Source: Marivirga arenosa
GTDB lineage: Bacteria; Bacteroidota; Bacteroidia; Cytophagales; Cyclobacteriaceae
DNA: 64,000 nucleotides
Direction of reading: 5' to 3'
Assembly: GCF_030503875.2 (NCBI RefSeq)
Contig: NZ_CP129968.2
Location: forward strand, 2,568,001-2,632,000
Below are positions 1 to 64,000 of the stretch, in pieces (position 1 is the first letter of the stretch; the number at the start of each line of letters is the position of its first letter). The notes beneath the pieces were generated by a model, which was not told the origin of the DNA, did no database searches, and saw only the letters and a list, made by a program, of their open reading frames with translations. The translations under genes were made by a program, and so were the position numbers.

Positions 1-1457
1 TCTTCCATTTCTACTATTCTATAATGATGCACTTTGCCCTTTTCTCCTTTGATCTTCTCTACAAAATCATAGGCCTGCAACTCTACCATATACCGCTTCT
101 GATTGCTAGGATTTATTCTGGTTGCTTTCCGTACTTCCTGATTGGTAAATTCTTCTTTCCCCTCCTTCTTTAACCATGATTTCAACCATTCCAGATAATT
201 TCGACTTGCCTCATTCAAGGGATCGGATTTCCTGATCAATACTTCCTTCATCAGCTTATTGGCTTCTTCTATATCTTCAAGAGTTGTATTGATGTAAACC
301 TCTCCTGTTTCCCTATCGGTTTCTTCCTCTCTTTGGTATTGATGGTAAAAAGTCACCGCTTCGATGAAGGCTAAATAATGCGCATTCGTTCTTCTGGGCT
401 TAAACACGATAGCTGGTAGCTGCAACTGCTCTGCATAAGGGTTTCTGATGCTTACAGGCTTTAACACACGTTGTGTATTTTTTAAGAGCTCTTGTAATTG
501 ATGGGCTGCTGCTATATCTACTTTACCTGCTGATAACTTCCGCTGATAGGCCATAATTTTTTCATCCTGCCCCCTGCTTTCATCTATGTAAATCATAAAC
601 GATCGATTCGCATTATCTTCATACAGACTTTCTTTAGTGGTACAGCCTGCTACACAAACAGGGCCTTCTACTGTTAAGGTCACTGTTCTGGTCTCTCCTT
701 TTGTGTTTTTAACTACTACCGTTTTGGTGATCCGCTTTTTGCTCTTGATTTCTCTTAGAGGATAAAGTACTTCTTCCGCACCGTCCAGGTCTTCTATGAG
801 TATGAGTTTGTTTCTTAGTTCCTGCTGACCAAAATAGTAAAAGGCATTGCCGCTCAGGCTGGTGATTTCCAGCTTATCCTCTTCGGGGATTAAAGCTGCT
901 ACTTTCTCTTGCAAATGGGTTTTACCTATGCCAGAACTGCCCAAGCTAATCACATGCAGCGGATTATCTCTTTTTCGGCTCGTAAAGATCAAATACATCA
1001 ATAGCCTGTTGTTTTCTTCTCCTATCACTCCTGCCTTGCCTATATCCTCTTTTGTGCGTTCTATCAAGTTAGGAGCTTTTAAATATTGTAAGGCTTCCTT
1101 TCGCTCTGTGGTAGTGAGTTGCTTGCGCTTATCTTGTGTTTGGACTTTTAATTCTATTTCTTTTAGTCTGTAGGCTTCCAGCTCGTCTGTGAGTTCTGTT
1201 AATGCCGCTGCTGCTACACTCGTTCCTATTTCTAACCTTTCTGCTATTTTCCTGATCAGCTTTTCTGTTTGGGTATCATTGTATAAATCAAGGTTGTGGC
1301 GCAAGCTTAAGTGTTCCACTTGGATTTTCAGGGTTGCCCTCATCCTGTCCAAGCCTTCCATTCTAATACCTCCTAAAATAGCGATTTCTAATGCTCCCTG
1401 AGTAAAGGTGAGATGTTCGGGGTTGGAAGTATCTAAAGGTTCTGTGGTAGCTTTCAT
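1..1457 (-). CDS. AAA+ P-loop ATPase of the mobile unit (copy 1, C-terminus cut off)
   Basis: Identical to the complete copy in unit 2, described there in full. The last 22 residues lie left of the window. The start is set at the MKATTEP methionine, because the longer open frame runs through the operator-like palindromes upstream. Confidence 0.85.
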   Translation of the reverse strand, partial: MKATTEPLDTSNPEHLTFTQGALEIAILGGIRMEGLDRMRATLKIQVEHLSLRHNLDLYNDTQTEKLIRKIAERLEIGTSVAAAALTELTDELEAYRLKEIELKVQTQDKRKQLTTTERKEALQYLKAPNLIERTKEDIGKAGVIGEENNRLLMYLIFTSRKRDNPLHVISLGSSGIGKTHLQEKVAALIPEEDKLEITSLSGNAFYYFGQQELRNKLILIEDLDGAEEVLYPLREIKSKKRITKTVVVKNTKGETRTVTLTVEGPVCVAGCTTKESLYEDNANRSFMIYIDESRGQDEKIMAYQRKLSAGKVDIAAAHQLQELLKNTQRVLKPVSIRNPYAEQLQLPAIVFKPRRTNAHYLAFIEAVTFYHQYQREEETDRETGEVYINTTLEDIEEANKLMKEVLIRKSDPLNEASRNYLEWLKSWLKKEGKEEFTNQEVRKATRINPSNQKRYMVELQAYDFVEKIKGEKGKVHHYRIVEME

Positions 1458-1478
1458 TTTTCTAAAAATAATTTTTAC

Positions 1479-1589
1479 TGATATATTTATCATAAATCTA
1501 TAAGATATATCAGAACAAAGCAAGACTTATATGATTTGATTATGATATTTATATCACCTACTTTTACCTAAAGCATCATATTTATATCA
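1479..1589. promoter_or_regulatory. Divergent control region with three TGATAT-type palindromes (copy 1)
   Basis: The gap between the divergent ATPase and XRE genes holds three 14-bp near-palindromes: TGATATATTTATCA (1479-1492), TGATATTTATATCA (1543-1556) and TCATATTTATATCA (1576-1589). All are built on the half-site TGATAT with a 2-bp centre. The rightmost ends 16 bp before the XRE start codon. They are likely operators for the XRE protein, controlling itself and the ATPase; the binding is inferred. Confidence 0.6.
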
Positions 1590-1605
1590 TTTTACTTACT
1601 TATCT

Positions 1606-1938
1606 ATGACTTTAGGCAACCATATCGCCACTTTACGCAAGAATAAAAAAATATCACAGCAAGAGCTGGGCAAGCTTGCTGGCACCTCTGGCGATCTCAT
1701 TGGGCGCTATGAAAGAGATGAGGTAAAACCCTCTATTGATGTGGTCATTAAGATAGCTGATGCATTAAATGTATCACTCGACTTCCTTGTAGGTAAAACT
1801 GATCTTGAGCTCGATACTGATGCACTAAAAAGGCTGGAACTGATTTCTAAACTCCCGCAGGAAGAAAAAAAACAACTACTACACGTTATCGATGCACTTC
1901 TAAGAGATTTTAACGCTAAAAAAGCTTATGCTTTATGA
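1606..1938 (+). CDS. XRE-family HTH repressor (copy 1)
   Basis: A 110-residue Cro/cI-type regulator, identical in all three units. The helix-turn-helix spans about residues 5-60: LRKNKKISQQELGKLAG, then SGDLIGRYERDEVKPS, then a conserved hydrophobic helix ending DFLVGK. The remainder is a charged helix that could dimerise. It is transcribed away from the ATPase across a region with three palindromes, which is the usual layout of a mobile-element immunity repressor. Its stop codon overlaps the start of the 86-aa gene (ATGA), so the two are probably co-translated. Confidence 0.9.
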   Translation: MTLGNHIATLRKNKKISQQELGKLAGTSGDLIGRYERDEVKPSIDVVIKIADALNVSLDFLVGKTDLELDTDALKRLELISKLPQEEKKQLLHVIDALLRDFNAKKAYAL

Positions 1939-2195
1939 GGACTAAAATTGAAGAGTTCAATGGCACTCATGTTTCTATTCGTTTTTTCCCAGATTCAGAA
2001 CATGAACAAAAAGCTTTATCTGCTTTCAAAAATAATCGTGCTAATGACAGCATAGAACTCAATGTTATAGGAAGGGTGGAAAAAGCGATTCTTTCTCAAG
2101 GTCTGGGACAGTACTCAGTTACAGGATTCAATGGAGTTCAAAACAATATCTACTATATCTTTCAAGTGCAAAGAATTGGGGGCTTAGGACATTAA
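1935..2195 (+). CDS. Uncharacterised 86-aa protein coupled to the XRE repressor (copy 1)
   Basis: I do not recognise the family. It starts inside the repressor stop codon (ATGA overlap) and is followed at once by a strong hairpin terminator, so the two form a closed two-gene operon. The protein is small and soluble, without signal peptide or membrane segment. The pattern is alternating beta strands with a charged middle (HVSIRFFP, IELNVIGRVEK, YYIFQVQRI). A partner or anti-repressor of the XRE protein is possible, but nothing in the sequence shows it. Confidence 0.75.
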   Translation: MRTKIEEFNGTHVSIRFFPDSEHEQKALSAFKNNRANDSIELNVIGRVEKAILSQGLGQYSVTGFNGVQNNIYYIFQVQRIGGLGH

Positions 2196-2196
2196 A

Positions 2197-2228
2197 AAAC
2201 CCCAAGCTTTAAGAGAAGCTTGGGGTTT
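2197..2228. terminator. Hairpin terminator after XRE/86-aa operon (copy 1)
   Basis: A perfect 13-bp stem, AAACCCCAAGCTT / AAGCTTGGGGTTT, with a 6-nt loop, begins one base after the 86-aa stop. A-rich and T-rich flanks would let it serve both strands, separating this operon from the convergent RHS-tip/immunity genes. Confidence 0.85.
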
Positions 2229-2257
2229 GGTTATATCTTAATGTATGTATTTATTAA

Positions 2258-2332
2258 TTACCACCATGTAAAACATGGCGGGAACGGGGGACCCAATGGT
2301 AAATATAGGTTTACAACAAGACTTCTTAGCAT
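2258..2332 (-). CDS. Possible 24-aa peptide downstream of the immunity candidate (copy 1)
   Basis: A short frame starts 1 nt after the immunity-candidate stop codon. It encodes 24 residues ending PLGPPFPPCFTWW, rich in Pro and Trp with a single Cys. It ends before the terminator. Only its position and unusual composition support it; it may be chance, since the DNA here also contains the inverted repeat CCATGTAAAACATGG. Confidence 0.2.
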   Translation of the reverse strand: MLRSLVVNLYLPLGPPFPPCFTWW

Positions 2333-2333
2333 T

Positions 2334-2675
2334 TTAATCTTGATCAATAGTTCGATAACCATTCTCCCATTCTTTGGAGTCTGAGTAGTAGATCAATGAT
2401 TCACCTAATGAAGTCCCAAACCAAACAGTATAGTAAACACTATCTCGTTTTTCATAGAATAGTTCTTCAGAATCAATATTACTTAAATCAACTTCATTTA
2501 GAGTATTAGGTAGTTTTCCATGCAATGCCGAATATTCCTCTATCTTTTCAACTAGCAAATTACCATTTCTTTTTAACCTGTTCTCGTCAAAATCACGTAG
2601 AAAAACGAAATAGACTAGTAAAATAATTGATATTACCAATCCAATAAGAATTGTTGCTTTTTTCATATTAGTCAT
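2334..2675 (-). CDS. Small membrane-anchored protein, candidate immunity to the RHS tip (copy 1)
   Basis: A protein of 113 residues (110 if started at the second Met). It has one hydrophobic segment near residues 5-25 (ATILIGLVISIILLVYFVF), followed by a soluble domain with ALHGKLPNTLNEV and IYYSDSKEW. Its start overlaps the RHS stop (ATGA), so it is translationally coupled to the RHS tip. That is where immunity genes of polymorphic RHS toxins normally sit. The soluble part also loosely resembles pseudopilin-type proteins. The immunity role is inferred from position only. Confidence 0.75.
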   Translation of the reverse strand: MTNMKKATILIGLVISIILLVYFVFLRDFDENRLKRNGNLLVEKIEEYSALHGKLPNTLNEVDLSNIDSEELFYEKRDSVYYTVWFGTSLGESLIYYSDSKEWENGYRTIDQD

Positions 2676-3652
2676 TCTTTTGTATCCTCTTTCTTCTCTT
2701 CTTCTGTTGTGTGTTTCGGATCAGAAGACATATTTGTCTCGGTTGGTGGTGTAGATGTGTCATCCGCATCTGGCAAATTGTCGTAGTTTGGTGCATTTTC
2801 TGGATCAGTCGCTCCCAAGACATCAACTAAGAAATTCTGTAACTGCTCAGCAAATGACAGATCGCTTTCAGGGTCAAAGAAATCTGCTCCAAATTGTGCA
2901 CCAAATTTATCACTAGGTAAATCCTCATAACTAAAAGCTGAATGCTCCGCATTAATCATATCACCTAACTCTTGCAACAGTCCATCTTGTAATGCTTTAC
3001 CAACAGGGTGTTCTTCTCCATTTTGCTTATAGCCATAACTTCTACCAGCATAAAACATGAAGTGCGCCATGTCGACCCAACCACCTTTTTTGGTATAGAT
3101 ATATCGGTTACCACCTGAAGTATTAAAGGGAGCAGTATTCGCTGGCTTAGGACCTTTAAAGGTCATCTTAGTTTTACCCATTCTTAGCATTCCAGCATTT
3201 GCATCACTGCCTCTTGTTTTTCCCAAACCTGTTGATAAATTATTCATGAAGGAAACAAACCCCTGAACCGTACCAGCTAAAGGTTTAATAGGTTCATTTC
3301 CATCAGGGTCAATATTTCCAATAGGGTTATTCAGGACATAATTATATGGACTATATGCAGAATATTTCTCACTTAGGTTATCAACTCCATTCCATCTCCC
3401 TAAATCAGGCTGATACATTCTTGCCCCATAGTCAATCCACCCTGTTTCTTCCTGCTCCTCCTTGCCGTTGTACTTGTAATTATTCGCCTTTGAGTAGCTC
3501 CTCTGATAGGAGTTAAAGGTTAGACCAAAAGGATAGTAATTATAGCGATTTTTTAGCGCACACTCTTTTTTCTTTAGGCTCTCCCCTAAAAAAACAGCGG
3601 TTTTGCCCATGCTTTCCCCTGCCTGTCGGTATGATAATTTTAAACAGCCCAT
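2672..3652 (-). CDS. Orphan RHS C-terminal tip with MGCLKL leader (unit 1 tip, unit 2 leader)
   Basis: 326 residues. Residues 1-38 are a leader beginning MGCLKLSYRQ and ending NRYN, encoded by the start of unit 2. Residues 39-326 run from YYPFG onward and are identical to the last 288 residues of the full-length RHS protein. The tip holds the end of the RHS core (GWIDYGARMYQPDLGRW, then NNPIGNIDPDGN), a unique domain (WVDMAHFMFYAG, then SAFSYEDLPSD) and an acidic tail. There is no signal peptide, so if translated it should stay in the cytoplasm. It could be a reserve tip, or a by-product of site-specific insertion. Translation is uncertain, but start codon and frame are intact. Confidence 0.75.
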   Translation of the reverse strand: MGCLKLSYRQAGESMGKTAVFLGESLKKKECALKNRYNYYPFGLTFNSYQRSYSKANNYKYNGKEEQEETGWIDYGARMYQPDLGRWNGVDNLSEKYSAYSPYNYVLNNPIGNIDPDGNEPIKPLAGTVQGFVSFMNNLSTGLGKTRGSDANAGMLRMGKTKMTFKGPKPANTAPFNTSGGNRYIYTKKGGWVDMAHFMFYAGRSYGYKQNGEEHPVGKALQDGLLQELGDMINAEHSAFSYEDLPSDKFGAQFGADFFDPESDLSFAEQLQNFLVDVLGATDPENAPNYDNLPDADDTSTPPTETNMSSDPKHTTEEEKKEDTKE

Positions 3653-3746
3653 TTAAGCTTTCAAGATAATAATATTTTTTTTCGCCCTCGCCTGTTTTTT
3701 AAGTTTTCATTCGTATAAGTAGTAAATAACTTAATTTTAAAAACAT

Positions 3747-3965
3747 ATGATTATGGCACACAATTTCGATTACAATAAAATTATGGAGACTTACAACAAT
3801 GCTGCAAGCCCTGTTGCTGCTAATGGGGCATTTGATTTAGTAAGAACATCATTAAAAGACGGTCACGAGGTTCAGATTAATTTTGGAGAAGGACAACAGT
3901 CTAAAAGGTTTACAAAGATTGAAGACTTTAATAAATGGGTTGCCGACATTAAGGAGAGGATTTAA
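3747..3965 (+). CDS. Uncharacterised 72-aa protein (unit 2)
   Basis: An unrecognised small soluble protein, 72 residues (70 if started at the second Met, MAHNFDYN). The sequence suggests an alpha/beta fold with a basic C-terminal half (SLKDGHEVQINFGEG, then FTKIEDFNKWVADIKERI). It is the only gene between the RHS leader and the structured block, is transcribed toward the block, and is followed 27 nt later by a long hairpin. It is duplicated intact in unit 3. A DNA-binding accessory or anti-toxin role is possible but unsupported. Confidence 0.65.
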   Translation: MIMAHNFDYNKIMETYNNAASPVAANGAFDLVRTSLKDGHEVQINFGEGQQSKRFTKIEDFNKWVADIKERI

Positions 3966-3992
3966 ATAGTTTGTTGGCAATATAAACTAACG

Positions 3993-4056
3993 TTTTTTTG
4001 AAGGATAAAAGCTTTGGGCGTGCGTGGGATTGTGTGGCATTTATTCTTCAAAAAAA
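3993..4056. terminator. 17-bp-stem hairpin with a 30-nt GC-rich loop (unit 2)
   Basis: TTTTTTTGAAGGATAAA (3993-4009) pairs with TTTATTCTTCAAAAAAA (4040-4056), with a single G-T wobble. The loop is G-rich (GGGCGTGCGTGGGATTGTG). It could terminate the 72-aa gene. The loop is too long and rich for a simple terminator, so it may instead be part of a structured DNA or RNA site together with the block that follows. Confidence 0.6.
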
Positions 4057-4778
4057 TGATCCAAGCGAACTGCTGCACCCCATTAAATGTAAAAAATCTG
4101 GCAGAGCGCGGTAAGTATCCTGATCACTAAAACGACCACAACAATTTGCTGGAACCACTTCACTTTCCCGACCTGCACTGTCTGCTCTGCGGGCCCCTGC
4201 GGGCGCCACCACCAGCCTGCCAAGGGGGAACGTAGCAAAGCGGAGAGGCTTGGCAGTGCGGACAGCCTTTGGATTGTGCGTCTGGTTTGCGGGGGCTGTA
4301 CGGGACTGGTGGTGGCACGCAGGCCCGCACTAACTCGGGCTGTGGTTTTGTTTTTTTGCCTTTGCCCCGCAGGGATCAAACACATCAAAAAAACAAAAAG
4401 GAACAGACGTGGCGAGGAGCGGATGGCAAGCAAGGGGAGGAAAATGCAAATAGGGTTTGTGCGGCTGCTAAATATGCGCTGTACTCTGATACCGATTTAC
4501 CTGCTTATGCTTTTTTGCTAAGCGGGTGATCCATTAACAACAATCAGTGTGCAGCGCATGTTTTAAGGCGTGAAGATTTGCATTTTTCCGCACTGCAGCC
4601 TTGCCAACGCACCACAGGCACACCGCTTCACCAAGTATTTTTCCGACCCCTCGATGGGGAAGAAAAAATAAACTGCTCACTCTCGTATCGCACCACTCTC
4701 GGCATGGTTCCGCCCGTGCGGAACCAACTACTGCCCTACTGCTTTTTGGTGGAGTTGATATAAAGATTTTACTGGGGG
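4057..4778. other. GC-rich non-coding block with nested inverted repeats (unit 2)
   Basis: About 720 bp without a convincing gene and visibly richer in GC than its surroundings. Nested arms lie around one axis: CCCGA 4167 / TCGGG 4335; GCGGGCC 4189 / GGCCCGC 4322; GCCACCACCAG 4205 / CTGGTGGTGGC 4306. Inside them is CTGCCAAG 4217 / CTTGGCAG 4249. Further right is a perfect hairpin GGTTCCGC-CCGT-GCGGAACC (4706-4725), and CCCC-TCGAT-GGGG at 4647. Short overlapping frames in all directions look like shadows of this composition. It may be a structured RNA, a recombination or replication site, or a nested repeat element. Confidence 0.7.
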
Positions 4779-5099
4779 TTATCTCTTTTTCTGGATGTTT
4801 GAGGGATCTCTGCTTGTATGAAAAATATCAAGGATCAAGATTGCTTTACTGGTAATCTCGTAAATTATTTTATAGCTCCATATTACTTTATAACGATAAT
4901 TACCAGGTTCACCCTTTAAATTAGGCTCTTCTTCAAATTTCTCAGGAAAGTCGCTCAAAGACTTGGATTGTGCTACTATTTCGTTTCTGACTTTCTTGGC
5001 TACCTCAATGGATTCTCTTTTCTTAATATAGTTGTAAATACTTCTTAATGATCTTTTTGCTTCATCATCCCAGATAATACCTAACCTTTTCTTTACCAT
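4779..5099 (-). CDS. RelE/ParE-family toxin (unit 2)
   Basis: 106 residues, matching the family in length and pattern. An N-terminal strand and helix (IIWDDEAKRSLRSIYNYI) is followed by the basic core NYRYKVIWSYKIIYEI and the C-terminal strand ILDIFHTSRDP. RelE members cleave ribosome-bound mRNA while ParE members poison gyrase; the sequence does not decide which, and the HTSRDP ending is common in ParE-like proteins. Its start overlaps the antitoxin stop by 7 nt, the usual antitoxin-first order. In this element it would act as an addiction module that penalises loss of the array. Confidence 0.88.
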   Translation of the reverse strand: MVKKRLGIIWDDEAKRSLRSIYNYIKKRESIEVAKKVRNEIVAQSKSLSDFPEKFEEEPNLKGEPGNYRYKVIWSYKIIYEITSKAILILDIFHTSRDPSNIQKKR

Positions 5100-5347
5100 T
5101 CCTGCATCTCTTTTTCAAGATCATCCTGAGTAGTATATTGACCTTTCGCTATTCTTGCTTTAGCATCCCTGACCCTTGTCTTTAATTGATTTGCCGTCAT
5201 AGGTTTGCCCGATAAAGTATAATCATCTTGCGTATATTCTTTAGCTACAGCATAAAGCATTTTTATAAGCCTAGCATCTCCTTCTTCTATAAAATGGTAG
5301 AGTTCTTCTTTGATCTTAGGTGCTCCCATAATTGATGTTATTTCCAT
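5093..5347 (-). CDS. Antitoxin partner of the ParE-like toxin (unit 2)
   Basis: 84 residues (78 from the second Met), directly upstream of and overlapping the toxin. The N-terminal half is helical (IKEELYHFIEEGDARLIKMLYAVAKEY). The C-terminal half is charged (KTRVRDAKARIAKGQYTTQDDLEKEM), typical of the toxin-wrapping segments of short antitoxins in Bacteroidota. It follows recombinase B after 30 nt on the same strand, so it may be read from the integrase transcript. Confidence 0.85.
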   Translation of the reverse strand: MEITSIMGAPKIKEELYHFIEEGDARLIKMLYAVAKEYTQDDYTLSGKPMTANQLKTRVRDAKARIAKGQYTTQDDLEKEMQEW

Positions 5348-5377
5348 ACAAATTAACGATTTATTTTTGCAATTAAT

Positions 5378-6307
5378 TCATCCCATCGGATGGAACTGCT
5401 GGATTTCTTCTTTTAAGCTTTCTACATCGTTTCTTAAATAGCTTTCTGTACTGCTGATATAGCGATGGCCTGCTAGGTATTGAACTTCTCTTAGATTATG
5501 GCCTCTTAGCCACTTAGTAATCACACTCGATCTGATCTGCTCAGCATTTTTTACTCTACTATTTATCTGTTTTACCTTTAGCATTAACTGCGTCATAAAA
5601 TTGCTAAAACTATAGCAGTTACCTGCTTCTCCAATAAATAGTCTATTGGTTACCTGTGGCTTTTGGCTTTTTCTTTTAGGTTTCATCTGCAACAGCTCAG
5701 CTCGAACATGTAATATATAGTCGTATAAATCCATGACCTGATAGCTTTCTAACTGCAGCAATCTGCCGTTATATTTTTTACCTCCCAGTACATCGAGGTT
5801 TCCTTCTCTTAATTTAATATGGCTCACTTCTAATCTGGCTAACTCTGTTGTTCTTAAGCCTTGGTAAATCAGCATGCCTAGCATCACTTTATTACGCTTA
5901 TCCTGATGGCTTTCAGCAGGATATTGATTATACAGGCTGTGGAGATCCTCACTACTTAATATGGGGTAAAGCGTTTTCCTTTTAATGCCTTTTACAGCTA
6001 TATCTGTTACTGGATCTTTACTGATCAACTCTTCCTCTAGTAAATAATTATAGAAGTGCTTAATAGTGCCTATATAACTTTGTATTGTTCTTTGGCTTAC
6101 TTCCCTGCTATTGCACCATTTCATAAAACTTAATAAGTCTGTATAGCTTACTTCTGTCACTGACAGATTCTCTATAGCTAGCCAGTCAAAGTAGACCGAT
6201 ACTATCCTTAATCTACTCTTGATACTTGCTTTACTGGCTTGTTTTACTTTCAGATACTTTATAAAACCTTCTTTCAGCTGTACTTGGTTTATTAACTCAT
6301 CTTTCAT
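5378..6307 (-). CDS. Tyrosine recombinase B with a divergent active site (unit 2)
   Basis: I set the start at MKDELINQ, giving 309 residues and an 11-nt overlap with recombinase A; a longer frame reaches 6391. The N-terminal core-binding domain covers about residues 10-115. The catalytic domain shows Arg152 (YQGLRTTELARL), the hairpin Lys region (GGKKYNGRLLQL), Arg259 (EQIRSSVI), His281 (AGHRYISS) and nucleophile Tyr290 (TESYLRND). The usual HxxR histidine is Glu256 here. It is transcribed with recombinase A in an overlapping pair, a layout also seen in Tn554-like elements, so the two may work as a heteromer. Confidence 0.9.
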   Translation of the reverse strand: MKDELINQVQLKEGFIKYLKVKQASKASIKSRLRIVSVYFDWLAIENLSVTEVSYTDLLSFMKWCNSREVSQRTIQSYIGTIKHFYNYLLEEELISKDPVTDIAVKGIKRKTLYPILSSEDLHSLYNQYPAESHQDKRNKVMLGMLIYQGLRTTELARLEVSHIKLREGNLDVLGGKKYNGRLLQLESYQVMDLYDYILHVRAELLQMKPKRKSQKPQVTNRLFIGEAGNCYSFSNFMTQLMLKVKQINSRVKNAEQIRSSVITKWLRGHNLREVQYLAGHRYISSTESYLRNDVESLKEEIQQFHPMG

Positions 6308-7313
6308 CTTCTGATAGCTGGATATATTCATAGACGGGTATATTTTTATAGACTGTTTGTTGCTCACTGGGCTTATGCTGAAGGTGCGCATAGATTTGCG
6401 TACTTTCTAAGCTGCTATGACCTAAAAACCTGCTAATGCTTTCCAGTTTCATACCTGCTGTTAATAGGTGGGTAGCTATGCTATGCCTGAGCGTATGTAA
6501 TCCTATCTCCTTTTCTATTAAGTCCAAGTCTCCTGTTTGGTATTGCAACTTCTTTAGTCTAAGCAGAAGGCTTTGGCCTTGCATGCCTTTTCCTGAGCTG
6601 TAACTAATAAAAAGCTTACCTATCTTGCTGCCTCTGCTTAAAGCTGTTCTATGATCATAGACATAACTAATTAAATGGTGTAGATTCCTTTTACTGATTG
6701 GTACTAACCTTTCTTTATAGTTCTTCCCTCCTTTCACATGCAATATGCTGCTATCAAAATTGATATCTTCTACTTCCAGCTGTACGCCTTCATTTCTTCT
6801 TAGACCACAACCATAGTAAATAGCTAGCATGGCTCTGTCTCTTGACTGTATTGCTTCATATAGTTGATCTGAGGCATTCGGCTTTCTATCAGGTAACTGA
6901 TAGCTTGCCTTAAAAAGAAGCCTAATTTCTTCCACTGTCAGATAGTCTAGCTTCCTGACCGCTTCTTCATCTTTTAACCTGATTGCAGGGATTTCCAGCC
7001 TGCCTACCTTTCTCAAGTATTCAGTAAACTTTCGTAATGCCTGTATATGCTTGTTCAGGTGGCCATTACTTAGCCCACCGCCCCGCCTGTTGTTAGCTCG
7101 TTCCTTTAGCTTTTGGTAATAGCCTTCAATGTGCTTTGTTTTTAGCTCTCTGATGTTTTTGATTTCCTGCTGCTCAAGATAGTGGAGCAGTTCACGAACG
7201 TGTAAGGGAAGGTTGTACACAGTAGTAATACTATAGCCCTGCACGGCAAGCCATTCTTTGAAGCTTTCTTCCAGATAGCGATATGAGGCATTGGATAGGT
7301 TTAACTTTTTCAT
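6297..7313 (-). CDS. Tyrosine recombinase A, complete active site (unit 2)
   Basis: 338 residues, XerC/D-like. An N-terminal SAM-like core-binding domain occupies about residues 10-105 and the catalytic domain about 120-315. All catalytic residues are visible: Arg172 (YGCGLRRNEGVQL), the hairpin Lys (VKGGKNYKERLVP), His273 and Arg276 (LHTLRHSIATHLL), His299 (FLGHSSLESTQ) and Tyr308 (IYAH). It is first of the pair, with recombinase B starting inside its last codons. It is the best candidate for the enzyme that cuts the YYPFG codons of rhs; that target is inferred from the unit boundary. Confidence 0.95.
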   Translation of the reverse strand: MKKLNLSNASYRYLEESFKEWLAVQGYSITTVYNLPLHVRELLHYLEQQEIKNIRELKTKHIEGYYQKLKERANNRRGGGLSNGHLNKHIQALRKFTEYLRKVGRLEIPAIRLKDEEAVRKLDYLTVEEIRLLFKASYQLPDRKPNASDQLYEAIQSRDRAMLAIYYGCGLRRNEGVQLEVEDINFDSSILHVKGGKNYKERLVPISKRNLHHLISYVYDHRTALSRGSKIGKLFISYSSGKGMQGQSLLLRLKKLQYQTGDLDLIEKEIGLHTLRHSIATHLLTAGMKLESISRFLGHSSLESTQIYAHLQHKPSEQQTVYKNIPVYEYIQLSEDER

Positions 7314-7679
7314 CTATATTTATTCTAACTTTATCACTCCAATGACTACTTTTTGGCACTTATTATCAGGCAAGTATTGCAGGTTCTCAGGTAATCGCCT
7401 AACAGGCTCTGTTTTTCACTTCGGTTGGTGTTTCCAGAACTTTTGAACTTTGCTTATAAACTCTTGACAGGCTGCAGCTTTACTGGTTCATTGAGTAAGT
7501 GAACCACCCTTGAACCACCTATGAACATCCCCCTTTATTTTACTACTTCTTCCTTTAGTACTATTTATACTACGATTGAATAAAGCTTAATGAACCTAAT
7601 CAGATATATACTATATTAAGCTGTTTCACGGTGCTCTGTCTATAACATGCACCGAGTACTCCCCTTTGGGGAATGATTC
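7314..7679. other. Non-coding leader of the recombinase operon (unit 2)
   Basis: There is no gene here. It holds an inverted repeat GGTTCA/TGAACC (7485-7505) that runs into the direct repeats TGAACCACC (7500, 7511), possible protein-binding sites. Just after the ATPase stop lie two hairpins: CGGTGC/GCACCG (7629-7654) and CCCC-TTT-GGGG (7661-7671). They could terminate ATPase transcription. The promoter for the recombinases is probably here, but I cannot place it. Confidence 0.5.
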
Positions 7680-9203
7680 TTACTCTTTTAATACTTTTAG
7701 CAACTGATCTAATACACCTCCCACATTTTGCTTTAAGCTTTCATATTCTTCCATTTCTACTATTCTATAATGATGCACTTTGCCCTTTTCTCCTTTGATC
7801 TTCTCTACAAAATCATAGGCCTGCAACTCTACCATATACCGCTTCTGATTGCTAGGATTTATTCTGGTTGCTTTCCGTACTTCCTGATTGGTAAATTCTT
7901 CTTTCCCCTCCTTCTTTAACCATGATTTCAACCATTCCAGATAATTTCGACTTGCCTCATTCAAGGGATCGGATTTCCTGATCAATACTTCCTTCATCAG
8001 CTTATTGGCTTCTTCTATATCTTCAAGAGTTGTATTGATGTAAACCTCTCCTGTTTCCCTATCGGTTTCTTCCTCTCTTTGGTATTGATGGTAAAAAGTC
8101 ACCGCTTCGATGAAGGCTAAATAATGCGCATTCGTTCTTCTGGGCTTAAACACGATAGCTGGTAGCTGCAACTGCTCTGCATAAGGGTTTCTGATGCTTA
8201 CAGGCTTTAACACACGTTGTGTATTTTTTAAGAGCTCTTGTAATTGATGGGCTGCTGCTATATCTACTTTACCTGCTGATAACTTCCGCTGATAGGCCAT
8301 AATTTTTTCATCCTGCCCCCTGCTTTCATCTATGTAAATCATAAACGATCGATTCGCATTATCTTCATACAGACTTTCTTTAGTGGTACAGCCTGCTACA
8401 CAAACAGGGCCTTCTACTGTTAAGGTCACTGTTCTGGTCTCTCCTTTTGTGTTTTTAACTACTACCGTTTTGGTGATCCGCTTTTTGCTCTTGATTTCTC
8501 TTAGAGGATAAAGTACTTCTTCCGCACCGTCCAGGTCTTCTATGAGTATGAGTTTGTTTCTTAGTTCCTGCTGACCAAAATAGTAAAAGGCATTGCCGCT
8601 CAGGCTGGTGATTTCCAGCTTATCCTCTTCGGGGATTAAAGCTGCTACTTTCTCTTGCAAATGGGTTTTACCTATGCCAGAACTGCCCAAGCTAATCACA
8701 TGCAGCGGATTATCTCTTTTTCGGCTCGTAAAGATCAAATACATCAATAGCCTGTTGTTTTCTTCTCCTATCACTCCTGCCTTGCCTATATCCTCTTTTG
8801 TGCGTTCTATCAAGTTAGGAGCTTTTAAATATTGTAAGGCTTCCTTTCGCTCTGTGGTAGTGAGTTGCTTGCGCTTATCTTGTGTTTGGACTTTTAATTC
8901 TATTTCTTTTAGTCTGTAGGCTTCCAGCTCGTCTGTGAGTTCTGTTAATGCCGCTGCTGCTACACTCGTTCCTATTTCTAACCTTTCTGCTATTTTCCTG
9001 ATCAGCTTTTCTGTTTGGGTATCATTGTATAAATCAAGGTTGTGGCGCAAGCTTAAGTGTTCCACTTGGATTTTCAGGGTTGCCCTCATCCTGTCCAAGC
9101 CTTCCATTCTAATACCTCCTAAAATAGCGATTTCTAATGCTCCCTGAGTAAAGGTGAGATGTTCGGGGTTGGAAGTATCTAAAGGTTCTGTGGTAGCTTT
9201 CAT
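7680..9203 (-). CDS. AAA+ P-loop ATPase, primase-helicase-like (unit 2)
   Basis: 507 residues from MKATTEP; the open frame extends 22 codons further but through operator-like palindromes. Walker A is GSSGIGKT at about 173-180 and Walker B is LILIEDLDG at about 218-226. Next come a sensor-like segment (VCVAGCTTKESLY, followed by NRSFMIYIDES) and a C-terminal winged-helix-like part (FTNQEVRKATRINPSNQKRYM). The ATPase core resembles the helicase half of CHC2/Toprim primase proteins on Bacteroidota mobile elements, but no zinc-finger or Toprim domain is present. It probably remodels DNA for element replication or excision. It is divergent from the XRE gene and likely repressed by it. Confidence 0.85.
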   Translation of the reverse strand: MKATTEPLDTSNPEHLTFTQGALEIAILGGIRMEGLDRMRATLKIQVEHLSLRHNLDLYNDTQTEKLIRKIAERLEIGTSVAAAALTELTDELEAYRLKEIELKVQTQDKRKQLTTTERKEALQYLKAPNLIERTKEDIGKAGVIGEENNRLLMYLIFTSRKRDNPLHVISLGSSGIGKTHLQEKVAALIPEEDKLEITSLSGNAFYYFGQQELRNKLILIEDLDGAEEVLYPLREIKSKKRITKTVVVKNTKGETRTVTLTVEGPVCVAGCTTKESLYEDNANRSFMIYIDESRGQDEKIMAYQRKLSAGKVDIAAAHQLQELLKNTQRVLKPVSIRNPYAEQLQLPAIVFKPRRTNAHYLAFIEAVTFYHQYQREEETDRETGEVYINTTLEDIEEANKLMKEVLIRKSDPLNEASRNYLEWLKSWLKKEGKEEFTNQEVRKATRINPSNQKRYMVELQAYDFVEKIKGEKGKVHHYRIVEMEEYESLKQNVGGVLDQLLKVLKE

Positions 9204-9224
9204 TTTTCTAAAAATAATTTTTAC

Positions 9225-9335
9225 TGATATATTTATCATAAATCTATAAGATATATCAGAACAAAGCAAGACTTATATGATTTGATTATGATATTTATAT
9301 CACCTACTTTTACCTAAAGCATCATATTTATATCA
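9225..9335. promoter_or_regulatory. Divergent control region with three TGATAT-type palindromes (unit 2)
   Basis: Same three near-palindromes as in copy 1, at 9225-9238, 9289-9302 and 9322-9335, between the ATPase and XRE start codons. Confidence 0.6.
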
Positions 9336-9351
9336 TTTTACTTACTTATCT

Positions 9352-9684
9352 ATGACTTTAGGCAACCATATCGCCACTTTACGCAAGAATAAAAAAATAT
9401 CACAGCAAGAGCTGGGCAAGCTTGCTGGCACCTCTGGCGATCTCATTGGGCGCTATGAAAGAGATGAGGTAAAACCCTCTATTGATGTGGTCATTAAGAT
9501 AGCTGATGCATTAAATGTATCACTCGACTTCCTTGTAGGTAAAACTGATCTTGAGCTCGATACTGATGCACTAAAAAGGCTGGAACTGATTTCTAAACTC
9601 CCGCAGGAAGAAAAAAAACAACTACTACACGTTATCGATGCACTTCTAAGAGATTTTAACGCTAAAAAAGCTTATGCTTTATGA
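9352..9684 (+). CDS. XRE-family HTH repressor (unit 2)
   Basis: Identical to the unit 1 copy. With three identical repressor genes, dosage of the repressor rises with copy number of the array, which would tend to keep all units silent together (inference). Confidence 0.9.
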   Translation: MTLGNHIATLRKNKKISQQELGKLAGTSGDLIGRYERDEVKPSIDVVIKIADALNVSLDFLVGKTDLELDTDALKRLELISKLPQEEKKQLLHVIDALLRDFNAKKAYAL

Positions 9685-9941
9685 GGACTAAAATTGAAGA
9701 GTTCAATGGCACTCATGTTTCTATTCGTTTTTTCCCAGATTCAGAACATGAACAAAAAGCTTTATCTGCTTTCAAAAATAATCGTGCTAATGACAGCATA
9801 GAACTCAATGTTATAGGAAGGGTGGAAAAAGCGATTCTTTCTCAAGGTCTGGGACAGTACTCAGTTACAGGATTCAATGGAGTTCAAAACAATATCTACT
9901 ATATCTTTCAAGTGCAAAGAATTGGGGGCTTAGGACATTAA
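9681..9941 (+). CDS. Uncharacterised 86-aa protein coupled to the XRE repressor (unit 2)
   Basis: Identical to the unit 1 copy, including the ATGA overlap with the repressor gene. Confidence 0.75.
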   Translation: MRTKIEEFNGTHVSIRFFPDSEHEQKALSAFKNNRANDSIELNVIGRVEKAILSQGLGQYSVTGFNGVQNNIYYIFQVQRIGGLGH

Positions 9942-9942
9942 A

Positions 9943-9974
9943 AAACCCCAAGCTTTAAGAGAAGCTTGGGGTTT
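9943..9974. terminator. Hairpin terminator after XRE/86-aa operon (unit 2)
   Basis: Same perfect 13-bp stem as in unit 1. Confidence 0.85.
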
Positions 9975-10003
9975 GGTTATATCTTAATGTATGTATTTAT
10001 TAA

Positions 10004-10078
10004 TTACCACCATGTAAAACATGGCGGGAACGGGGGACCCAATGGTAAATATAGGTTTACAACAAGACTTCTTAGCAT
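10004..10078 (-). CDS. Possible 24-aa peptide (unit 2)
   Basis: Identical to the unit 1 frame, starting 1 nt after the immunity-candidate stop. Weak support. Confidence 0.2.
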   Translation of the reverse strand: MLRSLVVNLYLPLGPPFPPCFTWW

Positions 10079-10079
10079 T

Positions 10080-10421
10080 TTAATCTTGATCAATAGTTCG
10101 ATAACCATTCTCCCATTCTTTGGAGTCTGAGTAGTAGATCAATGATTCACCTAATGAAGTCCCAAACCAAACAGTATAGTAAACACTATCTCGTTTTTCA
10201 TAGAATAGTTCTTCAGAATCAATATTACTTAAATCAACTTCATTTAGAGTATTAGGTAGTTTTCCATGCAATGCCGAATATTCCTCTATCTTTTCAACTA
10301 GCAAATTACCATTTCTTTTTAACCTGTTCTCGTCAAAATCACGTAGAAAAACGAAATAGACTAGTAAAATAATTGATATTACCAATCCAATAAGAATTGT
10401 TGCTTTTTTCATATTAGTCAT
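10080..10421 (-). CDS. Candidate immunity membrane protein (unit 2)
   Basis: Identical to the unit 1 copy, with the same 4-nt overlap with the RHS tip. Its presence in every unit, including those with orphan tips, fits a tip plus immunity cassette that moves as one piece. Confidence 0.75.
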   Translation of the reverse strand: MTNMKKATILIGLVISIILLVYFVFLRDFDENRLKRNGNLLVEKIEEYSALHGKLPNTLNEVDLSNIDSEELFYEKRDSVYYTVWFGTSLGESLIYYSDSKEWENGYRTIDQD

Positions 10422-11398
10422 TCTTTTGTATCCTCTTTCTTCTCTTCTTCTGTTGTGTGTTTCGGATCAGAAGACATATTTGTCTCGGTTGGTGGTGTAG
10501 ATGTGTCATCCGCATCTGGCAAATTGTCGTAGTTTGGTGCATTTTCTGGATCAGTCGCTCCCAAGACATCAACTAAGAAATTCTGTAACTGCTCAGCAAA
10601 TGACAGATCGCTTTCAGGGTCAAAGAAATCTGCTCCAAATTGTGCACCAAATTTATCACTAGGTAAATCCTCATAACTAAAAGCTGAATGCTCCGCATTA
10701 ATCATATCACCTAACTCTTGCAACAGTCCATCTTGTAATGCTTTACCAACAGGGTGTTCTTCTCCATTTTGCTTATAGCCATAACTTCTACCAGCATAAA
10801 ACATGAAGTGCGCCATGTCGACCCAACCACCTTTTTTGGTATAGATATATCGGTTACCACCTGAAGTATTAAAGGGAGCAGTATTCGCTGGCTTAGGACC
10901 TTTAAAGGTCATCTTAGTTTTACCCATTCTTAGCATTCCAGCATTTGCATCACTGCCTCTTGTTTTTCCCAAACCTGTTGATAAATTATTCATGAAGGAA
11001 ACAAACCCCTGAACCGTACCAGCTAAAGGTTTAATAGGTTCATTTCCATCAGGGTCAATATTTCCAATAGGGTTATTCAGGACATAATTATATGGACTAT
11101 ATGCAGAATATTTCTCACTTAGGTTATCAACTCCATTCCATCTCCCTAAATCAGGCTGATACATTCTTGCCCCATAGTCAATCCACCCTGTTTCTTCCTG
11201 CTCCTCCTTGCCGTTGTACTTGTAATTATTCGCCTTTGAGTAGCTCCTCTGATAGGAGTTAAAGGTTAGACCAAAAGGATAGTAATTATAGCGATTTTTT
11301 AGCGCACACTCTTTTTTCTTTAGGCTCTCCCCTAAAAAAACAGCGGTTTTGCCCATGCTTTCCCCTGCCTGTCGGTATGATAATTTTAAACAGCCCAT
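10418..11398 (-). CDS. Orphan RHS C-terminal tip with MGCLKL leader (unit 2 tip, unit 3 leader)
   Basis: Identical to the orphan tip at 2672-3652. The leader codons (11287-11398) come from unit 3 and the tip codons from unit 2, with the frame preserved exactly across the junction. The preserved frame in both orphan copies suggests the leader is selected to supply a start for whatever tip ends up next to it. Confidence 0.75.
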   Translation of the reverse strand: MGCLKLSYRQAGESMGKTAVFLGESLKKKECALKNRYNYYPFGLTFNSYQRSYSKANNYKYNGKEEQEETGWIDYGARMYQPDLGRWNGVDNLSEKYSAYSPYNYVLNNPIGNIDPDGNEPIKPLAGTVQGFVSFMNNLSTGLGKTRGSDANAGMLRMGKTKMTFKGPKPANTAPFNTSGGNRYIYTKKGGWVDMAHFMFYAGRSYGYKQNGEEHPVGKALQDGLLQELGDMINAEHSAFSYEDLPSDKFGAQFGADFFDPESDLSFAEQLQNFLVDVLGATDPENAPNYDNLPDADDTSTPPTETNMSSDPKHTTEEEKKEDTKE

Positions 11399-11492
11399 TT
11401 AAGCTTTCAAGATAATAATATTTTTTTTCGCCCTCGCCTGTTTTTTAAGTTTTCATTCGTATAAGTAGTAAATAACTTAATTTTAAAAACAT

Positions 11493-11711
11493 ATGATTAT
11501 GGCACACAATTTCGATTACAATAAAATTATGGAGACTTACAACAATGCTGCAAGCCCTGTTGCTGCTAATGGGGCATTTGATTTAGTAAGAACATCATTA
11601 AAAGACGGTCACGAGGTTCAGATTAATTTTGGAGAAGGACAACAGTCTAAAAGGTTTACAAAGATTGAAGACTTTAATAAATGGGTTGCCGACATTAAGG
11701 AGAGGATTTAA
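11493..11711 (+). CDS. Uncharacterised 72-aa protein (unit 3)
   Basis: Identical to the unit 2 copy. Confidence 0.65.
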   Translation: MIMAHNFDYNKIMETYNNAASPVAANGAFDLVRTSLKDGHEVQINFGEGQQSKRFTKIEDFNKWVADIKERI

Positions 11712-11738
11712 ATAGTTTGTTGGCAATATAAACTAACG

Positions 11739-11802
11739 TTTTTTTGAAGGATAAAAGCTTTGGGCGTGCGTGGGATTGTGTGGCATTTATTCTTCAAAAA
11801 AA
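11739..11802. terminator. 17-bp-stem hairpin with long loop (unit 3)
   Basis: Same hairpin as in unit 2, downstream of the 72-aa gene. Confidence 0.6.
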
Positions 11803-12524
11803 TGATCCAAGCGAACTGCTGCACCCCATTAAATGTAAAAAATCTGGCAGAGCGCGGTAAGTATCCTGATCACTAAAACGACCACAACAATTTGCTGGAA
11901 CCACTTCACTTTCCCGACCTGCACTGTCTGCTCTGCGGGCCCCTGCGGGCGCCACCACCAGCCTGCCAAGGGGGAACGTAGCAAAGCGGAGAGGCTTGGC
12001 AGTGCGGACAGCCTTTGGATTGTGCGTCTGGTTTGCGGGGGCTGTACGGGACTGGTGGTGGCACGCAGGCCCGCACTAACTCGGGCTGTGGTTTTGTTTT
12101 TTTGCCTTTGCCCCGCAGGGATCAAACACATCAAAAAAACAAAAAGGAACAGACGTGGCGAGGAGCGGATGGCAAGCAAGGGGAGGAAAATGCAAATAGG
12201 GTTTGTGCGGCTGCTAAATATGCGCTGTACTCTGATACCGATTTACCTGCTTATGCTTTTTTGCTAAGCGGGTGATCCATTAACAACAATCAGTGTGCAG
12301 CGCATGTTTTAAGGCGTGAAGATTTGCATTTTTCCGCACTGCAGCCTTGCCAACGCACCACAGGCACACCGCTTCACCAAGTATTTTTCCGACCCCTCGA
12401 TGGGGAAGAAAAAATAAACTGCTCACTCTCGTATCGCACCACTCTCGGCATGGTTCCGCCCGTGCGGAACCAACTACTGCCCTACTGCTTTTTGGTGGAG
12501 TTGATATAAAGATTTTACTGGGGG
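11803..12524. other. GC-rich non-coding block with nested inverted repeats (unit 3)
   Basis: Same block as in unit 2, with all arms conserved: 11-bp arms at 11951-11961 and 12052-12062, and the perfect 8-bp hairpin at 12452-12471. No convincing gene. Confidence 0.7.
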
Positions 12525-12845
12525 TTATCTCTTTTTCTGGATGTTTGAGGGATCTCTGCTTGTATGAAAAATATCAAGGATCAAGATTGCTTTACTGGTA
12601 ATCTCGTAAATTATTTTATAGCTCCATATTACTTTATAACGATAATTACCAGGTTCACCCTTTAAATTAGGCTCTTCTTCAAATTTCTCAGGAAAGTCGC
12701 TCAAAGACTTGGATTGTGCTACTATTTCGTTTCTGACTTTCTTGGCTACCTCAATGGATTCTCTTTTCTTAATATAGTTGTAAATACTTCTTAATGATCT
12801 TTTTGCTTCATCATCCCAGATAATACCTAACCTTTTCTTTACCAT
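12525..12845 (-). CDS. RelE/ParE-family toxin (unit 3)
   Basis: Identical to the unit 2 copy. Confidence 0.88.
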   Translation of the reverse strand: MVKKRLGIIWDDEAKRSLRSIYNYIKKRESIEVAKKVRNEIVAQSKSLSDFPEKFEEEPNLKGEPGNYRYKVIWSYKIIYEITSKAILILDIFHTSRDPSNIQKKR

Positions 12846-13093
12846 TCCTGCATCTCTTTTTCAAGATCATCCTGAGTAGTATATTGACCTTTCGCTATTC
12901 TTGCTTTAGCATCCCTGACCCTTGTCTTTAATTGATTTGCCGTCATAGGTTTGCCCGATAAAGTATAATCATCTTGCGTATATTCTTTAGCTACAGCATA
13001 AAGCATTTTTATAAGCCTAGCATCTCCTTCTTCTATAAAATGGTAGAGTTCTTCTTTGATCTTAGGTGCTCCCATAATTGATGTTATTTCCAT
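12839..13093 (-). CDS. Antitoxin partner of the ParE-like toxin (unit 3)
   Basis: Identical to the unit 2 copy; overlaps the toxin start by 7 nt. Confidence 0.85.
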   Translation of the reverse strand: MEITSIMGAPKIKEELYHFIEEGDARLIKMLYAVAKEYTQDDYTLSGKPMTANQLKTRVRDAKARIAKGQYTTQDDLEKEMQEW

Positions 13094-13123
13094 ACAAATT
13101 AACGATTTATTTTTGCAATTAAT

Positions 13124-14053
13124 TCATCCCATCGGATGGAACTGCTGGATTTCTTCTTTTAAGCTTTCTACATCGTTTCTTAAATAGCTTTCTGTACTGC
13201 TGATATAGCGATGGCCTGCTAGGTATTGAACTTCTCTTAGATTATGGCCTCTTAGCCACTTAGTAATCACACTCGATCTGATCTGCTCAGCATTTTTTAC
13301 TCTACTATTTATCTGTTTTACCTTTAGCATTAACTGCGTCATAAAATTGCTAAAACTATAGCAGTTACCTGCTTCTCCAATAAATAGTCTATTGGTTACC
13401 TGTGGCTTTTGGCTTTTTCTTTTAGGTTTCATCTGCAACAGCTCAGCTCGAACATGTAATATATAGTCGTATAAATCCATGACCTGATAGCTTTCTAACT
13501 GCAGCAATCTGCCGTTATATTTTTTACCTCCCAGTACATCGAGGTTTCCTTCTCTTAATTTAATATGGCTCACTTCTAATCTGGCTAACTCTGTTGTTCT
13601 TAAGCCTTGGTAAATCAGCATGCCTAGCATCACTTTATTACGCTTATCCTGATGGCTTTCAGCAGGATATTGATTATACAGGCTGTGGAGATCCTCACTA
13701 CTTAATATGGGGTAAAGCGTTTTCCTTTTAATGCCTTTTACAGCTATATCTGTTACTGGATCTTTACTGATCAACTCTTCCTCTAGTAAATAATTATAGA
13801 AGTGCTTAATAGTGCCTATATAACTTTGTATTGTTCTTTGGCTTACTTCCCTGCTATTGCACCATTTCATAAAACTTAATAAGTCTGTATAGCTTACTTC
13901 TGTCACTGACAGATTCTCTATAGCTAGCCAGTCAAAGTAGACCGATACTATCCTTAATCTACTCTTGATACTTGCTTTACTGGCTTGTTTTACTTTCAGA
14001 TACTTTATAAAACCTTCTTTCAGCTGTACTTGGTTTATTAACTCATCTTTCAT
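13124..14053 (-). CDS. Tyrosine recombinase B with a divergent active site (unit 3)
   Basis: Identical to the unit 2 copy, with the same His-to-Glu change in the HxxR box; a longer frame reaches 14137. Confidence 0.9.
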   Translation of the reverse strand: MKDELINQVQLKEGFIKYLKVKQASKASIKSRLRIVSVYFDWLAIENLSVTEVSYTDLLSFMKWCNSREVSQRTIQSYIGTIKHFYNYLLEEELISKDPVTDIAVKGIKRKTLYPILSSEDLHSLYNQYPAESHQDKRNKVMLGMLIYQGLRTTELARLEVSHIKLREGNLDVLGGKKYNGRLLQLESYQVMDLYDYILHVRAELLQMKPKRKSQKPQVTNRLFIGEAGNCYSFSNFMTQLMLKVKQINSRVKNAEQIRSSVITKWLRGHNLREVQYLAGHRYISSTESYLRNDVESLKEEIQQFHPMG

Positions 14054-15059
14054 CTTCTGATAGCTGGATATATTCATAGACGGGTATATTTTTATAGACT
14101 GTTTGTTGCTCACTGGGCTTATGCTGAAGGTGCGCATAGATTTGCGTACTTTCTAAGCTGCTATGACCTAAAAACCTGCTAATGCTTTCCAGTTTCATAC
14201 CTGCTGTTAATAGGTGGGTAGCTATGCTATGCCTGAGCGTATGTAATCCTATCTCCTTTTCTATTAAGTCCAAGTCTCCTGTTTGGTATTGCAACTTCTT
14301 TAGTCTAAGCAGAAGGCTTTGGCCTTGCATGCCTTTTCCTGAGCTGTAACTAATAAAAAGCTTACCTATCTTGCTGCCTCTGCTTAAAGCTGTTCTATGA
14401 TCATAGACATAACTAATTAAATGGTGTAGATTCCTTTTACTGATTGGTACTAACCTTTCTTTATAGTTCTTCCCTCCTTTCACATGCAATATGCTGCTAT
14501 CAAAATTGATATCTTCTACTTCCAGCTGTACGCCTTCATTTCTTCTTAGACCACAACCATAGTAAATAGCTAGCATGGCTCTGTCTCTTGACTGTATTGC
14601 TTCATATAGTTGATCTGAGGCATTCGGCTTTCTATCAGGTAACTGATAGCTTGCCTTAAAAAGAAGCCTAATTTCTTCCACTGTCAGATAGTCTAGCTTC
14701 CTGACCGCTTCTTCATCTTTTAACCTGATTGCAGGGATTTCCAGCCTGCCTACCTTTCTCAAGTATTCAGTAAACTTTCGTAATGCCTGTATATGCTTGT
14801 TCAGGTGGCCATTACTTAGCCCACCGCCCCGCCTGTTGTTAGCTCGTTCCTTTAGCTTTTGGTAATAGCCTTCAATGTGCTTTGTTTTTAGCTCTCTGAT
14901 GTTTTTGATTTCCTGCTGCTCAAGATAGTGGAGCAGTTCACGAACGTGTAAGGGAAGGTTGTACACAGTAGTAATACTATAGCCCTGCACGGCAAGCCAT
15001 TCTTTGAAGCTTTCTTCCAGATAGCGATATGAGGCATTGGATAGGTTTAACTTTTTCAT
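14043..15059 (-). CDS. Tyrosine recombinase A, complete active site (unit 3)
   Basis: Identical to the unit 2 copy, with all catalytic residues intact, so this unit should also be able to encode a working enzyme. Confidence 0.95.
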   Translation of the reverse strand: MKKLNLSNASYRYLEESFKEWLAVQGYSITTVYNLPLHVRELLHYLEQQEIKNIRELKTKHIEGYYQKLKERANNRRGGGLSNGHLNKHIQALRKFTEYLRKVGRLEIPAIRLKDEEAVRKLDYLTVEEIRLLFKASYQLPDRKPNASDQLYEAIQSRDRAMLAIYYGCGLRRNEGVQLEVEDINFDSSILHVKGGKNYKERLVPISKRNLHHLISYVYDHRTALSRGSKIGKLFISYSSGKGMQGQSLLLRLKKLQYQTGDLDLIEKEIGLHTLRHSIATHLLTAGMKLESISRFLGHSSLESTQIYAHLQHKPSEQQTVYKNIPVYEYIQLSEDER

Positions 15060-15425
15060 CTATATTTATTCTAACTTTATCACTCCAATGACTACTTTTT
15101 GGCACTTATTATCAGGCAAGTATTGCAGGTTCTCAGGTAATCGCCTAACAGGCTCTGTTTTTCACTTCGGTTGGTGTTTCCAGAACTTTTGAACTTTGCT
15201 TATAAACTCTTGACAGGCTGCAGCTTTACTGGTTCATTGAGTAAGTGAACCACCCTTGAACCACCTATGAACATCCCCCTTTATTTTACTACTTCTTCCT
15301 TTAGTACTATTTATACTACGATTGAATAAAGCTTAATGAACCTAATCAGATATATACTATATTAAGCTGTTTCACGGTGCTCTGTCTATAACATGCACCG
15401 AGTACTCCCCTTTGGGGAATGATTC
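15060..15425. other. Non-coding leader of the recombinase operon (unit 3)
   Basis: Same as the unit 2 region: GGTTCA/TGAACC inverted repeat, TGAACCACC direct repeats, and two hairpins after the ATPase stop. Confidence 0.5.
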
Positions 15426-16949
15426 TTACTCTTTTAATACTTTTAGCAACTGATCTAATACACCTCCCACATTTTGCTTTAAGCTTTCATATTCTTCCAT
15501 TTCTACTATTCTATAATGATGCACTTTGCCCTTTTCTCCTTTGATCTTCTCTACAAAATCATAGGCCTGCAACTCTACCATATACCGCTTCTGATTGCTA
15601 GGATTTATTCTGGTTGCTTTCCGTACTTCCTGATTGGTAAATTCTTCTTTCCCCTCCTTCTTTAACCATGATTTCAACCATTCCAGATAATTTCGACTTG
15701 CCTCATTCAAGGGATCGGATTTCCTGATCAATACTTCCTTCATCAGCTTATTGGCTTCTTCTATATCTTCAAGAGTTGTATTGATGTAAACCTCTCCTGT
15801 TTCCCTATCGGTTTCTTCCTCTCTTTGGTATTGATGGTAAAAAGTCACCGCTTCGATGAAGGCTAAATAATGCGCATTCGTTCTTCTGGGCTTAAACACG
15901 ATAGCTGGTAGCTGCAACTGCTCTGCATAAGGGTTTCTGATGCTTACAGGCTTTAACACACGTTGTGTATTTTTTAAGAGCTCTTGTAATTGATGGGCTG
16001 CTGCTATATCTACTTTACCTGCTGATAACTTCCGCTGATAGGCCATAATTTTTTCATCCTGCCCCCTGCTTTCATCTATGTAAATCATAAACGATCGATT
16101 CGCATTATCTTCATACAGACTTTCTTTAGTGGTACAGCCTGCTACACAAACAGGGCCTTCTACTGTTAAGGTCACTGTTCTGGTCTCTCCTTTTGTGTTT
16201 TTAACTACTACCGTTTTGGTGATCCGCTTTTTGCTCTTGATTTCTCTTAGAGGATAAAGTACTTCTTCCGCACCGTCCAGGTCTTCTATGAGTATGAGTT
16301 TGTTTCTTAGTTCCTGCTGACCAAAATAGTAAAAGGCATTGCCGCTCAGGCTGGTGATTTCCAGCTTATCCTCTTCGGGGATTAAAGCTGCTACTTTCTC
16401 TTGCAAATGGGTTTTACCTATGCCAGAACTGCCCAAGCTAATCACATGCAGCGGATTATCTCTTTTTCGGCTCGTAAAGATCAAATACATCAATAGCCTG
16501 TTGTTTTCTTCTCCTATCACTCCTGCCTTGCCTATATCCTCTTTTGTGCGTTCTATCAAGTTAGGAGCTTTTAAATATTGTAAGGCTTCCTTTCGCTCTG
16601 TGGTAGTGAGTTGCTTGCGCTTATCTTGTGTTTGGACTTTTAATTCTATTTCTTTTAGTCTGTAGGCTTCCAGCTCGTCTGTGAGTTCTGTTAATGCCGC
16701 TGCTGCTACACTCGTTCCTATTTCTAACCTTTCTGCTATTTTCCTGATCAGCTTTTCTGTTTGGGTATCATTGTATAAATCAAGGTTGTGGCGCAAGCTT
16801 AAGTGTTCCACTTGGATTTTCAGGGTTGCCCTCATCCTGTCCAAGCCTTCCATTCTAATACCTCCTAAAATAGCGATTTCTAATGCTCCCTGAGTAAAGG
16901 TGAGATGTTCGGGGTTGGAAGTATCTAAAGGTTCTGTGGTAGCTTTCAT
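15426..16949 (-). CDS. AAA+ P-loop ATPase, primase-helicase-like (unit 3)
   Basis: Identical to the unit 2 copy. Confidence 0.85.
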   Translation of the reverse strand: MKATTEPLDTSNPEHLTFTQGALEIAILGGIRMEGLDRMRATLKIQVEHLSLRHNLDLYNDTQTEKLIRKIAERLEIGTSVAAAALTELTDELEAYRLKEIELKVQTQDKRKQLTTTERKEALQYLKAPNLIERTKEDIGKAGVIGEENNRLLMYLIFTSRKRDNPLHVISLGSSGIGKTHLQEKVAALIPEEDKLEITSLSGNAFYYFGQQELRNKLILIEDLDGAEEVLYPLREIKSKKRITKTVVVKNTKGETRTVTLTVEGPVCVAGCTTKESLYEDNANRSFMIYIDESRGQDEKIMAYQRKLSAGKVDIAAAHQLQELLKNTQRVLKPVSIRNPYAEQLQLPAIVFKPRRTNAHYLAFIEAVTFYHQYQREEETDRETGEVYINTTLEDIEEANKLMKEVLIRKSDPLNEASRNYLEWLKSWLKKEGKEEFTNQEVRKATRINPSNQKRYMVELQAYDFVEKIKGEKGKVHHYRIVEMEEYESLKQNVGGVLDQLLKVLKE

Positions 16950-16970
16950 TTTTCTAAAAATAATTTTTAC

Positions 16971-17081
16971 TGATATATTTATCATAAATCTATAAGATAT
17001 ATCAGAACAAAGCAAGACTTATATGATTTGATTATGATATTTATATCACCTACTTTTACCTAAAGCATCATATTTATATCA
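16971..17081. promoter_or_regulatory. Divergent control region with three TGATAT-type palindromes (unit 3)
   Basis: Same palindromes, at 16971-16984, 17035-17048 and 17068-17081. Confidence 0.6.
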
Positions 17082-17097
17082 TTTTACTTACTTATCT

Positions 17098-17430
17098 ATG
17101 ACTTTAGGCAACCATATCGCCACTTTACGCAAGAATAAAAAAATATCACAGCAAGAGCTGGGCAAGCTTGCTGGCACCTCTGGCGATCTCATTGGGCGCT
17201 ATGAAAGAGATGAGGTAAAACCCTCTATTGATGTGGTCATTAAGATAGCTGATGCATTAAATGTATCACTCGACTTCCTTGTAGGTAAAACTGATCTTGA
17301 GCTCGATACTGATGCACTAAAAAGGCTGGAACTGATTTCTAAACTCCCGCAGGAAGAAAAAAAACAACTACTACACGTTATCGATGCACTTCTAAGAGAT
17401 TTTAACGCTAAAAAAGCTTATGCTTTATGA
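17098..17430 (+). CDS. XRE-family HTH repressor (unit 3)
   Basis: Identical to the unit 1 copy. Confidence 0.9.
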   Translation: MTLGNHIATLRKNKKISQQELGKLAGTSGDLIGRYERDEVKPSIDVVIKIADALNVSLDFLVGKTDLELDTDALKRLELISKLPQEEKKQLLHVIDALLRDFNAKKAYAL

Positions 17431-17687
17431 GGACTAAAATTGAAGAGTTCAATGGCACTCATGTTTCTATTCGTTTTTTCCCAGATTCAGAACATGAACA
17501 AAAAGCTTTATCTGCTTTCAAAAATAATCGTGCTAATGACAGCATAGAACTCAATGTTATAGGAAGGGTGGAAAAAGCGATTCTTTCTCAAGGTCTGGGA
17601 CAGTACTCAGTTACAGGATTCAATGGAGTTCAAAACAATATCTACTATATCTTTCAAGTGCAAAGAATTGGGGGCTTAGGACATTAA
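17427..17687 (+). CDS. Uncharacterised 86-aa protein coupled to the XRE repressor (unit 3)
   Basis: Identical to the unit 1 copy. Confidence 0.75.
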   Translation: MRTKIEEFNGTHVSIRFFPDSEHEQKALSAFKNNRANDSIELNVIGRVEKAILSQGLGQYSVTGFNGVQNNIYYIFQVQRIGGLGH

Positions 17688-17688
17688 A

Positions 17689-17720
17689 AAACCCCAAGCT
17701 TTAAGAGAAGCTTGGGGTTT
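17689..17720. terminator. Hairpin terminator after XRE/86-aa operon (unit 3)
   Basis: Same perfect 13-bp stem; here it also lies at the end of the long host rhs operon transcript coming from the right. Confidence 0.85.
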
Positions 17721-17749
17721 GGTTATATCTTAATGTATGTATTTATTAA

Positions 17750-17824
17750 TTACCACCATGTAAAACATGGCGGGAACGGGGGACCCAATGGTAAATATAG
17801 GTTTACAACAAGACTTCTTAGCAT
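17750..17824 (-). CDS. Possible 24-aa peptide (unit 3)
   Basis: Identical to the unit 1 frame; in this unit it would be the last frame of the full rhs operon. Weak support. Confidence 0.2.
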   Translation of the reverse strand: MLRSLVVNLYLPLGPPFPPCFTWW

Positions 17825-17825
17825 T

Positions 17826-18167
17826 TTAATCTTGATCAATAGTTCGATAACCATTCTCCCATTCTTTGGAGTCTGAGTAGTAGATCAATGATTCACCTAA
17901 TGAAGTCCCAAACCAAACAGTATAGTAAACACTATCTCGTTTTTCATAGAATAGTTCTTCAGAATCAATATTACTTAAATCAACTTCATTTAGAGTATTA
18001 GGTAGTTTTCCATGCAATGCCGAATATTCCTCTATCTTTTCAACTAGCAAATTACCATTTCTTTTTAACCTGTTCTCGTCAAAATCACGTAGAAAAACGA
18101 AATAGACTAGTAAAATAATTGATATTACCAATCCAATAAGAATTGTTGCTTTTTTCATATTAGTCAT
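17826..18167 (-). CDS. Candidate immunity membrane protein of the full-length RHS (unit 3)
   Basis: Identical to the unit 1 copy. Here it is coupled by a 4-nt overlap to the complete 2818-residue RHS protein. It would therefore be made whenever the potentially toxic full-length protein is made. Confidence 0.75.
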   Translation of the reverse strand: MTNMKKATILIGLVISIILLVYFVFLRDFDENRLKRNGNLLVEKIEEYSALHGKLPNTLNEVDLSNIDSEELFYEKRDSVYYTVWFGTSLGESLIYYSDSKEWENGYRTIDQD

Positions 18168-21100
18168 TCTTTTGTATCCTCTTTCTTCTCTTCTTCTGTT
18201 GTGTGTTTCGGATCAGAAGACATATTTGTCTCGGTTGGTGGTGTAGATGTGTCATCCGCATCTGGCAAATTGTCGTAGTTTGGTGCATTTTCTGGATCAG
18301 TCGCTCCCAAGACATCAACTAAGAAATTCTGTAACTGCTCAGCAAATGACAGATCGCTTTCAGGGTCAAAGAAATCTGCTCCAAATTGTGCACCAAATTT
18401 ATCACTAGGTAAATCCTCATAACTAAAAGCTGAATGCTCCGCATTAATCATATCACCTAACTCTTGCAACAGTCCATCTTGTAATGCTTTACCAACAGGG
18501 TGTTCTTCTCCATTTTGCTTATAGCCATAACTTCTACCAGCATAAAACATGAAGTGCGCCATGTCGACCCAACCACCTTTTTTGGTATAGATATATCGGT
18601 TACCACCTGAAGTATTAAAGGGAGCAGTATTCGCTGGCTTAGGACCTTTAAAGGTCATCTTAGTTTTACCCATTCTTAGCATTCCAGCATTTGCATCACT
18701 GCCTCTTGTTTTTCCCAAACCTGTTGATAAATTATTCATGAAGGAAACAAACCCCTGAACCGTACCAGCTAAAGGTTTAATAGGTTCATTTCCATCAGGG
18801 TCAATATTTCCAATAGGGTTATTCAGGACATAATTATATGGACTATATGCAGAATATTTCTCACTTAGGTTATCAACTCCATTCCATCTCCCTAAATCAG
18901 GCTGATACATTCTTGCCCCATAGTCAATCCACCCTGTTTCTTCCTGCTCCTCCTTGCCGTTGTACTTGTAATTATTCGCCTTTGAGTAGCTCCTCTGATA
19001 GGAGTTAAAGGTTAGACCAAAAGGATAGTAATCATCCGCTTGCAGTACCGCATTGTAGTGATGCTCCACTTTAAAATCATCCCAGAATACTTCAACGGCT
19101 TGCTGGCTTTCATTACTTAAAAAGACCATTAAATACCCATCCTCTTCAATTAGTATTTCTTCGAAGGAGAGTTTTTGGTGCGTGCCACTTCCCGTGCCAT
19201 CATCTGCTGCACTTTCCGATAAGCGTTCAAAACCGCTATTTACATAATTAAAATTATGGTCGAGCATAATGTAGTTCAAATAGGCTTTTGGGCTGTTTTC
19301 CTCGCTTCCGTCCGCCATAGCTGCTGATACAAAATCTGTAGTAAGATTATCTTGTACGATCGTTCCTTCACCTGTTAGTGTTCCTCCTCCCAGCATGCTC
19401 AACAAGGCATTAATTAAAGCCCCGCCATTAATTTCATCATTGGTAAAGGCAGCATCTAAATACTTCCCATACACTTCCGCACTTACTTTATCGCCTTTGC
19501 TTACGTATAAGGTTTTCATCAAACCTACTACATCACTTCCGCCTCCTGCTAAACGGTGAGCATAATTACCGCTTTTCTTTAAAGGATTTGTAAGGATGGT
19601 GATTTGATCATAATTGTCAAAATATGGGTTTTGAGTGGTTTCAAAATCAGTGGCGTAGTCATCATCCCGCACTGCAAAGGTAGTGCGAACATTGCCCAAA
19701 TGATCTTTCAAATGATATTGGTATTCGTTTTTATCTTGACCATCCACTGTTTTAGGTACTACTCTACCTTCTGCAGTTTGAATAAACTGCAACTCATCAT
19801 TTTCAATGATTAATGAACCAATATAATCCGTAGCTTTCTCCAGGGTATTATTTTTATACAGCTCTTGCCTAAGTTTCATTCCAGAGGCATCATAAATATA
19901 AACAACTTTATCTCCGTTTTCAAAGTTAACCTCAGAAGGTAAGTTTAGATGATTGTAGCTTATGCTTGCGATGCTTTTATTAGCATCTGAAATCATATTG
20001 CCATTTTCATCATAGCTATAATCATTACCTGAAATATTGCCATCTATGAAACCATTACTTTTATCCCCAGCATCTGAAACTGCATTCAATTGATTTCCTG
20101 AATCAGTATAATCATAGCTTAAGTCATCCATTAAAGCACCCGTATGATCTCTTCTTTGTAATTGCTTTATATTACCATTAAAATCATATTCATTTATGCT
20201 TAAATGGTATTTTGAACTATTACTTTGTGTAGGTCCCTCGTAAAAGCTCGCTGATGTAATTCTATTCAATTGATCATAAGCATAGCCATAGGTATTTTGT
20301 TGTAAAGGGTCTTCTATTGTTACATCATTTCTTTTACCACCCCATTTCATAGCCGCAATATTTCCATTGAATTGAGCATTAGCTTCAGTACCCAAATTAT
20401 CAGTATAGCCTAACTCCATTCCAAACAAATCTGTTTTTTCATTGGTGTTGTCTGCACTCAAGTCAGCATTGTTGATTCGAGTGAGCCATCCTCTGATGTT
20501 GTAGCGGTAGTCCACGCTTTGGGCAAATTCATCATTACTTTCCTCATGTAGCTCTTTTGTGATGAGTTCTCCTAACTCGTTATATTTATTGGAAGCAGTC
20601 AACTGGGTGCCTGATATAGAGAACATGGCATTAGTGATGGTATTACCAACATAAAAAGACGTGACATCACCGTAAAGTGCACCGGTAGCATTGACAGAAG
20701 AAGTGTACAGTATTTCATCATTTTTTGTGTAGTGGATTTGACCATTCTTCTTTTCTACTCTCAGCACATCTCCCAGATAGTAGCGCCCCATATTTTTCTT
20801 GTTAACTCCACTTTCGTAAACATAAATATTTTTATTGGGAGCCGTGTACATGCAAAACTCCATATCCGTATAAGAGGTACCTTCAGGTGCATCATTTAAG
20901 CCAAAGAGCATCCTACTGTAGGATTCTGGCCTTACTTCTATAAAACCATCTGATCTTGCATCTATAAATACTTCAGTATGAGCTGAAGTATTATCGTAAT
21001 GTTCTAAACCAGTATGGGTAAGATCATTATTTTCATCAACTGTATAACCAATTACATTTTGCCAATTAACAGATTTGGATAATTCATGATGAACATTCAT

Positions 21101-24100
21101 CAATCGGTTCGCTTGATCATATTCAAAGCTTTCTTGTATTGAATATTTTGTTTGTTCAAGGCTATAGTCTGTTTTAGTATTCATTACATTCCCAATAAAA
21201 TCATAGGAACTAGAATTGATGATGGTTATCCCATCAATTTGGTCGGTAATATTTTGAATTAGACGATAGCGCTCGTCATAATAATTAACGGAAGCCAACA
21301 TTTCTTGGGTACCTAATACTTTGGTTAAACTACCTGTCACTTGGCCTTTCACCAAATTGCTTTGTTCAAATGCATTATTAAGGTTTTGATTTTTGTAGTC
21401 ATAAACGGCATCATTTAATGATACCTCATTACGGAAATCGTAATTGTCGTAGTAGGTTACTGTATGAATTTCATCCAAATTAAGGTTTTTGGGTAGTGAG
21501 TTTGAGGTATAACCATAATAACTACCATTTAAGCTTTCATATGCAGAATAATTTTGAAGCCAATCAGATCCTGATAATAAATCTCTTAAACCCTGTTCAG
21601 TATTATTAATTTCTTTAATTCCAGTAATGATAGGTCGATTCAATTGATCGTATTTTGTAAAGGCCCATTCGTTTTTCTTCCTTTGTTCTCCATCTTGAGT
21701 CAAAACTAATCGGTCATAGTCATCATAGATCATATGAACCCATTCCGCACCTGGTACCTTTTTCGCTATCATGCGATTCCTGACGTCATATTGATATTGA
21801 AATACGAACTGATCTAGTAAATCAGATGGAAATGAACCTGTAGATACAGAAAGTTGACGAATTGCTTCTGGTGGAATGACAAAACGTAGGTTATCATAAA
21901 TATCATACACATAATAGGTATCTAAAAATTCGGTTTCTGATAGATAATTTCGTTTTAATATCGTTTTGTTAAAGGAATCTGTAAAACTAACGGTTTTCTG
22001 TCCATTTTCATTTGTGGTTAATACTTTTGAAAATATTCCATTTGGATGCTCGCCACTTACCACGAATAGATTGTTTTCTAGTCTGAAATCAATTATCTGA
22101 TCATTATAATTTATAAGGTATTCATTTTTTACTGGTCTCAATCCGCCATCTTTAGCCCACTCGTTACCTGCAGCAAAACTCATTATCGGTCTAGCCTGAG
22201 GAGAATTTTCAAATATAGTTTCGTTGAAAGGATAATTAGAAGAAGCAACTACATCTGAGCTAGAGTTGTTATAAAAATTATATTGATTAGAACCTATATA
22301 GTTACCCGATTGATCTTGAATCGCATTAAAATCAAAAAACCCATTTACATCTACCGCATAGGGTAAATAATCTTTTGTTTTTCTACCATAAGCATCATAC
22401 CCTACTGTATTTATAATGTCGTTTGAATTCGGAGAAGCTTTAATCTGATTCTTTTGTAAAAACTTTCCAAAATCAGAGAAATATGTGATGGAATGATTTA
22501 GGTCAGTATCGTTCAAATTATAAACTGAATTTTCATCTAAGATACTTCCCTTTCGTACTACCCTTTCGTCAATATAATTGAATTCTTGCGTTTCTTTTTC
22601 ATCAATTATGCTTAAAACTTCGGTATAGGTTGATTTTGAAACAGGATCAGAAACAGTTACTTTCAATATGTAATCACCGGGACTTTCAACTAATAATGTA
22701 TTGGTATTTTCACCAACTATTAAGTTCCCATCCTTATACCAATGATATTGGTCATAAACATTTTGTGCTCTTAAAGTTTTGGATTCATTTAAGCTAATGA
22801 TATTATCATCAGATAAGTTTTCTATCAAGGGTTTAGGATAAACTATAACTTGAACAGGAACTCTATTAGATTCTAAATTATTTGTGAAATTTGTAGAAAC
22901 ATAATAAATGTGTGATTCATTAATATTATTCAGTTCTAATTTATAGTTATTGCTTAATACAGTAGTTGAATTGATATCTTCATACCAATTATAAAAAGTT
23001 AAACATTCATTAGGAATCACTGAAATTCTTCCTGATGCCGTTTCACCAAAATATACTGCTTCTTTTATTTCAGGATTAAATTCAGTCGTTGGTTTAATTA
23101 ATTGAGTTTTAACTTCTCCTATACATCCATATTCAGTTTCTAAGTATACTTTTATACTCACCTCTGTATTTAGATCTCTAAATTGTAATGATGTAGCATC
23201 ATTTGACAGATATATATGATTTTGTAGATCTGTATTTATAGCTTGATCATCAGTATAATACCAATGATATTGACCTGAATTAACTGGGTTTACAATATTA
23301 ATATCAATAATATTTCTGCAATGAATAACCTCTAGAGTAGGGGCTAAAATTATTTCATCGCTGATGGTAACATTCAATGCCGATGGCATTGATGGACATC
23401 TCCCATCTGAATATTCAGTAACGACATAGAAAGTTGAATCAGTTTCTACATATACATCACTTAATATAGCACCCTGATCCAAAAAGACATTATCATGGGG
23501 TGAATTATATTCTGAATACCATTTATAAGTCTCCGTTAGTGAATTAGGATCTACATCATCAACCTTTAATGTAACATTTCCTGGCTCACAAATTATTTGA
23601 CTTGTTACTTTAGGCCCTATGGATAATGGATTGGAAATTAAGGTAATTTGATCTTCAGAAATTGGAGAACAACCTGCATCATTAAATGCAATTAATGAAT
23701 AGGTTAAATTTTCTCCCTCAGAAATTGAAACTTCTAATATTTCATTTGTTGATATTACTTCACCATTTGAGTTTTTCCATTTAAATGAAGTTATGGAAGG
23801 ATCAGGGTGACTCGCTACCAAGGTTGTTATATCATTTCCGCAAAATTCAACTCCGTTTGAACTAGAAATGTTGGGCGGATCTGGTATAGTATTGATAGTG
23901 GCGGTAAAGATGTTGGGTACACTATTGCAAACAGATCCTATTTTTTCAACTGAAAAGGTAGAAGTTTGGTCTAAGTTCAAAACTCTTAATCGACTGGTAT
24001 TGTCTAATATTTGATATTTTGAGATTTGTGTCTCATCAATTAAAACTCCATCTTCATCAAACCACTGATAATTTCCTGATGGATTATCAATGATAAAATC

Positions 24101-26620
24101 AACATTAGTATCAGGACCACAATTCGAATAATTATCGTTTAACACAATTGGTGGATCAGCAGGCATAACAATGTTAACAGCTAGGGTTGAATACTCACTA
24201 AAACAGCCATATTCATTGGTTCTAACCACATAATAATTTGTAGTTTCGCTAACCTCTATAGGATTTATTCTAACATTAGCTGGTATCTCGTTGGTTAAAT
24301 TTTTATCGTAATACCAAATTAAATCCGATTCTAGTTCATTTTCGCCTTCATTACTTTCTCTTAATTTTACACTTATAGTTTCGCAACTTGATACGCTCTG
24401 GACTTCTGGTTGAACAGGTTTAGGATAATTAGTTATAGTAATCAATTGCTTTTCTCCCTCACAATTATTGCTATTCACAGCACTTACCCAAAAAGTAGTA
24501 GGACTATTTACAATTTTTTGATCCGCACTAAACAATTTACTTGTTGATGTTTGACTTGAATACCAACGGTATTCAATTATACCGCTTCCTGCATCAGGAA
24601 CTATCGTTGTTGTTTCAGAATCACATATTTGATTTCCATTAGTGGTGTTCAAGTTAGGTTTTGGTGGTATTTCATACATATAAGCTGTTACTGTTGCCGC
24701 AAGGCTTTCACAACCATTTGAAATTTTTGTTACTTTAAAACTAGAAGAGTTTAGTAAGTTATATATTCTTAAAGTAATTCCATTATTAATATACTGAAAA
24801 TCATCAATACTAGTAGGGGAAATTAAACTACCATCTGATTTATACCACCTGTATGTACCTGACCCATTACTTACAGTTAAGTCGATTGATCCAGGTCCAC
24901 ACCTACTACTGCTAAAAATTGTAGGAGCAGTATTGGGTACTACGTTTACTGTGTAAGGAATTCTTGCACTTGTTAACCCAGTTGATCCATCAAATGCTTC
25001 AGCATACATTTTTGTATTTGACGTAAGATTATTTAGAGTATAGCAATTACCAGTACCTACATAAGTACCACTTGCGTTATACCATTTAATTGCATAATTA
25101 AGAGCATTACCTGCAGAACAACTTAACCCCTGAATCTGTAAACTTACATTATCACCAAAACATATTGGATTTTTACTTGCTATTACTATTGGATTTGAAG
25201 GAGGTAAAGGTGTGGAACGAATAGTCACCTGTTTAAGACTACCCCAACACCCGTCTGTACTGTAAGCTCTTACCCAATAACTTTTACTTTCTCCATTAGT
25301 AAGTGTAACAGATCTGCTATTGCCTGTATAATAGGGAGAAGAAGTACTTGATGTATTATGCCAACGATATTGTGAAATACTTCCTGAAGCAGATGCATAA
25401 ACTGTGGTAGAACCTGGTCCCGTTATGGTTAACCCATTATTAGAACTAAAAGAGGGTGTGGAAGGTTTGAATTTAGAGTTTATTGTTACTTTTTTCATTG
25501 GTCCCCAGCACCCTTGTGAACTTTTTGCTCTTACCCATAAACTTTTACTACTTCCGTTTGATACACTAATTGATTTACTACTTCCAGTTGTATAAGAAGA
25601 GGATGTACTAGATGTCGTATGCCATCTATATTCAACAGCTCCTGATAATGAAGCATTCAAGGTTGTTGATCCACTTCCACAAAAAGACCATCCATTACTA
25701 CTTGTTACGTTAGGTGCAGAAGGTAATGCATAAGAAGTAACAGTAACTTTTTTCATTGGCCCCCAACATCCTTGTGAATTTTTTGCTCTTACCCAATAAC
25801 TTTGACTACCACCATTGGAAACTGAGACTGATTTATTACTTCCTGTTGTAGATGAAGAAGAAGTACTCGATGTTGTGTACCATCTAAATTCAACTGCCCC
25901 TGAGGAAGACGCTGAAATAGTTGTAGAGCCAGATCCACAAAACGAACTCCCGTTACTATAACTAAAATTGGGCGCTGCAGGTAATGGATGCCGTGTAGCA
26001 GTTACACTTCTTCTTGAACTTTCACATCCATTTGAATACTTAGCCACAGAATAACTGCTAGTACTAGTTAAATTAGTGATTCTTAATGTTGCACCATTAT
26101 TTAAAACTTGATGACCTGATACATTGGTAGAACCTATTAATGTTCCACTGCTCGTATACCATCTATAGGTGCCTGAAGGACTATTAACGTTAAGATCAAT
26201 TTGACCATTACCACATCTACTATTATTATTTGCAGAGGGAGCAGAATTTGATATTACAGATACTGTATAAGAAACACGGTTACTTTTTAACCCAGTACCT
26301 AAGTCATGCGCCTCTGCATAAATAGTTTTTGTTGAAGTTACATTATTGACAGTGTAACAATTTCCAGTTGACAGTATTGTATTACTACTGGAGCTTGCAA
26401 ACCATCTTATTGTATAATTAAAGCTACTTGATCCACCACAGGTTTTTCCTTGAATTTTAAAACTGACATTACTTCCATAACAAACAGGATTTTTGGTCAC
26501 GTAAATTACTGGGGCAACAGGAGGTGTTCCAAATCCACCACCACCTCCAAATTGAGATACTGCTGGAAAACAATAAATAAAAAATAGGACTAGAGTTGAA
26601 ATTAAGGTTTTGGCGTTCAT
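18164..26620 (-). CDS. Giant Ig-repeat/RHS secreted protein, polymorphic-toxin type
   Basis: 2818 residues. A signal peptide (about 1-22, hydrophobic up to PAVSQ) is followed by a Gly-rich linker and many Ig-like repeats up to about residue 1330. Among these, an ~87-residue repeat with GCWGxMKKVT words recurs near 285, 371 and 459, and a PxCxGxNVSxxIQG module recurs near 45 and 485. The YD/RHS region starts at about 1345 (INTVGYDAYGRKTKDYLP) and ends in the core GWIDYGARMYQPDLGRW near 2560. From YYPFG at 2531 on, the sequence belongs to mobile unit 3. The tip domain (WVDMAHFMFYAG, SAFSYEDLPSD) is not a toxin fold I recognise. RHS barrels usually enclose a released C-terminal effector. It starts inside the stop codon of the upstream gene (ATGA). 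Confidence 0.93.
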   Translation of the reverse strand: MNAKTLISTLVLFFIYCFPAVSQFGGGGGFGTPPVAPVIYVTKNPVCYGSNVSFKIQGKTCGGSSSFNYTIRWFASSSSNTILSTGNCYTVNNVTSTKTIYAEAHDLGTGLKSNRVSYTVSVISNSAPSANNNSRCGNGQIDLNVNSPSGTYRWYTSSGTLIGSTNVSGHQVLNNGATLRITNLTSTSSYSVAKYSNGCESSRRSVTATRHPLPAAPNFSYSNGSSFCGSGSTTISASSSGAVEFRWYTTSSTSSSSTTGSNKSVSVSNGGSQSYWVRAKNSQGCWGPMKKVTVTSYALPSAPNVTSSNGWSFCGSGSTTLNASLSGAVEYRWHTTSSTSSSYTTGSSKSISVSNGSSKSLWVRAKSSQGCWGPMKKVTINSKFKPSTPSFSSNNGLTITGPGSTTVYASASGSISQYRWHNTSSTSSPYYTGNSRSVTLTNGESKSYWVRAYSTDGCWGSLKQVTIRSTPLPPSNPIVIASKNPICFGDNVSLQIQGLSCSAGNALNYAIKWYNASGTYVGTGNCYTLNNLTSNTKMYAEAFDGSTGLTSARIPYTVNVVPNTAPTIFSSSRCGPGSIDLTVSNGSGTYRWYKSDGSLISPTSIDDFQYINNGITLRIYNLLNSSSFKVTKISNGCESLAATVTAYMYEIPPKPNLNTTNGNQICDSETTTIVPDAGSGIIEYRWYSSQTSTSKLFSADQKIVNSPTTFWVSAVNSNNCEGEKQLITITNYPKPVQPEVQSVSSCETISVKLRESNEGENELESDLIWYYDKNLTNEIPANVRINPIEVSETTNYYVVRTNEYGCFSEYSTLAVNIVMPADPPIVLNDNYSNCGPDTNVDFIIDNPSGNYQWFDEDGVLIDETQISKYQILDNTSRLRVLNLDQTSTFSVEKIGSVCNSVPNIFTATINTIPDPPNISSSNGVEFCGNDITTLVASHPDPSITSFKWKNSNGEVISTNEILEVSISEGENLTYSLIAFNDAGCSPISEDQITLISNPLSIGPKVTSQIICEPGNVTLKVDDVDPNSLTETYKWYSEYNSPHDNVFLDQGAILSDVYVETDSTFYVVTEYSDGRCPSMPSALNVTISDEIILAPTLEVIHCRNIIDINIVNPVNSGQYHWYYTDDQAINTDLQNHIYLSNDATSLQFRDLNTEVSIKVYLETEYGCIGEVKTQLIKPTTEFNPEIKEAVYFGETASGRISVIPNECLTFYNWYEDINSTTVLSNNYKLELNNINESHIYYVSTNFTNNLESNRVPVQVIVYPKPLIENLSDDNIISLNESKTLRAQNVYDQYHWYKDGNLIVGENTNTLLVESPGDYILKVTVSDPVSKSTYTEVLSIIDEKETQEFNYIDERVVRKGSILDENSVYNLNDTDLNHSITYFSDFGKFLQKNQIKASPNSNDIINTVGYDAYGRKTKDYLPYAVDVNGFFDFNAIQDQSGNYIGSNQYNFYNNSSSDVVASSNYPFNETIFENSPQARPIMSFAAGNEWAKDGGLRPVKNEYLINYNDQIIDFRLENNLFVVSGEHPNGIFSKVLTTNENGQKTVSFTDSFNKTILKRNYLSETEFLDTYYVYDIYDNLRFVIPPEAIRQLSVSTGSFPSDLLDQFVFQYQYDVRNRMIAKKVPGAEWVHMIYDDYDRLVLTQDGEQRKKNEWAFTKYDQLNRPIITGIKEINNTEQGLRDLLSGSDWLQNYSAYESLNGSYYGYTSNSLPKNLNLDEIHTVTYYDNYDFRNEVSLNDAVYDYKNQNLNNAFEQSNLVKGQVTGSLTKVLGTQEMLASVNYYDERYRLIQNITDQIDGITIINSSSYDFIGNVMNTKTDYSLEQTKYSIQESFEYDQANRLMNVHHELSKSVNWQNVIGYTVDENNDLTHTGLEHYDNTSAHTEVFIDARSDGFIEVRPESYSRMLFGLNDAPEGTSYTDMEFCMYTAPNKNIYVYESGVNKKNMGRYYLGDVLRVEKKNGQIHYTKNDEILYTSSVNATGALYGDVTSFYVGNTITNAMFSISGTQLTASNKYNELGELITKELHEESNDEFAQSVDYRYNIRGWLTRINNADLSADNTNEKTDLFGMELGYTDNLGTEANAQFNGNIAAMKWGGKRNDVTIEDPLQQNTYGYAYDQLNRITSASFYEGPTQSNSSKYHLSINEYDFNGNIKQLQRRDHTGALMDDLSYDYTDSGNQLNAVSDAGDKSNGFIDGNISGNDYSYDENGNMISDANKSIASISYNHLNLPSEVNFENGDKVVYIYDASGMKLRQELYKNNTLEKATDYIGSLIIENDELQFIQTAEGRVVPKTVDGQDKNEYQYHLKDHLGNVRTTFAVRDDDYATDFETTQNPYFDNYDQITILTNPLKKSGNYAHRLAGGGSDVVGLMKTLYVSKGDKVSAEVYGKYLDAAFTNDEINGGALINALLSMLGGGTLTGEGTIVQDNLTTDFVSAAMADGSEENSPKAYLNYIMLDHNFNYVNSGFERLSESAADDGTGSGTHQKLSFEEILIEEDGYLMVFLSNESQQAVEVFWDDFKVEHHYNAVLQADDYYPFGLTFNSYQRSYSKANNYKYNGKEEQEETGWIDYGARMYQPDLGRWNGVDNLSEKYSAYSPYNYVLNNPIGNIDPDGNEPIKPLAGTVQGFVSFMNNLSTGLGKTRGSDANAGMLRMGKTKMTFKGPKPANTAPFNTSGGNRYIYTKKGGWVDMAHFMFYAGRSYGYKQNGEEHPVGKALQDGLLQELGDMINAEHSAFSYEDLPSDKFGAQFGADFFDPESDLSFAEQLQNFLVDVLGATDPENAPNYDNLPDADDTSTPPTETNMSSDPKHTTEEEKKEDTKE

Positions 26621-29600
26621 TTCAATTTGTAATTATAATCTAATAATTTAAGAATGTTTTTGTCATCATCATATATGCTTTTCAGACGGTTAAGAGGATC
26701 AAATTCATAAGAAGTTGATTTTTGGTTTACATCTAAAACTTGATTAATTGAGACAAGTGGTTTATGTATAAAGGTTCTCATTTGAGCCTTTTTAGGATAA
26801 ATTCTTACTTCATCTAATCTGCTTGCATTAGATTCATTTATAAAATCTCCAGTACCAGTATAATCCCTTTCTACATATTGCCAATTATTATTTACATATG
26901 CCCAATAGCTGAGTAATAACGGATTTTCAGAGTTAGTTAATGAAGGAAGGTTAAATGAATTAGCTGGTAAATATTTATGACCACTTTTTGATTCACCTAT
27001 GACTGCACTTGGATCATCTTCAAAACTTGTATAGAATATTTCTTCTGGTTTTGCACCTGTTACTTCAGCAATAATTAATTGATTATTATATCCATAAATG
27101 ACGGATTTTTCAATTCCATCTGTTCCTATAACATAATTTATATTTCCATTTTGATCTATATCATAAATTTCTTCTGAAAATGCTTCTGACGATTCGTTGA
27201 AATTAGTAATACGCTTCTTTTGTGGGTATATGATATTATTCTTGATAGAATAGCTTTTTTCAATACTGTTTGTTTTTACTCCATTTCTGTAATTGATAAT
27301 CTTTAAAGGTTGTTGAATCATATTCCTATCAATCATCTCATTATTAGCTGACACACCAAAATTATCCTCGGCATATTGATACTCCTTTAAATAAGTTTCA
27401 TTATTATAAGAAACAGTTTTACTATCGAGGGCCAAATTACCATTTAGATCATAGGTATACTCTTCGGTTAATTCGGTTGATTCACCGCCTATATCATAAT
27501 TAAATATTTTTTTGGATTTGAGAAATAACTTTGCAGAATTGAGCGTATAAACTTCATAATCTGAATGCCCTGGATAATTTCTATCTTTATCCATATCACC
27601 ATTTGATCTAGCAACTACTGCTTTATTATTGAATTGATTAAACTTTTCCTCTTCGTAAAAATTAAACTCTTCACTCTTTAGTTTATAATCAGAATTGAGT
27701 TTTTCGAAAACAGATTTAGATAATAATTTTCCTTGCCAAATATTAGAAGGGAGTGGAGGAAACGGAAATTCAAAATAGTTAGCAGCTGCATCCTCCGCAT
27801 TGGCAATTCTATTACTATTCGTAATATGTTCAACATCATATTCATACAAAGTATAACCATTGGCAGAATCTAAAGCATTCCTTGAACTTACATACTGATA
27901 GGTTATGGCAGTTCCATTATTAGATATAGAAACATTAGAAGAAGATGTTCTTGCTTTTCCCCAAGCCCACGCATCCCCTATAGCCCTGTAAGGATATTCG
28001 TAAATTAGTGATCCAGTTGCATAACCATTTAGATATTCAAAATATTCAGTCCTATTTATCCCTAAGGATGCGTCTTTATATTCGATGGCCTTTGTCCGTA
28101 AACCACCATGTAAATAGAAACCCTCTCCTCCTGTTGCATCAACTCTCTTTTTAATAGTGGTAGCTAAACTAAAATTTCTATAGTTTTCATTGGCAGGGTC
28201 TCCTGAAATTTCTACTTCTATTTTGTAGTTACCCTCTGTAAGATAAATTGAGTTTAAATGAGTGATATCAACATCGGTATCGTTATCCACTCCCACTATT
28301 TTTGCTCTAATAAAACAATCGATTCTAGGGTTTCCATCTTCATCATAAAGGCATGGGACACCAGTAAAATATATTGGAATATTTTGTTCGTGGTCTATTT
28401 CCAATACTTTGGTTTGCAATTGATCAATAGAATTTCCACTTAAGGCCACTATATGTTCAATATTTTCTAAAGTACTTTGAGAAGAACTTAATACCCTATT
28501 CAGCTCATATTTAAAATTAATTTTACCACCAGTAGGATAAGTAACTTCCTCCAAAATATTTGCTTTTGTATAATCCTCTGATGGTGTTCTATCTGCCCCC
28601 GCATACACCAAAGTTTGAGTCAATTGGAATTCTGGCACAGAAGTAGTATTATCTGTTCCATTATAATATCCCCAATGATCTTTACTAAAACTAAGGATAT
28701 CTGGCAAATTGATTTTCGTATTGTATTTAAACTGGTAGTCAGGTTTTTCAAGGCCACTGGGGCTTACCTCTCTAATTGAAGTCAATTTTAATCTCTTTAA
28801 TCTCTCTTCGACAGTCAAATATTGATCACATTGCCATATTTCATCTTGTAGATTAGTACTTTGGAAGTAATCATAGTTCAATAAGTAACTTTTTAATAAG
28901 TTATCTCCTTTATCTTTTATTTCAATCTTACTTAAGGCTTGATCTCCGGCTATATCTACCCTATCAAATTCGTAGTGGAAATTTACTTTTTCAATTGAAG
29001 ATTCGATAGTTTTTATTCTATAAGTAGTTGTTGTTGATGTACTAAAGCAGATGGTTCCTTTTTGACCAGCGGGGCCAATGATCTTTGTTTCACTGCCTAC
29101 ATTACAATTATCAAAACCCAGGATAGGCTCATAAAAAAATGATGTTTTATTAATACCATTAGCATCTATAATGGTCATTAAATGCCAATTATTTAATATC
29201 GGAGTACTGGTATTAGGAAATCCTGATCCTGAAGAACCAGTAGCATAACAATAACTCCTAGAAACGGAATTATCTATTGCCTCTCTTGTTTTGTCAGCTG
29301 AAATACCATAATAATACTTGGTTCCGTCTACATCAGTGATTATAAAACCAAATGCATTTTGTTCTGATTCAACTTTCTCTACCTTAATTTTACTGTGAGG
29401 CATAAAAGTTACTACATCATATTCACTATAGTAAAATTTACCACTTCCATTATTGGTTGAGTAATTAAAAATATCAGGTTGACTATCAACTAATCCATTA
29501 ATAATGTCAAAAAGTGTTGCTCTCTTGTCATCCTCACTTAACTGTATATATGCCTCAGCATTAAAGTTTCCATTAAACCATCCATTGTTTGTCTCATCAA

Positions 29601-29922
29601 CCAAGCCTCTTACTTCTCTTGTAATAGATCTAGCAAAATCTAAAGACCAACCCAAACCGACCCTAGAAGCTCTTTCTTGAACTTTTATACCACCTGCATG
29701 GTACCTTAAGCTTACAGAAAATGGACTACCCTTCGCTTGGGAACTATAAATAGGTATAGAAATATTAGGAACACCAGTAGAATAATTAACCGGGATATTA
29801 TCGTACTTTGCAAAAGCATAAGTCTCTGGTACAACTGGTGTTTTAGGGCTAAAAGAATCCTCTTGAGCCAACAGTATATTAAATGCTAAAATTAAACTAA
29901 ATAAGGTAAGTAGAAATTTCAT
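26617..29922 (-). CDS. SpvB/RHS-like secreted protein upstream of rhs
   Basis: 1101 residues from MKFLLTLFSL; the open frame begins 11 codons earlier, but this start gives a clean signal peptide ending ILLAQ and follows the previous gene by 2 nt. The N-terminal region (PVNYSTGVPNISIPIY, FSVSLRYHAGGIKV, RVGLGWSLDF) is the opening found in insecticidal-toxin SpvB/TcaC-like and Bacteroidota RHS-companion proteins. The C-terminus has a YD-type repeat (YEFDPLNRLKSIYDDDKN). It lacks a hypervariable tip. It probably forms a shell or partner for the giant RHS protein, with which it overlaps by 4 nt. Confidence 0.85.
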   Translation of the reverse strand: MKFLLTLFSLILAFNILLAQEDSFSPKTPVVPETYAFAKYDNIPVNYSTGVPNISIPIYSSQAKGSPFSVSLRYHAGGIKVQERASRVGLGWSLDFARSITREVRGLVDETNNGWFNGNFNAEAYIQLSEDDKRATLFDIINGLVDSQPDIFNYSTNNGSGKFYYSEYDVVTFMPHSKIKVEKVESEQNAFGFIITDVDGTKYYYGISADKTREAIDNSVSRSYCYATGSSGSGFPNTSTPILNNWHLMTIIDANGINKTSFFYEPILGFDNCNVGSETKIIGPAGQKGTICFSTSTTTTYRIKTIESSIEKVNFHYEFDRVDIAGDQALSKIEIKDKGDNLLKSYLLNYDYFQSTNLQDEIWQCDQYLTVEERLKRLKLTSIREVSPSGLEKPDYQFKYNTKINLPDILSFSKDHWGYYNGTDNTTSVPEFQLTQTLVYAGADRTPSEDYTKANILEEVTYPTGGKINFKYELNRVLSSSQSTLENIEHIVALSGNSIDQLQTKVLEIDHEQNIPIYFTGVPCLYDEDGNPRIDCFIRAKIVGVDNDTDVDITHLNSIYLTEGNYKIEVEISGDPANENYRNFSLATTIKKRVDATGGEGFYLHGGLRTKAIEYKDASLGINRTEYFEYLNGYATGSLIYEYPYRAIGDAWAWGKARTSSSNVSISNNGTAITYQYVSSRNALDSANGYTLYEYDVEHITNSNRIANAEDAAANYFEFPFPPLPSNIWQGKLLSKSVFEKLNSDYKLKSEEFNFYEEEKFNQFNNKAVVARSNGDMDKDRNYPGHSDYEVYTLNSAKLFLKSKKIFNYDIGGESTELTEEYTYDLNGNLALDSKTVSYNNETYLKEYQYAEDNFGVSANNEMIDRNMIQQPLKIINYRNGVKTNSIEKSYSIKNNIIYPQKKRITNFNESSEAFSEEIYDIDQNGNINYVIGTDGIEKSVIYGYNNQLIIAEVTGAKPEEIFYTSFEDDPSAVIGESKSGHKYLPANSFNLPSLTNSENPLLLSYWAYVNNNWQYVERDYTGTGDFINESNASRLDEVRIYPKKAQMRTFIHKPLVSINQVLDVNQKSTSYEFDPLNRLKSIYDDDKNILKLLDYNYKLK

Positions 29923-29924
29923 TT

Positions 29925-31199
29925 TTAAAATAAAAGGTTTACCCTGATTGTCCATCTAGATTCTGTGAGCTGATCAGGTTTGATAAAGTTATAAAGTATT
30001 TGAGTTTGTCCTTTAATAGACTTGTAAATATCATATTGCATGGCGATACCAGCCCAGGCTCTCGCCTGCTGTGGTACTAATTCATGCCAATAAGCATCTG
30101 CTTTAGACACCTTTTGCCTATAGGGCAGTTCATGCTCAACATGCACGAAAAAATTCTTATAAAAATTATATTGATTAAATATCCTATGTGAGAATTGATG
30201 TTTTGGAGAAATTGCAAAGCTACTATCGATATCGAAAATCTTATTTTGGTAACTTAGTCCGACTCCACCAATCCACTTTTCAAAAATCTTATATCCTAGA
30301 GTTGGAGCTAATTGTAGGGAAAAACCATTTTGGAATTGACTGCTAAAGTTTAAACTAAACTGCCAACGTTTGATGGGTTTTTCATCAATCTTTTTCATAA
30401 CAGGTCCGTCCGGATGCATGAGATTTAATTTGCTATATTTTGTCTTGAGACGATCCATTTTACCCATAGCCGCCTGAACAGACTCAATATTACCACTTAA
30501 AGCTTCCGTGATATTCTTAGATGAAGAAATTTTTGATTTATCCCACTTAAAATTACTACTTCGTGTTCTAACTTCGTTTACCGATGACTCCAGTCGGCTG
30601 AGTTCTTGCAATTCTTTTATATTATTAACTGCATACTCTTCTACTTTTTGTTGAACTTGTTTCGCATTTATTGAATCTTGGCTTACCGCATTTTTAAGGT
30701 ATGATTTTACTTTAGAACTACTTCTTATTATTGCTTTAGAATTAAATCTTGATGAAATAGGCTCTTCAAAATCAACCTCAAGCATCGGAAAACTGGATAT
30801 TTTTAATACATCTACTTTTAGATTATCATCCGGTAGAATGTCCTGCTCCAGATGATAATCTGATTTGGAAAAAGGTAAAATTGGTGAAAGTCTTTTTACA
30901 GGCTTACTATGGGACAATTTACCTGAAGTAGAAGTTAAATGTTCAATTGAATCAATAGCTAGCTTATTTCCAATTGAATCAACATTATTAATAACATATT
31001 GATTATCTGATATTTGTAAAAAAATATCTTTTGTAGAATCAATTTTTTGATTGAGATCTAATAAACTTTGATTCGTTCTGTTAATGAATTTAACTGAGTC
31101 TTCATTTTCTTGCGCATAAAGTTTTGATGGGAGAATCAAAACGATTAAACCGAAAGATAAAAACAAAAGATGGGAGATTATGAAAGATTTTGGTTGCAA
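29925..31199 (-). CDS. Outer-membrane beta-barrel-like protein, first gene of the rhs operon
   Basis: 424 residues with a TTG start; an in-frame TAG two codons upstream excludes a longer frame. The signal peptide runs to KLYAQ. Residues about 30-270 are low-complexity and helical, with many Ser, Lys and Gln. The last 150 residues alternate polar and aromatic residues like beta-barrel strands (WQFSLNFSSQF, GYKIFEKWIGGVGLSY, KGQTQILYNF) and end in WTIRVNLLF, with the terminal Phe common in outer-membrane proteins. It is separated by 2 nt from the SpvB-like gene. A role in export or anchoring of the two RHS-type proteins is inferred from the operon. Confidence 0.75.
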   Translation of the reverse strand: MQPKSFIISHLLFLSFGLIVLILPSKLYAQENEDSVKFINRTNQSLLDLNQKIDSTKDIFLQISDNQYVINNVDSIGNKLAIDSIEHLTSTSGKLSHSKPVKRLSPILPFSKSDYHLEQDILPDDNLKVDVLKISSFPMLEVDFEEPISSRFNSKAIIRSSSKVKSYLKNAVSQDSINAKQVQQKVEEYAVNNIKELQELSRLESSVNEVRTRSSNFKWDKSKISSSKNITEALSGNIESVQAAMGKMDRLKTKYSKLNLMHPDGPVMKKIDEKPIKRWQFSLNFSSQFQNGFSLQLAPTLGYKIFEKWIGGVGLSYQNKIFDIDSSFAISPKHQFSHRIFNQYNFYKNFFVHVEHELPYRQKVSKADAYWHELVPQQARAWAGIAMQYDIYKSIKGQTQILYNFIKPDQLTESRWTIRVNLLF

Positions 31200-31295
31200 A
31201 TTCTAGTTAAACATTACATGATCGTAAGATTATTAATAGAAAAAATAAAAACAAAACCGTAGTAGAATTAATTTTAAGGGCAATGCGTATTTTGG

Positions 31296-31319
31296 TCTTA
31301 TAATTATATTTTTATAAGA
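31296..31319. other. Inverted repeat in the rhs operon upstream region
   Basis: TCTTATAA and TTATAAGA flank an 8-nt AT loop between the metallophosphoesterase stop and the rhs operon. It may terminate the former or be an operator for the latter; the AT-rich composition makes chance possible. Confidence 0.35.
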
Positions 31320-31356
31320 TTAATACAATATAAATTACGATCTGCCTGCGACTTTC

Positions 31357-32613
31357 TTAAGAAGTTCTCAACTCTAGAATAGTAATCTCTGGTGGGATAC
31401 CAATTCTTCCAGGGTAGCCTAAATAGCCATAGCCTCTATTAACGTATAGTTTTTGATTGTCTTCCTCGTATAATCCCGCCCATTGCTTGTAAACATATTG
31501 GGATGGACTCCATTTAAAACCAGGAATCTCAACGCCAAACTGGAAACCATGAGTATGACCCGCTAACATTAAATCAATGTCTGAATAGTCTTTTCTAATT
31601 TGAGCGTCCCAATGACTAGGGTCATGGGATAATAGAATTTTTGCGGGTAAGTCTTCTGTACCTTGATGCGCTTTCGCTATATCACCGTATTTAGCAAATC
31701 TTCCTGCTCCCCAATTCTCAACTCCTAAAATTGCAAGTGGTTCCTTATCAACTTTTAAAATTCTATTCTCATTAGTTAATAAATCCCAACCCATTATCCC
31801 ATGAGCTTCTTTAAGATCAGCTAAGTTTTGGGCTTTTGCTCTTTCACTACTCCAGCTTTTATAATCCCCATAATCATGATTTCCTAAAGTAGAATATACG
31901 CCTAAATCCGCTTTTAATTTAGAAAAGATGGGGACATAATTTTTTACTTCATCCGCTTCATTATTGACTAGGTCACCCGTAAAAAATACAATATCTGGCT
32001 TTTCTGCTAAAAGCATATCTACCCCACCTTCTACTGCAATTTTATTCCAAAAACTTCCACTATGAATATCAGATAGTTGGGCAACTTTCACACCATGCCA
32101 GGCTTTTGGCAGACCAGGTATCACAATAGATTTTCTCCTAATGCGGTAGTCATGTGCACCCGAAATAATTCCAAATGTCATAGCTGCCAAAGGTAAACTA
32201 CCTGCAACCAATGCACTTTTGGCAAAAAACTCTGACCGGCTAATTTTCTCTCCTTCTACGCTTTCATTGGAACTATTAATAAAATCCGAAATTTTATAAA
32301 AACTCCATTGTCCAAACCTTACAACATCTCCTATCAATAATATGAGTAGCGCAACTGTTTTCGAGATATAATTCATAAAAACGACCACCAACATGAATTG
32401 GCGTGCTATTCTTGAGAATAAATCAGGATTGGTAAAATGATAAAGAAAAAAACCTGATAAGGTAATGGCTGTGAACCCCCAATAAATACCAAAAGCAATA
32501 TTCTTCCCTATTGGAGAAAAGTTTTGAACCGCAATTTTTACGGCTTGAAAGACGTATAGGTCGATCAAGATAAAAACTAAGGCTACTAATGGTATGAGGA
32601 TGATTTTATACAT
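31357..32613 (-). CDS. Membrane-anchored metallophosphoesterase (YkuE/YaeI type)
   Basis: 418 residues from MYKIILIP; a longer frame starts 25 codons upstream in repeat-like sequence. Four to five N-terminal membrane segments cover about residues 1-115. The calcineurin-like domain follows with all metal motifs: QLSDIHSG, FTGDLVNNE, TLGNHDYG, LLSHDPSHW and LAGHTHGFQFG. Relatives act on lipid-linked phosphate substrates such as UDP-diacylglucosamine or on cyclic nucleotides; the substrate here is unknown. It follows the RND pump gene on the same strand after a hairpin. Confidence 0.9.
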   Translation of the reverse strand: MYKIILIPLVALVFILIDLYVFQAVKIAVQNFSPIGKNIAFGIYWGFTAITLSGFFLYHFTNPDLFSRIARQFMLVVVFMNYISKTVALLILLIGDVVRFGQWSFYKISDFINSSNESVEGEKISRSEFFAKSALVAGSLPLAAMTFGIISGAHDYRIRRKSIVIPGLPKAWHGVKVAQLSDIHSGSFWNKIAVEGGVDMLLAEKPDIVFFTGDLVNNEADEVKNYVPIFSKLKADLGVYSTLGNHDYGDYKSWSSERAKAQNLADLKEAHGIMGWDLLTNENRILKVDKEPLAILGVENWGAGRFAKYGDIAKAHQGTEDLPAKILLSHDPSHWDAQIRKDYSDIDLMLAGHTHGFQFGVEIPGFKWSPSQYVYKQWAGLYEEDNQKLYVNRGYGYLGYPGRIGIPPEITILELRTS

Positions 32614-32633
32614 GAATAAACGTTTGATGTTAG

Positions 32634-32691
32634 AAGTTAGAAGATGGGAGAAGTAAGCAATATCTGACTTCCAACTCCCATCTTCCAACTT
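32634..32691. terminator. Long inverted repeat between pump and phosphoesterase genes
   Basis: AAGTTAGAAGATGGGAG (32634-32650) pairs with CTCCCATCTTCCAACTT (32675-32691), 16 of 17 positions. The right arm covers the pump stop codon. It is probably an attenuating or stabilising hairpin, or a member of an intergenic repeat family. Confidence 0.5.
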
Positions 32692-35600
32692 ACCTACCTA
32701 TTCCAAATTTAGCATTTAACTGATTTGCAATCAGGTACATAACCGGAACGATAACTAATGTTAAGAAGGTTGCAAATGTTAAACCAAATATAATAGTCCA
32801 ACAAATTGGCTCCCAGAACATTACAGAGTCACCACCCAAATAGAAATCTGGATTATAGCTCGTAAATAACTGAATGAAATCAAAGTTGAAACCAATGGCT
32901 AGCGGTATAAGACCTAAAATAGTAGTGATTGCCGTTAATAATACTGGTCTTAGACGAGTTTTACCTGCTAACATAACGGCATCTTTAACCATTTGGTAAG
33001 TCATTGTTTCATCTTCTTTAAGATTAAGCTTTTGATTTGCCTTACTTATTTCAATAAAGTCAATTAATACTATGGCATTATTCACTACAATACCAGCTAG
33101 TGATATAATACCAATCATAGTCATCACAATCACGAAATCAAGCTGGAATATTACTAAGCCTAAGAACACCCCTATGGTACTAAAAATAACAGAACTCATA
33201 ATAATAAAAGGAGCCGTTAGCTTATTAAACTGAGCCACTATGATTAAGAAAATTAAAAATACGGCTAGTAATAAAGCAATACTTAAGAATTCTAATTCCT
33301 CTGCTTGCTCTTGCTGCTCTCCCGTAAACTTGATTTCATACCCAGCTGGCACATCAAAATCTTTCATTGCAGCTTTTAGCTGATTATTAACATTAGTAGC
33401 ATTATATCCATCCAATATGTTAGAATAAACCGTCACTACCCTATCTAAATCCTTACGATTGATAGACCCATATGTACTAGTGTATTCTACGTCAGCAACT
33501 GCACTAATTGGTACTTGGTTGATTCGACCAGAAGATTGATCTCTATAAGTGATCTTCTTGTTGATCATGGCATCCACATCATAACGATATTCATCATCGT
33601 ATCTTAATTGGATTTCATAATCATCTTCCCCTTCTTTATACTTAGAGATTTCCTTACCAAAAAGGCCGGTTCTGATTTCGTTTGCAATTGTATAAGTACT
33701 TAAACCAAATCTTCTAGCACTTTCTCTATCAATATTAACAGTTAATTCAGGTTTACCTGTCTCTAAATCATTCTTTAGATCTTCAATACCTCCAATATTT
33801 TGATTATTGATGAATACAGTCAAATCCTCTGTGATTTCAGCTAATTTTGCATAATTCTCTCCTGAAATCTCTATGTTTAGAGGCTTACCTGTAGGCGGAC
33901 CTGCCTGATCTTTATCAACTGTGATTGAAACTCCTGCATATTTATCAGAAACTGCATCACGTATTTTATTCATTACTTCTGTAGTTGAAACACCATCGCG
34001 ATATTTAAATTCTACAAAGTTTACCGTAATTCGAGCTTTATTTGGAGTATCCGATTGTCCCATGGCAGTTGGGTCTCCAGGATCACTTGCACCTCTTCCA
34101 ACATTGGCTACTACTGATTCCACGATGTTAGTATAAGGCTGAATAACCTCTTTAACTTCCTGTTCGATTTTGGTAGAGAATTCGTTAGTATACTCGACAT
34201 CTGTACCTACAGGAAATTCGATGAATACATTCACATATTTAGGTTCATTTTCTGGAAAAAATAAAATGTTAGGTGTGAAATTCGCTAACAATATAACTGA
34301 CCCAACTAAAGCCACGATAGTTCCTAATAAGAAATAATAAGGATTTCTTCCTCTTATGGCAAATTTTAATGTTCTTGTGTACAGGAATTCTAAAGCTGGT
34401 AGAAAGCCTTTCTGGAATCTTCTTGATAATGGCGTTAAAATGTAAGTATTAATCAAGCCTAAAGCTCCGAACAAAATAGCCAAGTTACCTATAGCGTATA
34501 CTTTTAGTAGTATAAAAACTGCTCCAATTGCAAATGAAATTAAAGCTATTCTCCAAACTCTTTTGTAATTAAGCTTACCACCGTCATCTATTCTCATGAA
34601 TGAAGCGATGAAAACAGGGTTAATCACTAGCGCCACGAATAAAGATGAACCTAAAGTGATAATTAAGGTAATTGGTAAGTATTTCATAAATTCACCAATG
34701 ATTCCTGGCCAGAATGCCAAAGGTAAGAAAGCAGCTAAAGTAGTTGCTGTTGAAGATATAATCGGTAAGGCTACTTCTCCAACACCAATTTTGGTGGCTT
34801 TGATAGGGTTATAACCTTCCTCCATTAATCGATATACATTTTCAACAACCACAATTCCATTATCCACCAACATTCCCAGAGCCATGATTAGCGAGAATAA
34901 TACTATCATGTTAATCGTTATCCCCAGCGCACCTAAAATCATAAATGCCATGAACATAGACATCGGAATCGCAATACCTACAAATAGTGCATTCCTTGTC
35001 CCTAGGAAGAATAACAATACTATTACTACCAGAATAACACCTGAAATAATATTGTTCTCCAAGCTGCTTACCTGATCCCTAGTTTGCTGAGATTGATCAT
35101 TTGTAATAGTAACAACTAATTCTTCTGGAAAAATATCCTTCTTAGCTTTTTCAACAACCTCATAGATTTTATCAGTAAGAATAAGCAAGTTTTCACCACT
35201 TCTCTTAACAGCATCAACCATCACTACCGCTTCATTATTTAATCTTGCGTAGCTTTGTTTTTCCTTATAATCAAATTCAATCTCAGCTATATCTTTTAGA
35301 TAAACTATATTAGCATTTTCATTTTTAATAATAAGGTTTTCAAGCTGTTGAGGATTTTTATATTCTCCTGAAATTGCAACCGTTCTTCTGACTTTTCCAG
35401 TTTTAATATTACCACCAGACATGGTCATATTCTCAGCTTGAATAGCATTTTCAATGTCAGCAAAACTAATTTTTCTGGCCTCCATGGCTAATGGGTCCAC
35501 TAAAATTCTTACTTCTTTTTCATCCACACCCCTAATTTCAGCCTTCGACATTTCAGGGAATTTCTCCATCTCCTCTTCCAAATATTCAGCATAAGAATTA

Positions 35601-36094
35601 AGAGTTTCTAAGCTGTAATTTCCGGAAAGGTTAATATTCATGATAGGAAACTCCGATACATTCAATTCGAATACATTGGGATCATCCATTAAATCCGATG
35701 GAAGTTCTGACTTCGCTTGATCAACGGCATCTTTTACCTCTTGTAGTGCATCCTCTACATTAGTTTCAGTTGTAAACTCGACAATTATAGTAGAGTAATC
35801 CTGAACTGAAGTCGATTTAATATTATCAACCGAAGATATTGTATTAATCTCTTTCTCTAATGGTCTTGTAATCAGCTTTTCCATATCAGCTGGTGAGTTA
35901 CCAGGATGTGGTGTCCCTACATATATGGTAGGCTGTGATATTTCCGGGAAGTTTTCTTTAGGTAAATTTATATAAGAGAATATTCCTAAAGCTACTATCA
36001 GAAATGCAAGTACATAAACTGTTGTTCGGTTATTTACAGACAGAGTGGTTAAACCAAACTCCTTTTCTACTTTCTTTTTATCTTTATCGCTCAT
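32690..36094 (-). CDS. RND efflux pump inner-membrane subunit (AcrB/HAE1 type)
   Basis: 1134 residues, slightly longer than the usual ~1030-1050. TM1 is followed by two porter regions, each followed by a membrane bundle. Typical motifs are PKENFPEISQPTIYVGTPHPG near the start, MALGMLVDNGIVVVENVYRL in TM4-5 (proton-relay Asp), and the paired GIVVNNAIVLIDFIE in the second half. The extra length comes from a longer segment between TM6 and TM7. It exports small hydrophobic or toxic compounds using the proton gradient, together with the adaptor and TolC genes just upstream in the same operon. Confidence 0.95.
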   Translation of the reverse strand: MSDKDKKKVEKEFGLTTLSVNNRTTVYVLAFLIVALGIFSYINLPKENFPEISQPTIYVGTPHPGNSPADMEKLITRPLEKEINTISSVDNIKSTSVQDYSTIIVEFTTETNVEDALQEVKDAVDQAKSELPSDLMDDPNVFELNVSEFPIMNINLSGNYSLETLNSYAEYLEEEMEKFPEMSKAEIRGVDEKEVRILVDPLAMEARKISFADIENAIQAENMTMSGGNIKTGKVRRTVAISGEYKNPQQLENLIIKNENANIVYLKDIAEIEFDYKEKQSYARLNNEAVVMVDAVKRSGENLLILTDKIYEVVEKAKKDIFPEELVVTITNDQSQQTRDQVSSLENNIISGVILVVIVLLFFLGTRNALFVGIAIPMSMFMAFMILGALGITINMIVLFSLIMALGMLVDNGIVVVENVYRLMEEGYNPIKATKIGVGEVALPIISSTATTLAAFLPLAFWPGIIGEFMKYLPITLIITLGSSLFVALVINPVFIASFMRIDDGGKLNYKRVWRIALISFAIGAVFILLKVYAIGNLAILFGALGLINTYILTPLSRRFQKGFLPALEFLYTRTLKFAIRGRNPYYFLLGTIVALVGSVILLANFTPNILFFPENEPKYVNVFIEFPVGTDVEYTNEFSTKIEQEVKEVIQPYTNIVESVVANVGRGASDPGDPTAMGQSDTPNKARITVNFVEFKYRDGVSTTEVMNKIRDAVSDKYAGVSITVDKDQAGPPTGKPLNIEISGENYAKLAEITEDLTVFINNQNIGGIEDLKNDLETGKPELTVNIDRESARRFGLSTYTIANEIRTGLFGKEISKYKEGEDDYEIQLRYDDEYRYDVDAMINKKITYRDQSSGRINQVPISAVADVEYTSTYGSINRKDLDRVVTVYSNILDGYNATNVNNQLKAAMKDFDVPAGYEIKFTGEQQEQAEELEFLSIALLLAVFLIFLIIVAQFNKLTAPFIIMSSVIFSTIGVFLGLVIFQLDFVIVMTMIGIISLAGIVVNNAIVLIDFIEISKANQKLNLKEDETMTYQMVKDAVMLAGKTRLRPVLLTAITTILGLIPLAIGFNFDFIQLFTSYNPDFYLGGDSVMFWEPICWTIIFGLTFATFLTLVIVPVMYLIANQLNAKFGIGR

Positions 36095-36119
36095 AAATAT
36101 ATCTTTTCGAGTGATTTAA

Positions 36120-37256
36120 TTATTTAGCTAAACGGACATCAATGCCATTCACTGCTTCCCTATATCCGTCTGTAATAACTACATCACCTTCATTAATACC
36201 TTTTAAAATTTCAGTATTTCCGTTATAAGTTTTACCTCTTTCAATTCTTACCTTCTTTGCTTTTTTGTGATTATCTTTTGATTCAATGATGAATACAAAA
36301 TCTCCGATATTATCTTGCTGAACTACATCTGATGGTACCACAATAGCACTTTCATTTTCATAATCCACCAAAGTAAGTCTAGCAAATTGATTAGGTTTTA
36401 ATCTATCTATGAATTCATTTACTTTCACTTCTAATTGGAAAGTTCTGTTTGCTGGATTTATCACATAGCTAACTGAGCTGACTACTGTTGAAAATGATTT
36501 TTTAATAGAAGGCAAGTAAACTTCTACTGAGTCCCCTTTATCGAAATCATTGATATATTCTTCTGAAACTGCAGCTTTTAAATACATTTCCTCTTGGCTT
36601 ACCATACTTATAATCGGAAGTCCTGGCTGCACTAATTCACCAATATTGATATTTACATCATTTATTCTACCGTTAAATGGAGCTCTTACATAAGCCATAT
36701 CCAATTGAGATTGAGCAGTTGCTAGCTGTCTCTCAAGCGTTTCTTTTCTATTTCTAGCTTCCAGATATTGAACTTCTGTACCAATTTCTTGCTCCCATAA
36801 ATTCTTTTGCTTGTTGAAAATAGTTTTGGCTAAATCTAAAGCTGTTTTCAACTCTTGAATTCTATTTAAGGTAGTAGATGCATCTATTTTAACTAACAAC
36901 TGATTACGTTTCACCATATCGCCAGGAGTAACATTAATTTGCTCTACACTTCCCATAGTTTCTGCAGCCAAAGTGATGTTTTTTCTTGATGCTACCTCTC
37001 CTTGAACTTGAATTTTATGTCTGAAGTCTGATTTATTGATCGCTTCAGCATTTACTAAAACGGATTGGTCTTTTGCTTTAGAGAATTCAGGATCAAGTTC
37101 TCTGATCTGTTCTTTCAACTCAGCAGCTTCAATGGTTTTTGATTGAATATCTTTCTCTATTCTTTCAAGCTTTGCTTTTAGTTTATCGGTATCGGTTGTT
37201 TTACCACAAGATCCAAGCAAAGCGGCAATGGCTAATATTAAAATTGAATTTCTCAT
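36120..37256 (-). CDS. RND periplasmic adaptor lipoprotein (HlyD/AcrA family)
   Basis: 378 residues from MRNSILIL, which gives a proper lipoprotein signal (LLGSCGK, with Cys as the acylated residue). A coiled coil covers about 25-60. The barrel-sandwich hybrid (KNITLAAETMGSVEQINVTPGDMVKRNQ) is interrupted by a helical hairpin, then comes the conserved MAYVRAPFNGRINDVNINIG, then beta-barrel and membrane-proximal domains. It links pump and TolC, and lies 25 nt before the pump gene. Confidence 0.95.
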   Translation of the reverse strand: MRNSILILAIAALLGSCGKTTDTDKLKAKLERIEKDIQSKTIEAAELKEQIRELDPEFSKAKDQSVLVNAEAINKSDFRHKIQVQGEVASRKNITLAAETMGSVEQINVTPGDMVKRNQLLVKIDASTTLNRIQELKTALDLAKTIFNKQKNLWEQEIGTEVQYLEARNRKETLERQLATAQSQLDMAYVRAPFNGRINDVNINIGELVQPGLPIISMVSQEEMYLKAAVSEEYINDFDKGDSVEVYLPSIKKSFSTVVSSVSYVINPANRTFQLEVKVNEFIDRLKPNQFARLTLVDYENESAIVVPSDVVQQDNIGDFVFIIESKDNHKKAKKVRIERGKTYNGNTEILKGINEGDVVITDGYREAVNGIDVRLAK

Positions 37257-37284
37257 TTTTATAGTTCTTCTCATTTTATTCTAA

Positions 37285-38658
37285 TCAATACAATATCCCT
37301 AAAGATTTTTCTAATTCTATTTTTGCAATAATGGCATCATATAAAGAGCCGTAATAATTGGTTTCTGCTTCTTTTTTTGAAGTTTCAGCATCTAACAATT
37401 CTCTACTACTTGCCATGCCGTTATTATATTTCGTTTCAACTTGTTCATAAACAGAAGCCGCTAGTTCCATATTTTGCTTCTGAACGTCTAAGCTTTCTTT
37501 TGCTGATTTTAAATCGTTTTGGGCTCTAGTAATTTCCATGTCGATTGAGCTTTTCAATTGTTCTTTTTGAATTTCTAATTGCTCAATTTGAATTCTATTT
37601 TTTTGCATTTTACTGGATCTATAGAGTCCTCTAAATAAATCCCACTGCAAACTTACTCCTACAGCTCCAAAACTTAACCAGTTGTTGCTGAAGTCAAATA
37701 AATCTTCGGAACTATTGACACCAGAGTTCCAACCATAATTGAAATTGGCATACAGTTTAGGAAGGTGAGTTGCTTTATTATTTTTTAAATCAAGTGAAGC
37801 TAAGTTTTGATTCGTTTGAATAATTGAAAATTCTGTTCTTTCTCTATAATCAAACTCTTCCGTTTTAGCTAAATACTCTTCAGCTTCAAGCGTTAAATCT
37901 TCGATTTTTCCAGATAAGCTCAGGTCAGTGTTTAATGGCATGCCCATTTGAAACTTTAACATATCCATTGATAACTTATAACTTCTTTGAGCTTTAGTAT
38001 TTTCAGTTTGTAAATTGTTATAGTTAACACTAATTCTGTCAACGTCTATTTTCTCAACAAATCCATTTTCATACAAAGCTTTAGTTTCTTCCAACACCCT
38101 TTCTAATTGGCTTTGATTTGCATCCAACAACTGTAATCTTTCTTCTGTAATTAAGGCTAAGTAATATGCTTTAGTGATAGCCTCTACTGTTTCAATTTCA
38201 GATTGATTAGATTCTTTTTGCCTTAATTCTCTAAGTGTTTTAGCAGCTTGTAAGCCTACAAAATAGGAACCATCGAATAATAATTGGTTTACAGAAAGAG
38301 CTGCATTGCCATCATATTCAGGACTAAACTGAACAGGAGTAAAACCTTCTGAAGTTGGGTCTCCAGTTATGAAGGAAGTGGGCAAGAATGCTTTTCTTAT
38401 TTCATAATTATAATTTGCTGATGTGCTAAAACTGACTTGGGGCAAGCCCATTGACCTAGTCTCTCCTACTTGCGTTTCAGCAATAGCCTCTTCCATTCTG
38501 GTAGTTTTTAAATTACGATTATTTTCCAAAGCGTAATTCACACACTCCTCTAAACTCATCGATTGCTGAGTGTTATTCTCCTGGCCCATTAAACCAACTG
38601 GAAGTAAAATGGCCATCAAACCTAAAATACTAATTTTTCTAAGCTTCATGCTCTTCAT
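37285..38658 (-). CDS. TolC-family outer-membrane efflux channel
   Basis: 457 residues with a signal peptide ending GLMGQ. There are two OEP repeats (SLEECVNYALENNRNL near the N-terminus, and the second half from about 270 with long coiled coils such as LKSSIDMEITRAQNDLKSAKESLDVQ). It provides the outer-membrane exit of the efflux system. The start overlaps the TetR gene end by 20 nt (11 nt if the second Met is used), so regulator and channel are co-transcribed. Confidence 0.95.
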   Translation of the reverse strand: MKSMKLRKISILGLMAILLPVGLMGQENNTQQSMSLEECVNYALENNRNLKTTRMEEAIAETQVGETRSMGLPQVSFSTSANYNYEIRKAFLPTSFITGDPTSEGFTPVQFSPEYDGNAALSVNQLLFDGSYFVGLQAAKTLRELRQKESNQSEIETVEAITKAYYLALITEERLQLLDANQSQLERVLEETKALYENGFVEKIDVDRISVNYNNLQTENTKAQRSYKLSMDMLKFQMGMPLNTDLSLSGKIEDLTLEAEEYLAKTEEFDYRERTEFSIIQTNQNLASLDLKNNKATHLPKLYANFNYGWNSGVNSSEDLFDFSNNWLSFGAVGVSLQWDLFRGLYRSSKMQKNRIQIEQLEIQKEQLKSSIDMEITRAQNDLKSAKESLDVQKQNMELAASVYEQVETKYNNGMASSRELLDAETSKKEAETNYYGSLYDAIIAKIELEKSLGILY

Positions 38659-39253
38659 TTAAATATTGATTATATTTCTCTTTTCCTTTTATTGTTAAAA
38701 TTCCATGGATAAAATGATCAAACAGCTGCTCATGAACCTTTTTGAAATCAAATCGATCCCTTGGATAAATATCATTATCAAAAGCCATTTGAACTTGTTC
38801 AATTCTTTGAATTACTAAAATTTCAGTATCCAATTCTTTTCTGAAATAACCCGCATTTATCCCATCATCTAAAATTTGCTGTAAGCTTTCTTTCATGAAA
38901 GTATTTTTAAACTCTAAAAAGCGCTTATAGGCTTTTGGAAAGTATCTTTGCAAATCATAAAACACTGTGGGATTGATTGCTTCAACTTGCATTTGCATAT
39001 GCTTTGAAATTCTATAAATAGTCTCTATTGGATCTTTACTATTATTTAAAACCTCTTCAATTTCTATTCTATGCTCTGAAAAGTGCTTATGAACCGATTT
39101 AAAAACAATACTATTTTTATCATTGAAGAATTGATAGATAGTTTTCTTACTCACACCAACTTTTTTAGCTATATCATCCATAGTTATAGATTTTAAGCCA
39201 AACTGCATGAACAAGTTTTTTGCCCCCTCTAATATGTTTTTCTCTGTACTCAA
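38639..39253 (-). CDS. TetR-family regulator of the efflux operon
   Basis: 204 residues. The N-terminal helix-turn-helix is ITMDDIAKKVGVSKKTIYQFFNDKNS, at about residues 23-48, followed by a divergent all-helical ligand domain. It is the first gene of the TetR-TolC-adaptor-pump operon, so it probably autoregulates it. A spaced inverted repeat, GGAAACCC/GGGTTTCC, lies just upstream next to a TACCTTTG promoter element. Confidence 0.93.
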   Translation of the reverse strand: MSTEKNILEGAKNLFMQFGLKSITMDDIAKKVGVSKKTIYQFFNDKNSIVFKSVHKHFSEHRIEIEEVLNNSKDPIETIYRISKHMQMQVEAINPTVFYDLQRYFPKAYKRFLEFKNTFMKESLQQILDDGINAGYFRKELDTEILVIQRIEQVQMAFDNDIYPRDRFDFKKVHEQLFDHFIHGILTIKGKEKYNQYLNEEHEA

Positions 39254-39279
39254 ATTATTATCTTGCGGTTGAAAACTAT

Positions 39280-39330
39280 GGAAACCCTAATTAGTTTTAA
39301 AGTTTCCTGGGTTTCCAACGGGCAAAGGTA
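39280..39330 (-). promoter_or_regulatory. Candidate promoter and TetR operator for the efflux operon
   Basis: On the minus strand, TACCTTTG (39323-39330) matches the Bacteroidota -7 consensus TAnnTTTG. Directly downstream is the inverted repeat GGGTTTCC (39309-39316) / GGAAACCC (39280-39287), with a further GGAAAC between the arms. A repressor bound here would block initiation. I see no clear -33 element. Confidence 0.5.
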
Positions 39331-39473
39331 GCTTTTGTTTGCATAATTTTATAAATATTGAAAATTATTTTTTAAACTATGATAATCAACGAGTTAGCTT
39401 AATTTTGATTAAATTCAGAATATGTTTTTTAATTTGGCTAACTCTCAGTTATTTTGATCATAATTTCAACTAA

Positions 39474-40277
39474 ATGAACAAAAACCATATAATATTTGGT
39501 GGAAATATTTTACACTACTCCATTCAAGGAACTGGAAAAATTCCCCTGTTAGCCTTTCATGGCTTTGGTCAGTCCAAAGAAGTCTACGAAGCTTATTGGA
39601 AACTTCACGGAAACCAATACACAGTATTTTCCTTTGATATTTTCTATCATGGAAACAGCATATGGAAGGACAGAAATAAAGCACTTGAAAAGGAAGACTG
39701 GGAACACATTTTAAAGATATTTCTAGAAAAACATGAAATACAGGATTTTGCATTAGCAGGATATAGCATGGGTGGCAAATTTGCTTTAGCAAGTCTTGAA
39801 CTATTTCCTAGAAGAGTAAAAGAGCTATTTCTGATAGCGCCTGATGGAATTAAAACTCAATTTTGGTACAGTTTGGCTACTTATCCTAATTCCTTTAGAA
39901 GATTCTTCAGAGCAATGATAGTAAAGCCAAAATACTTCTATGATGTGTTGAAATTCACTAAAAAAATGGGCTTGGTTGACAAAAGCATATTAAAATTTGC
40001 AAACAGTCAAATGAATACTCGTGAGAAAAGAAGAAGAGTATATCTGACGTGGGTAGTATTCAGACATTTAAAATTTGATTTAAAATTAATAGCACATCTC
40101 ATCAACACAAATAATATTAAATTACTGATGTTTACAGGGAAGTATGACAAAATAATAACTGCTAAAAACATGATGGATTTACTGCAGTATGTAAAAGAAT
40201 ATGAACATTTCATATTAGAAGCAGGTCATAATACCCTTATCAAGGATTCAGCAGAACATTTAGCATCAAATCAATAA
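39474..40277 (+). CDS. Alpha/beta-hydrolase
   Basis: 267 residues, complete fold. Oxyanion-side HGFGQS is near residue 29, the nucleophile elbow GYSMGG has Ser98, and the C-terminal EAGHNTL has His252; the acid is probably the Asp in TGKYDKI. No signal peptide, so cytoplasmic. The substrate is not evident. It is divergent from the TetR gene. Confidence 0.88.
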   Translation: MNKNHIIFGGNILHYSIQGTGKIPLLAFHGFGQSKEVYEAYWKLHGNQYTVFSFDIFYHGNSIWKDRNKALEKEDWEHILKIFLEKHEIQDFALAGYSMGGKFALASLELFPRRVKELFLIAPDGIKTQFWYSLATYPNSFRRFFRAMIVKPKYFYDVLKFTKKMGLVDKSILKFANSQMNTREKRRRVYLTWVVFRHLKFDLKLIAHLINTNNIKLLMFTGKYDKIITAKNMMDLLQYVKEYEHFILEAGHNTLIKDSAEHLASNQ

Positions 40278-40375
40278 GTCATAATTCCGGTAACTTATTT
40301 AAATAATCATTATCCTAAATATTGGATAATTTCTAACTTTGCCACTTTAAAATTTCCATCTTCATAAAATTAATT

Positions 40376-43300
40376 ATGCTAAGCTTTTTTCAAGGTAAAA
40401 ACCACCTCATTTACGCATTAGGTCATCAAGAATTCTTCACTGAAACTGAAATTGAAAAACTCCTTTGGTTATTAGATGCAGAAAAAATTATTTCTGCTTC
40501 CGAATTAGACGATGTTTATGTTGGTCCAAGAAAGGAAATGGTAAGCCCATGGAGTACTAATGCTGTTGAAATTACTCAAACCATGGGGATTAAAGGCATT
40601 TTCCGAATGGAAGTTTTTGAACCTATAAGTGAGCTTAATGAAAAAATTGACCCCATGCTTCAAGCAAAATATAAGGGCTTAAATGAAGATATTTTTACAA
40701 TTCACAAGCAACCAGACCCTATTGATTATATAGAAGATATTGCTGCATACAATGAGAAAGAAGGTTTAGCATTAAGTGAAGAGGAAATTAAATACTTAGA
40801 GAAGGTTAGTAAAGACCTTGGTCGAAAATTAACTGACAGTGAAGTATTTGGGTTTTCACAGGTGAATTCAGAGCACTGTAGACATAAAATATTCAATGGA
40901 ACTTTTGTGATTGATGGAAAAGAAATGCCATCTACTCTATTTCAATTGATTAAAAGAACCTCTAAAGAAAATCCTAATAGAATTGTTTCCGCCTATAAAG
41001 ATAATGTAGCCTATATAGAAGGGCCAGAAGTAGAACAATTTGCGACATCAAATCCTGAGAAAGCTGATTATTTCAAAAAGAAAAAATTTAACTCAGTTAT
41101 TTCATTAAAAGCTGAAACGCACAACTTCCCTACTACAGTGGAGCCGTTTTATGGTGCTGCAACAGGTTCGGGTGGTGAAATTAGAGATAGAATGGCTGGC
41201 GGAAAAGCAGGGATACCATTAGCTGGTACAGCTGTTTACATGACTTCTTATTCTCGCTTGAAAAATAACAGGCCATGGGAAAATCAAATGGAAGAAAGAC
41301 CATGGTTATACCAAAGTCCAGTTGATATTTTAATAAAAGCATCAAATGGAGCTTCAGATTTTGGAAATAAATTTGGACAACCACTCATCTCAGGATCGGT
41401 TTTAACATTTGAACATGAGCATGCAGGTAAAAAGTATGGTTATGATAAAGTTATTATGCAAGCGGGTGGTATTGGTTATGGTGTAAAAGAGCAAAGCAAA
41501 AAAGACACTCCTAAAAAAGGTGATAAGATTGTAGTGATGGGTGGCGATAATTACCGTATCGGAATGGGCGGAAGTGCAGTCTCTTCTGTTGATACTGGTT
41601 CATTTGACAACCAAATAGAGCTGAATGCAGTACAGCGTGCCAATCCTGAAATGCAAAAAAGAGTAGCTAATGCTATTCGAGCTATGGCTGAATCTTCAGA
41701 AAATCCTATCATTTCAATACATGACCATGGGGCTGGTGGGCATTTAAATTGTTTATCCGAATTAGTAGAAGAAACAGGTGGTGAAATCGATCTTAAAAAA
41801 CTTCCAGTTGGTGACAGCACCTTATCCGCTAAAGAATTAATTGGAAATGAGTCTCAAGAGAGAATGGGACTTGTTATCAAAGAAGAGGATATCGCTAAAT
41901 TACAGAAAGTATCTGAGCGTGAAAGAGCTCCTTTTTATATAGTAGGAGAAATTACTGGCGATCATCACTTTAGTTTTGTAGATAAAGAAACTGGTAAAAA
42001 CCCTGTAGATTGGCCATTAGCCTCTATGTTTGGCAGTGCTCCTAAAACAGTTTTAGCGGATGAAAAACATCAAACTCATTTCACTTCTCTTCAGTATGAT
42101 TCAAAAGATATTGAGAGGTACATTAAGGAGGTACTAAAATTAGAATCCGTTGCTTGTAAAGATTGGTTAACGAACAAAGTAGATAGATGTGTAACCGGTA
42201 AAGTAGCCAAGCAACAAACAACGGGACCTATCCAATTACCACTTAATAATGTGGCTGTTATGGCTTTAGATTATAATGGTAAAAAGGGAATTGCTACCTC
42301 TATTGGACATGCGCCTGTAAGTGCATTAATTGATCCAAAAGCAGGTTCTGAATTAGCAATCGCTGAGTCCTTAACGAATATCATCTTTGCCCCTATTCAG
42401 GATGGCTTAAAAGGAATTTCGCTAAGTGCAAACTGGATGTGGCCTGCAAAAAATGAAGGTGAAAATGCACGACTGTACGAAGCAGTTGAAGCTATTAGCG
42501 ATTTTGCTATTCAATTAGGCATCAATATCCCTACAGGAAAGGATTCATTATCAATGGTGCAAAAATATCCTTCTGGAGAAAAAGTATATGCACCAGGAAC
42601 TGTAATTATATCTGCAGCAGGAGAAGTTTCTGACATTCGTAAAACAGTTGAAACAGCCTTAGTACCTGATGAAGATACTTATCTTGCTTACATCAATATG
42701 GGTAAAGGCGATTTCGAAATTGGTGGGTCAGCTTTTTCTCAAACTAGAACTTCATTAGGCGAAAAAACAGTAAATATTAAGTCTGTTGATCACTTTAAAA
42801 ATGCCTTTGAAAAAGTTCAAGAATTAATTCTTGATGATAAGGTATTGGCTGGTCATGACGTTGGATCTGGAGGATTAATCACTTCCTTATTAGAAACATT
42901 ATTTCCTCATAATAATCTTGGCGCTTCAATAAATTTAAAAGACTTTTCAGAAAAAGACATTACAAAAATACTCTTCAGTGAACAAGCAGGTGTCATTTTA
43001 CAATTAAAAGATGTTAACCTTATTGAAGAACTTAAATCTGCTGGAATTGATATTGTAAATTTAGGAAGTGTTAACAATTCCGGTAAACTTAAAATAACAC
43101 ATGATTCAGGTGAACTGAATTTAGGTGTTTATGATCTTAGAGATGAATGGTATGAAACTTCTTTCCTATTAGAAGAAAAACAAACTCCAAAGTATTTAGC
43201 AAAAGCTAGATTTGATAATTATAAAAACCAGGCTTTAAAATTCGAATTCCCACCACATTTTAAAGGCACTTTTGAATCTTTAGGACTAGATCCTAACAGA

Positions 43301-44068
43301 AAGTCAGAAAGTGGAATTAAAGCAGCAATCATCCGAGAAAAAGGTGTGAATAGTGAGCGTGAAATGGCTTACATGATGTATATGGCTGGTTTTGATGTGA
43401 AAGACATTCATATGACTGATCTTATGAGTGGAGAAGAAGATCTTTCAGATGTTAACTTCATAGTGTTCACTGGTGGCTTCTCCAATTCAGATGTTTTAGG
43501 TTCAGCCAAGGGATGGGCTGGCGCTTTTAAATACAATGAAAATGCTCAGAAGGCCCTTAAAAACTTCTATGAAAGAGAGGATACCTTAAGCATGGGAGTA
43601 TGCAACGGTTGTCAACTTATGGTGGCATTAGATTTGATTTACCCTGAGCATGAGCAAAAAATTAAAATGGGGCATAACGACTCTCATAAATTTGAATGCG
43701 GATTTGTTAATGTAGATGTTCCAGAAAATAATTCTGTAATGCTGAAAAGCCTTGAAAATAGCAAATTAGGTATCTGGATAGCGCATGGTGAAGGAAAGTT
43801 TGAAATGCCGTTGGAAGAAAAGGAATACAATATTGCTGCAAAATATAGCTATAAGCAATATCCAGCTAATCCAAACGGATCAGACTATAATACTGCAGCA
43901 ATCTGTTCTAAAGATGGAAGACATTTGGCTATTATGCCTCATCTGGAGAGAAGTATCTTCCCTTGGAACTGGGCTAATTATCCAAATGAAAGGAAAGCTG
44001 ACGAAATCTCTCCTTGGGTAGAAGCTTTGGTAAATGCAAGAAAATGGGTTGAAAAAGTGTCGCGATAA
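40376..44068 (+). CDS. purL: Phosphoribosylformylglycinamidine synthase
   Basis: 1230 residues, the long single-chain form with both synthetase and glutaminase domains. It makes FGAM from FGAR, ATP and glutamine in purine synthesis. Seen are the linker motif NSEHCRHK, the ATP-binding segment HNFPTTVEPFYGAATGSGGE with RDRMAGGKAG, and the second half-repeat (GHDVGSGGL). The C-terminal class I glutaminase has Cys1076 (MGVCNGCQL) with His1189 and Glu1191 (MPHLERSIFPW). A TAACTTTG -7-like element lies 35 nt upstream. Confidence 0.97.
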   Translation: MLSFFQGKNHLIYALGHQEFFTETEIEKLLWLLDAEKIISASELDDVYVGPRKEMVSPWSTNAVEITQTMGIKGIFRMEVFEPISELNEKIDPMLQAKYKGLNEDIFTIHKQPDPIDYIEDIAAYNEKEGLALSEEEIKYLEKVSKDLGRKLTDSEVFGFSQVNSEHCRHKIFNGTFVIDGKEMPSTLFQLIKRTSKENPNRIVSAYKDNVAYIEGPEVEQFATSNPEKADYFKKKKFNSVISLKAETHNFPTTVEPFYGAATGSGGEIRDRMAGGKAGIPLAGTAVYMTSYSRLKNNRPWENQMEERPWLYQSPVDILIKASNGASDFGNKFGQPLISGSVLTFEHEHAGKKYGYDKVIMQAGGIGYGVKEQSKKDTPKKGDKIVVMGGDNYRIGMGGSAVSSVDTGSFDNQIELNAVQRANPEMQKRVANAIRAMAESSENPIISIHDHGAGGHLNCLSELVEETGGEIDLKKLPVGDSTLSAKELIGNESQERMGLVIKEEDIAKLQKVSERERAPFYIVGEITGDHHFSFVDKETGKNPVDWPLASMFGSAPKTVLADEKHQTHFTSLQYDSKDIERYIKEVLKLESVACKDWLTNKVDRCVTGKVAKQQTTGPIQLPLNNVAVMALDYNGKKGIATSIGHAPVSALIDPKAGSELAIAESLTNIIFAPIQDGLKGISLSANWMWPAKNEGENARLYEAVEAISDFAIQLGINIPTGKDSLSMVQKYPSGEKVYAPGTVIISAAGEVSDIRKTVETALVPDEDTYLAYINMGKGDFEIGGSAFSQTRTSLGEKTVNIKSVDHFKNAFEKVQELILDDKVLAGHDVGSGGLITSLLETLFPHNNLGASINLKDFSEKDITKILFSEQAGVILQLKDVNLIEELKSAGIDIVNLGSVNNSGKLKITHDSGELNLGVYDLRDEWYETSFLLEEKQTPKYLAKARFDNYKNQALKFEFPPHFKGTFESLGLDPNRKSESGIKAAIIREKGVNSEREMAYMMYMAGFDVKDIHMTDLMSGEEDLSDVNFIVFTGGFSNSDVLGSAKGWAGAFKYNENAQKALKNFYEREDTLSMGVCNGCQLMVALDLIYPEHEQKIKMGHNDSHKFECGFVNVDVPENNSVMLKSLENSKLGIWIAHGEGKFEMPLEEKEYNIAAKYSYKQYPANPNGSDYNTAAICSKDGRHLAIMPHLERSIFPWNWANYPNERKADEISPWVEALVNARKWVEKVSR

Positions 44069-44133
44069 CGATATATTTCAAAATCTTATGGAAATTAAAA
44101 ACAGAAAAGGAATATTATTGTTAAATTGATATT

Positions 44134-44688
44134 ATGAAAAAAATCTATTTACCTCTACTATTTTTATTCTTGTTTATCAATGGGTGTTTTGTATCAAAAG
44201 AATACCCTGTTGAGTATGATTATAATTTTCTGGGAGATTTTGATGACTATAAATCATTTGATTTTTTCATATCAGAGACCTACATGCCAGATGCTCCAAA
44301 AAAACTAGTTAAATCAACTATTAAAAGCCATTTGGAGCTGTTAGGGTATAAATATGATCCTGAAAATCCAAGCTTTTATGTAACTTACTTTTATATCGAT
44401 GATCCACTTAAATATAAAGGGTATGAACAACCCCAAATGGAAAGTTTTGTCAAGTATAGAAGCGATAGTCAGAAAGAAAGAGAAAAGTATATGAAAAAAA
44501 AGTTGGACATTGACGAGGGTACTTTGGTGATTAATTTCACAGAAACAGAGAACTATTCAATGATATGGCAGGGATATACAACTGACTTATACTCAGAGAA
44601 TATATTTGATGATCCACGTAAGATTAGAGTAGCTGTATTGAGTATATTGAATAATTATTCATATGTTCCACAACGAAAAAATAATTAA
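44134..44688 (+). CDS. DUF4136-type lipoprotein
   Basis: 184 residues with a lipoprotein signal ending FINGCF. The body (YDSFDFF-like N-terminal strand, KKLVKSTIKSHLELLGY, then LVINFTETENYSMIWQGYT) matches the Bacteroidota DUF4136 pattern of a surface or periplasmic lipoprotein of unknown function. No obvious link to purL, 65 nt upstream. Confidence 0.75.
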   Translation: MKKIYLPLLFLFLFINGCFVSKEYPVEYDYNFLGDFDDYKSFDFFISETYMPDAPKKLVKSTIKSHLELLGYKYDPENPSFYVTYFYIDDPLKYKGYEQPQMESFVKYRSDSQKEREKYMKKKLDIDEGTLVINFTETENYSMIWQGYTTDLYSENIFDDPRKIRVAVLSILNNYSYVPQRKNN

Positions 44689-44705
44689 TTTTTTTCACCT
44701 CTTTA

Positions 44706-44736
44706 TTTGCAAATAAAAAATCCATTTTTACCTTTG
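44706..44736 (+). promoter_or_regulatory. Promoter for tRNA-Gln
   Basis: TTTG (44706-44709), a 19-nt spacer and TACCTTTG (44729-44736) fit the Bacteroidota primary-sigma consensus almost perfectly; the tRNA begins 28 nt downstream. Confidence 0.75.
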
Positions 44737-44764
44737 TACTCCCTTTGCAAGAGGGATAAAAAAT

Positions 44765-44837
44765 TGCCCGATGGTGTAACTGGCAACACGTTTGGTTTTG
44801 GTCCAAAAGAGTCTAGGTTCGAGCCCTAGTCGGGCAA
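44765..44837 (+). tRNA. tRNA-Gln (anticodon TTG)
   Basis: A 73-nt cloverleaf. Acceptor TGCCCGA pairs with TCGGGCA. The anticodon stem TTTGG/CCAAA encloses the loop TTTTGGT with anticodon TTG, and the T arm CTAGG-TTCGAGC-CCTAG is intact. The discriminator is A, with CCA not encoded. Confidence 0.95.
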
Positions 44838-44841
44838 CAAA

Positions 44842-44880
44842 ATCCCGTCCATAACTGATTAGGACGGGATATTTTATTTT
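44842..44880 (+). terminator. Terminator or leader hairpin between tRNA-Gln and prs
   Basis: ATCCCGTCC (44842-44850) pairs with GGACGGGAT (44862-44870) and is followed by ATTTTATTTT. It ends tRNA transcription; prs, 20 nt further, may depend on read-through or its own promoter. Confidence 0.75.
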
Positions 44881-44899
44881 AAGCGCAAAAAATAAAAAG

Positions 44900-45826
44900 A
44901 TGTCCTCTGTAAAACTTTTCTCCGGTTCAGCCACAAAATACTTATCCGAAAGAATAGCAGCTAGCTATGGAAAACCTTTAGGAGATGTTGAACTTCAAAA
45001 ATTTAGTGATGGTGAACTTTCACCTTATTTCACTGAGTCGATCAGAGGCCACCATGTATTTCTAATTCAATCTACCTTCCCTCCTGCTGACAACATCATG
45101 GAATTACTGTTAATGATTGATGCAGCAAAAAGAGCAAGTGCTTACAAAGTGAATTTAGTTGTTCCATATTTTGGCTATGCTCGTCAAGATAGAAAAGACA
45201 AGCCAAGAGTGGCAATTGGAGCAAAAATGCTAGCTAACATTTTTGAGGCAGCAGGTGCTGATAGAATTTTAACTTGCGATTTACATGCTGGACAAATACA
45301 GGGGTTCTTTAACATACCTGTAGATCACATGGATGCTTCAGCTATATTTGTTCCTTATCTTCAAGAAAGTATTACACCTGATACTATTTTCGCTTCACCA
45401 GATGTTGGAGGATCAGCAAGAGCTAGAAGATATGCTAAGCATTTCCAACTTGACATGGTAATATGTGATAAGCAAAGAAAGAAAGCTAATGAGGTTCATG
45501 CTATGCAGGTTATTGGAGATGTTCAGGACAAAGACGTTATCATTTTTGATGATTTAGTAGATACTGCAGGAACTTTATGCAAAGCTGCAGATATGTTAAA
45601 AGATAAAGGAGCTAAATCAGTAAGAGCAATCATTACTCATCCTGTTTTATCTGGTAATGCATATGAAAATATTGCTAATTCAACTTTAGATGAATTAATA
45701 ACTACCGACACACTTCCTTTAAAACAGAAGTCAGATAAGATTAAAGTACTTTCGGTGGCGGATATGTTTGCTAAAGCAATAAGAAAAATTCACGATAATG
45801 AATCTATAAGTTCATTATTCATTTAA
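44900..45826 (+). CDS. prs: Ribose-phosphate pyrophosphokinase
   Basis: 308 residues, usual length. It makes PRPP from ribose 5-phosphate and ATP. Seen are the flexible-loop region FGYARQDRKDKPR, the metal-binding CDLHAGQIQGFF, SPDVGGSARARRYAK, and the PRPP-binding loop VIIFDDLVDTAGT. It is followed 33 nt later by the L25 gene, a pairing common in bacteria. Confidence 0.97.
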   Translation: MSSVKLFSGSATKYLSERIAASYGKPLGDVELQKFSDGELSPYFTESIRGHHVFLIQSTFPPADNIMELLLMIDAAKRASAYKVNLVVPYFGYARQDRKDKPRVAIGAKMLANIFEAAGADRILTCDLHAGQIQGFFNIPVDHMDASAIFVPYLQESITPDTIFASPDVGGSARARRYAKHFQLDMVICDKQRKKANEVHAMQVIGDVQDKDVIIFDDLVDTAGTLCKAADMLKDKGAKSVRAIITHPVLSGNAYENIANSTLDELITTDTLPLKQKSDKIKVLSVADMFAKAIRKIHDNESISSLFI

Positions 45827-45859
45827 TACGTAAATATTCACTTTTAACAAATAATAATT

Positions 45860-46483
45860 ATGAAAACTGTTGAGATTATAGGGTATAAAAGAGCAAATCT
45901 TGGCAAAAAAGAGGCGAAAAAATTAAGAGCAGAAGCTATGGTTCCTGCCGTATTATACGGTGGTGACGAGCAGATTCACTTTTATGCGCCAATGATTCTT
46001 TTTCGCCCATTAGTATTCACTGCTGAAGCACATTTCGTTAACTTAAACATAGAAGGCGAAGAGTACCAAGCAATTTTACAAGATGTTACTTTCCACCCAG
46101 TAAGTGAAATCATCATGCATGCTGATTTCTTACAATTACATAAAGGAAAGACTATCAAAATGAATATCCCTGTTCACTTAGAAGGTACTGCACCTGGTGT
46201 GACTAAAGGGGGTACTTTAATTCACAAAAGAAGAAATCTTTTAGTAAAAGCTTTACCGAAAGATATGCCTGAGCACATCAACTTAGATATTAGCGCATTA
46301 GATTTCGGTAAATCAATCAAGGTTGAATCCGTATCTGTTGAGAATTGTGAAATCTTAGATACACCGCAAGCATCTATCGCAGTAGTTGAAATTCCAAGAG
46401 CACTTAGAGGTAAAGCTACAGAAGATGCAGAAGGAGAAGAGGAAGAAGGAGAAGAAGCAGCAGCAGAAGGATCAGAAAATTAA
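45860..46483 (+). CDS. rplY: 50S ribosomal protein L25/Ctc (TL5 type)
   Basis: 207 residues: an N-terminal 5S-rRNA-binding L25 domain (KRANLGKKEAKKLRAEAMVPAVLYGG, then ILQDVTFHPVSEIIMHADFLQL) and a C-terminal Ctc beta-domain with a very acidic tail (EGEEEEGEEAAAEG). The acidic tail is frequent in Bacteroidota versions. Confidence 0.95.
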   Translation: MKTVEIIGYKRANLGKKEAKKLRAEAMVPAVLYGGDEQIHFYAPMILFRPLVFTAEAHFVNLNIEGEEYQAILQDVTFHPVSEIIMHADFLQLHKGKTIKMNIPVHLEGTAPGVTKGGTLIHKRRNLLVKALPKDMPEHINLDISALDFGKSIKVESVSVENCEILDTPQASIAVVEIPRALRGKATEDAEGEEEEGEEAAAEGSEN

Positions 46484-46507
46484 TTCATTCGAATTATCAA
46501 AATATTT

Positions 46508-46545
46508 AAATCCTGTTCATTTTTATGGACAGGATTTTTTGTTTT
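46508..46545 (+). terminator. Terminator after the L25 gene
   Basis: AAATCCTGTTCAT / ATGGACAGGATTT, a near-perfect stem with a TTTT loop and a T-rich tail. Confidence 0.85.
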
Positions 46546-46619
46546 AATATAACAGCTTATCCTCTCCTATTTTGATAACTTTGTGTAATACATTTCATCA
46601 ATTCCAAAACGTTTAAACT

Positions 46620-47363
46620 TTGGATAATAAAGAAGTAAGAATAAATAAATTTTTAAGTGAAGCTGGCTTTTGTTCAAGAAGAGAAGCTGATAAACTTCTT
46701 GAAGAGGGTGTGATTACCATAAATGGTAAACAGCCTGAAATGGGAACTAAAGTAAAACCTACTGATGAGGTGAGGGTAAAAGGCGAACTTATAAAAAATT
46801 CAAATAATAATTTAGTTTATTTAGCCTTTAATAAACCAAGAGGTATAGTATGTACTACGGATACCAGACGAGAAAAAGATAATATCATTGACTTTATCAA
46901 TTATCCAGAACGCATATTTCCAATTGGCAGACTAGATAAATACAGTGAGGGTTTGATATTATTAACCAATGATGGGGATATCGTAAATAAGATTCTACGA
47001 GCTAGAAACAATCATGAAAAGGAATATATTGTTAGGCTTAACAAACCAATTAAAGGCAATTTTATTAAAGAAATGGGAAGCGGAGTTCCGATTTTGGGTA
47101 CGATTACAAAGGAATGTTATATTGAACAATTAGGAACTCATAGTTTCAAAATTATACTTACTCAAGGCTTAAATCGACAGATTAGAAGAATGTGTGAACA
47201 CTTTGGATATAAAGTTGCAAGTTTGAAAAGGGTGAGAATAATGAATGTTAAATTAGATTTACCAATAGGAAAATGGAGACATTTAACCACTGATGAACTA
47301 AAAAACATTAATGAATTGGTGAAAACTTCACACAAAACTTTTGATAGCAATTCAAAAGGCTAG
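46620..47363 (+). CDS. rluF: RluF-type 23S rRNA pseudouridine synthase
   Basis: 247 residues, beginning at TTG: an in-frame TAA lies two codons upstream and no ATG occurs until well inside the S4 domain. The N-terminal S4 RNA-binding domain (RINKFLSEAGFCSRREADKLL) is followed by the catalytic GRLDKYSEGL (Asp106) and LRARNNHEKEYIVRL, which resembles RluF more than RluB/RsuA; the C-terminal QGLNRQIRRMCEHFGYKV is typical. It modifies a uridine in helix 89-90 of 23S rRNA and possibly tRNA-Tyr, as RluF does. A TAACTTTG -7 element lies 37 nt upstream. Confidence 0.9.
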   Translation: MDNKEVRINKFLSEAGFCSRREADKLLEEGVITINGKQPEMGTKVKPTDEVRVKGELIKNSNNNLVYLAFNKPRGIVCTTDTRREKDNIIDFINYPERIFPIGRLDKYSEGLILLTNDGDIVNKILRARNNHEKEYIVRLNKPIKGNFIKEMGSGVPILGTITKECYIEQLGTHSFKIILTQGLNRQIRRMCEHFGYKVASLKRVRIMNVKLDLPIGKWRHLTTDELKNINELVKTSHKTFDSNSKG

Positions 47364-47399
47364 AACATAAATAATTAATAGAATATAAGATATACCAGT

Positions 47400-47960
47400 A
47401 TGAAATACCTAATTATTGGTTTAGGAAATATAGGAGCAGAATATGAGTTAACTCGCCATAATATTGGCTTTTTAACTCTAGATAGATTAGCAGATAAACA
47501 TGACGCTAAATTTGAGACACTCAAATTGGCTATGAAATCTGAAATAAAATATAAAGGCAGACAAATCCATCTCATTAAGCCAACTACCTATATGAATTTA
47601 TCAGGTAAAGCGGTTAATTACTGGATGCAAGAATTAAAAATCCCTAAGGAAAATATTTTGGTAATCACTGATGACATTGCCTTGCCATTTGGAAAACTAA
47701 GACTAAGAGCTAAAGGATCTTCAGCTGGGCATAATGGATTAAAAAATATTGAGCAGTTAACAGGTGGTCAAAATTATGCGCGACTAAAATTCGGGGTGGG
47801 TGATAACTTTCACAAAGGACAACAAGTTGACTACGTATTGAGTCCTTTTACTCAGCAGGAATTTGATGAACTACCATTTATAATGGATAAAGCTTGTGAT
47901 ATGGTTTATGGTTTTTCCACTATAGGTATCAACAGGACCATGAGTGAATATAACGATTAA
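47400..47960 (+). CDS. pth: Peptidyl-tRNA hydrolase
   Basis: 186 residues, normal length. It recycles tRNA from peptidyl-tRNA dropped by ribosomes. Catalytic motifs: [18 protein letters not shown] with Asn10 and His20, [39 protein letters not shown], and FGVGD near the end. It follows rluF by 36 nt. Confidence 0.97.
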
Positions 47961-47985
47961 ACTATATTCTTTATTCAAAATAAAA

Positions 47986-48016
47986 AAGGCTGTTTCAATT
48001 GATTTAAAACAGCCTT
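47986..48016. terminator. Bidirectional terminator between pth and M16 peptidase
   Basis: AAGGCTGTTT (47986-47995) and AAACAGCCTT (48007-48016) form a stem between convergent genes with A/T-rich flanks on both sides. Confidence 0.8.
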
Positions 48017-48040
48017 ATACATTTAATTCTATTCTTACAA

Positions 48041-50872
48041 TTATTCAGCAGAACTCGCTTGAGCTTCTGGTAATAGAATTGCTTCTACAAATTGATCTTC
48101 ATTCAAATACTCATTAGCAGCCTTTTTAAGATCTTCAGCACTTAAACTATTGATCTTATCTTCAGATACTATAAAGTTATTCAAATCATCACCATAGTAG
48201 TAGAAATCAAATAATCGATTTAACCAATAATCATTCTTCTTTAGGTTCTCTTTTAATCCTTTTAATTGAGCCTCTTTTACTTTGGCTAAATCTTCCTCTT
48301 CTACCCCATTTTCTTTAATATCTTTCAATATTTCATGGGTAGTACTTACCAAGTCATCAACATTTTCAGGTCCACAAGGGAATGCTATTCTAAATGAATA
48401 ACGATTTTCTGGAAGCCTTTGCATATTGGCTGAGGCTCCTACTCCATATACACCACTCTTCTCTTCTCTTAATATATCAATCAATTCATTTGTAACTAAC
48501 TCACCTAATGAATTTAAATAATATGCCTGCTGCTTATTATATTCGGTTTCACCATGATAGTAAATAGTAGCAAAACTTTTTTGATCTGTACCTTTTACGA
48601 TCTCCTCTTTAACAATACCTTTTGGAGGTCTTATTCCTAAATCAACCCAATCATCTTTTCTTTCTAAAGTTGGTAAACTTCCTAAATAGGTTTCTAATAA
48701 AGGCGTGATTTTATCAACTTCAAAATTACCTACCACTACAAAAGTAAAATCACTGGCATCTGCAAAACGCTCTTTGTAAATTTCAAATGCTCTTTTAAAA
48801 TCAATTTTAGCTAAATCTTCAGCAGTAGGAAAACCACCACCTCTTGGATCATCCTGTGCAAGTATCTTACTTACTTTATCGCTATAATAAAATTGAGGGT
48901 TAGACATTAAATTGCCCAATAACATTTTATTTTTACTCACATAAGAGCCAAAAGCTTCTTCATCCAAACGAGGAGCTGTGAAGTATAAATGTGTTAGTTG
49001 GAACATTTCATTTAAATCCTTTGGACTAGCCTCAGCTCTAATCCCTTCTGATAATGAAGAGATGTAAGGACTTACTCTTACTGTTTTTCCAGAAAGCATT
49101 TTCTGAATATCAGTTTTGGTAAAATCAGCTACGCCAGCTTCAGAAATCAAAGAAGAAGCATTTGAAGCAGAGTAGTAATCTTCCATATCATACTGACTAT
49201 GACCACCAAAACTATAGGCTCTCATTTTAACCTCATCATTTTTAAAATCAGTTGGTTTTAATACCACTTTAACACCATTGCTCAATTGTAATTCAGTTAC
49301 TCCAATTTCATCAAATGTTTTAGTGCTTTCTACCTTTCCTGCTTTAGGCTTAGCAGTCATAAAGCTTTCTGATACTTCAGAATCTTGGTAAGCTTCAATA
49401 TCAGAATTTTCAACTTCACTTAGGATTTTTAATACATCTTCTTCACTCGGCATTTCAACGCCTTCTTTTTCTGCACCAGTTAATACTACAACAAGATTAT
49501 CATCTGTTACCCACTCGTCAGCTAACTTATTTAATTCCTCTAAACTTACTGTATTAATTAATTTCTGATAGAAGTCGTATTCATATTCTGCTCCTGGAAT
49601 AGGAGTATTATTTAAGAAATGTTGAATATAAGTACTAGCAAATCTACTAGATTCTGTTTTATCAATTTCGGCTACTTTTTTCTCAGCTCTGTTTAAAAAT
49701 GTCTTTTTAAAACGCTCTAATTCAGATGCTGTAAAACCGTGTTCCTTAATTCTTTTGTTTTCTTCAGCAAGCACCTTAATACCTCTCTCAAAACCACCTT
49801 CACCTACTATAGCAAAAGATGAATACGCATTCTTATTTCTTACCATTCCAGAATAATTAGTATTTGCAAAAAGGAAAGGAGGATTTGAAGATTGCCTTAA
49901 CTCATCAAGTCTTTGACCTAACATTCCATTGTAAAGGTCATAAACTAATTCTCTTCTTAAATCTAATAAAGATTTTGTCTCTTCTTTATCGTGCTTATAA
50001 TATAATTGAATTTGGTTAAAATTCGCTTCTTTATCTGTAACTATGCTCACATAGGTGTCTTCATGAGACGGAACATCATATAACTTTTTCTCTTTAGGCT
50101 TTTTAGGATTTTTTAAATCGCTGAATCTGGCTTTAATTTCTTGTTCCATTTCAGCAGGATCAATATCCCCTACTGCTATCACTGCCATTAAGTTTGGTCT
50201 GTACCATTCTTCATAAAAAGATCTTAAAGTCTCATATTTAAAATTCTCTAAGATTTCCTTTTTACCAATTGGTAATCTTTCAGCATATCGAGAATCTTTG
50301 AATAAGATCGGAAAATATTCATCACGCATTCTTTGGCTTGCACCTTGTCCTAATCTCCATTCTTCAAGAACAACACCTCTTTCTTTGTCTATTTCTTCTT
50401 CAGTAAATAATAAACCACCCGCCCAATCTGCGAGTACAGTCAAGCCTTTATCCAATACTTCAGGATCATCTGTTGGAATTGGAAGAATGTAAACGGTTTC
50501 ATCAAAACTGGTATATGCATTTAAGTCAGCACCAAATTTAACCCCGGCTGATTGTAGATAATCTACTAACTCATTCTTTTTAAAGTTTTCTGTACCATTA
50601 AAAGCCATGTGCTCTGTAAAATGGGCCAAACCTAGTTGTTTGTCATTTTCCTGCATTGAACCTGCATTAATTACAAGTCTAAACTCTACTTTATCTTCAG
50701 GCTTGCTATTTTGACGAATATAATAAGTCAGGCCATTTTCTAACTGACCTATTTTCACCTTGGAATCTAAGGGAATGTCTTGGCTAAGGGCTTCCTTCGC
50801 ATTTTGAGCAAAAGATGCACTATAAATAAACATAGATAGCAATACAATTGCTATAGTCTTTAATTTGAGCAT
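48041..50872 (-). CDS. Secreted M16-family zinc peptidase (double-domain)
   Basis: 943 residues. Signal peptide to SASFAQ. The first M16 unit carries the inverted zinc motif HFTEH (His84-His88) with downstream Glu in EIDKERGVVLEEWR. The second unit, from about residue 520, lacks HxxEH and serves structure and substrate closure, as in pitrilysin-type two-domain enzymes. Probably periplasmic or outer-membrane-associated peptide degradation. Confidence 0.94.
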   Translation of the reverse strand: MLKLKTIAIVLLSMFIYSASFAQNAKEALSQDIPLDSKVKIGQLENGLTYYIRQNSKPEDKVEFRLVINAGSMQENDKQLGLAHFTEHMAFNGTENFKKNELVDYLQSAGVKFGADLNAYTSFDETVYILPIPTDDPEVLDKGLTVLADWAGGLLFTEEEIDKERGVVLEEWRLGQGASQRMRDEYFPILFKDSRYAERLPIGKKEILENFKYETLRSFYEEWYRPNLMAVIAVGDIDPAEMEQEIKARFSDLKNPKKPKEKKLYDVPSHEDTYVSIVTDKEANFNQIQLYYKHDKEETKSLLDLRRELVYDLYNGMLGQRLDELRQSSNPPFLFANTNYSGMVRNKNAYSSFAIVGEGGFERGIKVLAEENKRIKEHGFTASELERFKKTFLNRAEKKVAEIDKTESSRFASTYIQHFLNNTPIPGAEYEYDFYQKLINTVSLEELNKLADEWVTDDNLVVVLTGAEKEGVEMPSEEDVLKILSEVENSDIEAYQDSEVSESFMTAKPKAGKVESTKTFDEIGVTELQLSNGVKVVLKPTDFKNDEVKMRAYSFGGHSQYDMEDYYSASNASSLISEAGVADFTKTDIQKMLSGKTVRVSPYISSLSEGIRAEASPKDLNEMFQLTHLYFTAPRLDEEAFGSYVSKNKMLLGNLMSNPQFYYSDKVSKILAQDDPRGGGFPTAEDLAKIDFKRAFEIYKERFADASDFTFVVVGNFEVDKITPLLETYLGSLPTLERKDDWVDLGIRPPKGIVKEEIVKGTDQKSFATIYYHGETEYNKQQAYYLNSLGELVTNELIDILREEKSGVYGVGASANMQRLPENRYSFRIAFPCGPENVDDLVSTTHEILKDIKENGVEEEDLAKVKEAQLKGLKENLKKNDYWLNRLFDFYYYGDDLNNFIVSEDKINSLSAEDLKKAANEYLNEDQFVEAILLPEAQASSAE

Positions 50873-50991
50873 AATATTAAGTTTAAATAGTTTATAGGTT
50901 CCAAATTATTACAATTTCTTAAACTGACCAACTACTAGGTTAGTTATTTTATTGTGTGGGAACAATGAATAATTTAAAGCGTTCTTAATAT

Positions 50992-51558
50992 ATGATTATA
51001 AATTTTAGAAATGTTGCTTCAGAAAAAGTACAAGATTGTTTCAAAAGTGCACTTTCAGCTTATCACGAATTGCATGATTATTCTATTACACTAAATCAGA
51101 AAAGAATTAAAAGTTCAACCATGCAGGCCCAGCCTGTAATTAATCTGAAAAACATCTTAACTGGTATAAAAAAGTATCAGATTAAATTGGCAGTATTTGT
51201 AAGTAGCAGTTCAGAACTTAAAGTCCGGGACATACCAGATAAAGTTTTAGTAGGTTGGTTTGCTCATGAACTAGGACATATTAAAGATTATATTTCGTAT
51301 TCAAACATAGGAATGATAAATTATGGACTTAAATATATAGTATCAGATTCATTCAAAATGAAAACTGAACATGAGGCTGATTATAATGCCATTAAAAAAG
51401 GATTTAAAAGTGAAATTTTAGCGACTAAAGAATGGGTTTTAAATCATGACTTAGTGGGTCAGGATTATAAAGATAAGCTTAATAAATACTACCTCTCTAG
51501 AGAAGAAGTAGAATTATGTAATTTAAATGACTTACCATTCAAACCCATAGTAGAATAA
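50992..51558 (+). CDS. Small HEXXH metallopeptidase-like protein
   Basis: 188 residues, family not recognised. It has AHELGHIKDY (His92, Glu93, His96) and, 30 residues later, TEHEADYNAIKKG, where Glu128 or Asp130 could be the third zinc ligand, as in gluzincin-type or M48-like proteins. No signal peptide and no clear membrane segment. It stands alone with its own terminator, so the partner is unknown. Confidence 0.7.
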   Translation: MIINFRNVASEKVQDCFKSALSAYHELHDYSITLNQKRIKSSTMQAQPVINLKNILTGIKKYQIKLAVFVSSSSELKVRDIPDKVLVGWFAHELGHIKDYISYSNIGMINYGLKYIVSDSFKMKTEHEADYNAIKKGFKSEILATKEWVLNHDLVGQDYKDKLNKYYLSREEVELCNLNDLPFKPIVE

Positions 51559-51583
51559 AAAAGCCCTCAGTAGAGGGCTTTTT
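51558..51583. terminator. Bidirectional terminator between convergent genes
   Basis: AAAAAGCCCTC-AGTA-GAGGGCTTTTT is a perfect stem with A and T tracts for both directions. Confidence 0.9.
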
Positions 51584-51595
51584 AAAATTATTAAA

Positions 51596-53542
51596 TTAAT
51601 CTTTGTAATATGTGCTCGGCCACACATCATTTGATCCATTAATATCTGGCGTAATTTTATTTGGATCAATTTCAATTTTTTCTACTTCTTTACCAGTACT
51701 TAAAAGATGATTCCATGAATCTCCTCTTTGCCAAATTTCAACCGGTAGTTCCACCATTTCATCAGTTCTATCAGCATAGGTCACTTTTATTTTAACTGGC
51801 ATAGGAACCTCTCCTTTATTTGACAACACTAATAGATAGCTACCCTGATACGGATAAACACCATCTAAAGCAATATCTATATTACCATTTCCATAGAACC
51901 ATGTTCTCCAGAACCATGAAAGGCTTTCGCCTGCCACATTTTCTATTGTATTAAAGAAGTCACCTGGCGTTGGATGCTTGTATGCCCATCTTTCGATGTA
52001 AGCTTTAAATGCATTATCGAATCTCTCATGACCTAAAATATATTCTCTAAGCATTAATAACCCCATTGCAGGTTTCATATAAGCTACCATTCCCAAATTT
52101 CTAGTATTTGCTACATCTGGGTAAGTAGCAATCTTTTCTCTGGTTTCGCTAGTAAGCCAGCTTACGTAAGCACGAGTTTCATCTAAATCATCGGCAAATT
52201 CACCATCATTAAATTCCTCAGAAGAATAAAAATTAATGAATGTATTAAAGCCTTCATCCATCCAGGCATAAAGTCTTTCGTTACTTCCTACAATCATTGG
52301 AAACCAGTTATGACCAAATTCGTGATCGGTCACTCCCCATAATGATTTATTTTTCGATTGATACCCACAGAAGTTTAATCCTGGATATTCCATTCCTCCT
52401 ATATCCGCAGCAACATTAACTGCATTTGGATATGGGTATTCATACCACATATTTGAATAATGCTCTATAGAAGCTTTTGAATATTCTGTAGATCTACCAT
52501 ATCCGTCTTCACCATCACTTTCTTTAGGATAGGCTGATTGTGCCATAGCCTTCTTTCCACTTGGTAGATCAATTTTAGCAGCATCCCAAATGAATGCAGG
52601 AGATGAACCCCATGCTACATCACGAGCATTTTCGATTTTGAATTTCCAAGTTAAGTTTCCTGACTGTTTTGGTCTTGTTTTAGAAGGATCTCCAACTTCA
52701 TCAGGCGTAATGATGTAAACTCTTTCATCACTTTTCGAAGCCTTATCCATTCTACTTTGCTGCTCAGATGTCAGTACATCTCCGGGATTCAATAACTCAC
52801 CAGAACCAACTACTATATGATTGTAAGGTACAGTGACATTATACTCAAAGTCACCATATTCTAAATAAAACTCACCAGCACTTAAATATGGTTCAATATT
52901 CCAACCTCTGATATCATCAAAAACCACCATTCTAGGATACCATTGAGCCATGGCAAATATAGTTCCATCATCCACTTTTAATTGACCCATTCTATCCATT
53001 CCCTTTACTGGAATTTGATATTTGAAATTCATGCTGATTGTAGCAGTACCACCATTAGCTTCAATTGGTTCATTGAAGAAAACCTGCATTCTGGTATCAT
53101 TTATAATATGTTTTGAAGATGGAGTTCCTCTCCTACCGCTTACAGCTTTCACATTGGAAATATCATAACCGCCATCCATGTCTCCAGTATATCTGTTGCC
53201 TTGAATTGGAGTAGTTAATGTACCTCTAGAAGTTTCTGTAAAACGATTCTGTTCTAAATGAAGCCATACAAACTCTAAATCTTCAGGACTATTGTTAGTA
53301 TAGTCAATAGTGATTTTACCAGAGATCATCTCATTCTCTTCATCTAAGGTTACATCAATTTTATAATCTGCACTATTTTGCCAGTAATTATGTCCAGGTT
53401 TTCCAGAAGCAGATCTAAATTCATTCCCTTCTCTATCCCCAAAGAATTTAAATAATTCTTGGTTTGTTTCTTGTGCTTCTTGCGCATACAAAACTGTTGA
53501 TATGGCAAAAAACAATAAAACCGAAATTTTAATTATTTTCAT
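51596..53542 (-). CDS. Secreted M1-family aminopeptidase
   Basis: 648 residues with a signal peptide to STVLYAQ. N-terminal beta-domain, GGMEYPG (the GAMEN-type substrate motif), then the zinc site HEFGH (His407-His411) with the third ligand Glu430 in WMDEGF. A long C-terminal region follows. It removes N-terminal residues from peptides in the periplasm or outside. The GGMEYP variant lacks the usual Asn, as in many bacterial M1 proteins of this branch. Confidence 0.92.
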   Translation of the reverse strand: MKIIKISVLLFFAISTVLYAQEAQETNQELFKFFGDREGNEFRSASGKPGHNYWQNSADYKIDVTLDEENEMISGKITIDYTNNSPEDLEFVWLHLEQNRFTETSRGTLTTPIQGNRYTGDMDGGYDISNVKAVSGRRGTPSSKHIINDTRMQVFFNEPIEANGGTATISMNFKYQIPVKGMDRMGQLKVDDGTIFAMAQWYPRMVVFDDIRGWNIEPYLSAGEFYLEYGDFEYNVTVPYNHIVVGSGELLNPGDVLTSEQQSRMDKASKSDERVYIITPDEVGDPSKTRPKQSGNLTWKFKIENARDVAWGSSPAFIWDAAKIDLPSGKKAMAQSAYPKESDGEDGYGRSTEYSKASIEHYSNMWYEYPYPNAVNVAADIGGMEYPGLNFCGYQSKNKSLWGVTDHEFGHNWFPMIVGSNERLYAWMDEGFNTFINFYSSEEFNDGEFADDLDETRAYVSWLTSETREKIATYPDVANTRNLGMVAYMKPAMGLLMLREYILGHERFDNAFKAYIERWAYKHPTPGDFFNTIENVAGESLSWFWRTWFYGNGNIDIALDGVYPYQGSYLLVLSNKGEVPMPVKIKVTYADRTDEMVELPVEIWQRGDSWNHLLSTGKEVEKIEIDPNKITPDINGSNDVWPSTYYKD

Positions 53543-53741
53543 AAATCTTGTTTAGAGTTTTGATTTTAAAGAACACGAAATTAATAATATTTTATTGTGA
53601 TGCCAGAATTGAATAATAATTACAACCTACATTTTCAAGAATAATTATGATGAAACTATTAACATCTTTTATGATTGCTGGTTATGGGTAATAAGTAGTT
53701 TTTATATCTTTGCCACAGCTAAAAAATTAATCGAAAATATT

Positions 53742-54632
53742 ATGGAAAACATAGCAGTAATTGGATCAGGAACAATGGGAAATGGTATTGCCCATGTTTT
53801 CGCTCAAAATGGATTTAAAGTTTCACTAATCGATATAAGCGAATCAGCTTTAGAAAAAGGACTTGCTACTATCGGTAAAAACCTTGATAGACAAGTGAAA
53901 AAGGAAATCATTGATGAGGCTAAAAAAGCTGAAACCTTAAATAACATCACAACTTTCACTTCAGTAGCAGAGGGGGCTAAAGGTGTTGAATTAGTAGTTG
54001 AGGCAGCAACAGAAAATACTGATCTTAAACTAAAAATATTTAAAGAATTAGATGAGGTTTGCGATGACAAAACCATATTAGCCTCAAACACTAGTTCTAT
54101 TTCCATTACCAAAATAGCATCCGTTACTAAAAGACCAGAAAAAGTAATAGGTATGCATTTTATGAATCCTGTTCCCGTAATGAAATTAGTTGAAATCATT
54201 AGAGGATATTCAACTTCTGATGAAGTGACTAATCAGATTATGGAAATGTCTAAGAAATTAGGCAAAATTCCTGAAGAGGTAAATGATTACCCTGGTTTCA
54301 TTGCCAATAGAATTCTTATGCCTATGATTAATGAGGCAATCTTCAGCTTATTTGAAGGGGTTGCAGGAGTAAAAGAAATTGATTCTGTTATGAAATTAGG
54401 AATGGCTCATCCTATGGGACCATTACAACTAGCTGATTTCATTGGTTTAGATGTATGCTTAAGCATATTAAATGTATTACATGATGGCTTAGGCGATCCT
54501 AAATACAGACCATGCCCATTGTTAATCAATATGGTTCAGGCTGGAAAATTAGGAGCAAAATCTGGCGAAGGTTTTTATAACTATAGCCATGGCACCAAAG
54601 ATTTAGTAGTTGCTGATACCTTTAAAAAATAA
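53742..54632 (+). CDS. hbd: 3-hydroxybutyryl-CoA / 3-hydroxyacyl-CoA dehydrogenase
   Basis: 296 residues. N-terminal Rossmann fold with GSGTMGNGIAHVFAQNG binding NAD(P), catalytic region SNTSSIS and HFMNPVPVMKLVEII (His), and a C-terminal dimer domain with GAKSGEGFYNY. It interconverts 3-hydroxybutyryl-CoA and acetoacetyl-CoA. A TATCTTTG -7-like element lies 30 nt upstream. It overlaps the next gene by one base. Confidence 0.94.
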   Translation: MENIAVIGSGTMGNGIAHVFAQNGFKVSLIDISESALEKGLATIGKNLDRQVKKEIIDEAKKAETLNNITTFTSVAEGAKGVELVVEAATENTDLKLKIFKELDEVCDDKTILASNTSSISITKIASVTKRPEKVIGMHFMNPVPVMKLVEIIRGYSTSDEVTNQIMEMSKKLGKIPEEVNDYPGFIANRILMPMINEAIFSLFEGVAGVKEIDSVMKLGMAHPMGPLQLADFIGLDVCLSILNVLHDGLGDPKYRPCPLLINMVQAGKLGAKSGEGFYNYSHGTKDLVVADTFKK

Positions 54633-54850
54633 TGGAAGGATTTAATCCTGAGATTTTAAAAGATTTAGTGAGAGTTAAAATGCCCTTTGGAAAATATAAG
54701 GGCATTTTACTTTGTAACTTACCTGTCTCCTATCTTGAATGGTTTAAAAGAAAAGACGGATTCCCATCTGGTAAGTTAGGTATGCAGATGGAAACACTTT
54801 GGGTAATAAAAACCAATGGATTAGAGGATCTACTCAAACCTCTAAAATAA
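54632..54850 (+). CDS. DUF3820 family small protein
   Basis: 72 residues. The pattern MPFGKYKGILLCNLPVSYLEWFKRKDGFPSGKLG is characteristic of DUF3820, small proteins with unclear function. It starts on the last base of the dehydrogenase stop codon (TAATG), so it is translationally coupled. Confidence 0.85.
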   Translation: MEGFNPEILKDLVRVKMPFGKYKGILLCNLPVSYLEWFKRKDGFPSGKLGMQMETLWVIKTNGLEDLLKPLK

Positions 54851-54873
54851 AATTAAGCATCTTCTATACTTTT

Positions 54874-55320
54874 TTATTGATTAATGAATTCAACAAAAGG
54901 AGTTCTGGATAATAGTTTATAATCTTTATCTAATAAAGTAACTACATCAAGATTGTAATTGGAGATTGATTGAATAGTTTCATTTTCCTTGATTGCATAA
55001 ACGCCTATGGAGACATTTTGATCGTGCAGGAGATTCTTTACCATTATTTGATCTCCCTTTCCTATAACTATTGCTTTAACAGACTCCATTTCACTTACTT
55101 TGTCGTTGAACTCAATAATTTTAGTTATACACACAGTGCAATCATAGGATAAATAGAGTATTGCAAGATTTTTAGACAAATATGTAAATTCTGAAACATT
55201 TGATCCTTTGATATATTGTAGCTTTTCAAAATCTAAATTTATAGTTTCCCGTTTTTTATCTTTAAAAGTACATCCTGCAAAAAGGACAATACAGAAAACA
55301 AATAAAATATTAGTTCTCAT
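54874..55320 (-). CDS. Lipoprotein with thioredoxin-like fold
   Basis: 148 residues from MRTNILFV. Lipoprotein signal ends LFAGCTF. The central part ILYLSYDCTVCITKIIEF has a CxxC-type pair (CTVC) in the position of a thioredoxin-like active site, followed by an alpha/beta pattern and a conserved-looking FVEFI end. It overlaps the end of the beta-propeller gene, so the two form an operon. Redox activity is possible but unproven. Confidence 0.7.
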   Translation of the reverse strand: MRTNILFVFCIVLFAGCTFKDKKRETINLDFEKLQYIKGSNVSEFTYLSKNLAILYLSYDCTVCITKIIEFNDKVSEMESVKAIVIGKGDQIMVKNLLHDQNVSIGVYAIKENETIQSISNYNLDVVTLLDKDYKLLSRTPFVEFINQ

Positions 55321-56434
55321 TAATGGCATATTTTAAAATTTGAGGATTTTCAGTTGAGATATTGATACCGTATAAGAATTTTCCACTAGCATCAATTGTA
55401 ATTGCATATAATTTCTCATCTAAGACGTATTTTCCTAATAAGTTCCCTTCATAATCAAATTTTAAGATCTCGTTGGACACAAAAGAATTCCTTTCCCCAT
55501 ATTTATTGTTAATATTCCTTACATAGAAAACTGAATCTTGTAATGACGGTGAATCGTATCCCAATGGACACCCCCTACACGGAACTCCAATATTTGTACC
55601 TGTAACATTATAAGGGAATGGGATCTCCGTTTCTTTAGATGTAATATTTATAGGCGGAGTTTCAAGATTTTTCAGATCATAGATTTGAATCAAATCCACT
55701 TTTGAATAAGCAACTATCAATTTCTCATTAGTGATACTATATTTCATTTGAGCCAAAAACAATACCCCTTTTACCGCACCATTTATAAATGCTTCAGAGA
55801 GATTATGTTCTTTATCAATTGTGGGTGGATACTGGCCGAAAGTCCTTAGTGAATCCAAATCTTGATTATGAATCAAAAAACGCTTCTTGGGGAATGGTCG
55901 AATTATACTTACAAAAGTGGAATCACTTAACAAGGTAAATGAGACTAAATTAAGGGGATAGTCTTCATCATAAATTTGCATTTTGAATCCCTCTGACTTT
56001 AAATTACTTATATCTCCATTTAACAATTGATCGAATTTCAATTTACCTACTTGCTTTCCCGTCTTATCATGCAAAAAAATATGACCAGCATCCGATATTT
56101 CAATAGTAGCAATGGAAATTAATTCTTCAGGTCCATCACCACTTTTTATATAGCGACCAATTAGCTCTCCACTTTTTAGATTAAGTACCGATAGCAAACC
56201 ATTGTACTCTTTAATATCAGAAATCAACATTAGAGAATCCTTTATAACTAAATCATAGGGATAATTAAAGGTCATATTAGGGAAAACATTAACCCCTTTA
56301 ATTAAGCGTTCTTCTAATTGATAGTCATTTATATATTTTATCTTTCCTTGCATAGCACTAGAAGACATTTCTTCCTTCCTAGTACATGCTGAAATCACCA
56401 AAAATGCAAATAAGAAAACTATTATATTCTTCAT
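55310..56434 (-). CDS. 6-bladed beta-propeller lipoprotein
   Basis: 374 residues from MKNIIVFL; lipoprotein signal ends VISACTRK. The body is a series of beta-blade repeats (LMISDIKEYNGLLSVLNLKSG, GHIFLHDKTGKQVGKL, KLIVAYSKVDLIQIYDL, LYAITIDASGKFLYGI), matching the TolB-like 6-bladed propeller family common in Bacteroidota. In that group such genes often sit beside NVEALA-type peptides, as here. The ligand is unknown. Confidence 0.8.
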   Translation of the reverse strand: MKNIIVFLFAFLVISACTRKEEMSSSAMQGKIKYINDYQLEERLIKGVNVFPNMTFNYPYDLVIKDSLMLISDIKEYNGLLSVLNLKSGELIGRYIKSGDGPEELISIATIEISDAGHIFLHDKTGKQVGKLKFDQLLNGDISNLKSEGFKMQIYDEDYPLNLVSFTLLSDSTFVSIIRPFPKKRFLIHNQDLDSLRTFGQYPPTIDKEHNLSEAFINGAVKGVLFLAQMKYSITNEKLIVAYSKVDLIQIYDLKNLETPPINITSKETEIPFPYNVTGTNIGVPCRGCPLGYDSPSLQDSVFYVRNINNKYGERNSFVSNEILKFDYEGNLLGKYVLDEKLYAITIDASGKFLYGINISTENPQILKYAINEN

Positions 56435-56506
56435 AAAAGTAAAAAGAACCATAATTCATTCATTATGATTCTTCTCTTTTTAGGTTAGCGAAAGACTATG
56501 TTAATT

Positions 56507-56719
56507 TCAAGGATTGACATTTGGGCCACCGTTTTCGTATCCAAGTAATACGACATGTTCAAATGCAGTTTTAGAAAAAACGCACTCATAACCCCACCCA
56601 CAAGACAGTCTTTCATTTAATGGATCAGCATTTACCTCTTTGGAACTTAAAGTAGCAATCGTAATTAATACTGCTCCTACAACTGTACTTAACATTAAAG
56701 CTTTGATTTTTCTTTTCAT
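56507..56719 (-). CDS. Small secreted NVEALA-like peptide
   Basis: 70 residues. The basic and hydrophobic N-terminus (MKRKIKALMLSTVVGAVLITIATLSS) looks like a signal, followed by EVNADPL at the place where NVEALA sits in family members, then a short mature part with two cysteines (CGWGYEC) and a Gly/Asn-rich end. It lies upstream of the beta-propeller and thioredoxin-like lipoproteins. Assignment to the family is by pattern only; a secreted signal or structural peptide is possible. Confidence 0.6.
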   Translation of the reverse strand: MKRKIKALMLSTVVGAVLITIATLSSKEVNADPLNERLSCGWGYECVFSKTAFEHVVLLGYENGGPNVNP

Positions 56720-56860
56720 CTTATTTGTTGTTTTGATTGAGCAACTAATGTATTAATATATTTTTAATCACACAAACTTTAATATTTCTTTTTCAATTAT
56801 TCTGCTAAATTGTTCAGAAGAAAAAAACTGTCCATAATTACAACTAACCAAGGACTTATC

Positions 56861-57277
56861 TTAATATTTATTTTTTTTTAAATATATAGCTGGAATAATC
56901 AATAGCATTAAAGTAGGGTTAATAATTAAGCGGTGTAGAAAGCTAATGATCATATGGTCGAGATCCGTGTAGAAGCGTAAAAGAAAATATGGAATTAGTA
57001 AAAAGAAAAAGCCAAACCCTTCTACCAGTAGTCCGAATTTCACATATTTCCTTTCATAAAACAAAGCATAAATTATTAGCAGGACTAAATTATCATTTAT
57101 CAAAAACCGAAGACTTCGATTGAAAATAAACTCATTTTGATGTGATAATGAAAAACCAAAAAATGAACTATAATTGAATCGCTGACCAAGAAAGACTATA
57201 CCTAAGAATATTACGCTTATGATAATTAGCGTAATTCTAAGACTACTATTAGGTTCTAAAATTCCTTTATTTATCAT
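56861..57277 (-). CDS. Exosortase F system-associated membrane protein
   Basis: 138 residues with four predicted membrane segments (ITLIIISVIFLGIVFLG, FLINDNLVLLIIYALFY, FGFFFLLIPYFLLRFY, LIINPTLMLLIIPAIYL). It directly follows and overlaps the XrtF gene, which is the usual place for this partner in Bacteroidota. The role is not known beyond association with the exosortase. Confidence 0.8.
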   Translation of the reverse strand: MINKGILEPNSSLRITLIIISVIFLGIVFLGQRFNYSSFFGFSLSHQNEFIFNRSLRFLINDNLVLLIIYALFYERKYVKFGLLVEGFGFFFLLIPYFLLRFYTDLDHMIISFLHRLIINPTLMLLIIPAIYLKKNKY

Positions 57278-57791
57278 TTATTTTCAAAATCCATAATGCC
57301 CACATTCCAAAAACTGCTATATAGATAAATGCAGTAAATAAGTATTTATGACTAAAGTATAAAAATTCAGGCATTGAAATGGTGACATGAAACAACAGAA
57401 GAATTCGAAGCAGATTAAAAAGATGAATTACTATAATTCCAGTCGGAATAAACCATAGCATTTTCTTGCCAATAGTACCAAAAGCAATCAGAAAGGATAA
57501 AAATATTATCATTACATTTAGCCCATTACAGCCTTCATATACTGACAAAATAGGGTTTTCACCTTGGTAAATAAAAATACTTTTTAAATCTTCCGTTGGC
57601 CCTGTACTAATTTGATCTTCATATAAATCAATAATCCATGCGGTCTGTTCTGTCACTATTTTGGTAACTACATCGGCATCTCCTTTTGAAGCATCCAAAT
57701 AAAATCCGTAGGCAATATTAAGGATAATGTAAAGCCCAATGAATTTGGCTAAAAATAGTATGGATGGTTTAAAATCTTGATATAAACTCAC
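57267..57791 (-). CDS. xrtF: Exosortase family protein XrtF
   Basis: 174 residues, polytopic. The predicted catalytic trio is present: Cys88 (YEGCNGLNV), Arg129 (HLFNLLRI) and His148 (FSHKYLFT), each near a membrane segment. Exosortases cut C-terminal sorting signals of exported proteins and may attach them to glycans. It overlaps the acetyltransferase gene upstream by 4 nt, tying it to sugar modification. No sorting substrate is evident in the window. Confidence 0.9.
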   Translation of the reverse strand: MSLYQDFKPSILFLAKFIGLYIILNIAYGFYLDASKGDADVVTKIVTEQTAWIIDLYEDQISTGPTEDLKSIFIYQGENPILSVYEGCNGLNVMIIFLSFLIAFGTIGKKMLWFIPTGIIVIHLFNLLRILLLFHVTISMPEFLYFSHKYLFTAFIYIAVFGMWALWILKINDK

Positions 57792-58417
57792 TTTCTAATA
57801 GTTTTTGCTGGTACTCCCACAGCTTTCTCATTGGCTGCTAAATCATTTATTAGTACTGCCCCTGATCCTAGCACACTATTTTCTTTCATACGAACTCCGT
57901 TCAAAATATTTGCACCGCTTCCTACAAAAACACCTTTCTCCAATTCAACATTACCTGCCAAATTTACTCCTGGCATAATTGAACAAAAATCATTTAAAAT
58001 GCAATCATGACCAATTGTAGCATTCAAATTAATTACTGTAAAATTACCAATTGAAATGTTAGTAGTTAAATTCGCTCCAGCGCATACAATACTCCCTTTT
58101 CCTACTTCAATGATGTCATTAAAAATAGCATAGGGTGAAATCAAACGAGCATAATCTACTTTTGGGTTGGTAATTTTATTTACTATTTCTTTTCTCACCA
58201 AACCGTTCCCCACTGCAACTGCTATTGAAATAGGTTTATTCCAATTATTAAGATCCTCTATATTGCCCAAATATGACTGCCCTAATTCAGCAGATTTATC
58301 TTCATCATCGAAATAACCTAAAAAATGAAGGGGATGTCCCTTTTTGATTAACTGTTGAATGATCAGATTAACTTCTCTTCCGAAACCTCCTGCTCCAAAT
58401 ATTGCAATTTCTGTCAT
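57788..58417 (-). CDS. PglD/NeuD-family sugar O/N-acetyltransferase (second copy)
   Basis: 209 residues. N-terminal Rossmann-like domain (IAIFGAGGFGREVNLII) and a left-handed beta-helix of hexapeptide repeats (IGHDCILNDFCSIMPGVNLAGNVELEKG) with catalytic His in TIGHDC. It uses acetyl-CoA on nucleotide-linked amino sugars or sialic acids. It lies one nt after another member of the same family; the two are clearly diverged, so probably act on different sugars or in sequence. Confidence 0.9.
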   Translation of the reverse strand: MTEIAIFGAGGFGREVNLIIQQLIKKGHPLHFLGYFDDEDKSAELGQSYLGNIEDLNNWNKPISIAVAVGNGLVRKEIVNKITNPKVDYARLISPYAIFNDIIEVGKGSIVCAGANLTTNISIGNFTVINLNATIGHDCILNDFCSIMPGVNLAGNVELEKGVFVGSGANILNGVRMKENSVLGSGAVLINDLAANEKAVGVPAKTIRK

Positions 58418-58418
58418 C

Positions 58419-59018
58419 TTAATTTTGCTTTATTATTTTGCCAGGATTACCTACCACTACTGAATGATCCGGAACATCTTCTACTATTACTGCACCTGCG
58501 CCAATTGTACACCACTTCCCTATTTTCACTAAGGGAATAACAGTTGCTCCTGCTCCAATTAGAGTCCCTTCACCTACATGAACACCCCCACATAAACTTG
58601 AATTAGGTGCGATATGAGCATAATCATCCACGATACAGTCATGATCTACACTAGCCGAAGTATTGATGATGACATGTTTTCCTATTTTGGTATCTGCATT
58701 AATAACAGTACCTGCCATAACCACTGTACCTTTCTCAATTTTAACATTAGATCCCAGTATAGAAGTTTTATTTATTGCAGTTCCAAAAGGAGCCTCTTTC
58801 AATTGCTGCACGACCTTCTTCCGAGTACTATTTTTACCGATTGATACTAGGCACTCTTCAGTTGATTTTTTGTAATCCTTTGTTTTACCAATTACTGGGA
58901 TTCCCCATAATTCCTTTTTTGATTCATCTTCATCATAAAAGCCATTCACTTTTATACCTTGAGACGATAGATTGTCAACAATTACTTTAGCATGTCCACT
59001 TGCTCCAAATAATAACAT
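58419..59018 (-). CDS. PglD/NeuD-family sugar acetyltransferase (first copy)
   Basis: 199 residues. Same architecture: nucleotide-sugar-binding N-terminus (LLFGASGHAKVIVDNL), then hexapeptide repeats with SVDHDCIVDDYAHIAPNSSLCGG, whose His is the expected base, and a C-terminal ITIGAGAVIVEDVPDHSVVVGNPGK-like ending. It begins the acetyltransferase-XrtF operon and would supply acetylated glycan precursors. Confidence 0.92.
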   Translation of the reverse strand: MLLFGASGHAKVIVDNLSSQGIKVNGFYDEDESKKELWGIPVIGKTKDYKKSTEECLVSIGKNSTRKKVVQQLKEAPFGTAINKTSILGSNVKIEKGTVVMAGTVINADTKIGKHVIINTSASVDHDCIVDDYAHIAPNSSLCGGVHVGEGTLIGAGATVIPLVKIGKWCTIGAGAVIVEDVPDHSVVVGNPGKIIKQN

Positions 59019-59076
59019 ACTCTTGATTCGAGATTTTAATTGATAATTGTAAAACTAAATAATAATCCTGAAAGGA

Positions 59077-60126
59077 TTACAAATGACCCGTTAATACTCC
59101 CTCTTTCACCAATTCAGAAACTATCAGTTCAGTCATATCACTTTTAAAACGAAACTCATCCCGAATATCCATTACATAGGCTTTAACCCTCATTTTATAA
59201 TAAGAATTCGTATTATTTATCTCATTAAAGAATAATATTGTTATGGGTTTATCTAGATAAATATACTTTGACACAGTAGATGCTTGCGTAGCTATTTCTC
59301 TCGTTCTAATTGTATCAATAGTAAGAGGCAAATAAATCTCCGCAACTACCTGACAATTAGCTTCTCCTGAATTAGCATTTGATAATGAACTGTTCATCAT
59401 CACCGCATTTGGAACAGAAACCAATGAATCATCAGGCGTAACTATACGTGTTGATCTTAGTCCTATTTCTACAACTTCTCCATAAAACTTATCAATTTCA
59501 ATTTTATCGCCTGATACAAAAGGTCTGTCTAACAGAATAACAATACCCGCAAAAATATTCTTTAGAATATCTTGTGATGCAAAACCTACTGCCACACCAA
59601 TGGAAGCTGAAAATGCCAACATAGTGGCCATTGAGGGTTTGAATATTACAACTATAATTAAGGTAACTACTAATATCCATCCTAAAATCTTAACAATTGG
59701 GATAAGGCCTTTAAAGGTGATTCTATATTTCGTACTGCGTTCTGCTAAAGCATTTAAAACAAAAGTTATGGCTCTTATAATTAGAAAACCTACCAATAGA
59801 AAAATTATAGAATAGAAGATATTATCCCCAGAAAAAAACTTCGATATATCCTCTATTTTATTGTCTTCTTTCTTTGGCTCAGTAGCATTTGCTGTCTGGA
59901 CAAAAACTGTATCAGTTTCTGATTTTGACTCTGAAACTTCCGAATTGGCTGACTGATCTGCTGAATCCCTTCTTATGGAGTCCTTGACCACATCAACAAT
60001 AGAATCAATTGTTATTAAGCTACTATCTATTTTAGAAGGCTCTAGAGGTTCCTGTGCGTAACTCTCAAAAGATACGGCTAAGACTAATAAAACCGATAAT
60101 AAACTATTTATAACAACATTTCTCAT
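59077..60126 (-). CDS. MscS-family mechanosensitive channel with signal peptide
   Basis: 349 residues. Signal peptide to ESYAQ, then a periplasmic low-complexity Ser/Asp-rich stretch (about 25-95), about three membrane segments, and the pore-lining GVAVGFASQDILKNIFAGIVILLDRPFVSGD, followed by the cytosolic beta-domain (VEIGLRSTRIVTPDDSLVSVPNAVMMN). It releases solutes on osmotic downshock. Its start lies in the stop codon of the 972-aa gene (ATGA), an unusual coupling. Confidence 0.93.
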   Translation of the reverse strand: MRNVVINSLLSVLLVLAVSFESYAQEPLEPSKIDSSLITIDSIVDVVKDSIRRDSADQSANSEVSESKSETDTVFVQTANATEPKKEDNKIEDISKFFSGDNIFYSIIFLLVGFLIIRAITFVLNALAERSTKYRITFKGLIPIVKILGWILVVTLIIVVIFKPSMATMLAFSASIGVAVGFASQDILKNIFAGIVILLDRPFVSGDKIEIDKFYGEVVEIGLRSTRIVTPDDSLVSVPNAVMMNSSLSNANSGEANCQVVAEIYLPLTIDTIRTREIATQASTVSKYIYLDKPITILFFNEINNTNSYYKMRVKAYVMDIRDEFRFKSDMTELIVSELVKEGVLTGHL

Positions 60127-63041
60127 AGTAAATTTCTAGACTTTAATAGTTGAACCGTATTTCTGTAAATAATTGGATTAACAAAGAATTGGCCTTCTTT
60201 CTCTTGTAAAACGCCATCTTCTAAAAGCTCTATTAATAGAAATTTAGTTTTAGTGATATCATATGAAAGCACTTTTGCTAACTGCCCCTGAAATAAGCCA
60301 TCATGCATGATTAAGGCCTGTAATACAAAAACTCTATCCATCTTTATTGAGGATAAGAAGCTGAAGTCAGGCTTTTTGAAATTTTTAATTATAATGTTTT
60401 GATCATCTACTTTTTTGGTAGATAACAACCAAAACATCAAGGCCATACTAATATTGCTTTTCGCGAAGTTATTAAGGTCTTTAAAGAACCTTTCCTTTAA
60501 ATGATCTTGCTTCTCCTTTTCATCAAGTTTATTATATTTTTTGTCATTTATATCTTTTTCAGATTTTTCAAATTGAATTTTAAAACCACTTATTCTATTC
60601 CTTTTGATAATTAATTTACTGATTTCATCATCACTTAATGGTTCTAGCGGAATATGATAACTAAAGAAAGCACTCATTTTTAAAGACTTCTCTAAATAAT
60701 TAAATGTATAAATAGAAATGGAACCGATCCAGAATACATTCTTTTGTGTAGCGGTCATAATATCTATAAAATCAATAAGTGACTTCTGTCCGTGCATTTC
60801 TCTAAGAAAAAGCTTTTGAAGGTTCTCAATGATTATGATTCTCTTTTTACCTGTATTCAAAAACTCAATTATTGACTCTTTATCCGTTAAATTTTCCTCT
60901 AATTTTTCAGATAATATTTTAAAAAGTGTTTGGGGTTCCGGATCATTGATTTTCAATTCAATCCGTAGAGGAATAATATTGAACTTGATGTTTTTAACTG
61001 AATAATTAATTAAAGAAGTCATACCACTCCACTTCTCAGCAGTCAGTAAAACAGCTGCAAACTTTCCTTCTTGCCAGGCAGCATAGGCGGTTGAGATTCT
61101 TTTAATTTCTTTTTCTCTACCTTCAAATAAAACCATATCAGTTAAGGGTTCTATTGCGTAAAGTTTCCTGTAAATGAGGGGTAATCCGTTGATTATCTGA
61201 TTTGATTCATTTAAGAAATCTGACACTGCTCTATTCGGCTCATTTACGATGGTAGCTGATAAAAAGCGTTTAGATAATTCTGTTTTAAGCTCTAAAGCCT
61301 TATCGTAGTATTTAAGAAAAAATGATTTTGCTATTGAAAAGTAATTCTTAATGTAATCGAATACTTTCTGAGTTAAAGCTTCAGATTTGTGCAAAGCTTT
61401 TGCCTTACTAATCCGAATTCTTAAAGCCGAAACTTTATCATTTTGCTTAAGTTTTTGTAATTCTTCTATTAACTCATCACTCATTTCTCTGAGCTGTTCT
61501 CCAGATTTCTCAACTATCTCATTAATCTGGCTTTCTACTTCATTTGTAGTATTTTCAGCTCTTTCAAATCCATCTACTATGATACTTTTTGCTTGCTGTT
61601 CATCTTCATCTTGGTCCAGTGAATTTGATGCTGCACTTAATACATAGTCCACTATCTCATCAATATCTCCCACCTTAATCAAGAGTTCATCCATTACCCT
61701 GAACACCTCACTTTTCAACTCTTCAAGCTTCGCATTTAAATCTGGAATTAGTTCAAAGGACAATAACTCATAATTTGAAATAGTGGAAAGCTCATTATCT
61801 TCCAATGGAACGTCAAATTGATTTGATTTCGTTACTACATAAGCGGTTGCTAACTTTTCAACTCTCTCACTCACCATATGCTCAAGTCTATCCATCTGAT
61901 TCAAAATAGAATTCTTAGATAAGTTTTCTTGCATATTTTGAATCAAACCTTTCCCTAGCTTCTTATTAGTAATATACTTTACCTGAGTAATCTTTTTTGT
62001 AATTCCCTCAAGCCCCATTACTTCCTGATCAAACATAGCTTGTGCCTCGGCCAAATAGGATTTTATATCATTTAAAAAATGATCATAAATTTTCGCCTTC
62101 CAAGATTGAATATTCTCATCAAGATCATGAATATTATTAGCGATATAAGCTTGTAAGGCAGATAGTTCTAATACCGATCTCCAATCTTCAAATAGAGCAT
62201 GGATTGTATTCTGCCAATTATGATGATGCTTTGAATAATGCTTTTTTAATTGACGGTAATCTCTTTCCAGCCTCCTTTCAGAGATCAGTTTTTTGTTATA
62301 TTCTATTGTGCCGATTAATTCAAACTCTTTTTCATATTGCTCACAATTCTTTAGGTAGGCATCGTTTATCTTAAGCTTAATTGACTTTTTAAAATCTTCA
62401 TTGAAATAACTAGTTGGATCATTATCGATTTGATCTGGATTTGATTCAAATGATTTTACCTCTAAAAGTGCATCCGAAAATTCCTTTAGAATATCCTGAT
62501 TAACTTCATCTAAAGTGGAATACATTTTATTGAAAAACCATCTTTCAAATAATGCTTGAGTTTTAACTTCATGCTTCCAGTAATGCAGCTTTTTCTTTTC
62601 CTTCCTAAAAAGATTAGCAATATGAAATGGAATTTTTGAAAACTTAAAAGCAAAGATTTTATAAGGCTTAAGTAATTTGAGTCTAAAAGCATCTTCCTTT
62701 AAAATTTTAAAGCGAGCTTCCCTTTGTTCAATATTGACTTTCTCAGGTATAGAAGAAAGATAATTATGAAACTCAGTGGATAGTGTCTGATGGACGTTAA
62801 TCTCATCTTCTGCCTCTAAGTTAGGCTTAACATTGTAGGTGTTTTTAATAAACTCAAAAACAGATTGCTTATAATCATCTTCAATTTTAGCATCACTAAT
62901 TTTTGAATCGGAAGGTTTTTGCTCCTTTATGAATTCAAAATGCTTAAGAATAAATTCCTGCTTTTGTTGAATGCGCTTCTGGAAATATTCTTGTAAAAAA
63001 GCATGCCATTGCTGGGCAATCTGTTCTTGGTTCTCTTCCAT
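60123..63041 (-). CDS. 972-aa coiled-coil protein with degenerate AAA/STAND-like ATPase domain
   Basis: I do not recognise the family. Residues 1-600 are charged and helical with several coiled-coil stretches (FQKRIQQKQEFILKHFEF, then EVESQINEIVEKSGEQLREM). From about 640 there is an ATPase-like core: VLFEGREKEIKRI (N-linker), a broken Walker A (LLTAEKWSGMTSLINY, with no GK[ST]), Walker B-like KRIIIIENLQKLF, and sensor-like VFWIGSISIYTF. A C-terminal winged-helix-like segment (HDGLFQGQLAKVLSYDITKTKFLLIELLEDGVL) follows. No signal peptide. It overlaps mscS by 4 nt, so the two are made together. Confidence 0.75.
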   Translation of the reverse strand: MEENQEQIAQQWHAFLQEYFQKRIQQKQEFILKHFEFIKEQKPSDSKISDAKIEDDYKQSVFEFIKNTYNVKPNLEAEDEINVHQTLSTEFHNYLSSIPEKVNIEQREARFKILKEDAFRLKLLKPYKIFAFKFSKIPFHIANLFRKEKKKLHYWKHEVKTQALFERWFFNKMYSTLDEVNQDILKEFSDALLEVKSFESNPDQIDNDPTSYFNEDFKKSIKLKINDAYLKNCEQYEKEFELIGTIEYNKKLISERRLERDYRQLKKHYSKHHHNWQNTIHALFEDWRSVLELSALQAYIANNIHDLDENIQSWKAKIYDHFLNDIKSYLAEAQAMFDQEVMGLEGITKKITQVKYITNKKLGKGLIQNMQENLSKNSILNQMDRLEHMVSERVEKLATAYVVTKSNQFDVPLEDNELSTISNYELLSFELIPDLNAKLEELKSEVFRVMDELLIKVGDIDEIVDYVLSAASNSLDQDEDEQQAKSIIVDGFERAENTTNEVESQINEIVEKSGEQLREMSDELIEELQKLKQNDKVSALRIRISKAKALHKSEALTQKVFDYIKNYFSIAKSFFLKYYDKALELKTELSKRFLSATIVNEPNRAVSDFLNESNQIINGLPLIYRKLYAIEPLTDMVLFEGREKEIKRISTAYAAWQEGKFAAVLLTAEKWSGMTSLINYSVKNIKFNIIPLRIELKINDPEPQTLFKILSEKLEENLTDKESIIEFLNTGKKRIIIIENLQKLFLREMHGQKSLIDFIDIMTATQKNVFWIGSISIYTFNYLEKSLKMSAFFSYHIPLEPLSDDEISKLIIKRNRISGFKIQFEKSEKDINDKKYNKLDEKEKQDHLKERFFKDLNNFAKSNISMALMFWLLSTKKVDDQNIIIKNFKKPDFSFLSSIKMDRVFVLQALIMHDGLFQGQLAKVLSYDITKTKFLLIELLEDGVLQEKEGQFFVNPIIYRNTVQLLKSRNLL

Positions 63042-63200
63042 AAATTACTTTTGAAGGAATTACAAATTTGATACTTTTTAGGGAATAAAAAAGTCTGCCC
63101 AAGGTAATTTAAAAAGCAATAAAATTCTGTAAATAGTGGGTTTAAATAAAATATTCCAAATAAGATCAACATAAAACTTATCACTCTCAATGAATATGCG

Positions 63201-63208
63201 TACCTTTG
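63201..63208 (+). promoter_or_regulatory. -7 promoter element of ybiT
   Basis: TACCTTTG matches the Bacteroidota consensus 21 nt before the start codon; a -33 element is not clear. Confidence 0.45.
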
Positions 63209-63220
63209 CGGCTTGATTGA

Positions 63221-64000
<780 letters not shown>

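What the first reader, a model, noticed from the sequence alone, without database searches (positions are those of the whole stretch)
3530..3652. Unit boundary falls exactly in the YYPFG codons of rhs and supplies a new start codon: a possible RHS-tip exchange mechanism
Unit-unit junctions read (minus strand) CGCTATA|ATTACTATCC, while the host rhs junction reads GCGGATG|ATTACTATCC, so the point of exchange is the TAC-TAT-CC codons of YYPFG, a motif strongly conserved in Bacteroidota RHS proteins. Insertion there would fuse the element's tip to the host RHS and put the displaced tip behind the MGCLKL leader with frame preserved. I recall MGCLKL leaders before YYPFG in other Bacteroidota fragments, which would make this a widespread system, but I could not search. 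It predicts that the far left end of the array carries the leader fused to a different RHS tip with its own immunity gene.
Basis: partly seen in the sequence, partly recalled or inferred. Interest (0 to 1): 0.92.

Follow-up and report, generated by a model that had tools for sequence, protein, structure and literature searches.

The report
Mobile element that swaps toxin tips
This stretch holds back-to-back copies of a mobile DNA element that appears to insert at one fixed codon of a bacterial RHS toxin gene, so that the toxin gets the element's own tip and the old tip is pushed downstream; relatives of it sit in RHS genes of many other bacteria of the same phylum.

Summary
Confirmed, and stronger than claimed. 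The window holds part of an array of four identical 7,746-bp units in one rhs gene. I read the far left end, outside the window: as predicted, the same MGCLKL leader is fused in frame to a different RHS tip followed by its own small gene. Related elements, found by their ATPase-like gene and not by RHS, occur across Bacteroidota. Of 51 copies with 4 kb upstream, 50 have an RHS core there; of 47 with room downstream, 46 (one copy counted twice, one core-less relative left out). Junction pairs sharing a tip or a leader place the exchange between two neighbouring bases, YYP|[FG]G: five and three distinct cases. Each unit encodes two tyrosine recombinases; RecA keeps its catalytic residues, RecB has mostly lost the first arginine. 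This looks like integrase-driven Rhs tip displacement; Jackson et al. 2009 proposed homologous recombination and knew of no integrase co-occurring with Rhs. Circle, transfer, recombinase activity and toxicity are inferred. The in-frame leader is not universal: many relatives lack it or have stops there. Some relatives lie elsewhere than in rhs.

The parts
1..3529 (-). right part of an element unit (second from the left in the genome); its left part lies in L007
   Evidence: identity at offset 7746; boundary at CCT|TTT taken from other arrays
3530..11275 (-). complete element unit, 7746 bp
11276..19021 (-). complete element unit, 7746 bp, whose tip is fused to the host rhs
3530..3652 (-). leader MGCLKL...NRYN-YYP with A-tract element-side motif
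11276..11398 (-). leader, second copy in window
3525..3540 (-). unit-unit junction, 16-bp shared core ATTACTATCCTTTTGG
19017..19032 (-). element-host rhs junction, same 16-bp core
2672..3529 (-). RHS core end and variable tip (in the 326-aa leader-tip ORF 2672-3652)
   Evidence: TIGR03696 hit
2334..2675 (-). 113-aa gene overlapping the tip by 4 bases; presumed immunity gene (no family hit)
10080..11275 (-). tip and presumed immunity gene, second copy
18164..19021 (-). element tip fused in frame to host rhs
6297..7313 (-). RecA, tyrosine recombinase with complete catalytic set (copy at 14043-15059)
   Evidence: PF00589 6.3e-32
5378..6391 (-). RecB, tyrosine recombinase, first catalytic His aligned with Glu here (copy at 13124-14137)
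   Evidence: PF00589 1.3e-12
7680..9269 (-). ATPase-like protein (named from a Walker-A-like string, by eye); matches the C-terminal part of primase-like proteins of relatives (copy at 15426-17015; cut copy at 3-1523)
1606..1938 (+). Xre-type repressor (HTH_3)
1935..2195 (+). 86-aa ORF after xre, no NCBIfam hit
4779..5347 (-). ParE-like toxin (4779-5099) and presumed antitoxin (5093-5347)
   Evidence: PF05016 1.5e-14
19022..26620 (-). host rhs gene up to the exchange point (Ig_7, DUF6443, RHS_repeat)

Best explanation
A site-specific integrative element whose target is a fixed codon of rhs toxin genes and whose cargo is a new toxin tip with its presumed immunity gene. The circular form (inferred) carries leader|tip as its attachment site. 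The recombinase pair joins it to the rhs gene between the Pro and Phe/Gly codons of YYP[FG]G. One side becomes host rhs|element tip, a re-armed full-length toxin. The other becomes leader|old tip: here the displaced tip keeps an in-frame start, and because its presumed immunity gene overlaps the tip ORF by four bases, the leader probably keeps that gene translated, so the cell stays immune to kin that still carry the old tip. Repeated insertion, or amplification, gives tandem units. Shown by sequence: anatomy, ends, exchange position, in-frame fusions, conservation in other genomes. Inferred: circle, transfer between cells, activity of the recombinases, toxicity and immunity.
For: Four units lie between host rhs and a displaced tip. 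Same-genus genomes hold the same codons uninterrupted with other tips, G005 in the same gene neighbourhood. RHS cores flank ATPase-anchored relatives: 50 of 51 upstream (49 of 50 distinct), 46 of 47 downstream. Left cores lie in ORFs of 800 aa or more at 21 places. Among 4,218 junction pairs examined (103 junctions), 13 passed the filters: 8 same-tip pairs in other genomes all last differ at base 9 (5 distinct cases) and 3 of 4 same-leader pairs first differ at base 10; the fourth (L027) is of another site type, and the own same-tip pair (-2) is compatible. The element side shows two A-tracts at near-constant spacing that host sides lack. RecA keeps each catalytic residue in 94 to 102 of 102 rows. 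One of 8 same-genus genomes besides the own has the element.
Against: No circle, excision product or transfer was observed. Two alternative right joints of one element (L017, L018) fit a circle but equally a tandem repeat. Some relatives have no RHS core near: L178/L179, L184, L110, and L186 upstream, plus L014 (left) and L025 (right). The exchange position differs in some (L079, L187, probably L027). Neither the own nor the displaced tip, nor their partner genes, has a toxin or immunity family hit, so those roles rest on position and RHS context. Two neighbouring units in G390 with one backbone and different tips need a step that the model does not give.
Confidence: 0.9

Rival explanations
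1. Homologous recombination between conserved RHS cores moves the tips (the published C-terminal displacement model); the recombinase genes are passengers.
For: Tip displacement by this route is the published proposal. It fits short RHS ORFs of element-free same-genus genomes, which match the host rhs over 184 to 311 residues up to the junction (G004, G005, G008) and run through YYPFG into other tips.
Against: In element arrays the upstream side is the leader, not host rhs, and the informative pairs switch at one base with only 16 to 44% identity on the differing upstream side of the 8 same-tip pairs. Nearly all counted units lie between two cores (50 of 51, 46 of 47) and most have the recombinase pair.
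Confidence: 0.06
2. The element only uses rhs as a landing site and its tip is a repair patch that restores the target's 3' end, as many integrating elements do (recalled).
For: The first 100 bases after the exchange are 82% identical between own and displaced tip.
Against: Beyond the core the own and displaced tips read differently and each has its own downstream gene. Both are rare: the own tip recurs weakly in 2 and the displaced one in 1 of the other 340 genomes searched in the order. So insertion changes what the gene encodes.
Confidence: 0.1
3. The four identical copies are an assembly artefact or a laboratory amplification of a single insertion.
For: The copies are identical and reads are not available.
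Against: Tandem units 99.93 to 99.99% identical occur in four other genomes (L175, L079, L035/L055, L049), though these are assemblies too; 19 of 79 sequences hold two or more copies (L035 and L055 overlap). A single copy would leave both outer junctions unchanged.
Confidence: 0.25
4. The leader is a working protein domain whose function, not its DNA, is what is conserved.
For: The motif is kept at 19 of 59 right ends, in frame and open to the core in all 19, and 50 of 120 listed homologues carry a similar start.
Against: The half next to the core follows an A-rich DNA motif that also occurs where stops interrupt the frame.
Confidence: 0.3

Closest known systems
Rhs C-terminal displacement (Jackson et al. 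2009, PMC2935791; passages read)
   Same: old tips pushed downstream by new ones, arrays of displaced tips, circular intermediate proposed
   Different: there the crossover is homologous recombination within cores and an integrase was not known to co-occur; here a recombinase pair travels with the tip and the switch is at one codon boundary
Rhs-associated integrase genes in bee gut bacteria (PMC5727410; passages read)
   Same: integrase-like genes near Rhs genes, suspected to help move them
   Different: the passages read give no attachment site or element boundary and leave the role open; other bacteria
Polymorphic toxin cassettes and polyimmunity loci (PMC3482391; passages read)
   Same: toxin and immunity gene brought in together at the 3' end; XerC/D recombinases beside some polyimmunity loci
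   Different: the passages read name recombination in general, no element, site or codon
Rhs tip arrays of Ornithobacterium hominis (PMC6421346, PMC13183296; passages read)
   Same: Bacteroidota, displaced tips, a tip and immunity gene shared with another genus
   Different: attributed to displacement; the passages read name no recombinase for it. Not tested here for this element
Shufflon (R64 pilV, Rci recombinase; recalled)
   Same: a tyrosine recombinase changes the C-terminal end of a surface protein at a fixed site
   Different: inversion of resident segments, not insertion of an element with its own recombinases and a partner gene
CTnDOT/Tn916-type elements (recalled)
   Same: tyrosine recombinase, mismatched sequence tolerated at the crossover
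   Different: no conjugation gene recognised among the unit proteins scanned; target inside a toxin gene
Integron cassettes and CTX-type phage integration (recalled)
   Same: one-strand exchange gives a sharp junction
   Different: resemblance of the junction pattern only; no attC-like structure was looked for

Membership tests
Rhs C-terminal displacement locus | full-length rhs followed by a displaced tip with partner gene | tested here: met
   host rhs 18164-26620 and displaced tip L007:5103-6161 with gene 4324-5106
Rhs C-terminal displacement locus | displaced tips carry core stretches of variable length from homologous recombination | tested here: not met
   switch at a fixed base in informative pairs; upstream side is the leader
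integrative element with tyrosine recombinase | recombinase gene with catalytic residues | tested here: met
   RecA R 102, K 94, H 102, R 102, H 101, Y 101 of 102 rows
integrative element with tyrosine recombinase | attachment sites with a shared core at both ends | tested here: met
   16-bp core at all five junctions; other genomes
integrative element with tyrosine recombinase | uninterrupted target in relatives | tested here: met
   L147, L148, L150, L151; L148 is a 609-residue frame, not a full-length gene; flanks of the own gene were not joined
integrative element with tyrosine recombinase | excised circle | not testable with these tools
   no reads
integrative conjugative or mobilizable element | relaxase or conjugation genes in the unit | tested here: inconclusive
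   none among the unit proteins scanned with Pfam and NCBIfam; not every ORF was scanned with both
integron | integron integrase model score | tested here: not met
   TIGR02249 91.1 and 36.2 bits against cut-off 265
gamma-mobile-trio island | GmtY recombinase model score | tested here: not met
   NF040693 23 bits against cut-off 340 for RecA, no hit listed for RecB
phage or phage satellite | close relatives of the ATPase-like protein in phage records | tested here: not met
   5 Sulfolobus virus records match weakly over about a third of the protein; none of 39 pattern matches in viral contigs was a relative

The most novel reading that the evidence does not exclude
A phylum-wide class of toxin re-arming mobile elements that act on polymorphic toxin genes in general, not only rhs, and that integrate by a one-strand exchange made by RecA alone, with RecB a structural partner and replication finishing the job. 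This would explain why the junction switches at one base with unlike sequence on either side, why RecB has mostly lost catalytic residues, and why a primase-related ATPase travels along.
Probability: 0.3. Interest if true: 0.93.

Novelty: new variant of a known kind. Interest (0 to 1): 0.87.

Why it matters
How Rhs toxins acquire new tips has been open since tip displacement was described: a circular intermediate was proposed, but the enzyme was left open. Here a candidate enzyme pair, the target codon and the displaced product can be read from sequence in many genomes, so the step can be tested directly. If true, a mobile element can change which neighbours a bacterium attacks in one event while leaving it immune to its old kin.

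Tried and rejected
Homologous recombination was the first rival; it fits element-free loci of the genus but not the one-base switch in element arrays. An early idea that FG and GG core types are matching classes was dropped: one leader joins both types (L017/L018, L017/L026, L042). A likelihood change-point script gave 10 pairs and tolerated single mismatches, so its positions scatter (-2, -1, 6, 10 for same-tip pairs; 15 for the one same-leader pair, L032/L048); one search replaced it with outermost-mismatch positions under side-identity limits of 0.93 against 0.6 (same tip) or 0.8 (same leader). Of its 9 same-tip pairs 8 give base 9 and the own pair -2; three of the 8 repeat the same junctions (L017 with L018, L017 with L026, L035 with L055 overlap). 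Of its 4 same-leader pairs 3 give base 10 and L027 gives 0.

Counts: one Salegentibacter copy is counted twice upstream (49 of 50 distinct). Three duplicates of earlier loci (L104, L105, L106) were left out, and so was L110, which has no RHS core in its 9 kb; with it the downstream count would be 46 of 48. The later stretches L175-L187 are not in these counts; of them L178/L179 and L184 show no core and L186 one downstream only. The PDB sequence search with the ATPase alignment gave nothing. PADLOC gave no match for the window's ATPase-like protein and recombinases; a longer relative matched primase-like parts of DRT models and the xre protein matched common HTH models. Papers: ten searches listed none whose title or abstract start describes this element; one search returned one unrelated paper, and of 204 papers only 8 were listed. 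The library holds open-access papers only.

Full report
The observation. The window is G000:C1:2568001-2632000. Positions 1-11286 equal the sequence 7,746 bases further on, and the repeat continues left of the window in L007 without a mismatch until its left end. Junctions lie at about L007:6048, L007:13795 and window 3540, 11286 and 19032, so there are four units in the assembly. On the minus strand the inner junctions read leader ...CGCTATAATTACTATCCTTTTGG and the right one host rhs ...GCGGATGATTACTATCCTTTTGG. The host ORF 18164-26620 (2,818 aa; Ig_7 repeats, DUF6443, RHS repeat, Rhs core) runs through the junction, so its last 285 residues are encoded by the element.

The prediction tested. 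At L007:5103-6161 the identical leader MGCLKL...NRYN is followed by YYPFG and a different tip of an Rhs core protein, and the next gene (4324-5106) overlaps it by four bases. The window's own tip overlaps its next gene by four bases as well. The displaced tip holds a string like those of HNH nucleases (motif recalled; no Pfam hit). Further left is what looks like debris of an older element: a recombinase piece and a ParE-like piece, a piece of Rhs that matches the host gene at 69% over 42 residues, and a transposase gene with a sub-cut-off IS3 match.

Targets without the element. Searching the genus with 523 residues of the host rhs up to the junction found matches in 6 of 10 genomes, the own included. 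In G005 a 2,433-residue rhs frame lies in the same neighbourhood, between relatives of the two genes that flank the own locus, with YYPFG, another tip, and no match to the ATPase profile. G002, G004 and G008 also keep the uninterrupted codons; the G004 frame is only 609 residues. G059, listed as the same species, has no match to the rhs piece. Short RHS frames in G004, G005 and G008 match the host rhs over 184 to 311 residues up to the junction, the expected mark of homologous recombination and a contrast to the leader-started tips of element arrays.

How widespread. I call the element's 507-529-residue protein ATPase-like from a Walker-A-like string, by eye; Pfam and NCBIfam gave no match above cut-off, and the protein database lists PF27228 for it (I did not see that family's name). 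It has 5,741 relatives at E 1e-3 among 7,998 scored candidates; the leader-core part has 3,258 among 3,291. A scan of one genome per species found 123 relatives, kept the best 80 and gave 75 loci, by their titles in Cytophagales, Flavobacteriales, Sphingobacteriales, Bacteroidales and others; four loci from two assemblies are titled as alphaproteobacteria and are probably mis-binned. 16 of 392 genomes drawn from the phylum have a match, the own and some short remnants included; 8 of 59 relatives, own included. One pair sits on a plasmid of Aureibacter tunicatorum. The only phage-record matches are weak ones in Sulfolobus viruses; none in viral contigs.

Conserved anatomy. The usual order is Rhs core and tip, xre on the other strand, ATPase-like gene, RecA, RecB, often an antitoxin and ParE, leader, Rhs core. 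One search counted 99 copies in 79 sequences (75 loci, the own, and three from relatives). Of 51 with at least 4 kb upstream, 50 have an Rhs core within 5.5 kb upstream (miss: L014; one copy is counted twice, so 49 of 50 distinct). Of 47 with at least 3.5 kb beyond the recombinases, 46 have one downstream (miss: L025). The loci were chosen by the ATPase-like gene, so this is an independent test; the own genome has five Rhs-core matches in 4.0 Mb. L110, left out, has none. Of the 13 stretches fetched later, L178 and L179 (one genome) and L184 have none and L186 has one downstream only. L178 lies in a gene region without Rhs core where two upstream sequences lead into one shared tip, which suggests that the family is wider than rhs.

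Exchange point. With base 1 as the first base of the first Tyr codon, one search compared 103 junctions, 4,218 pairs (numbers). Nine pairs share a tip but differ upstream: 8 of them, from NP5 (L017, L018, L026), Salegentibacter (L035/L055), Subsaximicrobium (L049) and Flavivirga (L067), all last differ at base 9; three of these repeat the same junctions, leaving five distinct cases. The ninth is the own array (-2), which is compatible. Four pairs share a leader but differ downstream: three (L017/L018, L017/L026, L042) first differ at base 10; L027 does not fit because its leader seems to extend to another Rhs motif. The own leader copies first differ at base 15, also compatible. So the exchange lies between bases 9 and 10, YYP|[FG]G. 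L079 and L187 switch further downstream.

The leader. At 28 distinct right ends with good register the element side shows TAGAAAAAAAA, a spacer of about 11 bases and AAAAAATNGCATAGATTACTATCC as consensus; 18 host sides do not show the A-tracts (L027 is in both sets). MG[CA]x[KR][LIVF] occurs within 260 bases at 19 of 59 right ends, in frame and open in all 19; at 1 of 37 left ends that are not also right ends (L013, itself a leader junction); and at 139 of 20,000 random positions. In Salegentibacter and Flavivirga stops lie between leader and core. So the start codon for the displaced tip is real here, but the more constant feature is the DNA site.

Recombinases. Among 102 RecA rows (reference and tandem copies included) R, K, H, R, H and Y are kept in 102, 94, 102, 102, 101 and 101. 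Among 96 RecB rows the first Arg is kept in 18, the first His in 11 and the Tyr in 90. The window's RecB keeps the Arg and has Glu at the His. A damaged partner together with a one-base switch suggests that only RecA's strand exchange counts, as recalled for integron cassettes and CTX phage. This is a hypothesis, and weaker for the window's own RecB.

ATPase-like protein. In a longer relative the same protein continues upstream into a CHC2 zinc finger and Toprim domain (L108:8000-10798), so the window's protein corresponds to the C-terminal part of a primase-like protein.

Tandem and mosaic units. 19 of 79 sequences hold two or more copies (L035 and L055 overlap). Neighbours are 99.93 to 99.99% identical in four of the arrays compared; in L182 they are not. 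In G390 two units share 5,850 bp at 99.98% but have different tip and partner genes: tips are swapped between element backbones too, by a step I did not resolve.

Literature (passages read only). Jackson et al. [quoted passage not shown] The 2012 survey of polymorphic toxins speaks of recombination with toxin cassettes and of XerC/D recombinases beside some polyimmunity loci. The bee-gut paper reports Rhs-associated integrase genes and leaves their role open. None of the papers listed in ten searches describes this element in title or abstract start.

Verdict. The anatomy and the site-specific nature are well supported. The circle, transfer, recombinase activity, and the roles of toxin and immunity gene remain inference.

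Noticed in passing
L176:6399-14198 and L177:2198-9483 (G390): Two neighbouring units share 5,850 bp of backbone at 99.98% but carry different tip and partner genes; the border is at CCCCAGCTCGCGCGAGC, next to what looks like a truncated xre gene (by eye).
   Followed up: partly
L178:2112-15237 (G254): Element copies in a gene region without Rhs core; one upstream part looks like a signal peptide (by eye) leading into the shared tip, so other toxin genes may be targets.
   Followed up: partly
L007:1570-4157: Apparent debris of an older element (Rhs piece, recombinase piece, ParE-like piece) together with a transposase gene weakly like IS3.
   Followed up: partly
L017 and L018 (MAG NP5): One element (7,915 bp at 99.86%) is assembled with two different right joints, one to its own tip, as a circle or a tandem copy would give; the MAG is titled Rickettsiales but carries a Bacteroidota element.
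   Followed up: partly
L147, L148, L151: Element-free loci of the genus with short RHS frames that keep long host-type RHS sequence before YYPFG, the homologous recombination type of displacement.
   Followed up: partly
window 4083-4760: G+C-rich spacer between ParE and leader with no clear gene; a similar-looking stretch lies at L007:1740-1960.
   Followed up: no
G373:C7 (L163, L171, L173): Three short N-terminal fragments of the ATPase-like protein in a row, apparently decayed elements.
   Followed up: no
window 3747-3965: 72-aa ORF next to the leader on the other strand, no NCBIfam hit.
   Followed up: no
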